Below are positions 1-64,000 of a stretch of DNA of 64,000 bases, piece by piece. The notes below the pieces were generated by a model. The model did not search any database, was not told the origin of the DNA, and saw only the letters and a program-made list of their open reading frames with translations. The stretch is taken from the NCBI RefSeq assembly GCF_032854445.1, contig NC_088302.1, forward strand, positions 14,629,338 to 14,693,337, in the 5' to 3' direction. The DNA comes from Liolophura sinensis. Its lineage: Eukaryota; Mollusca; Polyplacophora; Chitonida; Chitonidae. The position numbers and the translations under genes are program-made. Position 1 is the stretch's first letter, and each line of letters opens with the position of its first letter.

Positions 1-860
1 GTCACTCGCTAACCGAACACACAAGTAGATTGTGGAAAAGTTTGAGGGTATATAGTGCGGGACAACGCTATTATTAGCTGGAGCTATACATATAGGACTA
101 GTACTGAGAGAGGCAGAGAGGTTTCGTCCTGACCGTCTTACATGTATAGAGATCATCTTGAAGGTATCTTTCACACTCCAAGAGGAGACGGCCACAACTT
201 AGATTTTTTCTTTACAAACATTGTCCTTTTAATTGGGCCTAAATGTATCAAATGTCTTAAGAATTAAGTCAAAATATGTTGCATTAGGAAGTTTAAAATC
301 TGTACACTGATTTTTTAATACAAACAATGTACCAACCACAATTAGAGCACGAGTCTGACTTTTAAAGCACTTGCAATTTATGAGTTAAGTCTTAAGTTCT
401 CTGATAAATACGAACACTGGTCTCTATCAAAAGCAAACACTACAGGGTTTTGCCCTCTTTAACAGCACATACGCCGCTCTCTACCTTTCGCTTTACATCA
501 CTGCCACCAGTGGACACGCTTGACCTTTGGAGACTGTGAGACGCACGTAGACTTATCATCACTTGTTTCCTCCCACGGAACTATTTAATCAGCCTTCATC
601 AATATATTGTTTTAGGTTTTGGTTAGAATCATGTTGTACATACTACAGATAAAGAGAGTCCATGTTTATAAATTATTATTAGAGACAAAGGATGTGACGG
701 ATTGTTTGTGTTTTCTGACATCACTTTCTGCCTTATCACCGTGACCCCAGTAATCTAGACGTTGTTTAAGATTTCTGTACAAAATTTACTATTGGTGGCA
801 ATGATGTAAAGCGAAAGGTAGAGAGCGACGCATGCGCTATAAGGAGTATGGTTTTGACCG
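1..860 (+). repeat. Tail of a composite repeat unit (block S)
   Basis: The first 60 bases, including CTAACCGAACACACAAGTAG, recur at 9292-9330. Positions 180-330 match 10840-11010, sharing AAGAGGAGAC, TTAGATTTTTTCTT and AAAATCTGTACACTGA. A weaker match lies at 6220-6360. This is the upstream end of the roughly 4-kb unit that repeats across the left half of the window. I see no gene in it. Confidence 0.6.
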
Positions 861-863
861 CGT

Positions 864-1500
864 TTGTCTGAGAAGCCAATAGTAAGCATCATAAAGAAGA
901 TGAATGGCTTTCTTTGGCATCAAAATGACTTTCGTGCGGAGCTCGACACGGGGTGTTCATCAAAAGAAACCTTCCTGCGAGGGAAAGGCAGACAAGCGGG
1001 GAAACCGTCATCTTGTCGGGACGTGGGCAATAAAGGACCGAAGAAATATGGTTACATGTCGAGAACATGAAATATAATATAATATCTATTAGATTAACTG
1101 ATAGGAAATAGGAATTCGTCTGTAGGATCCAGCGATATCAGGCTGCTTACCAAGCCAAAAATTGTCTCATTCGGCCATCAAGACCATTTCGCAATCAACC
1201 TGTCCTAGCTATTTCGCCAGAAATCTGGCGTGATCGCTAAATGAGCATCTCTAAATGCAGAAGTCTGTGGACTTGCATGTATAAACCCATTACACAACGC
1301 CCACACACTTTTAGGGATCATCCGTAATCGCTTTGAGTTCATTCACTAATGCACCACATAAACTGATAATCTTATCACAACATTTTATTTCTCTCTTCAA
1401 AATCAATATACTTGCGTAACGGTTTAGTATGTAGTCTATATCGCTGGTCCAGCGAATTAAGACTTTCTGTCGGTTATCCACTGGCCTTAGACCAATGAGT
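864..1500 (+). repeat. Composite repeat, block A copy 1
   Basis: Block A is marked by GGAGCTCGACACG followed by TTCATCAAAAGAAACCTTCCT, a GTCATCTTGTCGGGACGTGG-like stretch and ATTAGATTAACTGATAGGA. Copies recur at 4.86, 6.45, 11.06 and 17.7 kb in this orientation, and at 38.8, 40.2, 43.9 and 51.2 kb in reverse. A short open frame here is shared with other copies only because the DNA is repeated. Frames differ between copies and carry stops, so I do not call a gene. Confidence 0.7.
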
Positions 1501-3480
1501 TTCCAGGTCCGATCAGGCTGATTCGGCTGTCGCCTGAAGTCAGGAGGATTGTCAAGTACCTGATCACGTTCTGTTGTTTCAGCTACGGTTTTAAATCAGA
1601 ATGTTTATTGGGAGCCCTTTTTTGGTCAGCCCACATACCCGACCGCTTTTATATAAGTGACAGACTCTTCAGCACGCTGTGGTAAACATCGACCCGATCC
1701 AATAAATACATAAACAAAGGTGTAGTCAAATTCTCCTGTTTTTCATATTTTTTTATTCAATATGTATATTTTGTATATGTTTCAAAATGATCTTTTTTAG
1801 TTCAGGTGGTGTTTAGGACCTTTGTGACTTACCCTATATTGTTGTTTTGTATTCAGATCACTGTCACAGAAGACTGTTTATGTAGGAGTTACGTGGACTT
1901 CTATGCCTGAAAACTCAATGTGAAACATTCACGTTTGTCCTGGGAAATGCTTGAATAAATCATCAGAGGACTGGAGGATTTGGTGACATTTATCTACATA
2001 TCCAGTTATGTTTCTGTATATTACCTTTCTAATATTACCGGATTTGGATTCAACTTCATTACCTAACCATGTTGCTGGCAGAGAACGAAATAAGACCCTC
2101 TTCTTTCTTCAGAAACAAGAAACGAGTCTTAGTGACGAAACGCAATTTAAAATATTTAAGCTCTCTTAGAGACGATCATAGCACAAATGCGATTATCTGT
2201 CTAATGAGCTCATCGTCCACGTCTGGATGGGCCGAGCTGTCACGGAAAAATTCACAAGGCGTACGAAAGAAGTTCGTTTACGGGTCTGTTTGTTTGGATT
2301 GATTACTGGAAATGATTTTCTGCACGATATCTTGAGTACACGACAAGGTGAAAACGCCATGATAAAATATACTTACCGTGTTTCTGAATAAGATGGACTG
2401 CATGTCACCAGGGAGACACCGTAAATATTAGTCCTGTGGCCGGTTTCAAGGAGCACACTTAACTACATATGTAAGTAAGCCCTTAACTACCATGGCGACG
2501 TATATTGTAGAGATATAAATTATCCTAAGTTTGCTTTATAAAACTGACCCAGGTAACAGATCGAATGTATTTATTTGTTTACTTATTTGATTGGTGTTTT
2601 ACGCCGTACTCAAGAATATTTCACTTATACGATGACGGCCAGCATTATGGTGGGCGGAAACCGAGCAGTAGATCAAATGTAAATGTCCACACCATCCATA
2701 TGTTAGGACTACTATCAAGCCTTATTTTATAACCAAAATGCCATATGTGCTAACAGTGGTCTTGTTTAATGGTAGCATAAACACTGATAGGGACTTAACA
2801 GAAGGACCAAACAAACAGTATAATAGTGACCGCCTCAAAGAATGGCAGGCTGTAATGTAGCTTTGCAAAAATTTATGTTTAAAATTCCACCACGTGAAAA
2901 AGACTTTAAATCCATTTCAAACCCAATTACCCGTTATTTCTGATATCAGTGGGACAACAGCGCACGGAAAATGAAAGATGGAGACTTTCAATTTGCCTTT
3001 TGTGCCTCATTCCACGTTAGTGGCATGAACTTTGACGTATCAACACCGTTTATAGTTTTATTCCGCTTTTTCCCCTTTTTTCGATAAGGCTTGCGGTACA
3101 AGAGAGGGCTTACAAAATGCGTGATGCATTGACACACTGTCAGCTGATCACGTTTAACCCTTTCTCCTTACGTTAATATTTTGAGCTTTTACGCAAAATT
3201 TCCGAGTATAGGAATTCGGATTAAAAAAAAATGAAAGGAAGGATATTCAGATTTAAACACGACGGAAAAGTCACAGATCCGATTACTCTGCAGATAATGC
3301 TCGTTCCAAACTTTTAGCCGAATGTAACACTCTTATATAATGATAGTCTTCAATCAGGAGTTGACCTAAGAGTTGTTTGAAGGCGCGTGGTTTACGTGTT
3401 TGGTCATAAAGCGTGTAAGTAGTGGATGATGCAGATTTATGTACCGCGGACGTATCGACGCGTCAGACTCTAATCCCGAG
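1500..3480 (+). repeat. Composite repeat, block BC copy 1
   Basis: This block carries the anchors GACGATCATAGCACAAATGC (2173), AGATCAAATGTAAATGTCCA (2671), GGCAGGCTGTAATGTAG (2843) and CACAGATCCGATTACTCTGC (3272). The same order is seen at 7.2-8.2, 11.8-13.5 and 32.3-33.5 kb. At about 1640-1712 the unit contains an old SINE-like tail (CATCGACCCGATCCAATAAA) that is also present in the 11.8-kb and 32.3-kb copies, so that fossil predates the duplications. No gene seen. Confidence 0.65.
2563..2668 (-). mobile_element. tRNA-headed SINE, 3' fragment
   Basis: This is the 3' half of the recurring SINE in reverse orientation: a TATTTATTTG tail, then TTGGTGTTTTACGCCGTACT, then CAGCATTATGGTGGG. The tRNA-like head is missing. 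It interrupts block BC copy 1. Confidence 0.8.
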
Positions 3481-4850
3481 AGGCTTTCATCCTTGGGTTA
3501 GCTTTTAAGTTATTATGAAATGTTTCTTCGTTAACGGTAATTAACCAACGAAACCAAAGTCGGTGATAAGTACGATAATATTCGTCATTGATAAATGTAA
3601 ATATTTAAATTACAACGATGTATACCGATCGCTGTAAGATACATGTCGTGTTACTTCTAAGTGCGTCTTACTTTTGTCGTACATGAGGTCGGCAGTTGTA
3701 TGTTTCTCTACTTGTATCTCTGCTCACCCCACATAATAACTGACGAGTGGACCACAAAATCTACAGGCCTGGCTGGTAATATGCATAGACGACTGACTTC
3801 CACAAAGAATATTTTGTAAATTGGCAAGACTGACAAGAATCCCAGATCTTAATCGACTTTCTATCTGAGAGACGTTTTCAACATGACATACAGATAACGA
3901 AGTAATTTCGTCGTATAGTTTCCATCCAGTGTTGTTTATGCTCTTTAAGGATTGAAACATGGAATATTGTGCAGATTGGCGCATTTGACAAGAATCCGAA
4001 AAAAACATATGACTGTTTATGTGGGGGCGTTTTTGTTCATTCAGTTTTGTGTTGATGACGCTGAACTGAGAAACGTTACAATGGCGTGCAGCAGTGCATC
4101 ATAGGGATAACAGTTACTGCAAAGCACAAACAGATGTTCTGGTCTTGAAAAAAATGACTTCTTCAGTTAAAAAATTGAATAACTTGCTATTTCCTTTGCA
4201 AATATTTCTTTGAACAGCAGCGATTAATATTTCATCTTCCCCCAGTGGTAAAATTCTCTCACGAGATTCTTTCTGTCAGTTTCAGTACCACATAGAGAGT
4301 GGAACGCCACGGAAATATGACTTGATTCATTTCCCTTATTCTGACAAAAATTTTGAGGATGGCAAAATGTGGTCAGAACACTAAACAAGACGCATTTTGA
4401 ATTCTGGTTGTTTCTTGAAAATCGTCGAATGAGAGGAAATTTCACAGAAAATGATTCAGCGATGTTGTTATGATTCTGTTGTGCATTACTGGATGAAATT
4501 ATGTTTATGACAGAGATTTAGAGTTAACACAATTTAATAGATACCATTCATTAGCCGTTTATATTTTTGGCCTCAGCCAAGAAGCCAGTGGTGAAGTTTT
4601 CAGGTCAGACAGTGCACCGCAGTGCCATCACTACCGTGTACATTCGTCGCATTCTCAACGAAAGCAGTGGAGCCAACTGTTTTTTACGATGTTCTTTGAA
4701 ATCTAAGACTTTATAAACATTATAAGCTTCTGAGTTTATATCCTGAGATCATTTCGATAATCCATAATCCACAGTCCAAACTCAGGACTATCGCAACATG
4801 GATTCATCAACGAGGTGCTAATTTAAAAAAAAACGGTAGTTTTGGTAACT
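3480..4850 (+). repeat. Composite repeat, block EFG copy 1
   Basis: Anchors CGTACATGAGGT (3679), TTTTGTAAATTGGCAAGA (3811) and GAAGTTTTCAGGTCAG (4594) recur at 8.2-9.4 kb (partly) and 16.1-17.7 kb. A reversed copy lies at 41.63-41.93 kb. The string ATTCGTCGCATTCTCAACGA at 4643 is the empty-site version of the locus where a Mutator-like element is inserted at 9386. The open frames here are not conserved between copies. Confidence 0.65.
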
Positions 4851-4854
4851 GGTT

Positions 4855-5590
4855 CTAATCACAGAAACAGACGCTAAGGGTTTTGTACCGTTTCTCGGAG
4901 AAGCAAATAAAAGACTTCACCTCGAAGATGACCGTCTTTCTCTGCCATCGAATGACTTTTGTACAATGTCTGAAACGGAATTCATCAAAAGAAACCTTCC
5001 CTGGCTGAGAGAGGCAGATGATCATGTCGGAACGTGGGCAATAAATGGCCGACAGAAATAGAACCACGTGTCAAGAACACGAAATCATACAGTATGTTAT
5101 TGATTAGATGAACTCATAGGAGGCATTCGTCTTCTGGTGCAAGCAATATCAGACTGCTTTCCAAACTGACAATTGTCTTCTTGGGCCATCTCGACCATTC
5201 AATTTAAACCTATCCCCAAAATCAGAAGTGATTGCTAAATATTTGCAAATAAGTTTTCACGCTCTTTTATTTAATTTTGGCACCATTGTGATAATTTCTT
5301 CTCCTTTGAGTCTATATACACTGTACATTTCTGGCATAATTCAGATCAAATCATTTGTACCCTAACTGCATTCCTACTTCTAGGATTCGCGGGCAAGAAC
5401 AGTTATCATAATGTTTTGGTTCCATTATCCGTAGCGTTTTTGTGTGTGTGTCGCGTACAGCAGCGCACCGAGGGGACAAAGGTTACTGCAAAGAACAACC
5501 TGATGCACTTGTCTGGCAAAAAAATTTGTTTGTAGAGTTTTCTTTAAACAGTGCCAGTGAATATTTGATCTTTAAGTCTTCCTGCAGGAA
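4855..5590 (+). repeat. Block A copy 2 with partial EFG block
   Basis: Block A (TTCATCAAAAGAAACCTTCC at 4982, ATCATGTCGGAACGTGGGCA at 5021) is truncated after about 5.23 kb. An EFG fragment with AGCAGCGCACCGAGG and GGTTACTGCAAAGAACA follows at 5458-5510. This unit is therefore internally deleted relative to its neighbours. A 523-bp MITE sits immediately downstream. Confidence 0.55.
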
Positions 5591-5619
5591 ACACCCCGGG
5601 GGTCCGAAATGATTATCTA

Positions 5620-6142
5620 CACTAAAAAAAAAAACAAATGTTTAACATTTAAACATCTCTCTGCAACAGATAATAAACGTGCTTAATGTTTAATTGTAAC
5701 ATGTTTAATACTTAAACACTTAAACGTGTTTATCCAACAATATGATAATAACACCCATTTATAATGTTGATCATTTACATTGAAAACTTTAAATCACTCC
5801 GTTTAAGCAATAAACTCACTCAATTTACTACATAAATTATTCCATTTATACTATAAATTATGAAACATACGCGTGTATTTGAAAAATAAACACACCTTAA
5901 ACATGTTAAAAGTAAGCATTCATTATGGTATGTGCACGTGTTACCGTGCAAAATAGTTTATGTGTTTCCTAAAATGTAAAAAAACGGATCAAATTATAGC
6001 TTTTTGAAACTTTGGAATCATTTTAATGCTCTAAATAGTATAGGTACAAGTCCGATATTTACTGAATGGCATTAATTTGTTAAGCACGTTTATTATCTGT
6101 TGCAGAGATATGTTTAAATGATAAACATTTGTTTTCTCAGTG
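5620..6142. mobile_element. MITE with about 65-bp terminal inverted repeats
   Basis: Positions 5620-5686 and 6080-6142 are near-perfect inverted repeats. Both contain ACAAATGTTTA, CTCTGCAACAGATAATAAA and CGTGCTTAA. The outer ends are CACT and AGTG, flanked by TA on both sides, which fits a TA target duplication as used by Tc1/mariner-type transposases. The 390-bp interior is AT-rich and non-coding. Family assignment is inference, because no transposase is present. Confidence 0.8.
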
Positions 6143-6450
6143 TACATTATTCTGCCAGGCTTTTATGAAAACAATGTTCGACGAGATCCATCACAAAAGT
6201 TATATTTATTTTCAAAAACACTACCCTTGTATACCCTGTGAGAATAAACATCAAACCTTAACATCTAAGTTAGAAATTCAAACACCGACACATTTAAAAT
6301 AAAGTCAGGAAGTTTAAAATTTCATAGACCTGCTGATTTGTTACCTGTACTGAAAAAGAAAGCAATAATAACAATTTGAGTTCTCTCCTTTTCTGAGCTT
6401 GGCTTTAAAAGCATTTGTAATTTAAAACTTCAGAAAGGAGATCACATTTT
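6143..6450 (+). repeat. Block S fragment
   Basis: This AT-rich stretch is weakly similar to 200-340 and 10900-11020, sharing AAATTCAAACAC and AGTTTAAAATTTC-like runs. No coding or RNA feature seen. Confidence 0.4.
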
Positions 6451-6915
6451 TGACATCAACATGACTTTTCTTCGGAACTGGACACAGCGTATTCATCAAA
6501 AGAGATATCTTGGTGGGTCGTGATCATTAAAGGGCTGGCAGAAACAGAACCACATGTAGAGAACATGAAATCGCACAGTATAATATCCATTAGATTAACT
6601 GTTAGGAGGTATGAATACGTCTGCAGGGTCCAGCAATATCAGACTGCTTTCCAAACAGAAACTTCTCTCGTCGTTCCGTGTAGACTATTCAAGTAAACCT
6701 ACCCTCGTCATTTCTTCAGAAAAAAAAGGCGCGTTTGCCAAACGTGAATCTCTAACTGTAAAAGCGGACGGTTGTGGACTTCGTTCAAAAATCCATAACA
6801 CCACACCCACACATTTTGATTTCATTCACCAATGCTCCATATAAACGAACAATCTTATCACAGCATTCTTCTCTCTCTTCAAAATCAATATAGTTACGTA
6901 AATATTCAGTATGTA
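6450..6915 (+). repeat. Composite repeat, block A copy 3
   Basis: It carries AACTGGACACAGCGTATTCA and ATTAGATTAACTGTTAGGAG, then the block-A end TTCATTCACCAATGCTCC and CTTCAAAATCAATATAG. The order matches the 11.06-kb and 17.8-kb copies. Confidence 0.65.
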
Positions 6916-8210
6916 GCTTTTGCAACCATTTTCATTTTTCCAGGGAAAGGCTCGGGTATAATATCAGATATACATACTTCAGTTACATTTTTATGCTTGG
7001 TATAAATACATATTTTCTCATTACTTTTCTGAAGTGATAATAAAATTGCGAAAAAGTCTTCATGAACCAGCAAATAGCTTTGGGGCAGAAAAATGCAAGA
7101 ATTCCCTTGTGGCCACTCCAAATCTTCTCCTGTAACAAAAAAAAAGTTCATAAGAGAGTTGAAGCTCAAATCCGATCATCTGTATAAGTACCTCATCTCC
7201 CACGTCTGGAGGAGCCGAGTTTTCGCGGAAAAAACTAACCAGGTTTTGGTGTTTTACTTCCTCGGGTCATACTGTTGTTGTGAACATTACGTCCTTTATA
7301 TTACGACCATGTCATAAACTGTAATAAGTCTGTCCTAATGGTGAAGCATCTATGGTGCTGCTTCACACACCAGAGGCATCAGAGAATGTTGTGAATGATG
7401 TGTTACACCTGGTCATATAACAGTTCACGTGTAAATGTCCACGCTATTCCTCACCTGAGGGGTTCTTTCAGGCAATATTTATTAAGCAAAATACAACATA
7501 TACGAGGATCTGTGGGTTTGTTTAATGAAAGCAAATAAATTCATAGGAGATGTAAAAAAAATGAACAAAAAGTACATGATTAATCCCATCAAAGAATCGC
7601 AGGATGTGAAGTAGTTTTGCAAAAATTAATGTTTAAAATTCAAAAAAGAGTTAAAATCCATTTCGTAGTCAATTACCCGTGGTGTCTCACAGCAGTTTCC
7701 TCGAAATGAAAGATGGTGACCTTTTATCTGACGTTGTGTCTCATTCCACATGTGAATGGCATGGGTTTGACGCATCAACACTGTTCATATTTTAAAGCCG
7801 ATTTTTTTCCTGTTTTCGATAAGGCACGTAGTGAATGAGATGGATTATAAATTGCGTGATGTATAGACACGCTGGGATCTGATAGTTGGCACCGTTTATC
7901 TTTAGGTTAACGTTTGGAGACCTTATTCCATTTTTCTGCATAAAGAAACTGAATTAAAACAAAAATGGAATACGACAGAGAAAGGCACAGATCTGATTAC
8001 TCTGCAAATAACAGTCGTACAAAGATTTTAGGTGAAAGTCGGCATGAAGTATCCTTATACAATGTTGATTTTTAAGAACTGATTAAAACTTGTTTTTCTT
8101 TAAAGGCTCATGGATTATCTGTTTTTCATAAGGCATGTAAGTAGTTCGTAAGATAAGCTTACGTACTGCTTATGACTCTGATCCTGAGGAATTTTCATCA
8201 TTGGGTTAAA
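6915..8210 (+). repeat. Composite repeat, block BC copy 2
   Basis: It carries ATCCGATCATCTGTATAAG with CCCACGTCTGGAGGAGCCGA (7171-7218), GTGTAAATGTCCACGCTATT (7430), a GCAGGATGTGAAGTAG-like motif (7600) and CACAGATCTGATTACTCTGC (7987). The continuation at 8045-8210 shows the uninterrupted version of the site where the Penelope-like element sits in the next unit. Confidence 0.6.
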
Positions 8211-9385
8211 CCCCTAAAACAGTATACAACGTTTCTTTTCTATTAGGAGGATTATACCAACAAATGGAAAACATGAGCGTCGGGTGTTAAGTTTTTTATT
8301 AAAATATTTGTAAACTGGCAAAATAGACAATAATAAATAAATCTTTATCAACTATCTATTTGAAAGATTTTTCAACAAAACATACAACTAGGAAAGCAAT
8401 TTCGTCAAATATTTTTCATCCAGTTTTGTGTTTGAGTGAGAACGGATATGTAGAGGAATGTTTTGTAAATTGGCAAGATTGACAAGAAGATCACATTCTT
8501 AACAACTTTCTGTTTGAGAGATTTCGCAATAAAACACATCGCAATAAAACACAGTTGATACAGCTGTTTCGGTGTGGGGGGAGTGGGGGGTCATACAGTT
8601 TTGCCGAGTAATGCTACACCTGGGTGTAGAAGGGCATCGCAAGAGTAAAAGCTGCAGGGAAGCACAAACACGTGTGCTTCTTCCGTAAATTAATTAACTA
8701 CGACTCGCTGTTTCCTTAGCAAAAATTTATTTGAACACCAGCGACGAGTATTTCATCTTCAGCACATGAATGGAGGTGACTTGAATTCCGGCTGTCGATA
8801 AATCAAGGCAAATCAATGTCAAAGAAGACGATTAAGCGTTGTTGTTGTTCTTCTCGTTGTTGTATATAACTACTTGATAAACTGTGCTAGCATGAGCTTT
8901 AACAACAGAACATTTCGGCAAAATTTCACGATGAAAGTTCACAACTTAAAGAAAGTTCACAAAGCTCCGGTGTTGTTGTTTCGTGTAACGCACGTGGTCG
9001 CGTTGTCAAACACCGTTTCAGGCCATTCCCAGTCGTGTCGCCCTGTCTGGTTTAGCGGAGTTCGAGTATTCCTAAACAGATCCCATTCTCGTCGCTAATT
9101 TGTTTGGTATAACTACTTCATAACTGTGATAGCATGAGCTATAACAACGTGTATCACTGCACGTATATACAGTGGTGTGCCGGCCGTGATTTAACCCAGA
9201 ACATCACACTCGTGTGCAGCATGATCTATATGCAGGTTACACGTGTATATAAATGAGGTATAGAGTTAACACATTTCAAAAGATACCAGTCGCTAACCGA
9301 ACACACAAGTAGTCTGTGGAGAGGTTAAAGGTCATGTAGTAGCATACAAGGCCATCATTACGCTCCACATTCGTCGCATTCTCAA
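8210..9385 (+). repeat. Block EFG copy 2, split by a transposon
   Basis: It carries TTTTGTAAATTGGCAAGA at 8463 and the 9290-9385 end of the block. Inside it, 8863-8905 and 9103-9147 are similar direct repeats (ATAACTACTT and TAGCATGAGCT), so about 240 bp was locally duplicated. The block stops at GCATTCTCAA (9376-9385) and resumes at 10696 after the inserted element. Confidence 0.55.
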
Positions 9386-10695
9386 ACTTGGTAAAGTTGG
9401 CACAAGATTCCAACACAACATTCAACACCATATTCGCCAGAATGCAGCTCGTGCAGCGGCGAATATGGAGCTGAATGTTGTGTTGCAATATTGTGTCAAC
9501 TTTACTTTGTAAAAAGAACATTCAACACAACTTCTGCACAAATGTGACATGTATAATAGCGTGCTACATAGGTAGTTCACAGTTCGCCCAAAGAGACACA
9601 TATTTCATTCTTACTAAAAGCATAAGATATATTTTTATATTTCGAAGGAGGGCCTCTGCAGCTTGCAATGTATGCTTTGTGACCCTTTTAGCGATCCTTT
9701 AAAGCCTGTTTTAGACTAAGCAAATGGCATTTTTGAGAAGGCATTTTTGACAAAGAAGCAGGTAGCAGACGGTCTAAGATAGCATTAAATAAGAAGAATG
9801 AACATCATACTGTCGTTTAATCGCCTTTCCAGGCCGTCTGCGACTTGCATTGTATGTTTTCTGACCTTATAAGTAGCCCTATGAAGGCTGTTTTGAAATA
9901 AGCTAATGGCATTTTTGAGAAGGCATTTTGACACCATACCAGGTTAGTGACGGTTTGAGATTGTGTTGAATGTTACGAATGAACAACATACTGTCGTTTA
10001 ATCGCCTTTCCAGGGCGTCTGCGACTTGCACTAATCAAGTATCTTTCTCGTAAAATGAATTTATGGAGGACATTTTTGACACCTAGGCATGTTAGAGACG
10101 GTCTAAGATGGTATTGGATATAAAGAGTAAACAAGATACTGTCCTTTATTACCCATTACTGGACGCCTGCGACTTGCATTGCATCTGTTGTGACTCCTTC
10201 TTTCCTGATCACAACTATGCACCTTTACATACATGCACAGTTTCAGCTATGTTGCTAAATGCCCTTTGACACTGAGGCAAGTTGCTGACTTGATGAATAT
10301 TCACGAAAGGACCTTTAGGACTTAAACTGTACGTCAGCTGAATGTAGAAATGTACCCCTAGGGCCGGTTATAGTTTAAAGAACACCCATTTTAAGAAGGT
10401 ATTTTGAACACTAAACTCGTTCGAAATGTGAAAATAGATCTTATGTTTCCAACATTATAGGCTTGCAGTAAGAAAATGTGTGTCTTTTTTGATGAACTTT
10501 TAATTACCTAAATAGCACGCCATTATACATGTAACTTTCATGTACCATATGTACCTATAACCATCTGCATGTTGTTTTACAAAGTAAAGTTGACACAATA
10601 TTGCAACACAAAGTTCAGCTCCATATTCGCCGCTGCACGAGCTGCATTCTGGCGAATATGTTGTGCTGGAATCTTGTGTCAACTTTACCGAGCCT
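9386..10695. mobile_element. Mutator-like or foldback DNA element, non-autonomous
   Basis: A 1310-bp insertion is flanked by the perfect 10-bp direct repeat GCATTCTCAA (9376-9385 and 10696-10705). Long inverted termini lie at about 9386-9515 and 10575-10695. Each terminus is itself a hairpin: the arms contain GGTAAAGTTG and ACTTTAC, with TATTCGCC and GGCGAATA flanking a loop containing GAATGCAGCTCGTGCAGC. A 9-11-bp target duplication with long termini is characteristic of Mutator-like elements, and the nested hairpins resemble foldback elements. The interior carries 180-bp tandem repeats and no transposase. The empty site is visible in sister repeat copies at 4650 and 17475. Confidence 0.85.
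9640..10200 (+). repeat. Internal tandem repeats of about 180 bp in the Mutator-like element
   Basis: The phrase CTGCGACTTGCATTGTATG, or close variants, begins at about 9655, 9838, 10019 and 10167. Spacings are about 182, 181 and 149 bp. Between them AATGGCATTTTTGAGAAGGC (9723, 9905) and CATACTGTCGTTTAATCGCC (9808, 9989) also recur in phase. This gives three full copies and one decayed copy. Confidence 0.8.
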
Positions 10696-10705
10696 GCATT
10701 CTCAA

Positions 10706-11054
10706 CAAAAGCAGTGGGGTCGGTCCTAATTTATGATCATCTATCAAACCAAGCAATAACTATATATATATAGAACTGAGACAGACAGAGAGATTCCATT
10801 CCGCTCATCTTACTTGTATGGAGATCCGCATTAAGGTATCTTTTTATTTCAAGAGGAGACACCCACAACATAGATTTTTTCTTCAAAACGCTGCCCTTTT
10901 AAATGAAACTGTGCACATTTGTATCAAACGTCTTAAGACTTAAGAGAAAAATTCAAACACCCTTACAATTAAAATATTTTGCAATAGAAGTTAAAATCTG
11001 TACACTGATTCTTTACCGCTAATAATGTACCGAACAAAATTTAACTTTACTTTA
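10706..11054 (+). repeat. Composite repeat, block S copy after the insertion
   Basis: This is a direct match to 90-340 at the window start (AGAGAGATTCC, CAAGAGGAGACACCCACAAC, AATCTGTACACTGATTCTTT). It continues the EFG block interrupted by the Mutator-like element. No gene seen. Confidence 0.65.
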
Positions 11055-11600
11055 GTGTCTTTCTTTGGCATGAAAATGACTTTTGTACGGAGCTCGACAC
11101 GCAGTATTCATCAAAAGAAACCTTCCTCGCAGAGAGAAGCAGGGAAAAGCGGGAAAGCCGTCATCTTGTCGGGACGTGGGCAATAAAGGGCTGGCAGAAA
11201 TAGAACCACGTGTCGAGAACACGAAATCACACAGTATAATATCGATTAGATTAACTGATAGGAGGTATGAATAGGCCTGCAGGGTCCAGCAATATCAGAC
11301 TGCTTTCCAAACAACAAATTGTCTCGCTCGGCCATCTAGACCATTTCGCTTTAAACTTAACCTATCCTTCTATCCTTGTTATTTCGCCAGACATCATGCG
11401 TGATTGCTAAATGTGAATCTCTAACGCTAAAGGTGGGGGGTCGTGGACTTGCATGTATAAACATCGCCCAGACACTTTTAGGGATCATCCGTAATCGGTT
11501 TGAGTTTATTCACCAATGATCCACATAAACGGACAATCTTATCATAGCATTTTAGTTCTCTTCAAAATCAATATACTTGCGTAACGGTTTAGTATGTAGT
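11055..11600 (+). repeat. Composite repeat, block A copy 4
   Basis: One of the best-preserved A copies. It has CGGAGCTCGACACGCAGTAT, GTCATCTTGTCGGGACGTGG, ATTAGATTAACTGATAGGAG and, at the end, GCTGGTCCAGCGAATTAAG, which is shared with 1446. The short open frame across 11083-11274 is chance coding inside the repeat. Confidence 0.7.
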
Positions 11601-12691
11601 CTATATCGCTGGTCCAGCGAATTAAGGGTTTCTGTCGGTTATCCACTGGCCTAAGACCAATGAGTTTCCAGGTCCGATCAGGCTGATTCGGCTGTTGCTT
11701 GAAATCAGGAGGATTGTCAAGTACCTGATCACGTTCTGTTGTTTCAGCTATAATTTAAATCAACACGTTTATCAGGCGCTCCGTTTTGATCAACCCATAA
11801 ACATAACCGTCGTCATAGAAATGATAGATTCTCAAGTGCGCGATGTTAAACACCAATCCGATCCACTAAATACATTAACAAAGGCGTAGTCAAATGTAGT
11901 CAGATAAAACAAGATCTTCTTGTTTTCTCGGAAGCAGAAAGCTTTTTTTTCTTGACAAAACGGAATTCAAAATATTTAAGCTCTTTGGTAGACGATCAAA
12001 GCACACATGCAATTATTTGTCTCATGATCTCATCATCCAGTTCTGGATGATCCGAGCATGGCAATCGCACAAGGCGTACTACAGAAGTTGTATTACGGGT
12101 TTGTTTGTTTGCCGTTATTACTGAAAAGGATTTCCTGTACAATAACCTGAACACATGGAAAAAAGTCATGATAAAATATACAGACCATGTGTCTGAATAA
12201 GATGGACGTCATGTCATCAGAGAATATCAAAATGTTAGTCCTGTAACAGATCAAATGTAAATGTCCACACCACCCGTATGTTAAGACTACTACATGTATG
12301 AAGCTTTATTTAATAACCAAAATACAACACGTACTAGGATCTGTGGACTTAATGGAAGCATATAAATTGATAGGAGATTTAGCAGAAAACAGTACAAACG
12401 CAATAATATTGATCGCTTCAAAGTATGGCAGGCTGTGATTTAGTTTTGCAAAACTTAATGTTTTAAATTCCACCAGGTGAAAAGAGTTAAAACGTATTTC
12501 ATAGCCAATTACCTGTTATTTCTGACATCAGTGGGACAAGAGCTTTTTATTTTATATTTTTCACAACAGGCGTTTGTTGGTTTGCCATCCACAATGACCT
12601 GAAATGGAATTTCTACACGATAACCTGAGTACATGAAAGCCCAGTTTCACAAATGATCGTATTTTGTACGTCATTATCACCATATCATTGT

Positions 12692-12743
<52 letters not shown>

Positions 12744-13500
12744 GGCCACCGTCGGTATATTTTATCATTTTACAAAATGGATTTCACGTCATCAAAGACT
12801 ATTGTGAAGGTTGTGTTACTACATCTGGTCATATAGCAGATCAAGTGTAAATGTCCACACCATTCCTCGCCTTAGGAGTCCTTTCATGTCTTATTTAATA
12901 ACCGAAATATAACATTTATGAGGATCTTTGGGTTTATTTAATGGAAGCATACAAATTCATAAGAGGCTTAACAGAAAAGCCGAATAAAAAGTACAACATT
13001 GATCACATCAAGGAATGGCAGGTTGTGATGTAGTTTGGCAAAAATTAATGTTTAAAATTTCACTACGCGGAAAAGAGTTAAAATCCATTTCGTAGTCAAT
13101 TACCCGTTATATCAGTGGGACAACAGCTCACGGAAAATGAAAGATGGTGATTTATTTTTGAGCCTCTTTTCACATGTTAATGGCATGGCTTTGACGCATT
13201 AACATTGACGCATGTTCATATTTTGATGTTGTTTTTTTTTACCGGTTTTAAAAAATTCACGTGGTACATGAGAAGGCTTATAAATTGCACGAGGTATTGA
13301 CACGCTGGTATCTGATCATGGGTACCCTTTGTCCTTAGGTTAAGATTTGTGCCATATTTCCGACTACAGCAATTGATTTTTTTTAAACAAGAAAAAATAA
13401 TAAGATTTAAACATGAAAGAATATGCCACAGATCCCATTACTCAAGACAGAATACCAAAATTTTTGGCCGAAAGTTGCCATGAAGCATTCTGATACAATA
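11600..13500 (+). repeat. Composite repeat, block BC copy 3, internally duplicated
   Basis: The C segment appears twice: AAATGTAAATGTCCACACCA at 12252 and GTGTAAATGTCCACACCA at 12847, 593 bp apart. Both are followed by the GGCAGG motif and AAAAGAGTTAAAA. The block ends abruptly at about 13500 where the Penelope-like element begins. It resumes at about 16085 with GGAATGTTTGAAGCCCCATG. Confidence 0.6.
12639..12746. mobile_element. Small hairpin element enclosing a TG microsatellite
   Basis: Perfect 12-bp inverted ends GCCCAGTTTCAC (12639-12650) and GTGAAACTGGGC (12735-12746) enclose an AT-rich stretch and about 43 bp of (TG)n (12694-12736). The flanks on both sides are block BC sequence, so this is an insertion or a microsatellite born inside a small palindromic element. 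No target duplication is obvious. Confidence 0.6.
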
Positions 13501-14877
13501 CTTGCAATAGTCGGCCTTAATTCCTACGTTAACTTAAGTTGTATTGCGTCCAATTGTATTTACTTGGTAACATGCAAGAAGTGTGGTCAACAGTATGTTG
13601 GGAAGACCACCCAGAAACTACACTTATGGGTGAACGGGCACCGTAAGTCCGTGCGCAAGAAACAATTGCTAATAGGCAAGCATTTCTCTGCCTCCGACCA
13701 TGACTGGGACCATTTCAGCATTCAAATAATAGAATCGGTTTATCCATCAACAAATGAGACTGATGTCGAATTTGAACGTAAAATCCGTGACCGTGAGCTT
13801 TTCTGGATGCTAGAGATTGGTCCAGTCTTCCCATATGGGTTGAATGATAACGTTATGGGAATCGGCAATGTAACACCTAGCCAACCATATGACTCCATCG
13901 TAACAAATTTATTCAAATACCATAAACGTAGACCTCGCAGTCATGGTAGGAGGAAGTTCAACAGAAACATGATTCACAAACACATTACGGTTAGCTATTT
14001 AGTAGGATTGTTGTATGACAACAATAGCATGCATGCTCTACGCACAGTATTATATGCACTGCCATTGAACTTGCTAAAACAGGTCGTTCAAGACGTATCC
14101 AATAACATACACAATTTTAATGTTCCACCTCACCTTGTACGTCTGTGTCAAGACATATCGTATTTTCGATTGTATCGCCCTGTAACTATAATTCAAACTC
14201 AACATGATCGACTGTTTCTAAAGATAAAGTATTTAGACAGTGGCCTTGATTTAATTAACCTACCACGCATCTTTAATGAACCTGATGTTCGTAGTGCTGT
14301 GCCTAATTATTTTAATATCCAAGAGCCACCTTGCATATCCTATGAGTATACAAAGCCTATCGCTTCCAAAATTTTCAATTATTCCCTGGCCATCAAGGAG
14401 TTCCATTTGGCGACGTATACTTCTGGGGGCTATAACCGTGATTGTGAATCCTCAGTTTTTACCACCGACAAATGTAAACATGTCCTGACTGGTGACCTTA
14501 ATATTATTAAGAATCATGATCTAAGGAATCTCTTTGTGAGGGGTCCTAAGTATAGAGAAAAGAGTAATGTCAACATTCGATCAAACAAAAAAAATATCAT
14601 CTCGGCACTTGAGGAGTATGTTAAAAAATGGTCAAAACGGGAAAAAGTGGATTCTTCAGTACTTAACGATTGGCTTGAGATTGTCAAAAAGAAAGTTAGT
14701 TCAACTATACACCGTCTAGACATTGATGCTCTACCTACAGTTAAGCAGGTTCTGAAGGATCCCACTGTGCAAGAAACACTCGCTGACCTTCATAGTAAAT
14801 TCATAGTAAGAGCTATGTGCATCTACAACGACATCCACGTATTCTGCTACTACATGTACTCTGAAGGAACTATTTAA
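13423..14877 (+). pseudogene. GIY-YIG nuclease plus RT N-terminal region of Penelope-like element
   Basis: This 484-codon open frame starts in host repeat. About the first 26 codons (13423-13500) come from block BC, so the ATG is accidental. Residues 45-60 form the GIY-YIG core (CIY then YVG) with a CxxC at 51-54, as in Penelope-type endonucleases. In the following helix the position usually held by catalytic Arg reads Trp (residue 69, codon TGG), and the downstream Asn-Gly-His is kept. A LFWML segment and FPYGLN (residues 127-141) follow. Near residues 356-372 there is a conserved HVLTGDLNIIKNHDLR stretch, then GPKYRE and a basic helical region that precedes the RT in this family. After about codon 460 the similarity breaks by frameshift. 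The normal role would be target nicking and reverse transcription. This copy is dead. Confidence 0.75.
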
Positions 14878-14898
14878 CAAATACAAAACCTTTCTTAA

Positions 14899-15404
14899 AG
14901 AAGGCGCATAAATATACTTACCCGTCACACAGAAATACCACAACTTTACTGGATTCCTAAAATGCATAAATCCCCATACAAGGCTCGATTTATTACAGGT
15001 TCAAAAAGCTGTACCACCAAACTCTTGTCAACCCTACTTACGAGAGCGTTACAAGAAGTAAAGTCCGCCTTCATAGTCCTGATGGCACATCTTATTTGGA
15101 TCTATATCTGTACAAAGACGACCAAGGTCTCCTTTCACGCCGCCTTTACGACAAAAGGGATAATTTCAATTTTGATATTGTAAATTATCCTTATTTAGAT
15201 AGCAATATACCAAAGGGTCCTGCATATGGCGTATACATATCTCGCCTTGTAGCATTTGTCAGATCTTGCATTAATTGTGATTACTTTAATCTGCGTCACA
15301 AGTTGCTAGTTCAAAAATTAGTTTGTCAAGGATACTCCGTCAAACGCCTTCATTCTAAGTTTCTCAAATTTTACAATGAGTATAACACTCTCGTTGGCAG
15401 GTAG
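14899..15404 (+). pseudogene. Reverse transcriptase remnant of Penelope-like element
   Basis: Frame one (about 14917-15070) encodes LYWIPKMHKSPYKARFI and CTTKLLSTLL, which match the conserved N-terminal RT motif of this group. A second frame (about 15081-15404) encodes SYLDLYLYKD, LYDKRDNFNF and NIPKGPAYGVYISRL, the C-terminal RT region. Between them the palm, including the catalytic Asp motif, is absent. I estimate at least 200 residues are lost from knowledge of the family, not from measurement. The frame changes at the junction. The stop at 15402 follows LVGR, and a further in-frame stop lies shortly after. Confidence 0.75.
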
Positions 15405-15424
15405 AATCTCTGGCGATCTGCATT

Positions 15425-15575
15425 GTGATCAACCACATAGACGGCGCTGTTATCCCTATGTACACATCTACCACGTACATGGTATTTAACAACATAGATG
15501 GCTCTGGTTGCCCAGTGTAACCGTCTATCTTGTATGTCATGTATAACATCATAGATGGCGCCTCTTGTAGCATGA
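15425..15575 (+). repeat. Three imperfect 59-bp repeats after the RT
   Basis: ACCACATAGACGGCGCTG (15431), AACAACATAGATGGCTCTGG (15489) and CATCATAGATGGCGCCTC (15546) are spaced 58-59 bp apart. They lie directly downstream of the RT remnant and upstream of the 3' untranslated region, so they probably belong to the element. Confidence 0.65.
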
Positions 15576-16085
15576 GATCTTTACATATTAACGTAAAAGA
15601 CGTGATCGTCCATTACTTTTGAATCACAATCTGATCGGTTAGGGTCTGTAACGCTCGTCATTTTCAAACTGTATCTAATACCGCTTAACCTGGGGCTGGG
15701 GGCCGTAAAAGTAGCCATGCTAACTACATCAGCATGATGCCTTTATGAACAGTTGCAATTAAAGCGCGACCGATATACTTGTTTAATTGTTATTTGACAT
15801 GGAACTATTCACGGACTACGAATTTGAACTTTGATATGGAATTCATGCCTGGAATATTCATTGTCTGCCCGGCATCAATGAAAACTGATGACCGCTTCTC
15901 TCTTGTGTGTTACCGGCTTTATTTCTTATTTGTATAATTTCTTACATACTTTTATCTTTGGGAGTTAGTGTTAGTTAGTGTTTTGGGAATGGATCTTGCG
16001 ATTATCGACTTGGAACGCCCTTTACGGACTACGAATGGTATAGGAATGTCGGACTTGACGCTTATATTTATGTTAGTTGTTAATC
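15576..16085 (+). other. 3' untranslated region of the Penelope-like element
   Basis: It is AT-rich and non-coding. The part from about 15890 (GACCGCTTCTCTCTTG, then TTTTGGGAATGGATCTTGCG and a GACTTGGAACG motif) is repeated without the upstream coding part at 20.2, 36.8 and 50.1 kb. Those copies look like 5'-truncated insertions of the same family. Confidence 0.6.
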
Positions 16086-17690
16086 TTCAGGAATGTTTGA
16101 AGCCCCATGGATTACCTTTTTTGGCATGTAAGTAGTTCACGAGACAGGCTTATTTACCACATGATGTATCGACACGTCAAACTCTGATCTTGAGAACATT
16201 TCATCCTTGCATTAGCCATTGGTGAGTGTCGCAAAAAACTCGTTAAATATATATTCGGTTCACCAGATACTGTGATTTTTGTTTAATCTTTCTTCCTTCC
16301 TATCTTATAAGACAGTATACAAAGTCTCTTTGCTATTAGCCCTTATGAACCAACACATCCAGAAAATGAACATCGGTGATAAGTATGATAAAAGACGTCA
16401 CGCATTAAGAGGAATGCCTTAATTACAAATGGATACTGATCATTGTAAGTTACATGTCAGGTTACATCGGAGTGGATCTTACATTTATCGTACATGAGGT
16501 AAGCGGTTGTTGCTGTTTTTACTATTCCTTTTTTGTTTTCCTGATCTTCTCACTTCATAATAGACAAAAGAGTCATGAAATGGAAAGCGCTGGCTGGTAA
16601 CACGCATAGACGGCAGATTTATTCAAAGCATTATCAACTTTCTATTTGAGAGATTTTGTCAACAAAACATACGGCTAACAAAGCAATTTCGTCGTATATC
16701 TTCCATCTAGTTTCGTGTTGTTGATGTTGTTCTTAACGATTTATGCATGGAATATTTTGTAAATTAGCCTATTGACAAAAATCGCAGATTCTTTACACCC
16801 CTTTTCTCTGAAATACAAACACATCGCTGATATAGCTATTTCGGTGGGTTATTTTTTTTATTAAGTTTGGTGTTGTTGTTGATGCTGAACTAAGAAACGT
16901 TACAATTGCGTCCTACATCGCGCCGTGGGAATAAAAGCTGCTGCAAAGCACCAACAGATCGCAAAAAATGTCATGTTCAGTAAATACGTTAACCAGCTCA
17001 CTGTTTCCTTTGTAAATATTTCTTTGAACAGCAGCAACAGCATTCCTTGAATATTTCATCTTTAATACTTTTCCCGCTGGTAAAATTCTCTGACGGGAAT
17101 CTTTCTGTCAGTTTCAGTACCACATAATAAGTGAAACGCCCCAGGAATCTAACATGATTAATCTGCCTTATGCTGAAAAATTTTTAGGATGGCAAATTTT
17201 GGTTAAAAGACAAAATAAGACGCGCTTTGAATTGTGGTTGTCTATTGAGAATCATCGAATGAGTGGAAACTTCAAAGAAAATGATTCAGCAATGTTGCTA
17301 GGACTCTCCTGTGCATCACTGGAGGAAATTATGTTTTTGAAAGAGGTATAAAGTTAAAACAAATTAATAGAGACTACTCATTAAGCGTTCCCATGTTTGA
17401 CTTTAGACAAGAAGTTATTGGTGAAGTTTTCAGGTCAGGCAGTGCGGCACAATGTCGTCACTATGCTGCATATTCGTCGCACATTCAACGAAAGCAGTGG
17501 GACCAATCGTATTTTACGATGGTATTTGAAACCAGACAATTTCTAAGACTGTATAAACATTGTAGTACACAGAGTTTATATCCTGATATCCATATCAATT
17601 CGATGATTCCCAAATCCAAAGTTCAACTGGAGACTATCACAACATGGATTCATCACAGAGGTGACAATTTCTTTGGAAACGAACCACAGT
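16085..17690 (+). repeat. Composite repeat, end of BC plus block EFG copy 3
   Basis: It resumes block BC/D (CATGGATTACC and GGCATGTAAGTAGTTCACGA) after the Penelope insertion. The EFG anchors follow: CGTACATGAGGTAAGCGG (16492), TTTTGTAAATTAGCC (16752) and GAAGTTTTCAGGTCAGGCAG (17425), then ATTCGTCGCACATTCAACGA (17471). Two modest open frames (17154-17351, 17393-17692) lie in DNA shared with 4.2-4.8 kb, where they are interrupted, so I do not call genes. Confidence 0.65.
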
Positions 17691-18300
17691 AGTTTTAGGA
17701 CCTGGCTCCAGTTACGGAAATGGACTCTAAGGGTTTTGTGCCCGTATTCTGAGAAGCAAATAACAGCCTTCAGGAAAAAGATGAAAGTTTTTCTCTAGCA
17801 TCAAGATGACTTTTGTACGGAGCTCGACACACGGTATTCATCAAAACAAAAAACCTTCCTGGCAGAGAGACGCGCACAGGCAGAGGAAACCGTCATCTTG
17901 GACGTGGGCAATAAAAGTTCGATAAAAACAGAACTATATGTCGAGAACATGAGATCATATAGTATATTATTGATTAGATTAACTGATAAGAAGCAAGAAT
18001 TCGTCTGTCCAGCAATCAGGCTGCTTTCCAAATAGAAAATTGTCTTGTTGGGCCATCCAGACCATTCGATTTAAACCTATCCTTGTTACTTTGCCCGAAA
18101 TTAAGCGTGATCGCTAAATGTGAATCTCTAACACTAAAGGCGGAGGTCGTGAACTTCCATATATAAACCCATTACACTACACCCACACAGTTTTATCTAT
18201 CATCCGTAATCCATGTAATTTCATTCACCAATGCTCCACATAAACTAATAGCCATATATATTAAGGCATTTTCTTTCTCCAGAATCAATATTAGGGTTGT
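17690..18300 (+). repeat. Composite repeat, block A copy 5
   Basis: It carries CGGAGCTCGACACACGGTAT, TTAACTGATAAGAAG and TTCATTCACCAATGCTCCAC. This is the last block A copy in plus orientation. All later copies are reversed. Confidence 0.7.
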
Positions 18301-18640
18301 ATATTAGTGTCCCAACGCTTGTGTATATATAGTCAGCGCGGCTGGCCGAACGAAATAACGTCGTTCCCCCAGCCGAATTAGTAATAAACTAATTTTAGAC
18401 CTATGAATTCGGAGGCTCCTATTCAGGTTCGACATGTACCACTGCGGTTTGGAGTCAGTAGGTTTGTCTATATATGGCGAGGTGCTGTGGCTTCCCCAGC
18501 AAATGCCGTTATAGAAATGTCATATTCTACAGTACAATGTGGCGCTTGTATGAACAGATGCGATTAATGCAGAACTAGAAAGTCTAGAAAGGTATATACA
18601 TGTTAGACGTTTATAGCGTTTAGTTCTTTAAAGCTATGGA
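18300..18640 (+). other. Unassigned insertion-like segment, possible Penelope 3' piece
   Basis: This segment has no clear match elsewhere in the window except CTTGTATGAACAGATGCGATTAA (18547), which resembles TTTATGAACAGTTGCAATTAA in the Penelope 3' region (15742). It is less AT-rich than its neighbours (GGCTGGCCGAACGAAATAAC at 18351). No open frame of note. Confidence 0.3.
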
Positions 18641-20060
18641 AATTGGTCTTGTGAGTTTGGATACTGAACGTGTGTTCTTTACATGGAGTGGTTTACACAC
18701 ATTAATCATTAATAGAGGACTTTATAAATGTACCGAAACACACTCTCCCTTTGTTTTTTATAAACACTCCCTTTAACCTTTACTACAGCATACTGGATTT
18801 TGTGGAAAGCATATCGAATCATTTAGCAGCTCCAATCTTGTCTTAAGACATGTTTTAAAATTCCCCTGTCTAAATATGATAGCCGACAACTTTTTAGGAA
18901 AACCCTTGATCAGATTTTATGGTCTTTTTTTAGATTAAAGTGGAAAAACGTCTTTAAACATTTGTATGAGCATTTTCTTTGTCATTCCAGCCGGCTTCAT
19001 AAAAATTATGTCAGATACAAGAATGAAAGGCCATGAGGTGCAAATGCAGTATTAAATCGTCATCTCGAATATTCAATTATTCGCCACAGATTTGTGAATT
19101 AACTAGAAAAAACAAACCCACTTTGTTCAACGGTCAAAGGAAAATGCCAACAAATGGCGTCATAAAATCTTCTCAGCTTGACAATTTATTGGATTTCTGA
19201 TTTCCAATATTACAGTGCAGCAAAAGACAAGTTTTTGTAGTTTCTGATTAATGGATATTTTAATCAGTCCAGTGGTTGTGTGATCACCTCTTTCATTTAT
19301 TGGGTATATTAGCATGATAATGACTAGACAGGCACGCGGTATCAACGAGGCCAACGGCTTGTGATGCAGTTCACCATACGACGTTCAGATGAGAAATGTC
19401 CGTGGTGCCAATAAGACTTTCAACAAGCCAGCTCTCATCTACTGCATTTTTCAACTATTATACGTAGAAATAAAAAACGCATAGGTGCAAGAAACGTGTT
19501 TGCTTTTGTCACTCCTTTCTGAGTTGAACTATAAATATTATTATGTTTAGGTATTTTTCCATACTCATATATGATTTTTTTTTCAAAAATAGTAAGAATG
19601 ATTCAGCATTCTCGAGCACAGAGGCTCTTCTCTGGCCCCTCTGTATTCTTATCAGTATCTGTCACACATTGTTTCGAGGTTCCAGAAAAAATACTAAATA
19701 TAAAACGTTAAACAGGGTTAAATAAAAACTTGTGAATGTCTTTATTTGCTTTCCTCTGAAGACACCTATAATCAAGCAAACAGACAAAATGTTCCATTTT
19801 CCAAACGCGGAGTCCCCAGGGAGATAAAAGCTTTATCGGGAGTGCTATAAAGTTTGACTCGAAAGTGTTCACATTGCTAGAGGATGACGGGCTTTTTGTG
19901 GCTTGTTTCGTGAAATGAATTCTTAAAGAAGGTTGGGGATGCAAATGCTTGATCACGGTGAAAAACAACAATCCAATAAACAAATAAATGCGCAAACGAA
20001 CAGTTAAGTCGTCTTGCTTTATTGCCTTTTATATAACTTTTACTCGTAATTTACTATGAT
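18640..20060 (+). repeat. Duplicated block U, copy 1
   Basis: It aligns in order with 23.77-25.28 kb. Shared anchors include CTACCACA/CTACAGCATACTGGATTTTGT, a CCGGCTTCA motif with TATTAAATCGTCAT (19042 and 24238), and AAATTTGTGAATGTC with AGACACC-ATAATCAAGCAAA near 19.73 and 24.92 kb. A partial copy lies at 30.7-31.8 kb and a reversed partial copy at 50.33-50.96 kb. Short open frames such as 19708-19995 are not kept between copies. Confidence 0.65.
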
Positions 20061-20224
20061 CCATTTTCAATGCTACAAATATTTTTTTACAAAAAAATCC
20101 AGATTAAAAATATTCAGATCACTATTAAAAGATTGTGTTCCTGCGTAAGTCATTTTACCATCAATTGCCTAAAAAAATCTGTAAAACACCACGAAATGTC
20201 TGTAAATTGTTCAAATAATGACTT

Positions 20225-20395
20225 GTACTTTTCGTACTTAATGTACTTTCTTAGTTCTTGGTGGTTTGTGTTATACGTCGTTTTGGGAATTGGCCTTACG
20301 ATCATTGACTTGGAACGTCCTTATTGGTTGACGGCTGGTATACAAATGTCTGTTTCGACGCGTAGATTGAGTATAAACTCGAATAGGAAATATAA
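20225..20395 (+). mobile_element. Solo 3' end of Penelope-like family
   Basis: TTTTGGGAATTGGCCTTACG, TTGACTTGGAACGTCC and TTGACGGCTGGTATACAAAT match the end of the Penelope 3' region (15965-16060). An even closer match lies at 50150-50265. There is no upstream coding part, as expected for 5'-truncated reverse transcription products. Confidence 0.6.
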
Positions 20396-20429
20396 TTTCG
20401 ATGACATTATCTCTGACAAGAGGGAAAAA

Positions 20430-20590
20430 ATTTTATAAGTACGAATCCGATTACCTGTCTAAGGACCTCATTGTCCACGTCTGGGTGAGCGGAGCTTTTT
20501 CACTGAAAAACCCACAATGCGTACTGGAGAGATTTTCGCATTTGTGTTGTAAACATCACGTTATATCACGATTATATGTCTTTCTTACAG
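20430..20590 (+). repeat. Block B fragment upstream of the minisatellite
   Basis: GAATCCGATTACCTGTCTAA and ATTGTCCACGTCTGGGTGAG match block BC copies at 2.2, 7.2 and 32.7 kb. Block C continues only at 23.5 kb, after the minisatellite. The array has therefore expanded inside one BC block. Confidence 0.65.
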
Positions 20591-23478
20591 GTGTTTCGTA
20601 CAGTCACTGGGCACTGATACCAGACACAAAACCCCGCCCATTTACAGCCCACTGATACCAGACACGACGTCACACCGAGTCACAGGGCAATGATACCAGA
20701 CAGGACGTTCCACCCAGTTATAGCCAACTGACACCAGACTTGACGTCCCACCCAGTCACAGCCGACTGATGCCAGTCTTGACATCACACCCAGTCACAGC
20801 TCACTGATTGCAGACCTGACGTCACGCCGAGACACAGGGCACTGATACCAGACACGACGTCACACCGAGACACAGGGCACTGATAGCCTACTGATACCAG
20901 ACCCGGCGTTACACCGAGACACAGGTCACTGATACCCGAGACGACGTCCCACCCAGTCACAGACCACTGATACCAGAGCCGACGTCATACCGAGTCACAG
21001 GGCACTGACACCAGACACGGTTGCTGATCTAGATATAGTGCATTGACTTTTGGCAATACATCCCATTCAGTCACAGGGAACTGTCACAAGACACGACGTT
21101 CCACCCAGTCGCGGGGCTCTGACACCAGACAGAACTCCCCATCCAGTCACAGTGCACTGAAATAAGGCACAACAAGTTACGCAGTCACAGGACATTGAGA
21201 CCAGACAAAAAAAAACCTCCCAAGCACAGTGCACTGACACCAGACACGACGTCCTACTCACACACAATACACTGTCGTCAGACACAATGCACTGACACCC
21301 GAAAAGATGTCCCACCCAGTCACAGTATATTGACAACTGACACGACATCCAAACCAGACACAGTGCACGACCTCCAATCCAGCCACAATGCACTGACACC
21401 AGACACAACGCCCCTTCCAGTCAAAGCATACTGACACCAGACACGAAGTCACACTCATCGCAGTATACTGAAAGACAAGAGGTACGATTCTGTCACGGTA
21501 ATCTGACACCAGACACGACGTATTTTATTTATTTATTTATTTGATTGGTGTTTTACGCCATACTCAAGAATATTTCACTTATACGACTTCGACCAGCATT
21601 ATGGTGGGTGGAAACCAAGGGAAAACCCAGGTTGCTGGCAGACCTTCCCACGTACGGCCGGAGAGGAAGCCAGCATGAGCTGGACTTGAACTCACAGCGA
21701 CCGCATTGGTGAGAGACTTCTGGGTCATTAGGCTGCGCTAGCGCGCTAACCAACTAAACCACGGAGCCCCAGACATACGACCCAGTCATAGTTTTCTGAC
21801 AACAGACACCACATACGATCTAGTCATAGTTTTCTGACAGCAGACACCACATACGACCCAGTCATAGTTTTCTGACAACAGACACCACATACGATCCAGT
21901 CATAGTTTTCTGACGACAGACACGATGTACGATCCAGTCATAGTTTTTTGACAACAGACACCACATACGATCCAGTCATAGTTTTCTGACAACAGAAACC
22001 ACATACGATCCAGTCACAGTATTCTGACAACAGACACCACATACGATCCAGTCATAGTTTTCTGACAACAGACACCACATACGATCCAGTCATAGTTTTC
22101 TGATGACAGACACCACATACGATCCAGTCATAGTTTTCTGACGACAGACACCACATACGATCCAGTCATAGTTTTCTGACAACAGACACCACATACGATC
22201 CAGTCATAGTATTCCGATATCTGACACGATGTACGATCCAGTCATAGTTTTCTGACAGCAGACACCACATACGATCCAGTCATAGTTTTCTGACAACAGA
22301 CACCACATACGATCCAGTCATAGTTTTCTGACGACAGACACCACATACGATCCAGTCATAGTTTTCTGACAGCAGACATGATGTACGATCCGGTCATAGT
22401 TTTCTGACGACAGACACCACATACGATCCAGTCATAGTTTTCTGACAACAGACACCACATACGATCCAGTCATAGTTTTCTGACAACAGACACCACGTAC
22501 GATCCAGTCATAGTCTTCTGACGACAGACACCACATACGATCCAGTCATAGTTTTCTGACAACAGACACTACATACGACCCAGTCATAGTTTTCTGACGA
22601 CAGACACTCCATACGATCCAGTCATATTTTTCTAACGACAGACACCACATACGATCCAGTCATAGTTTTCTGACAACAGACACCACATACGATCCAGTCA
22701 CAGTATTCTGACACCAGGCACCACATACGACCCAGTCAAGTTTTCTGACAGCAGACACCACATACGATCCAGTCATACTTTTCTGACGACAGACACCACA
22801 TACGATCCAGTCATAGTTTTCTGACGACACACACCACATACGATCCAGTCATAGTTTTCTGACATCTGACATGATGTACGATCCAGTCATAGTTTTCTGA
22901 CAGCAGACACCACATACGATCCAGTCATAGTTTTCTGACAACAGACACCACATACGATCCAGTCACAGTATTCTAACACCAGACACCACATACGATCCAG
23001 TCACAGTATTCTGACAACAGACACCACATACGATCCAGTCAGAGTATTCTGACAACAGACACCACATACGACCCAGTCATAGTTTTCTGACAACAGACAC
23101 CACATACGATCCAGTCATACTTTTCTGACGACAGACACCACATACGATCCAGTCATAGTTTTCTGACGACACACACCACATGCGATCCAGTCATAGTTTT
23201 CTGACAACAGACACCACATACGATCCAGTCACAGTATTCTGACACCAGACACCACATACGATCCAGTCACAGTATTCTGACAACAGACACCACATACGAT
23301 CCAGTCACAGTATTCTGACACCAGACCCCACATACGATCCAGTCACAGTATTCTGACAGCAGACACCACATACGATCCAGTCATAGTTTTCTGACAACAG
23401 ACACCACATACGATCCAGTCACAGTATTCTGACAGCAGACACCACATACGATCCAGTCACAGTATTCTGACAGCAGAT
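20590..23478 (+). repeat. 38-bp minisatellite array, about 2.6 kb plus a SINE
   Basis: The unit is about 38 bp: TACGATCCAGTCATAGTTTT followed by CTGACAACAGACACCACA. The part from 21772 to 23478 is about 45 highly similar units with variants (acgaca, acagca, acaaca; catag or cacag). The part from 20590 to 21520 is much more diverged, with units like CAGTCACAGGGCACTGATAC plus CAGACACGACGTC. Spacers are not unique and no cas genes occur, so it is not a CRISPR. Open frames in the diverged half are repeat artefacts. Confidence 0.92.
21523..21771 (-). mobile_element. tRNA-headed SINE, full length, inside the minisatellite
   Basis: On the minus strand it begins with the tRNA-like head GGGGCTCCGTGGTTTAGTTG (box A-like TGGTTTAGTTGG). 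Box B-like GAGTTCAAGTCC follows, then the central region and the tail GGCGTAAAACACCAATCAAA with a run of AAAT units. It separates the diverged and homogeneous halves of the array. Confidence 0.9.
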
Positions 23479-23765
23479 CGACTTTTCTCTTACGTTAAGC
23501 AGAGTGTCTATGCCGTGATACAGGTGAAATCATATAACAGATCAAATATACATGTAAATATCAGCCTTGTCCCTGTGTAAGGAATATTTTTATCACAACT
23601 TATTTAATAGCCAAAGTACAACATGTATAAGACTGCTTTACATTCTTGTATAATGTCAACGTATAAATTGATGTCCAAGTTCAAGGGGGATCTAAAAGAA
23701 AAGGTAAAAAAAGGCTATGTTGATCGCTTCAATAGCTGGGAGCCTGTGATTCAGTTTGGTGCTTA
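23479..23765 (+). repeat. Block C fragment downstream of the minisatellite
   Basis: ATAACAGATCAAATATACAT, ACTTATTTAATAGCCAAAGT and GATCGCTTCAA with GCCTGTGATTCAG match the C part of other BC copies. It is the continuation of the B fragment at 20.43-20.59 kb. Confidence 0.6.
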
Positions 23766-23769
23766 AAGG

Positions 23770-25280
23770 AACAGCTGTGATCAGAGCAAGACTTAAATAT
23801 GTATGGGTTAGACCTTTATATGGTCTAGATTATGATTATGGACTTTGAACTTCACCTTCTCTGGGTGTCGAGAGGTTAACGGAGATCAAATTGGACGCTT
23901 ACTGTGGCCTAATAAGTGGGTAACAAAAGCGTATGTTGTTTTTTCTCTACCAAAACCCTCTGTCCCTTTACTTTCTATACACATGCCATTCAAGCTTCTA
24001 CCACATCACACTGGATTTTGTAGAATAAAGAATCACTGAGCAGCCATTGAAAATCTCATCTTCTCCTTTACAAAAATGGTAGCCGAGAACTTTTTAGGAA
24101 GGCACTTAGGAGTCGTTTTTCTGATTAAAGTGGAAAAGTGTCTTTAAACATTTATATAAACACTCTTTCTCATTTCCATCCGGCTTCACTAAAATCGTCA
24201 AATACAAAAAATAAAACATCACGAGGTGTAAATGTGATATTAAATCGTCATTTCCACTATTTAATTATTTGATAGAGATTTGCGAATTAACAAGAAAAAA
24301 CAAACCAAAAGCCATCCACGGATAACAGAGGATCTTCTCAACTTGGCAGTATATCAGATTTCTGATTTTCACTCACACAGAGAACAAAAGACGAGTTTCT
24401 GTGGTTTGTGATGGTCGGTCCTGTGGTAAGATTTTTACCTGTTTGATCAATTGGACAGATGCCCATGTTAACGATTCGGCAGGAATTTGGAGTCAATGGG
24501 GTCCACGTCTTATCACTGAATTATTATTTATTTATCTAATTGGTGTTTTGCGCCGTAGTCAAGAATATTTCGCTTATACATTATGGTGTGAGGAAAGAGG
24601 ACAAAACCAGGGAGAAAGGCACGACCACTCTCAGGAAGGACAGGAAGATGGATTTGAACTCATACCGACTGCATTAGTGCGGCATCTGGATCAGAATTTC
24701 AACAAACAGAATCTGTATTCTGTATTCAAATTGAAAATAGATCTTTATACACATTCTTAGATCTCTTAAAAAGTATTTTTCGTAAAAACGTATATTGCGT
24801 GAAATAAACGTGTTTGCAGTATAAGTACAAATATGAAATATTACTATATTATTACGAAGAGGTTGGGAAAAAAATATCACGTATAAAATTCAAACAGAGT
24901 TAAATAAAAATTTGTGAATGTCTCTTTCTAAGTTCGTCTAAAGACACCCATAATCAAGCAAATGGGCAATTAAAGTGTGATTTTCCAAACGCCTAACCTC
25001 CAGGGGGATAAAAACTGTTGAAAATATCCTGACCATCTAGTGCTCTAAAGATTGGTACCAAAAATGTTCACATTGCTATAAAAATGACGGCTCCTTGCGC
25101 TATCATTCGCTGAATGATACTCAAAGGTAGTTGGCAGATGTCTCTGAAGTACTTAATACATCACGTCGAGAACATGCACGCAACACACACAAAACTGTGG
25201 CCTACTTACATGCACAAACGTGTAGTCAAGTAGTCTTGTTTTATTTCTTTTGTACATGACTTATACATAATTTACCATGA
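23770..25280 (+). repeat. Duplicated block U, copy 2
   Basis: Direct duplicate of 18.64-20.06 kb, about 5.1 kb downstream. The minisatellite accounts for most of the distance. It ends with ACATGACTTATACATAATTTACCATGATT, which matches TATAACTTTTACTCGTAATTTACTATGATC near 20.03-20.06 kb. A SINE is inserted at 24.52 kb. Confidence 0.65.
24522..24690 (-). mobile_element. tRNA-headed SINE, diverged partial copy
   Basis: It has the reverse-oriented tail ATTGGTGTTTTGCGCCGTAG, then AAGAATATTTCGCTTATAC and a decayed box B-like region (GATTTGAACTCATACCGACT). The outermost head is lost. Confidence 0.75.
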
Positions 25281-25559
25281 TTTACATATTTTATCGTTAC
25301 AAAAGAACTTTAGTTTTGAGGGCGTTAAACACACAATCCTTGTATACCAAAGCTTTATATACAGCTTACTATTACAGAAGTCTGCTCTCGAATGAGTCAT
25401 TTTACCATGGAATGACTAGAAAGCAACTGTAAAACGTTGCCCAACTGAATTCGGATTTCTTGCATGAGTGAACCACTTACGAAAGAATCAATGAAAAATG
25501 CCTGGATAAAAGATGCAGACCATGCCAATAAGGAAAACTGTATATCAACAGAGAAATAT

Positions 25560-26270
25560 TCCAATGTTGTCACACAGCTGTTGTCATATAATAGGTAAAA
25601 CATTCACGTCCATGTTAGCCTTGTCCTAGGGTAAGGAACATCTTTATTTGATATATTTGATTGTTGTTTTTTATGGGAGGAACCCACGACCATGGGAGGA
25701 AACTCACATGTTGCAGGCAGACCTTACCACATACGGCTGGAGAGGAAGTCAACATGAGGTGGACTTGAACTCACAGCGCAGCCGTGCTAACCCACCGGGA
25801 ACATTTTCTTTACAAAATACGCCATTTATAAGAGGATTCTACATTCTTGTTTAATCTCAACGTACAAAGTCATGCTGATGTCCAAGTTCAATAGAAAGGC
25901 CAAATAAAAAAGGCTATGTATTGATCGCTTTTCCAAACTGAGAGCCTGTGATTTAGTTGTTGAAAAATTAATGTTTAAAAATTTTACCACCCGAAGAGAG
26001 CTACATTTGTGCCGTAGTAAATTATCCGTTATGTCTGACATCAGCAGGATTTACCAGCTCAAGGGAGATGAAATATGGCGACTTTTAATCTGCCTTTATA
26101 CCTCATTCCCCGGGTTAATGGCATGAGCTTGACAGATCAACATTGTTCATATTTTAATGCCATCTTTCGTCACCTCTATTCGATAGGATACATGGTACAA
26201 GACCAGGCATATAAACTGTTTGATGCATATGTGTTCACGCCAGAGCCCGTTCCTGGAAACTAGTTATATC
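25560..26270 (+). repeat. Composite repeat, block BC copy 6
   Basis: It carries TCCATGTTAGCC, a GATCGCTTTTCCAAACTGAGA motif, AGAGCCTGTGATTTAG, GTCTGACATCAGCAGGA and GGCATGAGCTTGACAGATCA, in the same order as other BC copies. Interrupted by a SINE at 25.64 kb. Confidence 0.6.
25640..25805 (-). mobile_element. tRNA-headed SINE, internally deleted
   Basis: TATTTGATTGTTGTTTTTTATGGGAGG joins the tail directly to the central part. CAGGCAGACCTTACCACATA and GGACTTGAACTCACAGCG (box B-like on the minus strand) follow. The stretch carrying TACGCC through GTGGG has been deleted. Confidence 0.75.
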
Positions 26271-26800
26271 TAATGCTGTCAATGGTAAATATAGTAATCT
26301 ATAATTTAATGAAAGGTAAAAGCCATGAGAATGCGTGTTGAAGAAGCTCTGTAAATAAGTGTGAAAGTTATTTTTGGCATAAATAGCTGTGATAAAGCGT
26401 GTGTTTTTAAACTGCGACATGTCGCTCTACAAGTCGTTCTCTAGGTAGGTTGTTTAGATTTTAGACATGCTATATACTGACATGGATGACTCATTTAATG
26501 CGGCTAAGTACAATTTCGAGGACATCGTTTATATAGCGGGATGTCGAATCTTATGAGAATTAATGCATCATATTCTGTTTTATACATTTCTGACACTATG
26601 GGGCTATTCTCATTTAATTAGATACAGTTATTAATTGTGTGCTTGTCTTGGAATAAATAATCAACATATACGCCTCTATTGATTGTTTTGGGAATGTCCT
26701 CCGGTAATTACCGACATCAATAATCTCTACAAATGATTGAGTCAGGGTTTCTTGTATAACAACTGGATGGAGTACTACCCTTGTTGTGATACAGCGTGTC
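26270..26800. other. Unassigned AT-rich interval
   Basis: I see no gene, RNA or clear repeat match here. A short run, AATTTCGAGGACATCGTTTA (26511), is similar to AATTTCGATGACATTATCTC next to the Penelope 3' fragment at 20.4 kb. Confidence 0.3.
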
Positions 26801-27330
26801 ATCTCTGTCATGTAACAGATCAATATAAATGTCAGCAGCTTCTCTCACGACGATTTTCTTCATTTTCACATCTTATTTAATAACCAAAATACAAACATGT
26901 AAACTGATTGATTAATATCAGCGTATAAACTGATTTCATTGATGACGTCCAAAGTTCAAGAGAGACCTACAAGACAAACCAAATAAAAAAGGGCCTATAT
27001 TGATCGGTTCAAAGGCTGAAAGCCTGTGATTTAGATGTTGAAAAATTGATGTTTAAAATTTTACGTCACGAAAGCAGTAAATTACCTTTATCTCTGAAAT
27101 AATCACCTCACGGGAGATGACAGATGGCTTTTTATCTGCCTTTGTGCTTCATTCCCCTTGTCAACTGAATGGGTTTGACGGATTTATAATATTCTATCTT
27201 AATGCATTCTTTCATCACCTGGTTTGGATAAACGACGTAGTACATGAGCAGACTTCTAAATTGTTTACTGTATCGATACGGCTGTTCCTGGAAACCCTTC
27301 ATCCTTTAAGTATGACAAAGAACGACACAA
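26800..27330 (+). repeat. Composite repeat, block BC copy 7
   Basis: AACAGATCAATATAAATGTC, TTATTTAATAACCAAAATAC, CTGAAAGCCTGTGATTTAG, and GATGACAGATGGC before CTGCCTTTGTGCTTCATTCC. It is followed after 0.8 kb by block V, the same order as BC copy 8 and V at 32.3-34.98 kb. Confidence 0.6.
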
Positions 27331-27429
27331 ACCTGAATGCACCTGAAAATTGGCGTATACTAAAAGCGTATATATGCATGTATATTTGGAAAACCAGTAA
27401 ACATGTGACACATTTATCAGCTTGTTGTT

Positions 27430-28130
27430 AAAGAACACCTAATGGAATTTTTCGCTGGCTGCAGCTATGTTGAGGACGGGTCGAGTGCAATGTTTGCCAT
27501 CAATGGTTTACCGTCCTTTAGCGATGTTATCAGGTGCTCTGATTTTTATTTCAATGAAAACAGGAGTTTAATAGAGCAGGAATACTTGTAAATGAATTAA
27601 TCCTCATTTGCAAATGTCTTCTATACTGCATGTTTAATGGCGCAATACCTGTGTGCATTCACGAAATCGCTTAAGAAATTACTTAATTCCTCTGTTGCTC
27701 ACGGATCTAAGTCACACCTCTCCCCCAGCACTTTATGAAATCCACTCTGGAATAAAGATGAACTCTTCTTAAGTACGGCGTAAAACACCAATCAAATTAA
27801 TAAGTCTATCCTGACGGCTCCGTGATCATGGGACAAGGTCTCTAAATTCAGAACATAATAAATAAGCCCAAAACGAAATAGAAACAATTATTCGTGATAA
27901 TTAACACAAACGTGTACCCTTGATTATTGCGGATACTCGAGGACGAGCTTCACGCATCGTTCTCTCCTGTGACGTTGCAGTGCGCGAGTACTTCATACAT
28001 GTTTTATGAGCACACGTTCACCGATAATTGAGACGTAACAAAGGAAACAACAAATGTTCACAGCTTTAACCGTCGTGATACCGGCGGGAAGGAGTTGGAA
28101 AAACAGAGAAAAAAAAAACAGTTTGAAAAC
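27430..28130. other. Interval with a SINE tail, otherwise unassigned
   Basis: At 27735-27805 a plus-strand SINE 3' end remains (CTTAAGTACGGCGTAAAACA, then CCAATCAAATTAATAAG). I see nothing else beyond AT-rich sequence. Confidence 0.5.
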
Positions 28131-28960
28131 TATACATATTGTCCATTGAAACAGTTATGTCAAAGTACCTAATAATTGCTCAGCGCGTCCTGCCATTAAC
28201 CTTTTGTTGAAACATGGACTTAATCTGTCATCTCTTGGGACTCAGCCATCCAGCGCGGCAGTAAAGCATATCATTATTTGTGTTCTTAGCTTGTACATAT
28301 ACTTTCATATCGACAAGCATAATCTCACCATATCAGCTTTGTTTGTATACAGATGTTACGTAACATAATCCACCTATAGGTTGCTTTCCTTAATTCCTTG
28401 GATCACTCTGAACAGATACTGTAATCTAACCATCCTAATAGCTTCCATTAAATGCAAAACACTGTCGTGTCTTATCTCGAATAGATGTCCCGCATTTGTA
28501 AGAGGCATATACACTCGGAGTAATAATGCATAACAGTTGCTCAGATTGTCTTTTTTAATGCAACTGTTATTCGTCTTCGGAAACCCAAGCTGTATAAGTA
28601 TACTGATGAACTATCATCCGGAGCTGCAGATTTTTAAGACCATCAGATATAAAGTTTATAATTAAATGCACTGCGCACATGTCCATCACAGTTCATTACA
28701 AATGACTGAAGAAACGATGATTATATTCTCCACAAGAAAATACCAAATAACTGCTTGTGTTTTGTAAATGTTTGTCGATCGCCTTTATCCACGTGTGGAC
28801 GAATAAAAGCTGTGACAACCAATGCAGACTTTACCAAATATCTCTCTCTTCTAACTTTACCTACAGAATGCTAACCAAATATATAATGGAGCTACTGAGA
28901 ATGCCTAAAACAGTTGTGAAAAACTCTACTAGTCAATGTTGTGTTGTAAATCCGTACTGG
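28130..28960 (+). repeat. Duplicated block V, copy 1
   Basis: It aligns with 34.24-34.98 kb through TCTGAACAGATACTGTAATCT (28408 and 34491), ATAGCTTCCATTAAA (28438 and 34523), GAAACCCAAG (28581 and 34627) and GAAAATACC with GTGTTTGTCGA (28736 and 34747). Each V copy follows a BC copy, so a segment of about 6.2 kb was duplicated in tandem. Confidence 0.6.
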
Positions 28961-30690
28961 GCTCGACGCCTGGTGCATCTCGCAACATGAACTCGTACAA
29001 TACCACTCCACAATGTACAAAACACTTCACAATGTCTTAAACCTCGCGATTCAACAGATTCAACCAGCCTGGAAGAAGTTCTTTTGATCTCTCTGTTATA
29101 ATACTTATACATACCAACAGAATGTGTGGGGCGCATGTTCACAGACCCGATTATTGAGGGCACTGAGGTACACATACATCTGTATTCCTTAGGTAGCAGC
29201 TAGGTATTTGAAGTGATGATCTGCTGTGACACGTGCCCTGCGATTGTCTGTTCTAAACATCCCTTTATCTGGATATAGCACAGTGTTTTTTGATATGATT
29301 TGATATGTACATGATTTGACAATTTTTAGGATGTCGAAAGCACGAAGCGGGATCATGTTTAAAATATCTCAGATTCTCGTTTCAAAAAAAGTTAGATTTT
29401 TTTAAGAAACTGCGTTCATCAGATACTGGGGTATTTTTAAAGTGAACGACAACACCTGACTAATGTTTATGTCCACTGAAAGACTACTGTTCAAAGGCAT
29501 TACATGTTTTTTAGATTTTTTTTCAATCAAGTTTAGTGAAACTTCGTATTGACACAGCTTCAGCACGTCTCCATTATCGAGAGTAGGGGGGCGTCACGTT
29601 TACTCTAGCTCTCTAACGTCGAAGGTATTTCCATAATAATAGTCTAAGCAGTAGGTTATGGCAGATTAAAGTTGTGGAGTTCGGCGACGAACGATCAAAT
29701 GATACTGGAAGCATATTTCTTCCACTGCTCCAACTGTTCATAGAGTATGCCTACTATATCATTTATACAGTTTATGAGTAGCCTGCAGATGAAAGGCCGG
29801 GGTATTGCTGGTTCCGGTCGTAGCCTCAGGAGGGGTTCTGCTGGTACCAGTAATTCTGACCCCTGTGAAATGTTTACAAAATTACAATATGATTGTTGTA
29901 CAACTAGATTCATGCTTAGTTCTGACACAAATGAAAATACATCTAAGTACCAAGGAGGCTGATCTAGGCATGCGACTCTCGCTGGATTTTAAGCTTCAAT
30001 TTTGTAGTGGTGGCTTCTTGGACGGGAGAAGTGCTGATCTAGTTATCGAGGACGTCAGAGAAAGCACCTCGGCTTAAACACGGCGTTTCAATAATTTTAC
30101 TGTATTTTAAAACAGAAAAAAACATGCGAGAAAGACAAAGGGCAAAATTTAAATTCTTCGGTTCTAATAAATTCAGATAAAAAAATTTCATCATAATGTT
30201 TAATTAATTTTGTCCGATAAGATGTCGTCTTCTCATTCCCATAAACCTGATCGGAATCCCAAATGAATTTTTCACTGACTCTGACATTTGTTATTTAACA
30301 ACTGCATGCGGGCTACACGCTAACATGAACGACAAAAAGTGTATTGGTCTAAGTAGGCCTGAGGTCTACTGCGGAGATGAATGCGGTATGTTGCTGTCTG
30401 ACATAATTTGTGATACTGTCGTTCAATATTACACGCTTGTAAATCAACTGATTTTACCTCTGTGGTGGGCCGTAAATGATACACACCTGCCTCACAACAC
30501 TGTGTGGAGTGAATTGATAAAGGCTACGTCACAGCTTAGGCCGTCCAACCTGATAGCAACGTGTTTGTTTGGATAAAATCCCCAAGATGGCTGCCTCGAC
30601 ACACACCATCCATTTGTGCAGTATTGTCATTTTGTTCTACTTGTTATTCGGTGAAACCTCATTAGAATAATAAAGTATGATACTTTTTAG
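28960..30690. other. Unassigned, apparently low-copy interval
   Basis: No clear match to the other repeat blocks. The longest frames are under 90 codons and lack recognisable domains. The minus-strand frame 29695-29928 and the plus-strand frame 29805-30077 overlap the same moderately GC-rich patch. A host exon here cannot be excluded but nothing supports one. Confidence 0.3.
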
Positions 30691-31150
30691 AAAGCTTGAC
30701 TATCCTGCTTTCGACTGAAATACGTTTTAGTTAGGTGTTGTCTTGCGCTGTAAAACGAAGAGTATTTAAACATTTATGTGAAACACTTTCTTTGTTAATT
30801 CTTGTCGGTTTCACTAAGAACTATGTCAGATAGCTTCAGACTCCCATTAACTTTCCAATGCTAACGTTTAGTACTGTAGCTCAGTCCCAAACAATCCGTG
30901 GCCAAGAAGCTTTGGCTCATACCTGTCCCAGTCTGTGCGAAAGCAACCATAAAAACCTTGACATAGGTTGACCATAAAAATCTGGACCTTTCCAGATTTG
31001 CGAAAGGTCCGAGCTGCGAGAGGTGCCTAGCAACGCCAAGGGGACGTCACTCGCAGCCTCATCACCATCTGTCGCATTGTGTCTTCTCTCCCAGAATATC
31101 AAACTCTGATCATTAAAACTTATACCTGCCTAAAGCTCAGACAATTTCCA
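30690..31150 (+). repeat. Partial block U copy and unassigned sequence
   Basis: TTAAACATTTATGTG, CACTTTCTTTG and AACTATGTCAGAT (30768-30830) match block U at 18.96 and 24.15 kb. From 30.86 kb the sequence is unassigned. It includes the hairpin GGACCTTT and AAAGGTCC (30986-31012). Confidence 0.45.
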
Positions 31151-31162
31151 TCATTTTGATAC

Positions 31163-31420
31163 TAGGGGCGTCCTTAGCTGTTAGCGCAGCGTAATGACCC
31201 AGGAGCCTCTCATCAATGCGGTCGCCGTGAGTTCAAGTCCAGCTCTTGCTGGGTTTTCTATCCGGCCGTAAGTGGGAAGGCCTGCCAGCAACCTGTGGAT
31301 GGTCGTGGGTTTCCCCGGGCTCTGCCTTGTTTCCTCCCACCATAATGCTGACCGCCGTCGTAAACGTGAAATACTCTTGAGTACGGCGTAAAACACCAAT
31401 CAAATATATAAATCAATTAA
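31163..31420 (+). mobile_element. tRNA-headed SINE, near full length
   Basis: The head is GGGGCGTCCTTAGCTGTTAG, with box B-like GTGAGTTCAAGTCC (31228), a central region (CACCATAATGCTGACCGCCG) and the tail TACGGCGTAAAACACCAATC. Flanking ATTTTGATAC (31153-31162) and ATTGTGATAC (31421-31430) are a 9-of-10 match and a likely target duplication. Confidence 0.88.
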
Positions 31421-31429
31421 ATTGTGATA

Positions 31430-31980
31430 CCAAGCATGCACCTGTACACCAAAAATGGCAGGCTGGCAGCGAAAAAAGACGTTACCCCCCAAAATGCATA
31501 GAATTACCTCCCGAGAAACGGAAGTGCTAATAGGGTCCTGATTACAGATACAAGAATAAAAGGTGAGAAGGAAATATTAAATGGAAATCTCCGATATTAA
31601 ATCATTTGTTCAAGCTGTGCGAATAAAAAAAAACAGCTGCCGACCGAAGACGCCAACAACATGGCACAATATCATCGTATTACCCTGAGAATATACGGGA
31701 TTGCTGATTTCCAGTAACGCAGTGGAACAAAAGACAAATTTTGTAGTTACTGATTAATGAATGATTTAAACAGCTGAGTGGTTATTATCACTGCTTTAAT
31801 TAATTGCTTAGATCGGAATTGTCTACAGTGCATCTACCATCCGCAGTTGTGTTGTATTCATGTCGGGAGTACTAAGAAAAAGAAGATTGTCACCTCCTTA
31901 AATGGACTCAGTAAATGGGTGTCAGCGATTAGTCATTGGATAATTTCTGCCGTCTTCTGAGCATGGTTATTGGTATCTTC
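31430..31980 (+). repeat. Block U copy 3, second part
   Basis: CGCCAACAACATGGC, GATTGCTGATTTCCAGTAACG-like sequence, and GTAGTTACTGATTAATGAAT match 19.15-19.26 kb. The SINE at 31.16 kb splits this copy. Confidence 0.55.
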
Positions 31981-33530
31981 AACAGTTTCACTCAATTTGC
32001 CATGTCATTTCCACTCCACGAACTACTCTTCAACAAAGTTCATTGTCCTCAAATGACCTGCATGGATGCTTAAAATCTATATATTTTAAACTGATTACAA
32101 GTATTTCACAGTGCTGTAAAACAGAAGTTTCCAGTAAAAAAACAACATGCAATAAAACTGTTAACCTCCGCTAATCGTAGTCACGCTGTTTTGTATCGTA
32201 TATTTACACAGCCTGTCTCTTTCTTTCTTCGCCGTACTAACGACGGCTCGACTGCCGTCATATAACTGACAATACTTGACACTCGGCATTAAACACCGAT
32301 CCAATCTAATAAATAAGCAAAGGTAATCAGTAAAAATGTAAAGTATTCCAGTTTTTCATAACTTTCATATTTCATTCAATGTGTGTAGTTTAATCTTCTA
32401 AAATAACATTTTGTTTTCATTCAGGTGATGTTTGGGACAATGCCATTGTGATTTTACCTACTGAGAAACCATGCATGGCTATTGTTTTGCATTCAGAGGG
32501 CATGGCTTACAAGAACACTGCAAAACGTCACGGAATATTGTCATTTGTTTAGAAAAAAATGATGCAGATACAGAGGTCTTGATAACTGTTTTCTACACAC
32601 TCACTTACATATCTACACGTTACTTTTCCATTTGTTATTTGTAAACATCTTCTTGACATCGTTTTACTGGCCGAACCTTATTTAAAATACTTGTATATCC
32701 AAGCCATTTATGATAGGATCAAAGCACAAATCCGAGCACCTGTCTAATGACGTTATCGTGCACGTCGTCATGAGCCGTGCTTTCAATAGAAAAATCACAA
32801 AACCTATACACGATTTCATGTTGTGTTCTTTGTTTTTCCATCCCCAGTGATTAAAAAAGGATTTCGTTCATGACAACTGGAGTATACGAAAAGGGTTCGA
32901 TTATTCACGCCATGATAACATATACAGAGCATGTGTCTGAATATGATGGTTGGAGTGTTGCGTTACAACTGCATGTTCACCCAATGGATCAAATATAACG
33001 GTCGACGCCGTCCCTATCGTCCATATAAAGCATATGAAGCATTTTCTGACCTTACACCACAGATGATTTAGGAGCTTGCTTAATGTGAGCGTATAAACTG
33101 ATGCTGCAGGCAATTCCCAGGAAGCTTAACAAAAAAACCCATAAAAAGACCTTACCGATCGCTTCAAAGACTGACAGGCTGTGATCTAGTTTTGCAAAAA
33201 TGAAATCTTTAAAATTTTAAAATTTTACCAAGCGAAAAGTTAAATCCATGTGGTAGTAAATTACCCGCTATCTCTGACATCAATGTAACTCGGTAGCTCG
33301 CGGAAAATGAAAGATACGACCATTTATTTGGTTTTGAGTCTCATTTCACAGGTTAATGGAATGGCATGTATTTGACACAACAACAGTGCTCATGCCTTAA
33401 CGCAGACTTTTTCACCTGTTTTTGATAAGGCACGTATAGAAGATGAGCAGGTTTATAAATTGTTTGATGTATCGACTCATCGGAGTCTAATCCTGGAAGC
33501 CCTTTATCCTGGGGTGGCTTTTGGGGACTT
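31980..33530 (+). repeat. Composite repeat, block BC copy 8
   Basis: It starts with the block's old SINE-like tail (CATTAAACACCGATCCAATC at 32285), then AGGTGATGTTTGGGACAATG, ATGATAGGATCAAAGCACAA, GACGTTATCGTGCACGTC, GGCAGGCTGTGATCTAG analogues and AAAATGAAAGATACGAC. Same order as copy 1 (1.6-3.5 kb). Frames of 60-70 codons are not conserved. Confidence 0.6.
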
Positions 33531-34240
33531 GAAGACTCTTTTCTCACTCGTTAGAGAATTTAATCAGCAAGACGAAGGCAGGAATATTAAGATTGAAGTC
33601 CGATAAAAGGGGAGTCATGTTTCATTTGAAACCTTTGAGCTATCGATGCAAGTTAAATGTAGAAATGCAACATAAGGCATGTGTAAATTAATGATTTTCT
33701 TTGGATGATTATAGCTTTCAGCTGCATTTTTCGTGAAGAGGTGATTGTTGTCTAAGCTTAAACTATTAAGCATAGTCAAGGCATAATACTGGCCTTGAAC
33801 TTTTCTTTATATATTTTCTTTCTATTTGTAAGGCAATTTTTCAACATCAGTTTCAGCACGAAATCACGTGTCCTGCTGAACAGATTTATGCCACTGCCCA
33901 ACTGAAATGCAATGGATCCCTAAATTAGAGCTTTGGATTAAATTCTGCCTAACTCCTATTATTTGCTCTGTCCAGTTTCCTCTCACCATATTGCGTTGTA
34001 TAAGTGGACCATTCTCGAGTAAATAAATAAATAAATAAACTACTATTAATCTGTAAACAATTGCGAGTCAGGCATAAAACTGTGAGCCTAGTGGCAAAAC
34101 AAGGGTTAATCAAGCTTTATTTGTGACCATTTGCAAGTCATCAAACAGTCGTCTCTGATTTAGTTTAACTCTACATTCTCTAGTCTTTTGTACTATATAT
34201 ATATATTTTTTGTAAAAGACCTTTGGACCCGCACAAAACA
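33530..34240. other. AT-rich interval with a tetranucleotide run
   Basis: 33962-34042 resembles a worn SINE end (TTTCCTCTCACCATATTGCG, then TATAAGTGGACCATTCTCGAG) finishing in (AAAT)n at 34018-34042. A TA run lies at 34194-34206. Nothing else recognised. Confidence 0.4.
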
Positions 34241-34980
34241 TACAGCCCTTAGAAGACGTCATATCAAACTATTCATGTCATAGAATAAGTGCTCATACTT
34301 GACTCGGACAAGCTCACGACAGTGCGCCCTCATTTGGCCTCTCTCGAGGTTCAACAATCTACCGTGGCAGTAATACTCATAATTAGCCTTTCATTTTTTC
34401 TGCTTTTGTCATCATGCCATCCGTATTTATATGCAGATTTCAGGTAACTTAATCTACCTTTTGGACGTTTTCCTTAATTTTTCTGATCCCTCTGAACAGA
34501 TACTGTAATCTCGTATTCCCCATAGCTTCCATTAAAGACAAAAACCTGTCATGTTTTATTTCCAACAAACCTGCAGTATAGAGTGACCATGCATAACGGT
34601 CGCTGAAATTGCCATTTTATGCACGGAAACCCAAGTACTATCAGCATACTGGTGAATTTGTCGATCAAGAGACGCGGGTTGTTTTAGTCTGCACGTTCAT
34701 CACTGTCCATTATAATTACTTTAAAAATGGCTTACATTTTCTGCAGGAAAATACCGACCAACTTCTACTGTTCGGATAAGTGTTTGTCGACCGTATTTAT
34801 ATTTTTATATCGAATTAAAAATCATTCATTCATAGAGGTGGCATTTCTTAATATTTTCCTTTCAAAAAATTATATCTTCCATTCGAGCTCAACATATAGC
34901 CTTTTTGATAGCGTGAGTTCAACAAATGCAGGGAAACCATTGGATTTGATTATAGGATTGCAGCGCTCATAATCTACATC
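34240..34980 (+). repeat. Duplicated block V, copy 2
   Basis: Counterpart of 28.13-28.96 kb in the same orientation, with GAACAGATACTGTAATCT and CATAGCTTCCATTAAAGACA. The open frame 34727-34972 begins in sequence shared with the first copy but is not preserved there. Confidence 0.6.
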
Positions 34981-35156
34981 TGACTGTGTACTACCAATGA
35001 TTTATATATTTGTGTGAGTTGTTGGGCACTGTAATTATGCAACGGTTCAAGGTACGTTTAATAACATCCCTGCATTTTGCTTTACCTAATTCTGCTGAAG
35101 CCATGGTGATAGGAGAAGGAGAGGGGGAGGAGGGGTCTAAATTGTTCATATTTAAT

Positions 35157-35283
35157 CATTTACATGAACAGTTAGAATAAAATTCTAACTAAGGCCAAAT
35201 GGTAAATGGTCGCCAACTGGTGAAAAATGGCTTCTTGTCAATTTGCCTCATTTAGGGTTTTATTCTAAGTGTTCCTGTAAATG
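35157..35283. repeat. Imperfect palindrome in repeat family W
   Basis: CATTTACATGAACAGTTAGA (35157) and its inverted partner TCTAAGTGTTCCTGTAAATG (35264-35283) give 26-bp arms with about three mismatches, separated by 75 bp. The right half recurs at 36.48-36.60 and 45.25-45.36 kb (GTGAAATACGGC, GGGTTTTA and GTAAATGC), but the left arm does not. Confidence 0.6.
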
Positions 35284-35329
35284 CTAAAATAATAATAAGC
35301 CACAGACACCTCACCCACTCAAACCCACG

Positions 35330-35405
35330 CACTACCATCACCCCCCCCCCCCTCCACCACCACCCACCACCACCCGGCCCCACGCGCCGGCCCCACCCCC
35401 TACCT
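35330..35405. repeat. C-rich low-complexity stretch
   Basis: A run of 12 C is followed by CCACCACCACCC-type sequence and CCGGCCCCACGCGCCGGCCC. It is strongly strand-asymmetric and out of keeping with the AT-rich surroundings. Confidence 0.85.
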
Positions 35406-35744
35406 CACTCTGTCGTCGCTCCGTTTTACTCTCGATGCTGTAGTCTTTGTATTGTGTTCTACTGAGGAACCATCATCAATCTCTCCCTTCCACAGACACC
35501 TACTATGCCTGGGCCTGCAACTGTTGTTACAACATAACAACGGCGGGTATGACTAATACACGAGTTAGATCTCTCTCGGATAAAGCTATCTTTCATATGC
35601 GATCTTATGTATACAGCATTCAGAATTTTCGATCTTTGACGCCCTTTGTTCAAAGTAAACCTTGATATTTGTTTTTCTCTTTCCTGACTTCATTTCTCAG
35701 CTCGAGGATAAAATTTATCAGGCCGCCTTATGAAATACAGGACG

Positions 35745-36010
35745 TGCTATTATGGTTGACAGGTAAAAGAAGGGCGCATTAAAATATGAACAGATTTGGT
35801 CCGTCAAACCCATAACATTAGCGTGGAGAAGGAGGCACAAAGGCAGATAAAAAGCCGCCATTTTTCATCTCTCGCGAGCTGCTGAATCCCATTGATATCG
35901 GAGATAACAGATAATTTACTAAGACGTGGATTTAACTTTTCGCATGGCCAAATATTAAACATTATGTTTCCCAGGGCGAAATCATATCCTCCCAGCCCTT
36001 GAACTCGTCA
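35745..36010 (-). repeat. Composite repeat BC fragment, first reversed copy
   Basis: Read on the minus strand it has the AAAGTTAAATCC, GTCTG/TATCTCCGATATCAATGGG, GAAAAATGGCGGC and CCTTTGTGCCTCCTTC order of block C. This is where the orientation of the composite repeat flips relative to the left half. Confidence 0.55.
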
Positions 36011-36165
36011 GTGTGGTAGTTTTTTGCTTGGCTGTTCCGTTAAATCTCCCGTGAACTCCCGTCAACATCAACTTATATGATGCCATTAAACAAGCTCATA
36101 AAATCCTCTTAGATCTTGTATATATTGTAAGATATTACTCCTTACCTATGCAGGGAGGTGATGGA

Positions 36166-36169
<4 letters not shown>

Positions 36170-36226
<57 letters not shown>
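36170..36226. repeat. (TA)n microsatellite
   Basis: About 56 bp of uninterrupted TA. The open frame through it is an artefact. Confidence 0.97.
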
Positions 36227-36229
<3 letters not shown>

Positions 36230-36459
36230 TGCCTCATTAAGCGGCGAAATGAGCACAAGTTATTACACTGGAATCCTGACACCTGCACTGGTTCAAACCC
36301 AGCCGCTCTGAAGGAATTCTGGAGATTCCTCTACATTCACATTTCTTGAAGCCTTGGATGGAATTAAGCGTTCCATTTCGATAGTGTACGGTTTAGATCG
36401 TCGTATATCATGTATACAGAATATAAATCAAGACGTATAGGATAGAGATTTAAACTAGA

Positions 36460-36800
36460 GTGGCGAAGACACTTTGTGATAGCTGGTAAATAGTCACACG
36501 TAACCGTTGAAATACGGCGTCTTGTCTATTTACCTCATGCAGCTAGGGTTTTATTCTAACTTTTCGAGTAAATGCTTAAATAGTAGCAACTTGTACGCCC
36601 TCTATCATCATGGCTTAAGCAGGATTAGTTTTTAAAAATCCAATGATGTTAATTGTAATTTGTTAAACTTTACCGCTCTAGAATTACTCAAAATGCCGTG
36701 TTGCCATCACATTTGACACACAATAACAGAGAGTTCGTTTCAACACATTAGTAATTGCTTTCCATCAACATGGCATATATGGGCCCGTTTGATCAGAGAG
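36460..36800 (+). repeat. Dispersed repeat W, copy 2
   Basis: GTGATAGCTGG, CACACGTAACCG, TTGAAATACGGCGTCTTGTC, GGGTTTTATTCTAAC and CATGGCTTAA match 45.25-45.47 kb in the same orientation, and partly 35.2 kb. Confidence 0.6.
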
Positions 36801-36834
36801 AAAAAAACGTTTCTTAATTTCGTACTTTGTATAC

Positions 36835-36985
36835 CAAGCTATTTGGTGGTTTGTGTATAACGTGGTGCTGAAAATTAATCCTGCACTAATTGATCCGGAA
36901 CGTCTATTTTTGGTTGACGGCTGCGTGATATAGGAATGTCTGTTTTGACGCCTACATTAGTAAACAGCCTTAAGTCTTCGTATAT
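36835..36985 (+). mobile_element. Solo 3' end of Penelope-like family
   Basis: TTTGGTGGTTTGTGTATAAC, GATCCGGAACGTC, TTGGTTGACGGCTG and GGAATGTCTGTTTTGACGCC match the Penelope 3' region and the copies at 20.2 and 50.1 kb. It is more diverged than those. Confidence 0.5.
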
Positions 36986-36989
36986 GGAA

Positions 36990-38840
36990 TTCGTTGAAGA
37001 TCATTTGCAACTGCCTTCCATCGATATGGCAGTTACTTTCAGCTCGCTTGATTTGACGATGAAATCGCTCATGTAATGTCAGTTTATACTTGTCTCAGGT
37101 ACTTCGGTCTTCTCCAACCATAGAACTGAATTATGTCGTATAGAAAAAAAATCGTTAAATACCAAAGGAAACACATAACTAATACAAACAGGTATATCAA
37201 ATCAACAAAATGGATAACGGCTAAGTAAAAAAAAAGCCTCGTGTGACAATTTTATCGCTATATCGAGAGACTATATAGAGAATCTGTCTCGCAAACGGGA
37301 CACCCGGGCTCAATCAATCCGTCGGCGGATCATTCCTGATTTTACAATCAGAGGGCATTCCAAAAATCGTTTTTGATTTCACTAAAAATCGAAATGTGAT
37401 TTCAGCGCTTGGTTTTGGAGGATAGACGTTAAAATTGAAAGCACTGTACAAGTGAATCTATAGAATTTTTATTTCTGGTGCCATAAACAACGTATTAATT
37501 TGATGTATTCTATAAATTTTTACACAAGGTAAAACAATTGTTCTCGTAGAATCGGCCCCATTATTATCAGGCGTCAACATATAAGGAAGTTAATTGACTC
37601 GATGTAAGTATGTTCTCACTGCGTGGGGATTGATGGTTTTTTGCTTCGGCATGTCATTCTCATAAGGCTGTATGTACTATACCTATAACCGCATTGACAC
37701 CAGCCTGATACAAAGACAAACCATCTTGATATGACCAAAATATTGTTAAAATTTGCGTTATGCTCAAAGCGAACAAACAAACCAGGTCTTGTGAAAACGT
37801 CTCGAGTGTATGCCTTCTGGCTCGTTCCCTGTAGACTTCATCAACCCAGTGGCTCAGCCAGACAGATGAGCCGATCTGGACTTTGATCCCCTCGCTAAAA
37901 ATACTTCAGAGACGGTTTTGTCTTTGTCATGGCTGACGAAAATCTTTGGAATCCTACCAACAATTTTATTTATTCCTTTGTGTTGACATTTTTAGACATT
38001 TTAAAGTGCCCACAGTTTATTTACCTTCATGGTTAGGGTGGATACATAACAAAAAACACTGTTGAAGTGAAGAAAGCGTTCGTGAAAGCATCACTGAATG
38101 TTTGCCTGAGTCCAGGTAGCAATGGTTTGTCGCGATACAAGTCACGAGATGTCCATAAAAAAGAACGTTTGCCTTTGTATGACAAAATCTTTTTCTGTTA
38201 CGCACAATAGTGGACTAGATTTCAAATCCCTACTTCAGCCATTTGTCTATCCTTTTGAACAAAGGAAATTGTAGAGTAGTAAAAAGAATGAACTGCATGG
38301 TTTGAAAGTCCGATTCATCCATTGTGTGTACTTCGAGACAAACAATGTGAACAAATCTACTAAGTGTTCTCTGTTGATAAGTCATTTTGAAATGCATTGT
38401 TATAATTAACTAGCAACCTTTTGGAACACATAGCCGTGTCTACGACGTTGTTGTGCTGAGCTGAGATGCTAAAACACACCGCGGCAGCATACTCTAAAAC
38501 TGGAAGTACTTTGGTGAATTGGTGCAATTTTCACCACCTCAGAATGCCCTCATAGGAATCTGTCCTCTTTGTTACCAGACCCCAAAAATCCTGTTGAACT
38601 GTTGTACATTATATACTCTTGTGAGCAACCAACATTTATAGTTCCTGAAAAACATTGGGTGTTGGTATTCTGAAATTTCTTTTAAGCTTTGCTGAACATA
38701 AAATACTTGAGTCAAAAGCCATACAAGTTTCGAACATTCATTAAACCTGTGAGATGTACTCCCAAGAAAACCAAATTCCATCATTTTCCTGAATACACAC
38801 TAACGAAGTGGCAGAATGCGTTCGCAAAGTCATTCATATA
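36990..38840. other. Unassigned interval
   Basis: CTTCCATCGATATGGCAGTT (37016) echoes CTTTCCATCAACATGGCATA (36759) on the other side of the Penelope fragment. Otherwise I see no repeat match and no convincing frame. Weak 90-bp tandem similarity occurs near 38600-38720. Confidence 0.3.
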
Positions 38841-39430
38841 CATACGAAAGCGTTACCCAACTATGGCTTGAATCAATTCTGGCGAAAGTGATAAGGCTTT
38901 TGCTTAATGTGGGGCATTGGTGAATGAAATGGAATCGATCACTGATGCCATATAAAAGCTATATGGGCATGTTGTAATGACCATATATAACCAAGCCCAC
39001 GAACATCCCCAATTACCACCAGAAATTCAAATTTTGTCATCACGCTTGATTTCTGGGGAAATGACGAAGATGGATCTGAAAAGAGGTGGTTTTGATGGTG
39101 GTTTTGGGGACCTTTAACCATGATTGTTCAGTTCTGCAGGTGAATGCATACCCCCTCTCATTTTATTTAGTGGTTATTTTGCTGTATTCTTTCATGTTAC
39201 CGACACGTCGATCTATTTCTGTTGACCGTTTGATGCCCCGGTCACGACTGAATTATGGTTTTTCCCCGCCGGTCAGGAAGGTTTCTTTTGATGAATAGGG
39301 GCCTACCCTGTGTCGAACTCCGTATAAAAGTCATTTTGATGTCAACGAAAACCATTCATCGCCGTCGTAAAGGTTGTTGTCTCTCAGACAAACCGAACAA
39401 AAACTCTTAGCGTGTTTTCTTGTCAAACCC
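38840..39430 (-). repeat. Composite repeat, block A, reversed copy 6
   Basis: It contains the reverse complement of the block A anchors: AAGGTTTCTTTTGATGAAT (39280), TGTCGAACTCCGTATAAAAG (39312) and GGCATTGGTGAATGAAATGG (38913). The flank at 39385-39560 (ACAAAAACTCTTAGCGTG) is shared with 44.48 and 51.80 kb. Confidence 0.65.
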
Positions 39431-40180
39431 ACCAGTTTCTTGTGACATTACTGTGTTTGAAGACACAACCATCTCTTGATGAATCCGTGTGGATTATTAA
39501 TCACGATGAGGATATCCATAAATCTAATATGTCCAGGATCAAAACTTTCTGACTCTCATCTGACGAACACCTTATAAGCAGATCTACCGGACTCCATTAG
39601 TGGAGACAACGAGGTTGACATTTTGTGACATTTTAAGTCATGTTTAAAATAATATCAGTCTCATCATATATTTCAAATACAGTGGGAATTTAGACCAGAC
39701 TACACTTAATACTTAACCACTAATGCAATGACTACATTTATATAACAACAGTAAGCCATTTAAATAACAAGTTTAATATATATACCTCAATATGGAGTTG
39801 TTAATAGAGCATATATAATTTATCTTTGGGATAAAGCAAAACCCCATCGTGTTTTATTTCGAACTGATACTACAATCACACCTAGTGGGCATAATTTCTA
39901 CCTTGTCGCCAGTGTTGCATTCTTTAGCATTTAACTGCTTCTTTGCCTCGTACCCGTACATCGGTATATCAGCATTGTCAAATTTAATAAACTTAGAATG
40001 AAGGCGTTTCAGTAATAATAAGGGTGATAAAGTCCAGGTAAGTTGTACAATCTGTAGAGTGTCCACTTTCCTTTAACTTCACTGAAGGATGTATTTCTTT
40101 CACAGTCTTTGATATATATGGGTTGCTTAAAGATAACAGACAATCAGTGTAAGGCCTATGGTGATCAATTCTTAACGCGT
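39430..40180 (-). repeat. Flank of block A, reversed, shared with 45 kb
   Basis: GATGAGGATATCCATAAATC corresponds to GATGATATCCATCAATGT (45001). GAATTTAGACCAGACTACAC (39688) matches GAATTTAGTTCAGACTACAC (45161), and TATAACAACAGTAAGC matches TATAACATCAGTAAGC (45467). No gene. Confidence 0.5.
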
Positions 40181-40660
40181 TACATTTCGGACAAAGTTTC
40201 CACTTCAGCTAATTGAACCTTACAAGCTCATATGATAAGGTCTAAAGCTTATGTGGAGCACTGAGAAATGAAATGAAATCGATTGCGAATGGCAGAGTGC
40301 GCTTCGTGATGAATTTATCCACAATCATCTGTCATAACTACCGGAAATTCAAATTTGACTATCACGCCTCATTTCTGGAAAGTGGGTTTAAAACGTAATG
40401 GTTTCGATGGTCTGACAAGATACTTTTCTCCCGTGATAACAGTTTTTCAGGCGAATTCATGCCTTTTAGTTAATCTAGCAGATGTTATACTGTATGATCT
40501 CATGTTCTTGACATGTAGTTTTACCAGTTTCTGGTCACTGCTTGTTTCCCCACTTGTTTGACTCTTTGTGCCAGTAAGGTTTCGTTTGACGAATGCCATG
40601 TGTCGATTTCTATCATTTTGATGCCAAAGAAAGACATTCATCTTTTATGTGAAGCTATTT
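40180..40660 (-). repeat. Composite repeat, block A, reversed copy 7
   Basis: GTTAATCTAGCAGATGTTAT, TGTATGATCTCATGTTCTTG and AAGGTTTCGTTTGACGAAT are the reverse complement of block A. It lies only about 1.3 kb from copy 6. Confidence 0.65.
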
Positions 40661-40859
40661 GCTTAGATATACGGAACGAAGCCTGCTTTTTTGTCCTTAC
40701 CACTAGCAACTCGTCTGTATGAAAGCCGGATGTGGGCGGTATCATTCGCGTGCGATTTACAGCTCGTGTCGCGGACTGCAGGGCGAGAGGATAGAGAATA
40801 AGGCGTGGGGGCGAGGAGATGCCTTCGTTAGAAACCAGTTCTTAGCAGGACTGAGTTTT

Positions 40860-41150
40860 TTTAAATAAATGATTACCTCTATAACGAATGCCTGGTGAGA
40901 TTGTCTCAGTGGAGTATTGATACCAGTGTATTAATATTAATATTCATGTAGATATCAATCAAAGATCACCAGGTCTGCAAAACTCTCGGACTCTATCTCT
41001 TTATACCATATACTTTTTCTGGTGTAAAAGTTAGTCACAAAACAGATTCGAATTATACTTTGCAAGACCATCTTGCCTTGCATAAAATCAGGTCATCTCA
41101 ATAATGAGCAGTGTAAAGTCAGAATGTAAACGGTTAGCGAGTGACTTGTC
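40860..41150 (+). repeat. Dispersed repeat Y, copy 1
   Basis: Matches 49.43-49.72 kb through ATGCCTGGTGAGATTGTCTCAG, TATTAATATTCAT, CTGCAAAACTCTC and GTGTAAAAGTTAGTCACAAA. Same orientation in both places. Confidence 0.6.
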
Positions 41151-41151
41151 T

Positions 41152-41153
<2 letters not shown>

Positions 41154-41182
<29 letters not shown>
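41154..41182. repeat. Poly-T run
   Basis: About 29 consecutive T. It could be the poly-A end of a minus-strand retro-insert, but no insert is recognisable beside it. Confidence 0.9.
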
Positions 41183-41629
41183 GACAGCATAGCTGCATGT
41201 TAAGTTGTGTTCATTCTGCACCCCATTCAAAACATGTTTCGCGATGTACACGAAAATCATAACAACAACAACAACGCCGAATCCTTTCCTATGACATTAC
41301 CACCCATTGACAGATTTTCGAAGGACAGTTAGAATTCAAAGCATGTTTTATATAATGCCTTCACCCAGCTTTGCAGTCTTCAAAATCTGACAGAAAGAAC
41401 TAGGTCTGAGAATTTACCAGCGTGAATAGTGTTAAAGATTAAATATGCATCGCCGCTGTTTAAAGAAAATTCCATAGTGAAGAAAGCGGACTGGTTTCCT
41501 GAATATGACATTTTTTTACCATGCAGCAGCTTTTATTCCCTTCTGTGCTCTGCTGCATGCAAATGTAACATTTCTCAGTTCAGCACCAGCAACACAAAAC
41601 TGAATTTCATCCAAATAGCTGTATAAGCT

Positions 41630-41930
41630 TGTGTTTTGTTTCTAAAAAGTCTCACATCCAATGATTTTAAGGGTCAGAGAATTCTTGTCAATCTTGCCAG
41701 TTTACAAAGCATTTTTTATATAAATCCGTCGTCTGTGGTTGTTATAAGCAGGGCCTCTAGATTCCGGGACACTGTTGTCCGTTATGAAGTGAGATGGTCA
41801 GGAAACAAATAAAGGAAAGCCCACATAACAACAACTGCCGACCTCATATGTGACAAAGGTAAGACCCACTTCGACGTAACATGACATGGAACTTACAACG
41901 GCCGGTATATAACCGTTATCTCTTTGTACT
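41630..41930 (-). repeat. Composite repeat, EFG fragment, reversed
   Basis: TCTTGCCAGTTTACAAAGCA, GGAAAGCCCACATAACAACA and GACCTCATATGTGACAAAGG are reverse complements of 3.66-3.85 kb and 16.45-16.78 kb. Confidence 0.55.
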
Positions 41931-42434
41931 TTCCTCAGTCCTATTGATCTATAATCACATCTTTGATCCGTTTTCGTATTTAACATCTGATACTTATGCT
42001 TTCGTTTCGTTGGTCTAGTTACCCCTAACGGCGATGACATATTATGTGATTACCAATAAAATATTTACACATTGTGTGATTACCTATAAAAATGTTAACC
42101 CGTGGATGAAAGGTTCTCAGTATCAGATGCCGACGCGTCGATACCTCAACCAATACATATACATAATTCTATCTCGTGAACTACATACATGCCTTAAGAA
42201 ACACAGGGAAACCGTGAACCTTTAAACACCTGTTACAATCATTTCTGAGGATTATCAGCCAGAACAGGGCCGTTTGTTTCAAGGATTTCCACATTGTATA
42301 AGAATGCTCCACGCCAATTTTCAGCTAAAAGTTTGGTTCGAACTTATCTCAAGAGTAATCACATCTATGTCTTTCTATGTCGGATTTAATTTTTGGATAT
42401 TCTTCCTTCCCTTTTCTTTGTCAAAAAGGTTTTT

Positions 42435-42690
42435 TTATTTGTTCATTTATTTCATTGGTGTTTTACGCCGTATTCAAGAATATTTCACTTATACGATGGC
42501 GGCCAGCATTAGGGAGAGAGAAAACCGGGCAGAGCCTGTGGGAAACCCATGATCATACACAGGTTGCTGAGAAACCTTTCCTCGTGCGGCCGGAGAGCAA
42601 GCCAGCATAAGCTGACTCACGACGACTGCATTGGTGGAAGGCTCCTGGGCCATCGCACCGTACTGGCGCGCTAAGCCCCTTTTTCACGGA
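42435..42690 (-). mobile_element. tRNA-headed SINE, near full length
   Basis: Reverse-oriented tail TTGGTGTTTTACGCCGTATT, central AGAAAACCGGGCAGAGCCTG, and a head region ending GGCGCGCTAAGCCCCTTTTT. Box B is decayed (GCTGACTCACGACGACTGCA). Reading frames over it are artefacts. Confidence 0.85.
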
Positions 42691-42699
42691 GGCTTCGAA

Positions 42700-43500
42700 T
42701 AAGGTATGACATCTCCAAACGTTAACCCAAGGAAAAAGGGTACTCAACATCAAATCGTCTCATTACATCATTGTCCTTATTGTGTAGTCAGGTTACTATG
42801 CAGAAAGTATTTTTCCATTAACTGTTGTCGGCAAACGAACAAATGTCTGGTACGTGAAGCAACGCCATAAATGTTTCGCCATGAGGACAAGACCACTGAA
42901 AGGGAGGATCTGGCCGGGATATAACCGAGCTAATGTTCACAACGACGTTGTCCCAAGCAAGCAAAACACTCAATACGGAAACTTCTGTAATACACCTTTA
43001 GGTGTTTTCCCATGAAAGCGCCGCTCATTCAGACTTGGACGATGACGTTCTTAGACAGATGATCGGATTTGTTCTTTGATCCTCTTATAATCGTTTTTTT
43101 CCGATAATAGATGAGGACACGTTACATTGGTTTATTCTGTCCCAGGGCTAAGATTGTATTATGAAGATGTTTCCAATGTCATGGTGACTTCAGAAAGGCA
43201 ATGTGCAAAATGTAGTCAACACCTCAATTTCTGTTGATCTATCAAGCCTTTCCCTTGGAAAAGAACAGTCTCGTGTGATACTGATCTGAATACAAAGGAA
43301 TGCAGTGACCATGTACCACATATATTTAAAGCAAAGACTACTTTGCAAGCTTACTTACGTACATGAGCTTAATGGACTGGACTGGTGTTCCAGATACATA
43401 TATTTACCGAGCAAGTGAGAAGAAAAATAGATCTCTTCCTCCAATCTTTCAAGAAACTAGTGGAATATTATTTATTTTCATAAATATATCTTTTACAATT
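42700..43500 (-). repeat. Mostly unassigned, with a reversed B fragment
   Basis: GACGATGACGTTCTTAGACA followed by GATCGGATTTG (43039-43072) is the reverse complement of the block B anchor. The rest is unassigned AT-rich sequence without a convincing frame. Confidence 0.4.
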
Positions 43501-43518
43501 AGTCCTATGAAACACATT

Positions 43519-43797
43519 GTCATCCGTTAAACTGATGGCATCTGTTATATTGATGACATCTTTTAAATTGATGGCATGTGTTAAATTGATGGTATCTGTT
43601 AAATTGATGGCATCTGTTAAATTGATGGTATCTGTTAAATTGATGGTATCTGTTAAATTGATGGCATCTGGTATCTGTTAAATTGATGGCATCTGTCAAT
43701 TTGATGGCATCTGTCAATTTGATGGTATGTGTTAAATTTATGGCATCTGTTAATTTGATGACACCTTTTAAATTGATGGCATCTGTTAAAATGATCT
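43519..43797. repeat. 18-bp minisatellite
   Basis: About 15 copies of ATGGCATCTGTTAAATTG and variants (GTATCT, CAATTTG, ATGACA). One copy is partly expanded (ATCTGGTATCTG near 43665). The 65-codon minus-strand frame across it is a repeat artefact with a period of six residues. Confidence 0.95.
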
Positions 43798-43869
43798 GAA
43801 TATTTTACTCTGAAATTTGTCATCCGCTCTAGTCCTGTAAAATAGTTATCGTGAACCGGCCTGATCGGA

Positions 43870-44640
43870 ACTGGAATCTGATTGGTCTAAAGCTTAAGGT
43901 AACCGCCAAATGCCGTTAATTCATTCGGCCAGTGATTTAGACTACATACTTAAGCGTTACGCAACTATATTGATTTTCAGGATAGAAATAAAATACTATG
44001 ATAAAGCTATTGGTTTCCGTGGAGCATTGGTTAATGATCCCAAACCGAATACAAACGATCTAGAGAACTGTGTGGGCGTTGTGTAATGGGTTTTTACGCC
44101 CCAGTCTACGACCATCTGCCTTTACTGCTGGAATTATATTTGGCGAACGCGCCAGGTTTCTCAAGAAATGACAAGGATAGCTTTAAATCGAATGATCTGG
44201 ATGGTTAACGAGACAATTTGTTGTATGGAAAGCGGTCTGATATTGCTGGATCTTGGAGACGAATTCATGCCTCTTATCAATAAATCTAATGGATATTATA
44301 CTGTGTGATTTCTCCACGTGTAGTTCTATGTCTGCCGGACAAAATGACGGGATGCTCTTCTTGTCTAACTTTTTCTGCCATGAAAAGGTTTATTTTGATG
44401 AATACCGCGTGTCGGGCTCCTCACAAAACCCATTTTAATGCCAAAGAAAGACATTCATCTTCTACCTAAAAGGTGTTATTTGTCTCCCAGATAAACAGAA
44501 CAAAAACGCTTAGCGTCTGTATTGTAATAGAAACATACTGCTTGGCAGGGGGCTGTGTGTGAAGAAAGAATCACCTTAGAGACGCAACCCGCTGTGATTA
44601 TCTCCCTTGTGTCAGAGGATTAGAAAGCTTTGATCGGATA
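43870..44640 (-). repeat. Composite repeat, block A, reversed copy 8
   Basis: CTGGATCTTGGAGACGAATT, TATCAATAAATCTAATGGAT, AAAAGGTTTATTTTGATGAA and GTCGGGCTCCTCACAAAAC are the reverse complement of block A. The downstream flank (ACAAAAACGCTTAGCGTC) continues after a SINE at 44.65-44.88 kb. Confidence 0.65.
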
Positions 44641-44649
44641 TCAATCCAT

Positions 44650-44880
44650 CGAGTGAATGAGTGAGTGCTACGAAGAAGGAGTCTTTAGTCTTTAGGGTGC
44701 ATGTACGTGCAATGTGCCTGCTTGTTGCAGGACGGATTTCCACCGCTCTTTTATCTAGTGCTGCTTCACCGAGGCCACTTACCGAAGGCAAGTAAGCCAC
44801 TCCATCCGAGTCATTATACTGATACGGGCCAACCTGCCGTGGCGCTATCCCCTTAACGCCGAACGCCAATCCTCCATTAA
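44650..44880 (-). mobile_element. CACTCACTC-tailed SINE, longer copy
   Basis: On the minus strand it runs from GGCGTTCGGCGTTAAGGGGA through CTTGCCTTCGGTAAGTGGCC, AGCACTAGATAAAAGAGCGG, TGGAAATCCGTCCTGCAACA and ACGTACATGCACCCTAAAG to a GCACTCACTCATTC tail. The same sequence without the first part lies at 61.99-62.17 kb. No clear Pol III box was recognised. Confidence 0.8.
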
Positions 44881-44884
44881 GGTC

Positions 44885-45240
44885 TTCGGTGTGACCTGAC
44901 CCTGGATCTGCCGCCTCCGAAGTGGACGCTCTATGAATACATCGAAGTTGAATATCTGTTTTGATCGCATTTGCCTGAAGAGTGGCTTATTAATCAATGG
45001 GATGATATCCATCAATGTAAGATGACCACAATCAACAATTTCTGACTCTATTTTGTTATTTCTTAAGAGCAAACATCTTATACAATAAAATATACCGTAA
45101 TCTCCACGGGAAGACGACGAGGTTTAAAACCTAATCTCATCTTATACTACAAATGCAATGAGAATTTAGTTCAGACTACACCAAATACTTTATCGAATAT
45201 AATTAAGACTTAGCACACAGAGAGAAAAAACACAACAGCA
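44885..45240 (-). repeat. Continuation of block A flank after the SINE
   Basis: ATCGCATTTGCCTGAAG, GGGATGATATCCATCAATGT and TCTCATCTTATACTAC match 39.48-39.70 kb. No gene. Confidence 0.45.
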
Positions 45241-45540
45241 ACGACGGTGTGATAGCGGGCAAATGGCCACACGTAACCGGTGAAATACGGCATCTTATTA
45301 ACTTACATCAACCAGGGTTTTAATCTAAATGTTCATGTAAATGCACAAATAGTAGCAAATCACTTACCATGGCTTAATGAGAATTGGGTGAAAAGAATGC
45401 AGGGATGTTAATTGCAATTTATTAGACCCCACTGGTTTAGAACACCCAATACAATGACCTCGTTAATATAACATCAGTAAGCAAGATTAATAACTGGACA
45501 AGTTTAACACAAATATAAAATTGATAACTGTACAATCAGA
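45240..45540 (+). repeat. Dispersed repeat W, copy 3
   Basis: CACACGTAACCGGTGAAATACGG, CAGGGTTTTAATCTAAATG, ATAGTAGCAA and CATGGCTTAAT match 36.48-36.65 kb. Confidence 0.6.
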
Positions 45541-45689
45541 TCGAGTGGGAACAATTTACTTCCGCTCTTGTAGTATTTATTATTGCATGCAACTACTACT
45601 TTGTTTCCAAACCGTAGCGGTATCAGGAGCCGACTCCACGATTTTAAAGTCCAAATTTAAAATCTATACAAAGCGCTCACCTCCTGGCA

Positions 45690-45845
45690 CTCCGCATGTT
45701 CCGCGACAAGGCGGACAGCGCGGAGGTCGCAGAAAACGCGGACTTCCGTGTCCCCGCGAAACACACCGAGGCCGGGATCCGCGCCCTCCGCGTCCCCCGC
45801 GTCTTCCTGTTAATTTCTGCACATGCATATTAGTCGGACAGTTTT
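45690..45845. repeat. GC-rich segment, left member of an inverted pair
   Basis: CpG-dense sequence with CGCGGAGGTCGCAG, CGCGGACTTCCG, CCCGCGAAACACACC and TCCGCGTCCCCCGCG, ending near CATGCATAT. The reversed relative at 49.01-49.14 kb has GGAGGTCGCGG-type and GCGCGAAACACGCG strings. The open frames in it (45521-45859 plus, 45664-45870 minus) reflect GC-rich lack of stops. Confidence 0.5.
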
Positions 45846-46199
45846 TTTTTTGCCGTTGAGTAAACGACATAGAGACAGGCGGTTATTTGTTTTAGTCTAT
45901 TTCTTTCAGCGAGTCGCCTATATTTAGTTGTCTGTCATACTCGCTACCAAAATTACCTTTAGTCAATAACACAACACGTAACACAAGCTGTACACATTGA
46001 TATGTTGAACATTCATATCATTACAAAGAAAATGCAGTTAAAATACCTTTTCTCATTCATAACTTCATACGCTAGGTTGCGACACCAAAAGCTCATTGCC
46101 TCGGGTGACGTCATAATTATTCTAAACATGTTGCATGCCGGACAGTTGGGTTGGAGAGTAATTTGTTTTACAATGGCTTTACCAACAAGCCGTTAGAAC

Positions 46200-46530
46200 A
46201 AACTCCTCGCGGTAGAAATTCCCAATATCCATCTCTAAATATATACTGCCGTGAGTATCATATATGTAATACTTTTATGTTACCGTCTTTTGACGTAAGA
46301 AAGTATAAATAAATAAAGGACTCGAAACAGCGTCTCCTTTCAGACAGTCACTCTATTCCACTCGGTTCATCACCTTGAGTAGTCCCGCAGTATGTTACTT
46401 TCGTATTACTATCCAATCGCAATGCTGCAACGTCATGAATATTAATATAGGGGAGGTGATCATGTGACATAAATATACACATGTGCTATGATCTAAACAA
46501 ATGCACATGGCAAACTATGACAATATCACA
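46200..46530 (-). other. Candidate 3' LTR of the Gypsy remnant
   Basis: On the minus strand a polypurine tract (AAAAGAAGGGGGA, 46532-46544) precedes TGTGATATTGTC at 46530-46519. That is the usual arrangement of a polypurine tract directly before an LTR beginning with TG. The far end of the LTR is not defined and no second LTR was found. A TATAAATA-like box occurs near 46305 on the plus strand. Confidence 0.4.
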
Positions 46531-46851
46531 TCCCCCTTCTTTTGAAGAAAAGCTAGTGGCATTACATTCTTTAACAAACTTCGCTTCTAAAGGACTGCCC
46601 AAGTATACATTTCAAATGCAACAAATTTCAGTTTAAAACAAAATAGAATACACTGCAAACTGTAAGTATTTGTAGAGTCAGTTTGATACTTAAAACTTGA
46701 GTTGGAGTCAAATGTCAAATGATATCCGTGGTTCACCAGGTTTTAAAGCTAAACACAAATTTATCCATCCATTAAACTTTCATAAGAATGTCAAGATCAC
46801 ACAATTCGGAACAATTTAACATAGTAAATAAAATTATCATAGCACTTTGAA

Positions 46852-47331
46852 TCATCCAAATCCATGAATCTGAGTGATGGAAAAACTGAACCTATCTGTA
46901 AATGCATCACTCATTTCAATGCCGAGGAATGATAGAATCCAAGGAACTGAATATGGTTTGGACGGAATGATGTGACAACGGTTCCGTTGATAATTTCCAC
47001 CAGCAGATGTGGAGACAATATATGATCGTGGTATCTCGGCTACTTTTCTAACTATCGCTGGTTTCCATTTCCCATTGAGTTGTTGCATGTACACATCCTC
47101 TCCTTCCTTTAATGGTTTTTCAGATTGGGTGTTACGGTTGTAGTATTTCTCACTGTTCATCCGTTTCTGTGAAAGTCGCCTTTGTACATCTTTTACGCTT
47201 TGTACAGATGGACGGAGCCGTTTTTGTTGGACTGGGAGGTTGTCTCGAAGACGACGCCTCATTAGGAGTTGAGCTGGTGTAGCGGTTCCATCAGTGGGTG
47301 TTTCTGTAGACTAAAAGTCCCATGTACGGGT
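46852..47331 (-). pseudogene. Ty3/Gypsy pol, C-terminal tail of integrase
   Basis: The 136-codon minus frame (47262-46852) has a basic N-terminal part and then YMQQLNGKWKPAIVRKV and PRSYIVSTSAGGNYQRNRCH. This matches the C-terminal integrase domain common in invertebrate Gypsy elements, which helps bind DNA and target integration. The join to the catalytic domain at about 47330-47290 is broken: the NTPTDG-type sequence is in another frame, with a stop between. The normal C-terminal boundary is unclear. Confidence 0.7.
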
Positions 47332-47975
47332 CAGTACCACAAGGTCTGGGCTTTCTTCATGATCCGTTTTGCTATACCGACATACTTTCCAGCAAGTCCG
47401 TTAGACCGATGATGATAGGGGCTGTTCATGGTGTGCTTGAAACCCCATTCTGCAGCGAATCTTTCGAATTCTGCCGACGTGCATTGGCTTCCATTGTCAG
47501 ATATCAGTTCTTCACATATGCCGTGCCGGGCAAAGATTGATTTCATGTGATTGATGACACTGTTGGCGGTGATATTACGTAACAGGCTGATCTCAGAATA
47601 GTGACTATAATAATCAGCCACAATGAGATAGTTACGGTTGTGCCACTCAAACAGGTCTGTGGCTAACAATTTCCATGGCCCATTTGGTATCGGCGGTGAC
47701 ATCATCAGTTCCTTCGGTAGGGAGGATCTGTGTCCAAGACATATGCTACATCTCTTCACATAGCCCTCAATTTGTGAACACATGTGCGGCCAGTAGAGAA
47801 ATTCTCTAGCACGTCGTTTGCAAAGTTCCAAGCCGAAATGTCCTGCATGTATCCGTTGCAGCATGTCGACATGTGATGATGCTGGAATCCCAGTTTTGTC
47901 ACTTTTGAACACTATGCCATTCAAAACAGTCAGTTCGCCTCGCACATGCCAGAATTCGCTCAGATCAGCGTCCAC
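47331..47975 (-). pseudogene. Ty3/Gypsy integrase, catalytic domain
   Basis: A 214-codon minus-strand frame, with related coding continuing upstream to about 48065. Residues 43-79 form the zinc-binding HHCC region (HAGH, then CSIC). The catalytic core has Asp107 (LLATDLFEW) and Asp160 (ISDNG). The expected third acidic residue, 36 positions later in the NGLAxK motif, is Gly (residue 196, codon GGA at 47390-47388) instead of Glu. Integrase would insert the cDNA copy into host DNA, and this one should be inactive even without the frame breaks. It lies downstream of the RNase H remnant in normal pol order. Confidence 0.85.
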
Positions 47976-48166
47976 TTGTTTAGTCTGTGGCCAGCCTTGG
48001 TGAATGACAGATTTAAGAGTGATAAGAGTTTGATCCTTCTGTGTTTCCGATTTGATTTTTTCCAGTTTTGATCAGTTACTGGGATCCGTTCAAATACTGC
48101 ATGAACGTGCTCTTCCAGGGTTGGATCTTCGTGTGCGTCATGTCCAGATTTGTAATTTCTCGTGTG

Positions 48167-48823
48167 TCAGAAAATCGGAATTTCCTTTCCGGGGCGAAAA
48201 ACTACGTTCAAATCGTAGAGCTGTAAGCGCAGCATCATGCGCTGTAGCCTGGATGGTGCTGAAGCCAGTGGTTTGCGCATGATTATCTCAAGCGGCTTGT
48301 GCTCACTGTGTACTGTCACTTGTTTTCCACAGATATAAGAATGAAACTTCTCACACCCAAACCGAATTGCCAACATTTCTTTTTCTGTCTGCGCATAGTT
48401 TGGCGTAAGTGCTCGTGAGGCGTAGGAAACTGGTTTGCCTTCTCCAACAATGACTGCGCCAAGGCGTGATGTTGACGCGTCTACTTGGAGGGTGACGTCC
48501 TTGGTGACGTCATAGTATGCTAACACCGGTCCTGGTGTTCGCGTGATGATGGATTTCACCTGTTCAAATGCTTTGTCACAATTTGTGTCCCATACCCACT
48601 CAACATCTTCTTTTAAGAGTTCTCTTATTGGAGCTGTAGCTGTGGCAAGTCCTGGGGCAAACTTGGTGAGGTAATTGATCACACCCATCACCGTTTCCAG
48701 TTCCTTTTTCGAGGTAGGCGTCGGCATCTGTTCAATCGGTTTAATCTTGTCTGGGTCAGGTTTAAGAACTTCCGACGTGAGAGTGTGCCCGTAGAACTTT
48801 GTCTCTGTGACCCCAATTTCCAT
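48167..48823 (-). pseudogene. Ty3/Gypsy RT C-terminus and RNase H
   Basis: A 218-codon minus-strand frame. Residues 1-60 are the RT thumb/connection end (TKFYGHTLTSE, then a KKELETVMGVINYLTKF stretch). RNase H follows with Asp115 (LQVDAS), Glu149 (EKEMLAI) and a SEHKPL motif, where Asp is usual at the second position. The palm with the YxDD motif is missing, so the element is truncated upstream at about 48845. The frame ends at GKEIPIF by frameshift. Related coding runs on in another frame toward the integrase. Confidence 0.85.
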
Positions 48824-49004
48824 TTTTGTAGAATTCAGGTGTTGACTTGACTCTTAAAATCAGGATTAATTTCTTTGTGGTGTTCCCTGTCGTAAATGAT
48901 TTAGATACAATTTTGGTCAGTATAAAACTGCCGGCAGTACTGGACGAAGTACATTAGTAACTGCCCTTTTTATCCTTTCCGATATTACTGCTATTCTACT
49001 GACC

Positions 49005-49135
49005 GCCCATGCATATCGTTACACAAAATTAAACCTGAACACGCGGAGATCACGGATACGCGCTCCCGCTCCTTCCGGGACCTCCGCGACCTCTACGCCT
49101 TCCGCGTGTTTCGCGCCCCTTACGGAAGGTAAAAA
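49005..49135. repeat. GC-rich segment, right member of an inverted pair
   Basis: After CATGCATATCG comes CACGCGGAGATCACGG, GGGACCTCCGCGACC, TTCCGCGTGTTTCGCGCC. Read in reverse it resembles 45.69-45.84 kb (GCGCGAAACACGCGG, GAGGTCGCGGAGGTC). The two lie 3.2 kb apart around the Gypsy remnant. Confidence 0.5.
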
Positions 49136-49297
49136 AAATGGGTGCTATCAGTCACCATTCTCAAGCCTTATACAACTATGCTGTTCTGAGTTGATTTCAA
49201 GTTGATTTCAGCAAAATAAAGCGATCTTATATAATCAGCTTTAAAAAACATATTCTGATAGAAACCAGTAGGCCCCTATTTAGATTTAGGGCTGTGT

Positions 49298-49432
49298 CTT
49301 TTTTTCTTTTTCTTTTTGTTTTTTTTTTTATGTTATTTTTTTTTTATTGTTGTTGTTGTTGTTTATTATTTTTTGTTTTTTGGTATGATTTTTGTTTTGT
49401 TTTTTGTTGTTGTGGTTGTTGTGGTTGTTGAA
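49298..49432. repeat. T-rich low-complexity region
   Basis: Long T runs interspersed with C, then (TTG)n and GTTGTGG-type repeats. Read on the minus strand it is an A-rich, CAA-rich tract. No function inferred. Confidence 0.9.
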
Positions 49433-49720
49433 GGAATAATCACCTGTGAGACGAATACCTGATGAGATTCTCTCAGTGAATTATCAATACAGGCGGATTA
49501 TTAATATTCATTATCGTCAATCAAAGGTGACCATAACTGCAAAACTCTCTGATTGTGTGTTTTTATACCCTATTTTACTGGTGCAAAAATTAGTCGCAAA
49601 ATAGGTTCGAGACACTCTGCTCAAATTGTTGAGAAAGCGATTCCGACATTTTGCAAGACGATCTTTTGCCTTCATCCCAAGAGGTTGATTGGTCGTACAC
49701 TAGGCTAAGAGATTGTAAGT
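49433..49720 (+). repeat. Dispersed repeat Y, copy 2
   Basis: Partner of 40.86-41.15 kb: ATACCTGATGAGATTCTCTCAG, CTGCAAAACTCTCTG and GCAAAAATTAGTCGCAAAA. From 49.72 to 50.09 kb I see nothing recognisable. Confidence 0.6.
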
Positions 49721-50089
49721 ATGAGATGTGCGGATATAAACTTCAGCTCAATGCATAAGCACTTTTGAATGAATGCATGAATAACTGTAAGATCGAGTGC
49801 TTAAGGTTTCTGCATATAGCAGTCTTCTTATTAAACTAGGTCCGAGAACACAGTACACCCGACCACAGGTCTTACATGAACAATTATGATTACCAGAATC
49901 AGTATCTAATTGTGCTCCTGTGGGGCAGGGTATTGAACTAAATCGCCACGTTGGATATATGAAGAGTTGTAATCAAGGTGTAACTGAGATACATATTTTA
50001 TTTTCGACAACTTACGGTCTAACATTGTAAACGATCTGAATACTGATTTAATTCAATCGCCTAGAACATTCTTCTTCTAACATCAATAA

Positions 50090-50285
50090 GAACTGTTGAC
50101 TGCTTCTCTTTGCATGATTCCGTCTCAATTTTATACTTTATATCCTTTCTTAGTCCTTTGGTGGTTTGTATTAAACGTCGTTTTGGGAATTGGCCTTACA
50201 ATTATTGACCTGAAACTTCCATCTTGGTTGACGGCTGGTATACAAATGTTTGTTTCGGCGCATAGATTGACAAGATTTTGTCCCG
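50090..50285 (+). mobile_element. Solo 3' end of Penelope-like family
   Basis: TGACTGCTTCTCTTTGCATG corresponds to TGACCGCTTCTCTCTTG at 15889. TTTGGTGGTTTGTATTAAAC, TTTTGGGAATTGGCCTTACA and TTGGTTGACGGCTGGTATAC then match 20.25-20.35 kb closely. There is no coding part upstream. Confidence 0.6.
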
Positions 50286-50329
50286 GCTGATTATGGGCTC
50301 CTATGATGGTCACCTAACAATCAATTAAA

Positions 50330-50960
50330 AGAGTCATAATATGACCTCTGGACTCAAATTTCCATTAATCGATTACTGCAAAAAGCCTTCTTTTGTTGTA
50401 CGTTGTTAACAGGAATCAGAAATCCAATATTGTCAAACTGATATGATGGTATGGCGCCATTTGTTGGCGTCTTCGGCTTATTGTTGTCTTTCTTGTTAAT
50501 TCACAGGCTTTGAGATGTTGGTTTAATATTGCATTTGCACCTCATCATCTTTCATTTTTTTATCTATCATAACTGTTGTGAAACCCGCAAGAACTGACAA
50601 AGAAAGTTATTGAAAAAATTGTTTATGGACACTTTTCTACTTTAAAAAATACAAAAATAAAAACTGAATAAAAGAATTTTATGAAAAGTTCTCCGTTAAC
50701 ATTTTCAAACAGAGAATGTGAAACAAAAACTTGTCTACGGACGGAATTAGTTGTCAAATGATCCAATATGCTTTTGCGTGATTAATAATGTAATCTGTCA
50801 AAAGGTCAGGGGTTTTTTTTACAACAAATAAAGGAAGAGTGTTTTTTCGTAGTTAAAACAACATATGATTAATATTTGTTAATGACAAATTTATCGGTCA
50901 AATTCCATCTTTACATACCACTCGATATCTGAGAATTTCAAAACTACGGACGTTCACAAT
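50330..50960 (-). repeat. Block U, reversed partial copy
   Basis: GGAATCAGAAATCCAATATTGTC, GGCGCCATTTGTTGGCG, GTTAATTCACAG and TTGCATTTGCACCTCATC are reverse complements of 18.97-19.21 kb. AACTTTCTTTGTCAG follows. Confidence 0.6.
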
Positions 50961-50977
50961 CGATAATTAAAACATTT

Positions 50978-51130
50978 ACTTCATTTATTTATTTGATTGG
51001 TGTTTTACAAGAATATTTCACTTATACGACGGCGGCCAGAATTACAGTGGGAGGAAAACGGACAATGCCCGGGGGAAACCCCAAGACCATCCGCAAGATG
51101 CTGGAAGACATTCCCACCTACGGTTAAAAG
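50978..51130 (-). mobile_element. tRNA-headed SINE, 3' part
   Basis: Tail ATTTGATTGGTGTTTTAC fused directly to AAGAATATTTCACTTATACG, with the GCCGTACTC part deleted. GGCGGCCAGAATTACAGTGG and CCATCCGCAAGATGCTGG follow. The head is missing. Confidence 0.85.
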
Positions 51131-51159
51131 ACCTATTTCCATAGCAGATTATCAATTCA

Positions 51160-51990
51160 TATACCTAAACGCTTCATTATACACGTGCCTAAGGAAGTCC
51201 TGTTATGATCAAAGGTGTTCATGTGATCTCTACGTACTGTGTTGATATAACACTGACACATTTATGAATGTCTTTTCAAACACATGTCAAATTCTGGAAA
51301 GTTTTGGAATTTTAAGTCAAAGTGAGATCAATCGATGATGGATGGTATCTAAAAGCTGTGTGGGCGTTATGTAATGTTTATACATCCAAGTCCACAACAT
51401 TTTACCCTTTTCTATTATAAATTCATACATTTGGTTTTCACGCCTGCTTTTTGACGCAATAACAAGGATAGGTTTAAATCGAATGATCTGGGTAGCCCGA
51501 CGAGACAATTGTCTGTTTGGAGAGCAGTCTGATTACTGGGCAGGCGATTTCATGCCTCCTATCAATTTTATCTAATCGATATTATACTGTATGATTTCTT
51601 GTTCTCGACCTGTGGTTCTATTTCTGCCTGCCCTTTATTGTCCACGTCTCGACAAGATGACGGGTTTCCCCGCTTGCCTGCCTCTCTCTGCAAGGAAGGT
51701 TTCTTTTGATGAATAACCTTTGTCCAGCTCCATACGAAAGTCATTTTGATGCCAAGGAAAGGCATTCATCTTCTTCGTGAAAACTGTTACTTCTTTCTGA
51801 GGCAAACGGAACAAAAACCCCGAGCGTCTTTGTCAGAGCCGCCAGTTACTTGCTATAGTGGTGTGCGTTTGAAGAAAGTCATCCGTCTGAAGTGAAGCAC
51901 GCTGTGATTGTCTCCCTTGTGCCAATGGATTAGTAAATTGTCCATAGTATATCAATACATTGAATATGACCGGGATTAAAAGTCTCTGTC
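51160..51990 (-). repeat. Composite repeat, block A, reversed copy 9
   Basis: TTATCTAATCGATATTATAC, GTTCTCGACCTGTGG, GTCTCGACAAGATGACGGG and AAGGAAGGTTTCTTTTGATG are the reverse complement of block A. The flank ACAAAAACCCCGAGCGTC matches 39.40 and 44.50 kb. From 51.99 to 52.30 kb I see nothing specific. Confidence 0.7.
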
Positions 51991-52309
51991 TTTCCTAGTT
52001 TCTTCCCTATGTTTACTGGCTTAAAAGTTTGATCAAAAATTGAATCAATCGTATATTTTGCCTTCACCAAGAATCCTAAAACATTTCACAAGGCCTTGTT
52101 GTACTCTCCTAAAATTCAGAGTGGCGACAGAAAATCCATACACTGAAATTCAAATCACGCTTTTCGAAAATTGATTGGCCGTAAAGATATATATCTTATC
52201 AAATAAATAGCATCGCTCGAGGAATATAATGCTGGAACGTAGCTTTATGAAACTGTAGCTTATGATTCAACAGAAATATATTTGATGTCACAAAATGAGT
52301 AGAAAATCG

Positions 52310-52560
52310 GAATCTTTGTGACCTATTGGTTAGCATGCTAGTGTAGCACAATGACTCAGGAGCCTCTCCCCTGTGAGTTCAATTTCAGTTCATGCTAGCT
52401 TCCTCTCCCGCCGTACGTGTGAAGATCTGCAGCAGCCTGTGGATGGTCGTGGGTTTCCCCCAGGGTCTGCCCGGTTTCCTCCCACCAAAATGCTGGCTGC
52501 CGTCGTATAAGTGAAATATTCTTGAGTACGGCGTAGAACACCAATCAACTTACTAAACTA
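52310..52560 (+). mobile_element. tRNA-headed SINE, near full length
   Basis: It starts inside the head (TATTGGTTAGCATGCTAGTG), then ACTCAGGAGCCTC, a box B-like GTGAGTTCAATTTCAG, GTGGATGGTCGTGGGTTTCC, CACCAAAATGCTGGCTGCCG and ACGGCGTAGAACACCAATCA. Confidence 0.85.
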
Positions 52561-52569
52561 ATGCTAAAA

Positions 52570-53460
52570 GAAAAGAAATTTAAAATAAAACAATTAGAGG
52601 TTTGTGATGCCTTTGGAGCCGCTTGTGTTGCATAACATAAGTTCAGGGGAGATCAGTTACCTTCTATCAATACCGCATGCACGTTGATATCTCGGTGCAG
52701 GTGAATTTCGGTGGGTCATGCAGATGTAGGAAAGCTCGTCATTTAATATTATTTATTTTATCTCGAGGCAATTTAAATGCCTAACAATAACCATACTAAT
52801 TATTAAAACTTTTTATTCTTCATTCTTATACACCGGGGCATGCGTGGGAACTGTGAGCATGTCAACGTACCCTACTAAAATTAGAATAACTTATTTCAAG
52901 ATAGCCATATACAATTAAAGGAGAAGAAAATGTAAATATCAAACAAATACCATTGAAAGGAGTATGCATTTCCCCGCAGGTGCATTCCATAAAAAAATTC
53001 TAATGTGTACCTCAAGTTGATAAATTTTAAATAAAGTCAGCGCCAAAATCCCCTGTGGGCGACTCCATTTTGCCATATCTAGTCCTGAAGTCTTCTGTGT
53101 TAGAAGGAGAATTGCCGTCGGAAACCACCGAAGTGCAGTTCGTACATTTCCGGTAGAGCTCTTGTTCCCCTAAGGTAGTGAACAGTACAGTTCGTTTTCC
53201 GCTTGACGATCGGGAAACCGGAATGTTGGACGTAGGTTCCGAGTCTACACGAACAAGCCGGCAGTTTTAACGACTCTCACTGGTTGAGAGGCAACACCCC
53301 CAGCATAAATTACAGGGTGTTAAAGATGGAGGACGCTATGGACTCGGCGATTTATGCCAGCTTTGCCGTTTTCAGGCTTTATGTGTATGGCGAGTAAAAA
53401 TCGCAAAATTATGCAGCAGGCCCCACCTGTAGAAAAAAAATGTGCTCTTTTCAGCCTATA
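52570..53460. other. Less repetitive, GC-richer patch; possible host exon
   Basis: From about 53.03 kb the sequence is richer in CG dinucleotides than its surroundings. A short plus-strand frame at 53326-53397 starts with AAAGATGG, a good initiation context, and runs for 23 codons (beginning MEDAMDSAIYASF). It reaches GA followed by GTAAAA at 53394, which could serve as a splice donor. No second exon or homologue is recognised. A gene call is not justified on this alone. Confidence 0.2.
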
Positions 53461-53589
53461 GTGTCATTTTATTTTTTTATTTATTTATTTTTTTCTGATT
53501 TCCTCTCCTTTGAGGTGTACCGAGAGGCCCATTCTTGTAGTATCAACGGCTGCCGCCAGTTGGCTTGGCATACCACACACTCATCACCA

Positions 53590-54000
53590 GGGTTACTGAT
53601 TTTATTTATTTATTGATTGATTGATTTATTTATATGAATTGGTGTTTTACGCCGCACTCAAGAAAAGAGACCTTAAGTTAGAAGTTGCAAGATGTTAACT
53701 TCTAACTTCAAACTGGAATTAGTTTATCTATTCTGATTTGAAGTGAGAAGTTGAATTTGTAACTTCTGACTATTTTATTTATACAACGGCGGCCAGCATT
53801 ATGGTGGGAGGAAACCGTATACAGAGCCCGGGTGAAACCCACGACGATCCGTACGATGCTAGAAGGCCGTCCCACGCATGACCGTAGAGGAAGCCAAGTT
53901 GACCAAGCTGGAATTGAATTCACAGCGAATGCATTGGTGAGATTTCCCTGGGTCATTGCTGCGCGCTGGCACGCTAAATATTTTGGCCACGGAAGCCCAG
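53590..54000 (-). mobile_element. tRNA-headed SINE carrying a 105-bp palindromic insert
   Basis: The SINE tail (GAATTGGTGTTTTACGCCGC, 53637-53656) and body (ACAACGGCGGCCAGCATTAT onward, ending at a head-like GCGCGCTGGCACGC) are separated by about 105 bp at 53666-53770. The insert holds two hairpins: AAGTTAGAAGTT with AACTTCTAACTT (53675-53708), and GTGAGAAGTT with AACTTCTGAC (53743-53770). Confidence 0.85.
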
Positions 54001-54432
54001 GTGTATTAGTCCCACGTTTCGGAGTTGCCAGCCGTGACTTCGCTATGTCTTGGAGAGTTACTTCCCTTCAATTCTAGCAAAACCACAAACCCTAGCTGCT
54101 TGCAGGTGTTAATGCAAAAGAAAGAGTGAATTATATCTCCGTAAAGTAAGGTTGTTTTAGGCCTACATATTTTATGTAATTATTACTTCTCTTCAAATAT
54201 GAGCATGTGGACATTACCAGAGACAAAATTGAAGGCTTAATCTAAAACTATATAACTTACAGTAGCGATATATTGTATTTCCATGCATTTCTACTTTTCC
54301 TCCTACAAATACGACCGAACACATTTGTAAAAAGCTTACATTTATTTACTGTATTTGATTTTTCTGGTTTCTGCTGATCATTCAGGTACTGATAATGTCA
54401 GAGTTTCCAGTCCAGTGTTTTCCTAATTTATA

Positions 54433-55031
54433 CCCCCGTGGGGTTTCCGGGGTGATAAGAATAGGACCTCAGCCCTCTAGGCAAGCTTGTCGTAAAAGTC
54501 GACTAACCTAGAGCTCTCCTGTGTGAGCCCGGTGAATACAATAGGCTCACATCTTCTCGGTTGTGTGAGAGGCAACCGGGAAGCGACCTGTTTGCCGTGG
54601 GTTGCGACCCGTAATCTCCGAGGACGGGATCCTGGTGGCTGAGGGCCTGCTGGTCTTGCGAGATCCTCACGCCTAACACGCCACTTTGGCCCTTACTTGG
54701 AGAGAGACGGGAGGTCGGATGGGCCCGGTCCGATCAATCGGCTGGTCACGTCAAGCCCTACACTTGATCCAGTTATTCTTTCACGTACTGTGATGTAAAG
54801 TTGGGTTTTCCCCAGGTTTTCTTGTTCGGGGTCAGTGTAGAAGGCGGTGGCTAATGGGTCAATCGAGTAGATTGAATTTAACCTTTTGGTATAACTCAAT
54901 CTGTTCGAGTATACCTTGCGTGGATTCCCTGTTTTTATTCTCTGCTGGTCATCCGCAGAGGTAGATTCGCCCTTGTTGGCACTCCGTGGAGGGTGGGGGG
55001 CACGTACGGTGAAATTAATAAAATATACATC
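54433..55031 (+). promoter_or_regulatory. LINE 5' untranslated region with stem-loops
   Basis: GC-rich compared with the body. Visible inverted arms are CCCC/GGGG (54434-54443), CTCTAGG/CCTAGAG (54475-54481 and 54507-54513) enclosing GTCG/CGAC (54489-54492 and 54500-54503), and GAGCC/GGCTC near 54525-54548. LINE 5' ends often hold the internal promoter and sometimes a self-cleaving ribozyme. I could not establish a ribozyme fold by eye. Confidence 0.6.
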
Positions 55032-56209
55032 ATGGCCTCGCCTCAACCTTCAACAGTCGTTGGTAAAAAAAGGAGAAATGAAATTCCACTAGAAATAGAA
55101 ACAGAAAAAGATTATTTTCCTACATTTTTAGTTATATCCAATAAAAATGAAGGCAAAATGAAAATCAACCCATTCGTATTAAAAAAACATTAGAAAGTTA
55201 CGCAGGGACATTAAAACAGGTTAAAAAAATGAAATCTGGAAACATTTTGTTGGAAGTTTCCAGAAAACAACAATATATCAATTTGCTGAAAATTCAACAT
55301 ATAGGAGAGCAGCCTGTTTCTGTTTCTCCACATAACACATTGAACTGCTGTCATGGCATAATTCGCGACAGAGACCAAGGCCTTTTCGAACTAACTGAAG
55401 AAAAAATAACTGAAGAACTAAAAAACCAAGGAGTGATAAAAGTGAAACGTTTTGTAATTAAAAGAGATGGGAATCTCCTTAAAACAAACACATATATGTT
55501 AACTTTCAATAAACCGGCACTTCCGTCATCTATATTTATCGGGCCATATAGTGTAAGGGTGGAGTTGTTTATACCTAACCCCACCCGGTGTTTCTCCTGC
55601 CAGCGGTTTGGTCACGGCAGGAGTCAATGCCGCAACACACTGGTCTCCTTTAGATGTGCGGAAGCAGGACATGAGGGATTTGACTGCACTACATCTACAT
55701 ATGCCAATGTTATAAGGAAAACCACTGTTTCTGTGGGGGTCCAAACGACTTTTACTTGGCCCATTGGCAAAGAACAGCCACAGAAACTGGTCATGAATTC
55801 CTTAAATAAGACAGCCAGTTCATCACAAACTGATATAAACCTATCTAAAAAACATAATACTTTACCTGATTATTCTGCACTTTCTGTATCTAACACATCA
55901 TGTGATAATAAATCCAAATCTGATAAACCCGTTGATTCTTCTTCATAGAAAGCAACGGGTGAGAAAAATAAATCTGAGAAAAATCATAAAAGGGATAAAC
56001 CTAGTGGCCCCCTGGAGCGCCCCTCTAAGGCCACTAGGGACCCAATCCAAACTTATAATAAATTTGGATCGTTGGAGGATGTCGATCCTTCAACTTCATG
56101 TGCAGACCTGATGGATACATCATCTGCACCTGGGAGATCTCCTAGTAGATCTCCCAAAAAGGGTCGTCCTCGGTCAAGACATAAATCCCCAATACGTCTT
56201 CCTCCATAA
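55032..56209 (+). pseudogene. LINE ORF1, gag-like nucleic-acid-binding protein
   Basis: ORF1 proteins bind LINE RNA and form the particle that returns to DNA. The start at 55032 (MASPQP) is the first Met in frame after the untranslated region. The frame breaks at 55180-55193, where an A run appears to be one base short and the first frame ends at a stop. The second frame (open from about 55190) continues through 55945. TAG at 55946 is an in-frame nonsense codon, because the same frame stays open to 56206. One zinc knuckle is intact (CFSC, then GH and C; 55591-55632). The second has Ser where the first Cys is expected (SFRCAEAGHEGFDC). The C-terminal part is Lys, Ser and Arg rich. Its stop TAA overlaps the ORF2 ATG as TAATG. 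Confidence 0.85.
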
Positions 56210-59200
56210 TGGCGATATATGACAAAATTATACAATGGAATTGTCGAGGCCTTAAGGTAAATTTTATTGAAATAACACAGCTAGTTCAATCTTAAAATCC
56301 AGTTGCCCTGTGTCTTCAGGAAACTCACCTGAAGACATCTGACAAAGATAAAATCACTCTTAAAAATTATTCATTATATAGTATTTATTCAAAGGAAGAA
56401 GAGCGAGCTGCAGGCGGCTCCTCGATATTTATAAATAACAGTATTATCCACAGCCCTGTTGCTCTGCATACAGAGCTTCAGGCTGTGGCCGTTCGTATTT
56501 CATTGTCTAAAAGTCACATTATGTTCGGTGTATATACCTCTGAACACTTCTTTGTCAGCTTCTCAGTTACATAATCTTACAGAACAATTGCCTAAACCGT
56601 TTATTATAATGGGAGATTTTAATTCCCATAACCCTCTATGGGGTAGTAATAACATAAATAATAAGGGCAAGATAGTCGAAGACTTCTTATGTAAGGAAGA
56701 ACTGTGTTATTTCAATGATGGTTCTAATACCTATTTACATCCGGGTAATGGCACTTATTCTGCTATCGATCTCACTATCGCGGATCCATCACTTCTCCCA
56801 GATTTTTCTTGGAAGGTGTATGATGATCTTTGTGGTAGTGACCATTTTCCTATTATCCTAGAGCATCTCACGTCTAATTCCTTAGAACGTGTAGCTAGGT
56901 GGAAGTTCGATAAGGCAGACTGGATGGCATTTGAGATGTTCTGTGAGGCTGACATCACTCCAGAGAATCTCAATGCTGCAGAAGATCCTCTTTTAAAATT
57001 TAATGAACTTATATTAACAGCAGCTGATAGAACCATACCTAAGACCTCGACAAATCCAAAATCCAAAAGTAAACCCTGGTACGACGATGACTGTCGCAAA
57101 GCCATAAAGGATCGCAAAAAGGCCGAGCGCAGATTTAATCATTGTCCTGATAATAATAATTTAAACCAGGTCCGTATATTCGGAGCTAAGGCTCGCCGAT
57201 TAATTAAGTCTAAGAGACGTTCTTGTTGGCGGAACTTTGTTTCAGGCATTACGTCAAAAACACCCATGCGTAAGGTCTGGAACATGGTTCAGAAGCTTAA
57301 GGGCAAAAACAACAAAGCCAAAATTCAGCATTTAAAAGATGGCGATACCCTATTAACATCGCCATCTGAAATAGCGAATAAACTAGCTGAAACAATATCT
57401 CAGAAATCTTCTTCTGAGAATTACACTTCTGAGTTTCGACGTATTAAAAAACATAAGGAGAAAATTAAATTGCCTTTTTCTTCTAAGAATTTAGAAGATT
57501 ATAATCGTCGTTTTTCAATTGAGGAACTTAAAACTTCTCTTAAAAAGGCACACGATACTGCATGTGGCCCTGATAATATATATTATAAGCTTCTGAATCA
57601 TTTACCATCTGAGCCACTTGAGACTCTCTTAGGTTTACTTAATGATATTTGGCAAACTGGTAATTTTCCGCCGACTTGGAGGGAGGCGTGTATTATCCCA
57701 ATCCCTAAACCGGGTAAGGATCATACTGATCCAAATAATTACCGTCCCATAGCTCTTACCAGCTGCGTCTGTAAGACTATGAAACGGATGATAAATGATA
57801 GGCTTGTTTGGTTTCTTGAAACCAACAAGTTACTATCTAATATACAATGTGGTTTTCGTCAAGGTCGATCTACTTTAGATCACCTTGTCCGTTTCGAAAC
57901 TTTTATTCGTGACGGTTTTATTAATAATGAACATGTGGTGTCGATATTTTTTGACCTTGAAAAGGCCTACGACACCACATGGAAATATGGCATTTTAAAG
58001 GACCTTTCTGATATGGGTCTTAAAGGCCGCTTACCATTATTTATATCCGAATTTCTATCTGATCGTCAGTTTAAGGTTCGGGTGGGGTCCACTCTTTCTG
58101 ATTCGCATGAGCAGGAGATGGGTGTTCCCCAGGGCAGTATTCTTTCGCCAACACTGTTCAGCATAAAAATTAATAGCTTAGCTAAAACGTTGACATCTGG
58201 CACTGAGGGTTCTTTATACGTAGATGATTTCCTCATATGCTACCGTGCTAAAAATATGAATAACATCGAGCGGCAACTGCAGCTTTGTCTCAACAAGATT
58301 GAGAAATGGGCAGTTGCCAACGGTTTTAGATTTTCTACATCTAAAACCGTCGGTATGCATTTCTGTAATAAACGGAAACTTCATCTAGACCCTGAGCTTA
58401 AATTTTGTGGAGAACCAGTAAAGATTGTTGGGGAAAATAAATTTTTAGGGGTTATATTTGATAAAAAATTATCCTTTATACCTCATATAAAAATGCTTAA
58501 AGCTAAATGTACAAAGGCTCTCGATATAATTAAGGTCGTGTCTAGTACCGATTGGGGTGCTGACCGATCAGTTTTACTTAATTTATATCGTTCTCTGGTG
58601 AGGTCTAAATTGGACTATGGGTCCATCATTTATGGTTCCGCAAGGAAATCCTATCTTAAAATGTTGGATCCCGTCCATCACCAAGGTTTGAGGCTCAGCC
58701 TTGGTGCATTTAGAACTTCACCAGTAGAAAGTTTATACGTCGAAGCTAATGAGCCTTCTTTACATCTCAGACGTATAAAACTATGCCTTCAATATACTAC
58801 AAAGCTTAAAGCACACCCAACAAACCCTGCCTATAACTGTGTTTTCAATCCGTTATATGTAGACAAATATAACAAATGTCCTAATAAGATTCCTTCGTTC
58901 GGTCTTCTTGTTCGGGACCACGTTGTGGGAGCTGACATCGAGCTTGAGAATATAGCTCCGGTTTCTTTTCCGGAGCCTCCTCCCTGGCTTCTCCCACAAC
59001 CTAAATTGATATTTGATCTACGTAAACATAACAAAAGAAATACGAATCCTCTAATAATTCAGCAAAGTTTTTCTGAGATAAAGGCTAATTATCCAGATTA
59101 TAAATTTATATATACTGACGGGTCGAAGGATGGGGTTGAAGGTTGCGGCTGCGGCTGTCTTAGAACAGCGGGTCACTTCTCTTTGTCTTCCATCCTCATC

Positions 59201-59903
59201 TTCAATCTTTTCTGCAGAGGCCAGGGCTATACTTCTGGCTTTGTCATATGTTTCTGCTGGGCATGCCCAGAGGGCTGTGATCTGCACGGACTCGCTGTCT
59301 TGCCTTTTGGCAATTCAGAATAATAAATTTAAAAATCCTTCCATCCTTGAGATATTAGCCGTACATAAAAATCGAATTAAAAGAGGTAAAGATATTGTGT
59401 TCTGTTGGATACCAAGTCACACTGGTATCCATGGAAACACAGTCGTGGACAGGGAGGCGAAAGCTGCCCTTAATAAACCCATATCGAAGATGAAAATTTG
59501 TTACACTGATTTTAGATCTCATATTCTTAAATATATTCGTCGCCTTTGGCAGGGTGAATGGGATTTGCAGATCCACAACAAACTGCATACTATTCATCCT
59601 GTCATTGGCAATAATTCTTATACTCTTAATAGGTCTCGTAGGGACCAAGTAGTTCTAACAAGGTGCCGTATTGGGCATTCTCGTCTAACACACAATTTTA
59701 TCCTAGATGGGAGCAGTGCTCCTGAGTGTGTTGGTTGTAATGCCCAGTACGGCATGAAACATATTCTCGTTGACTGTGTGGACTTTGCTCATATTAGGCA
59801 AAGATTCTACACAGTCAGCTCTATATTTGATTTATTTGACAGTGTCGCTGGCGATACTGTCATTAATTACTTAAAACATATTGGATTATATCATAAGATA
59901 TAA
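56209..59903 (+). pseudogene. LINE ORF2: endonuclease, reverse transcriptase, RNase H
   Basis: The start at 56209 overlaps the ORF1 stop (TAATG). The APE-type endonuclease shows QWNCRG, CLQETHL, MGDFN (about 56609) and SDHFPI (about 56837). The reverse transcriptase shows FFDLEKAYD (57947-57973) and YVDD (58217-58228), both intact, so the catalytic triad is present. RNase H shows YTDGS (59112), SAEARA, CTDS and HTGIHGN. Lesions are a TAA at codon 29 (56293-56295), an apparent 2-base loss in a TATA run near 56540 that shifts the frame, and an apparent 1-base gain near 59137 at the RNase H start. Between the last two the frame is open for more than 860 codons. ORF2 would nick target DNA and prime reverse transcription there. 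Confidence 0.93.
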
Positions 59904-60160
59904 TTTCATTTTTATTTCACATAGATATTTCTAGTTCATATATACATATCAAAATTTCAAAAGCTTTGTGGTTTTCAAGTTTTTAAAGAGCTTTGATTGT
60001 TTTACCTAGTTTTAAACATGTCTGTCATTTTTCATTTGTTTTGTATGTTCATACTTCAGTCTTGAAAACCATATACTGATTCCTGGTTTTAAACATGTTC
60101 TCGCCACGATATGGCTGAAATATTGCCGATGTGGCGTAAAGCCATAATCATTCATTCATT
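59904..60160 (+). other. LINE 3' untranslated region and ATTC tail
   Basis: It ends CGATATGGCTGAAATATTGC, then TGGCGTAAAGCCATAATC and ATTCATTCATT. The 12-base ATATGGCTGAAA (60109-60120) also occurs near the end of the CACTCACTC-tailed SINE at 62114. This is the part an ORF2 protein would recognise to start reverse transcription. Confidence 0.8.
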
Positions 60161-60171
60161 CCTAATTTATA

Positions 60172-60890
60172 GGCCTGTCATGCTTTATATCAGTAACACC
60201 AACTGTAGGCCTAGGCCTAGCTAAGTTAACAAAATATGTTATCTGCTAGTGAATACAAAGCTGTATAAGTTAACACAAATTATCTGCATGTAAAAAAGAG
60301 CATGACTGGAGGCGACTAATGCATTTCAGAATGAAGAAATTTACCATACTTTATTTACAAAATATTATTAGATTTGCGTTTTATTTGCGTTTTGTCAACA
60401 AAACAGTATTTTACTAACTGTATAATCGGTACAAATGCGAAATGAACCACAGTTTACGGTACTGACTTTCAGACCAGTTCAGTATGGAATATAGGCCTAT
60501 ATACAGTTACAAGCTCATGTAATGCGAGAGCTAATTAATGAAGCATCCGGGACATCAGTCGCCGTACGGGTCCTTTCAGAATTATGATCCTTTATGAGTC
60601 ATTTTATCCGACAATTTCACTTTCATTTATTGTCTAACGAAAAACACATTCGAAACCATTTTCTAGGCCCCTATATATATCTACATGTAGCTTCGAATTT
60701 GAGACTTAATGAGACATAAATATTCTTCTTTCCATCGTTCAAGGGCCTTGTTGTATGTATAATAACACAGGCTTTTTTTTTTTTGTTTGTTTGCTTTTTT
60801 TTTTCGTTTGTTTCCCCATAGTTGTGATGTTTTTTGGGGTTTTTTTCTACGCTACATACGTTGCGTGGAGAAGAGCCTATCAAATAAAAG
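60172..60890. other. Low-copy interval with T-rich runs
   Basis: I found no match to the repeat blocks. A palindrome AGGCCTAGGCCT lies near 60208-60219. T-rich low complexity occurs at 60772-60850. No convincing frame. Confidence 0.4.
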
Positions 60891-60924
60891 GTCGTGGTAT
60901 GTGTAAAAATGATATGTGACAAGC

Positions 60925-61044
60925 GTGTTGATTGGCTACATCTTGGCTAGGCTACCCAATCAGAAGCCATGTAACAAGATCCGGTAGCTGTCTAAACAAA
61001 ACGTAAACTCGGAAGCAGAGTGCACCTGGGTAGAGACGGTAAGT
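60925..61044 (+). promoter_or_regulatory. Possible host promoter and first-exon donor
   Basis: Two NF-Y-type CCAAT boxes in opposite directions, GTTGATTGGCTAC (60928-60940) and ACCCAATCAGA (60954-60964), lie 25 bp apart. About 75 bp downstream is AGAGACG followed by GTAAGT (61039-61044), a near-consensus splice donor. Together this looks like a TATA-less promoter with a short non-coding first exon. No downstream exon is identified in the remaining 3 kb, so it is only a candidate. Confidence 0.35.
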
Positions 61045-61985
61045 TGAAAGGAAACTGTCAAATTTGTGTTAGTTGTGTGTTTCCGACACTTTAATTGGAT
61101 ATCTTAGACAGCTTTTGTCTTTGTCGGCCTCTACTTATTTATTTCAACGGATTAAAAGGATCGAAATCGACCCTGTATGTGGTGAGCGAACGACTACCTC
61201 GACAACCACAACAACATCGTGTAGTGACTGAGTCAGTGAATTTGAAGAAGAGTGTTACATGTGTGTGACAGTGGTTTATGACGCATATAGTTATGTTCGG
61301 GGTCACTCCATGAACTGTAATGGTCAAAAGTCTCCGAAACACATCAACTGATGATAATAAGAGACGACACTGATAGTATTTCCCGATACTTGCGAGGGTG
61401 TTATTATTGTTTACATTCGCCCGTTTGAAATCTATCATGGGTCAAACTGGTCGTTAAGACACCATAAACATTGCCTACATATATTCATATAAAATTTCCT
61501 TCCAAATATTCTTTGAATGTAATCTTTAAAGATCTGATAAGATATGTTGGTACCAGTATTGGTATTTGAGTGATGATTTCCAGGATTATGAAACTTTATC
61601 ATTTAGCTTTACTAATCTATTAAAATTTTAATCAGTACTGATTACTAGATATACATCACAGGCACTCAAAGTTATTTCCCTTTATAAGTCAGTTACACAG
61701 TAATATATATGGACAGGCGCTAAGCAGCGTTGGCAAGAAATCACAAAACAGCAATAAAAAACCTTTGTTTCTTGATTATTATCGCACCTCCTTGCACTAG
61801 ACACATATCTTTCCTAATCCCAGTGCATTAAACAGCCTGAATTCCGCGTGAATACCACCTGTAATTTCTTACCAACGGTGTTTCGCACCTGTGCATATAT
61901 ATTAATGTTTGACTGACTAATAAAGGAAGATAACGTCAAGTGCCTGTGTATATGTGTATCAAACAATAAGCAAAAAAGCAAAGAA
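61045..61985. other. Low-copy AT-rich interval
   Basis: I see no repeat match, coding frame with a domain, or RNA gene. If the donor at 61039 is real this would be intron. Confidence 0.35.
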
Positions 61986-61989
61986 ATTC

Positions 61990-62167
61990 TAGGTGCGGCT
62001 TACTTGCCTTCGGTAAATTGTCTCAGTGAAGCAGCACTAGAGAAAAGAGCGATGGAAGTCCGTCTTGCAACAAGGAGGCACATTACATGCACTCTAAGGA
62101 TTCCTTCGTCGTCATATGGCTGAAAAAGTGTTAAGTACGATGTTAAACCCCAAGCACTCACTCACTC
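61990..62167 (+). mobile_element. CACTCACTC-tailed SINE, 5'-truncated
   Basis: GGCTTACTTGCCTTCGGTAA, AGCAGCACTAGAGAAAAGAG, GTCTTGCAACAAGGAGGCAC, CATGCACTCTAAGGATTCC, then ATATGGCTGAAA and AAACCCCAAGCACTCACTCA. It matches the longer reversed copy at 44.65-44.88 kb. Confidence 0.85.
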
Positions 62168-62475
62168 CTTATCTGAATTTTGACTCTGGATTGAATACCG
62201 AAAGCCAGTTTGCCATGGCATTTTATCCCTCAAACACATACAAGCATATATGTAAATGCAAAATAAATCAAATATGTATACACTAAATGACCCATGATTT
62301 GTTCCACTGAAGTACAGGTTTATAGGCAAATGAGGGTCATAAAATACTATTTTAACGTACACTCTTCCATCGAGATATGGTGCTCCCTTCCAAAAACCAC
62401 TCAAGATAACGTTCTAAGATTGGTAGAACTTTCAGAATGTTCCATACATCTACATGTATCAAGCTGTTGCAGTTA

Positions 62476-62698
62476 TCTCAGTCGGTTAGGGCGCTAGCGC
62501 AGCGTAATGACCGAGGAGCCTCTCACCAATGCGGTCGCTGTGAGTTCAAGTCCAGCTCATCCTGGTTTCCTCTGCGGTCGTAAGTGGGAAGGTCTGCCAG
62601 CAACCTGCTGGTGGTCATGGGATTCCCCCAGGCTGTCGTATAAGTGAAATATTCTTGAGTACGGCGTAAAACACCAATCAGATAAATAAATAAATAAA
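62476..62698 (+). mobile_element. tRNA-headed SINE with 11-bp target duplication
   Basis: Flanked by perfect TGTTGCAGTTA at 62465-62475 and 62699-62709. It starts within box A (TCTCAGTCGGTTAGGGCGC), so a few head bases are lost. Box B-like GTGAGTTCAAGTCC is intact. It ends ACGGCGTAAAACACCAATCA and (AAAT)n. A short central deletion removes the CCACCATAATGCTGG stretch. Confidence 0.93.
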
Positions 62699-62825
62699 TG
62701 TTGCAGTTACATGTAACAGTGCCTTGAAGTTTCCTGTTGGTGGAACATTGTTTGTAATGATATACATGTATATGTGTACAGTTTATGATTGTGGCAATTG
62801 TTCATCTACATGTACTTGTATACAC

Positions 62826-62895
62826 AGCTTTTGCTGTACAATATTGCTGAAATACCGCCAGTTTGGCTGTAATTAAGTCATTCATTCATTCATTA
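62826..62895 (+). mobile_element. LINE/SINE 3'-tail fragment
   Basis: TACAATATTGCTGAAATACCGCC, TTGGCTGTAATTAAGTC and ATTCATTCATTCATT resemble the end of the LINE at 60.10-60.16 kb. Probably a very short 5'-truncated insertion. Confidence 0.6.
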
Positions 62896-62899
62896 TAAC

Positions 62900-64000
62900 T
62901 GTACATGTTAAAGAAATGTTAAGTGACTGTGATTGTCTGGTGACCAACAAGTTATACCTGACACCGTGTCTTTATTTAATGGTGCTTACTGAGAAGAGTT
63001 TGCAAAGTGTATTGTTGTCACACTTCACAGAGTAAGACACTTCATGATAGACAATTGGAAAAGGCTGAGTTAGAGTGAAAGCAGCCAATCACTGTTTGCT
63101 CCCAAGAACAGTGGACTCTTGGATTGACCAGGCCTTGTGATAAGAATTCAACCAACAAGTGCCCGAGCATTTGAAACACATGCATCCAAATTCTAAAAGT
63201 ACACACAGTGATGAATTCTCTTGGTTTATGAAGTGTTATATGATAAACATCATTCAGATATATATACCTGTAGATACACTCTTTGTCAAGGAACACCCTA
63301 AAAGTCTGTTAAGTTCTTGTTGGCATTGGCAGGCTTACATTGAAGTTTACTTTGGTTTTCATTGTTGTGTTTATTTTGGATATGCATTTGTTTTTTGAGG
63401 CATTAGAGGATTAAGTCAAGACAAATAAGCCGAGAATCTGGGTTACTTGCCAGTTCCTGTCCTATCACACATGTAAGACTGTCAGGCCATGGAATGACAG
63501 ATCACTATTGAGCCTTCGACCTCCTGTAAAGATTGCCTTTTGTGGGAAAGTTTTGAAGTCACAGTTTGTATGTATATGCATGTATCCGCAGCGACTTTGA
63601 TGGGCTATTTTGACTGCATGAGTACACGTGATATATGTAAAGAGAGGGGCACACATAGATATAAATATGTGGTTATCAATTTAGTGTACATACAGTAGCT
63701 ATACAGTTAGAGCTTCCAAAGACGAAGCAAAAACTATGACATGTCTCAGATAGACTGTTAACAAACTGCACTGGTAAGTATACATTTGAAATCAGGGCAC
63801 ATATACAGAGAACATGCAGCTGTTATAATCTTATATCATGATGCCCAATGATGGTTTCGATGGTACATTTACAGTGAAAGTTATACAAATTTACTTCACC
63901 TGTCCTAGATACTTGGCTACATGTGTATGTATTTCCATGGCAGTGTTTGCAATCTTACCTGTAAATATTAACATCTACATGTATTCTCAACTGAAAGTTG
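62900..64000. other. Low-copy AT-rich interval to the window end
   Basis: I see no repeat family match and no frame with a recognisable domain. Several ACATGTA-type short runs occur, but no gene feature can be supported. Confidence 0.35.

Follow-up and report, generated by a model that had tools for sequence, protein, structure and literature searches.

A decayed Penelope-like element with its GIY-YIG endonuclease upstream of the reverse transcriptase, nested in a host repeat of Liolophura sinensis

The window, a 64,000-nucleotide stretch of the Liolophura sinensis genome (NC_088302.1, positions 14,629,338 to 14,693,337), contains a 2,551-bp insertion seated in a diverged host repeat. The insertion consists of pieces of a Penelope-like element (PLE) in which a GIY-YIG endonuclease (EN) precedes the reverse transcriptase (RT). 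Its features are given below, where L009, the enlarged locus of the copy L002, is the reference copy for the alignment.

13517–16067 (+): whole insertion, a 5'-truncated, internally deleted copy of a permuted PLE, delimited by the 16-copy alignment, the common 3' end, and an uninterrupted sister host repeat.
13552–13785 (+): GIY-YIG EN match, residues 46–123 of the frame 13417–14877 (Pfam PF01541).
14437–14445 (+): CxC motif site in the linker, with the first Cys changed to Arg in the window copy (17-row alignment).
14488–14526 (+): TGDLNIIKNHDLR stretch of the linker (sequence, aligned with sister copies).
14802–14807 (+): junction of a ~77-nt deletion (L009 4059–4135, including the ADKAPNN motif), where the frame shifts (copy alignment and motif scan).
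14808–15065 (+): RT fingers piece with WIPKMHKSPYKARF at 14950–14991 (sequence, copy alignment).
15066–15072 (+): palm deletion junction; the missing ~611 nt (L009 4395–5005) carry motif A (DFSTLY), motif B (IPMG), and motif C (YIDD) of the RT (copy alignment, motif scan).
15073–15404 (+): RT C-terminal piece up to the stop codon, with LYDKRDNFNF (15144–15173) and PAYGVYISRL (15219–15248) (sequence, copy alignment).
15405–16067 (+): 3' UTR, 94–95% identical at 39 other scored genome places.
15958–16067 (+): conserved 3' tail, ~73% identical to sister-family tails, a candidate RT recognition element (sequence comparison).
12835–13516 (no strand): left flank, diverged host repeat; 12835–13443 matches 2667–3288 (blast).
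16068–18291 (no strand): right flank, where the host repeat resumes; 16094–16216 matches 3374–3502, 16373–18082 matches 3560–5215, and 17732–18291 matches 850–1409 (blast).

The EN match lies in a 486-aa open frame (13417–14877, plus strand), the first 33 codons of which (13417–13516) are outside the element, and the RT pieces sit in two shorter frames 3' of it. All of the plus-strand motifs listed in an earlier sequence-only reading of this DNA, namely the GIY-YIG core, TGDLNIIKNHDLR, WIPKMHKSPYKARF, LYDKRDNFNF, and PAYGVYISRL, are present, and the deletion of the RT palm that it had proposed is real, with motifs A to C missing relative to L009. These motifs did not arise by chance, because the 486-aa frame recurs at 100 or more genome places and PF01541, which scores 18.0 bits in the window copy and is there under the cut-off of 22.6, reaches 25.8 bits in a sister copy protein (P0004).

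For reconstruction of the empty site, 13330–13516 was joined to 16068–16230 and aligned with three sister host repeats, one of which (42050–42430, reverse strand) was continuous through the junction, confirming the proposed nesting in a host repeat. The ends, previously put at 13500 and 16085, were correct to within 18 nt, but were moved to 13517 and 16067 on the basis of the 17 copies and the sister host repeat. No target-site duplication was visible in comparison with 42050–42430, nor was a clear one seen in the flanks of the other copies. The host repeat occurs as diverged blocks, ~65–81% identical and in both orientations, at 850–18291 and 25.9–36 kb, and inverted at 39–44.6 kb and 51.3–52 kb. 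No conserved reading frame stood out in blast comparisons between its copies, and it was not called a gene cluster, because the matches listed were scattered over many frames and both strands.

Other elements occupy further parts of the window. A non-LTR retrotransposon at 55151–59903 (+) has endonuclease, RT (RVT_1, 113.8 bits), and RNase H frames; the frame at 55151–55948 has no Pfam match and resembles a CCHC ORF1. The remnant of an LTR-type retroelement at 47331–48853 (−) retains an integrase (Integrase_H2C2, rve) and an RT RNase H. A 38-bp minisatellite spans 21773–23477 in ~45 copies, and an interspersed repeat of ~100 bp, 79–95% identical and in both orientations, is found at 2569–2668, 21524–21619, 31329–31422, 42434–42532, 52467–52562, 62636–62699, and other positions. 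Outside the window, a 331-codon open frame directly upstream of the element copy in L002 (227–1219, plus strand) resembles, by eye, a DNA-transposon or polymerase gene. On contig C99, COI recurs every ~15.5 kb at seven places, with one more in C632, which looks like an assembly concatemer of the mitochondrial genome. Translated mitochondrial COI has no stops under codes 4, 5, and 9 but 5 stops under code 2, so that the vertebrate code is unsuitable; the sequence looks lophotrochozoan, perhaps molluscan.

When the 609-Mb genome was searched with the 486-aa frame, 88 of 1355 candidates were scored and at least 100 matching places emerged, counting that of the window copy. Sixteen further copies (L009–L024) were taken with their flanks; this set is not a random sample, because it was chosen among the better matches. 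All 16 are collinear with the window copy. The same 3' end point, marked by CTTATAT, is shared by 17 of 17 copies (16067 in the window), and with the 3' UTR as query, 38 of the 39 other scored places end at query positions 662–671 and one at 679 (40 of 2,533 candidates scored, one being the window). The 5' ends vary: three of the 17 copies begin at L009 2361, one at 2368, and the rest further in, the window copy starting at the equivalent of L009 2774. A terminal repeat of ~28 nt is present in the three copies with the unit start at 2361. L017 is a head-to-tail tandem copy, and L011 is an inverted partial copy. Tandem repeats were detected by TRF on both sides of three of the 17 copies (L016, L022, and L023), a count made without a random-site control. 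A ribozyme search in Rfam at gathering scores gave no match in the window, L009, L017, or L020, nor any in L017 up to E 1.

The order of EN before RT, which the sequence-only reading had recognized as permuted, is present in the window and in the other copies that retain the EN. One of these copies, L002, reads EN, a linker with CDC, ADKAPNN, IPKMHKS, DFSTLY, IPMG, YIDD, KRDNFNF, and AYGVY, with a complete RT, in one 894-codon frame interrupted by one TGA. A motif scan of the 16 other copies detected the EN in nine (L009, L016, and L018–L024), and it lies upstream of the RT in all nine. As for the other seven, L010–L015 begin downstream of the EN, and L017 has an EN with an altered motif.

The alignment of the copies also identified conserved residues in the EN and the linker. 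At each of the two Cys positions of the EN CxxC (98/101), 10 of the 11 rows that have a residue there carry Cys; H134 is invariant, and H140 is more than 90% conserved. These residues are candidates for a CCHH motif. The linker CxC is CDC at residues 386–388, where the first Cys is kept in 15 of 17 rows (Arg in the window, one gap) and the second in 16 (one gap). Pfam gave no RT family match in P0004 at E up to 1. RVT_1 was matched by 10 of the 15 RT members, with a best E of 2e-4, and the first member scored 18.4 bits, below the Pfam cut-off of 29.6. The spacing from RT motif A to B is 76 residues, compared with 56 in L035, one canonical PLE copy in the same genome. Two AlphaFold models were poor (mean pLDDT 34 and 32), PDB sequence searches matched nothing meaningful, and in a scan of viral contigs for relatives, 21 stretches fitted the pattern and none was confirmed.

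The window copy is dead: it is 5'-truncated, it has lost palm motifs A to C and the first Cys of the CxC, and the Arg of LHLRVNGH in the EN helix is Trp. This Arg, which we take to be catalytic from other GIY-YIG enzymes, is kept in nine of 12 aligned rows, the remainder being two Trp and one Gln. The ~77-nt and ~611-nt deletions of the window copy did not show when the 16 other copies were matched by blast; several of these copies have other indels. No intact copy was found among those examined; only the best candidates were scored, and intact copies may exist elsewhere.

The 17 copies differ from one another by a median K2P distance of 0.050 (136 pairs, range 0.031–0.067) in a star-like manner, and the window copy lies 0.042–0.066 from the others. 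Differences per 100 codons at positions 1, 2, and 3 were 4.77, 4.15, and 5.67 in the EN, 3.72, 3.95, and 4.04 in the linker, and 4.18, 3.80, and 4.34 in the RT. Because these single differences are near-even over the three codon positions, the copies give no clear sign of purifying selection. The simplest reading of the sequence comparisons is that the family would have expanded in a single burst, after which its copies would have decayed mostly neutrally. Selenocysteine was considered as an explanation of the in-frame stops. The 17 copies have 40 stop positions, many of those in L021 arising from a frame-shifted stretch; one position is common to two copies, and the codon is TAA in both. The TGA of L009 is private, with Ser at that position in 15 of 17 rows. 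There is no sign of selenocysteine, because no TGA recurs at one site.

The last ~110 nt of the element are ~73% identical in a sister family, and in two of five extended sister-family loci an RT C-terminus, 56–70% like that of the window family, lies upstream of the tail. No conserved RNA fold was apparent in the 3' tail, as the RNAalifold value on 40 tails (−2.38) was matched by 35 of 100 column shuffles.

Within the window, sister PLE families are represented by 3' tails truncated at the 5' side, with the same 3' end point as the window element, at 20229–20369 (+), 50134–50270 (+), and 36836–36958 (+). They are ~71–73% like the tail of the window element (20229–20369) or like one another. 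Tails of these kinds are found at many more places in the genome. The 20229–20369 segment was also considered as a short independent repeat, since 39 other scored places matched only query 430–577 or less, yet this edge marks where the query copy is 5'-truncated, and with longer flanks many other copies of this type extend upstream. A more distant relative is represented at 40029–40178 (−) by an RT C-terminal fragment, with 47% identity over 51 residues to the window family RT (E 2.8e-6).

The fixed 3' end, the variable 5' truncation, the short terminal repeat, the tandem copy, and the inverted partial copy fit the behavior of a target-primed element. In passages of PMC11167929, PMC3846280, and PMC9033089, PLEs are described with target-primed reverse transcription and pseudo-LTRs. 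In the most likely mechanism, the N-terminal EN would nick the DNA, the RT would bind the element RNA at its 3' tail, and priming at the nick would start reverse transcription. Such target-primed synthesis would give copies with a shared 3' end and 5' truncations of differing length, and some partial tandems.

PLEs of the canonical order, RT followed by a C-terminal GIY-YIG (as given in part of PMC11167929), were also found in this genome. Among nine further GIY-YIG loci (L027 and L033–L040), RT motifs lie upstream of the EN in L027, L035, L037, and L040; L033, L034, and L039 have the EN motif alone, L036 has none of the motifs, and L038 belongs to the same family as the window copy. The canonical family resembles the window family in its EN with CxxC (hhalign E 1.5e-5, probability 79%), and PLE-type RT motifs are present in both, whereas the order of the two domains is the opposite and the A-to-B spacing is shorter. 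The RT pieces gave a weak profile match to the canonical PLE RT (probability 4.8% and 36.6%). The RT-then-EN PLEs of this genome are another family, and the result that would have contradicted the permuted reading, best matches to families of that order, did not occur.

That the permuted PLE falls outside the Naiad and Chlamys clades is improbable: the ~300 residues between EN and RT in P0004 favor it when set against the reportedly 'short' CxC domain of Naiad, but the CxC, the invertebrate host, the pseudo-LTR-like ends, the missing hammerhead, and the longer A-to-B spacing agree with Naiads. We attach equally little likelihood to the proposal that the family represents another, separate clade of N-terminal-EN PLEs, one having a long EN–RT linker and a 3' tail that would be kept across sister families as an RT recognition tag and scattered by truncated copies as short repeats. 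Very improbable is a C-terminal-EN PLE in tandem, in which the upstream EN would be that of the preceding unit. PLEs are known to form tandems (in the part of PMC11167929 that deals with them), and L017 is one, but L002 carries EN and RT in one frame, three units have their start 5' of the EN, at L009 2361, and after the RT the frame ends into the 3' UTR without an EN. That the EN piece and the RT pieces came from two neighboring insertions that mimic a permuted element, as their different frames and the intervening deletions might suggest in the window alone, is already refuted and has almost no probability left, both coding pieces being collinear with 16 copies at other genome places, one of them reading from EN to RT in a single frame with one TGA, in agreement with the single insertion originally proposed. 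The domain order, the ends, the truncation pattern, the one tandem, and the decay documented here very probably belong to a dead copy, truncated at its 5' end, of a multi-copy PLE of the Naiad type, with the permuted order GIY-YIG EN, CxC linker, RT.

The name Naiad occurs in the relevant portion of PMC10941475, and the name Chlamys in portions of PMC10941475 and PMC12477816; the pertinent sections of PMC10294476, PMC13282606, and PMC12910113 do not treat permuted PLEs beyond citing Craig et al. 2021. The EN-before-RT arrangement is already described, and the window element is a further example of that type. Apart from the unit ends and the tail candidate, it is a decayed copy whose element type was known before. 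What it adds is an invertebrate genome with permuted and canonical PLEs side by side, in which the unit ends of the permuted family are clear, and a 3' tail common to sister families as a concrete candidate for the recognition target of these RTs.

Naiad and Chlamys PLEs, with an N-terminal EN before the RT, are said to have been described by Craig and colleagues in 2021 (Mol Biol Evol 38:5005), whose abstract reportedly gives Naiad a 'short' CxC domain. The window family has in common with Naiads the order EN, CxC linker, RT. N-terminal-EN PLEs have a linker CxC motif and an RT insertion-in-fingers domain. Naiads have an EN CCHH motif, no known hammerhead ribozyme, a microsatellite insertion bias, high copy number, pseudo-LTRs, and invertebrate hosts. 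The host, the pseudo-LTRs, the copy number, and the missing hammerhead agree with the window family. Some Naiads of clams and spiders are selenoproteins with in-frame TGA at conserved sites, a feature of which the window family has no sign. Chlamys elements likewise have the N-terminal EN before the RT, but their ENs are not known to have the CCHH motif and their hosts are algae and protists, whereas the window family has a conserved CxxC, two His, and an animal host. By these features, the window family is probably best filed as a Naiad-type PLE.
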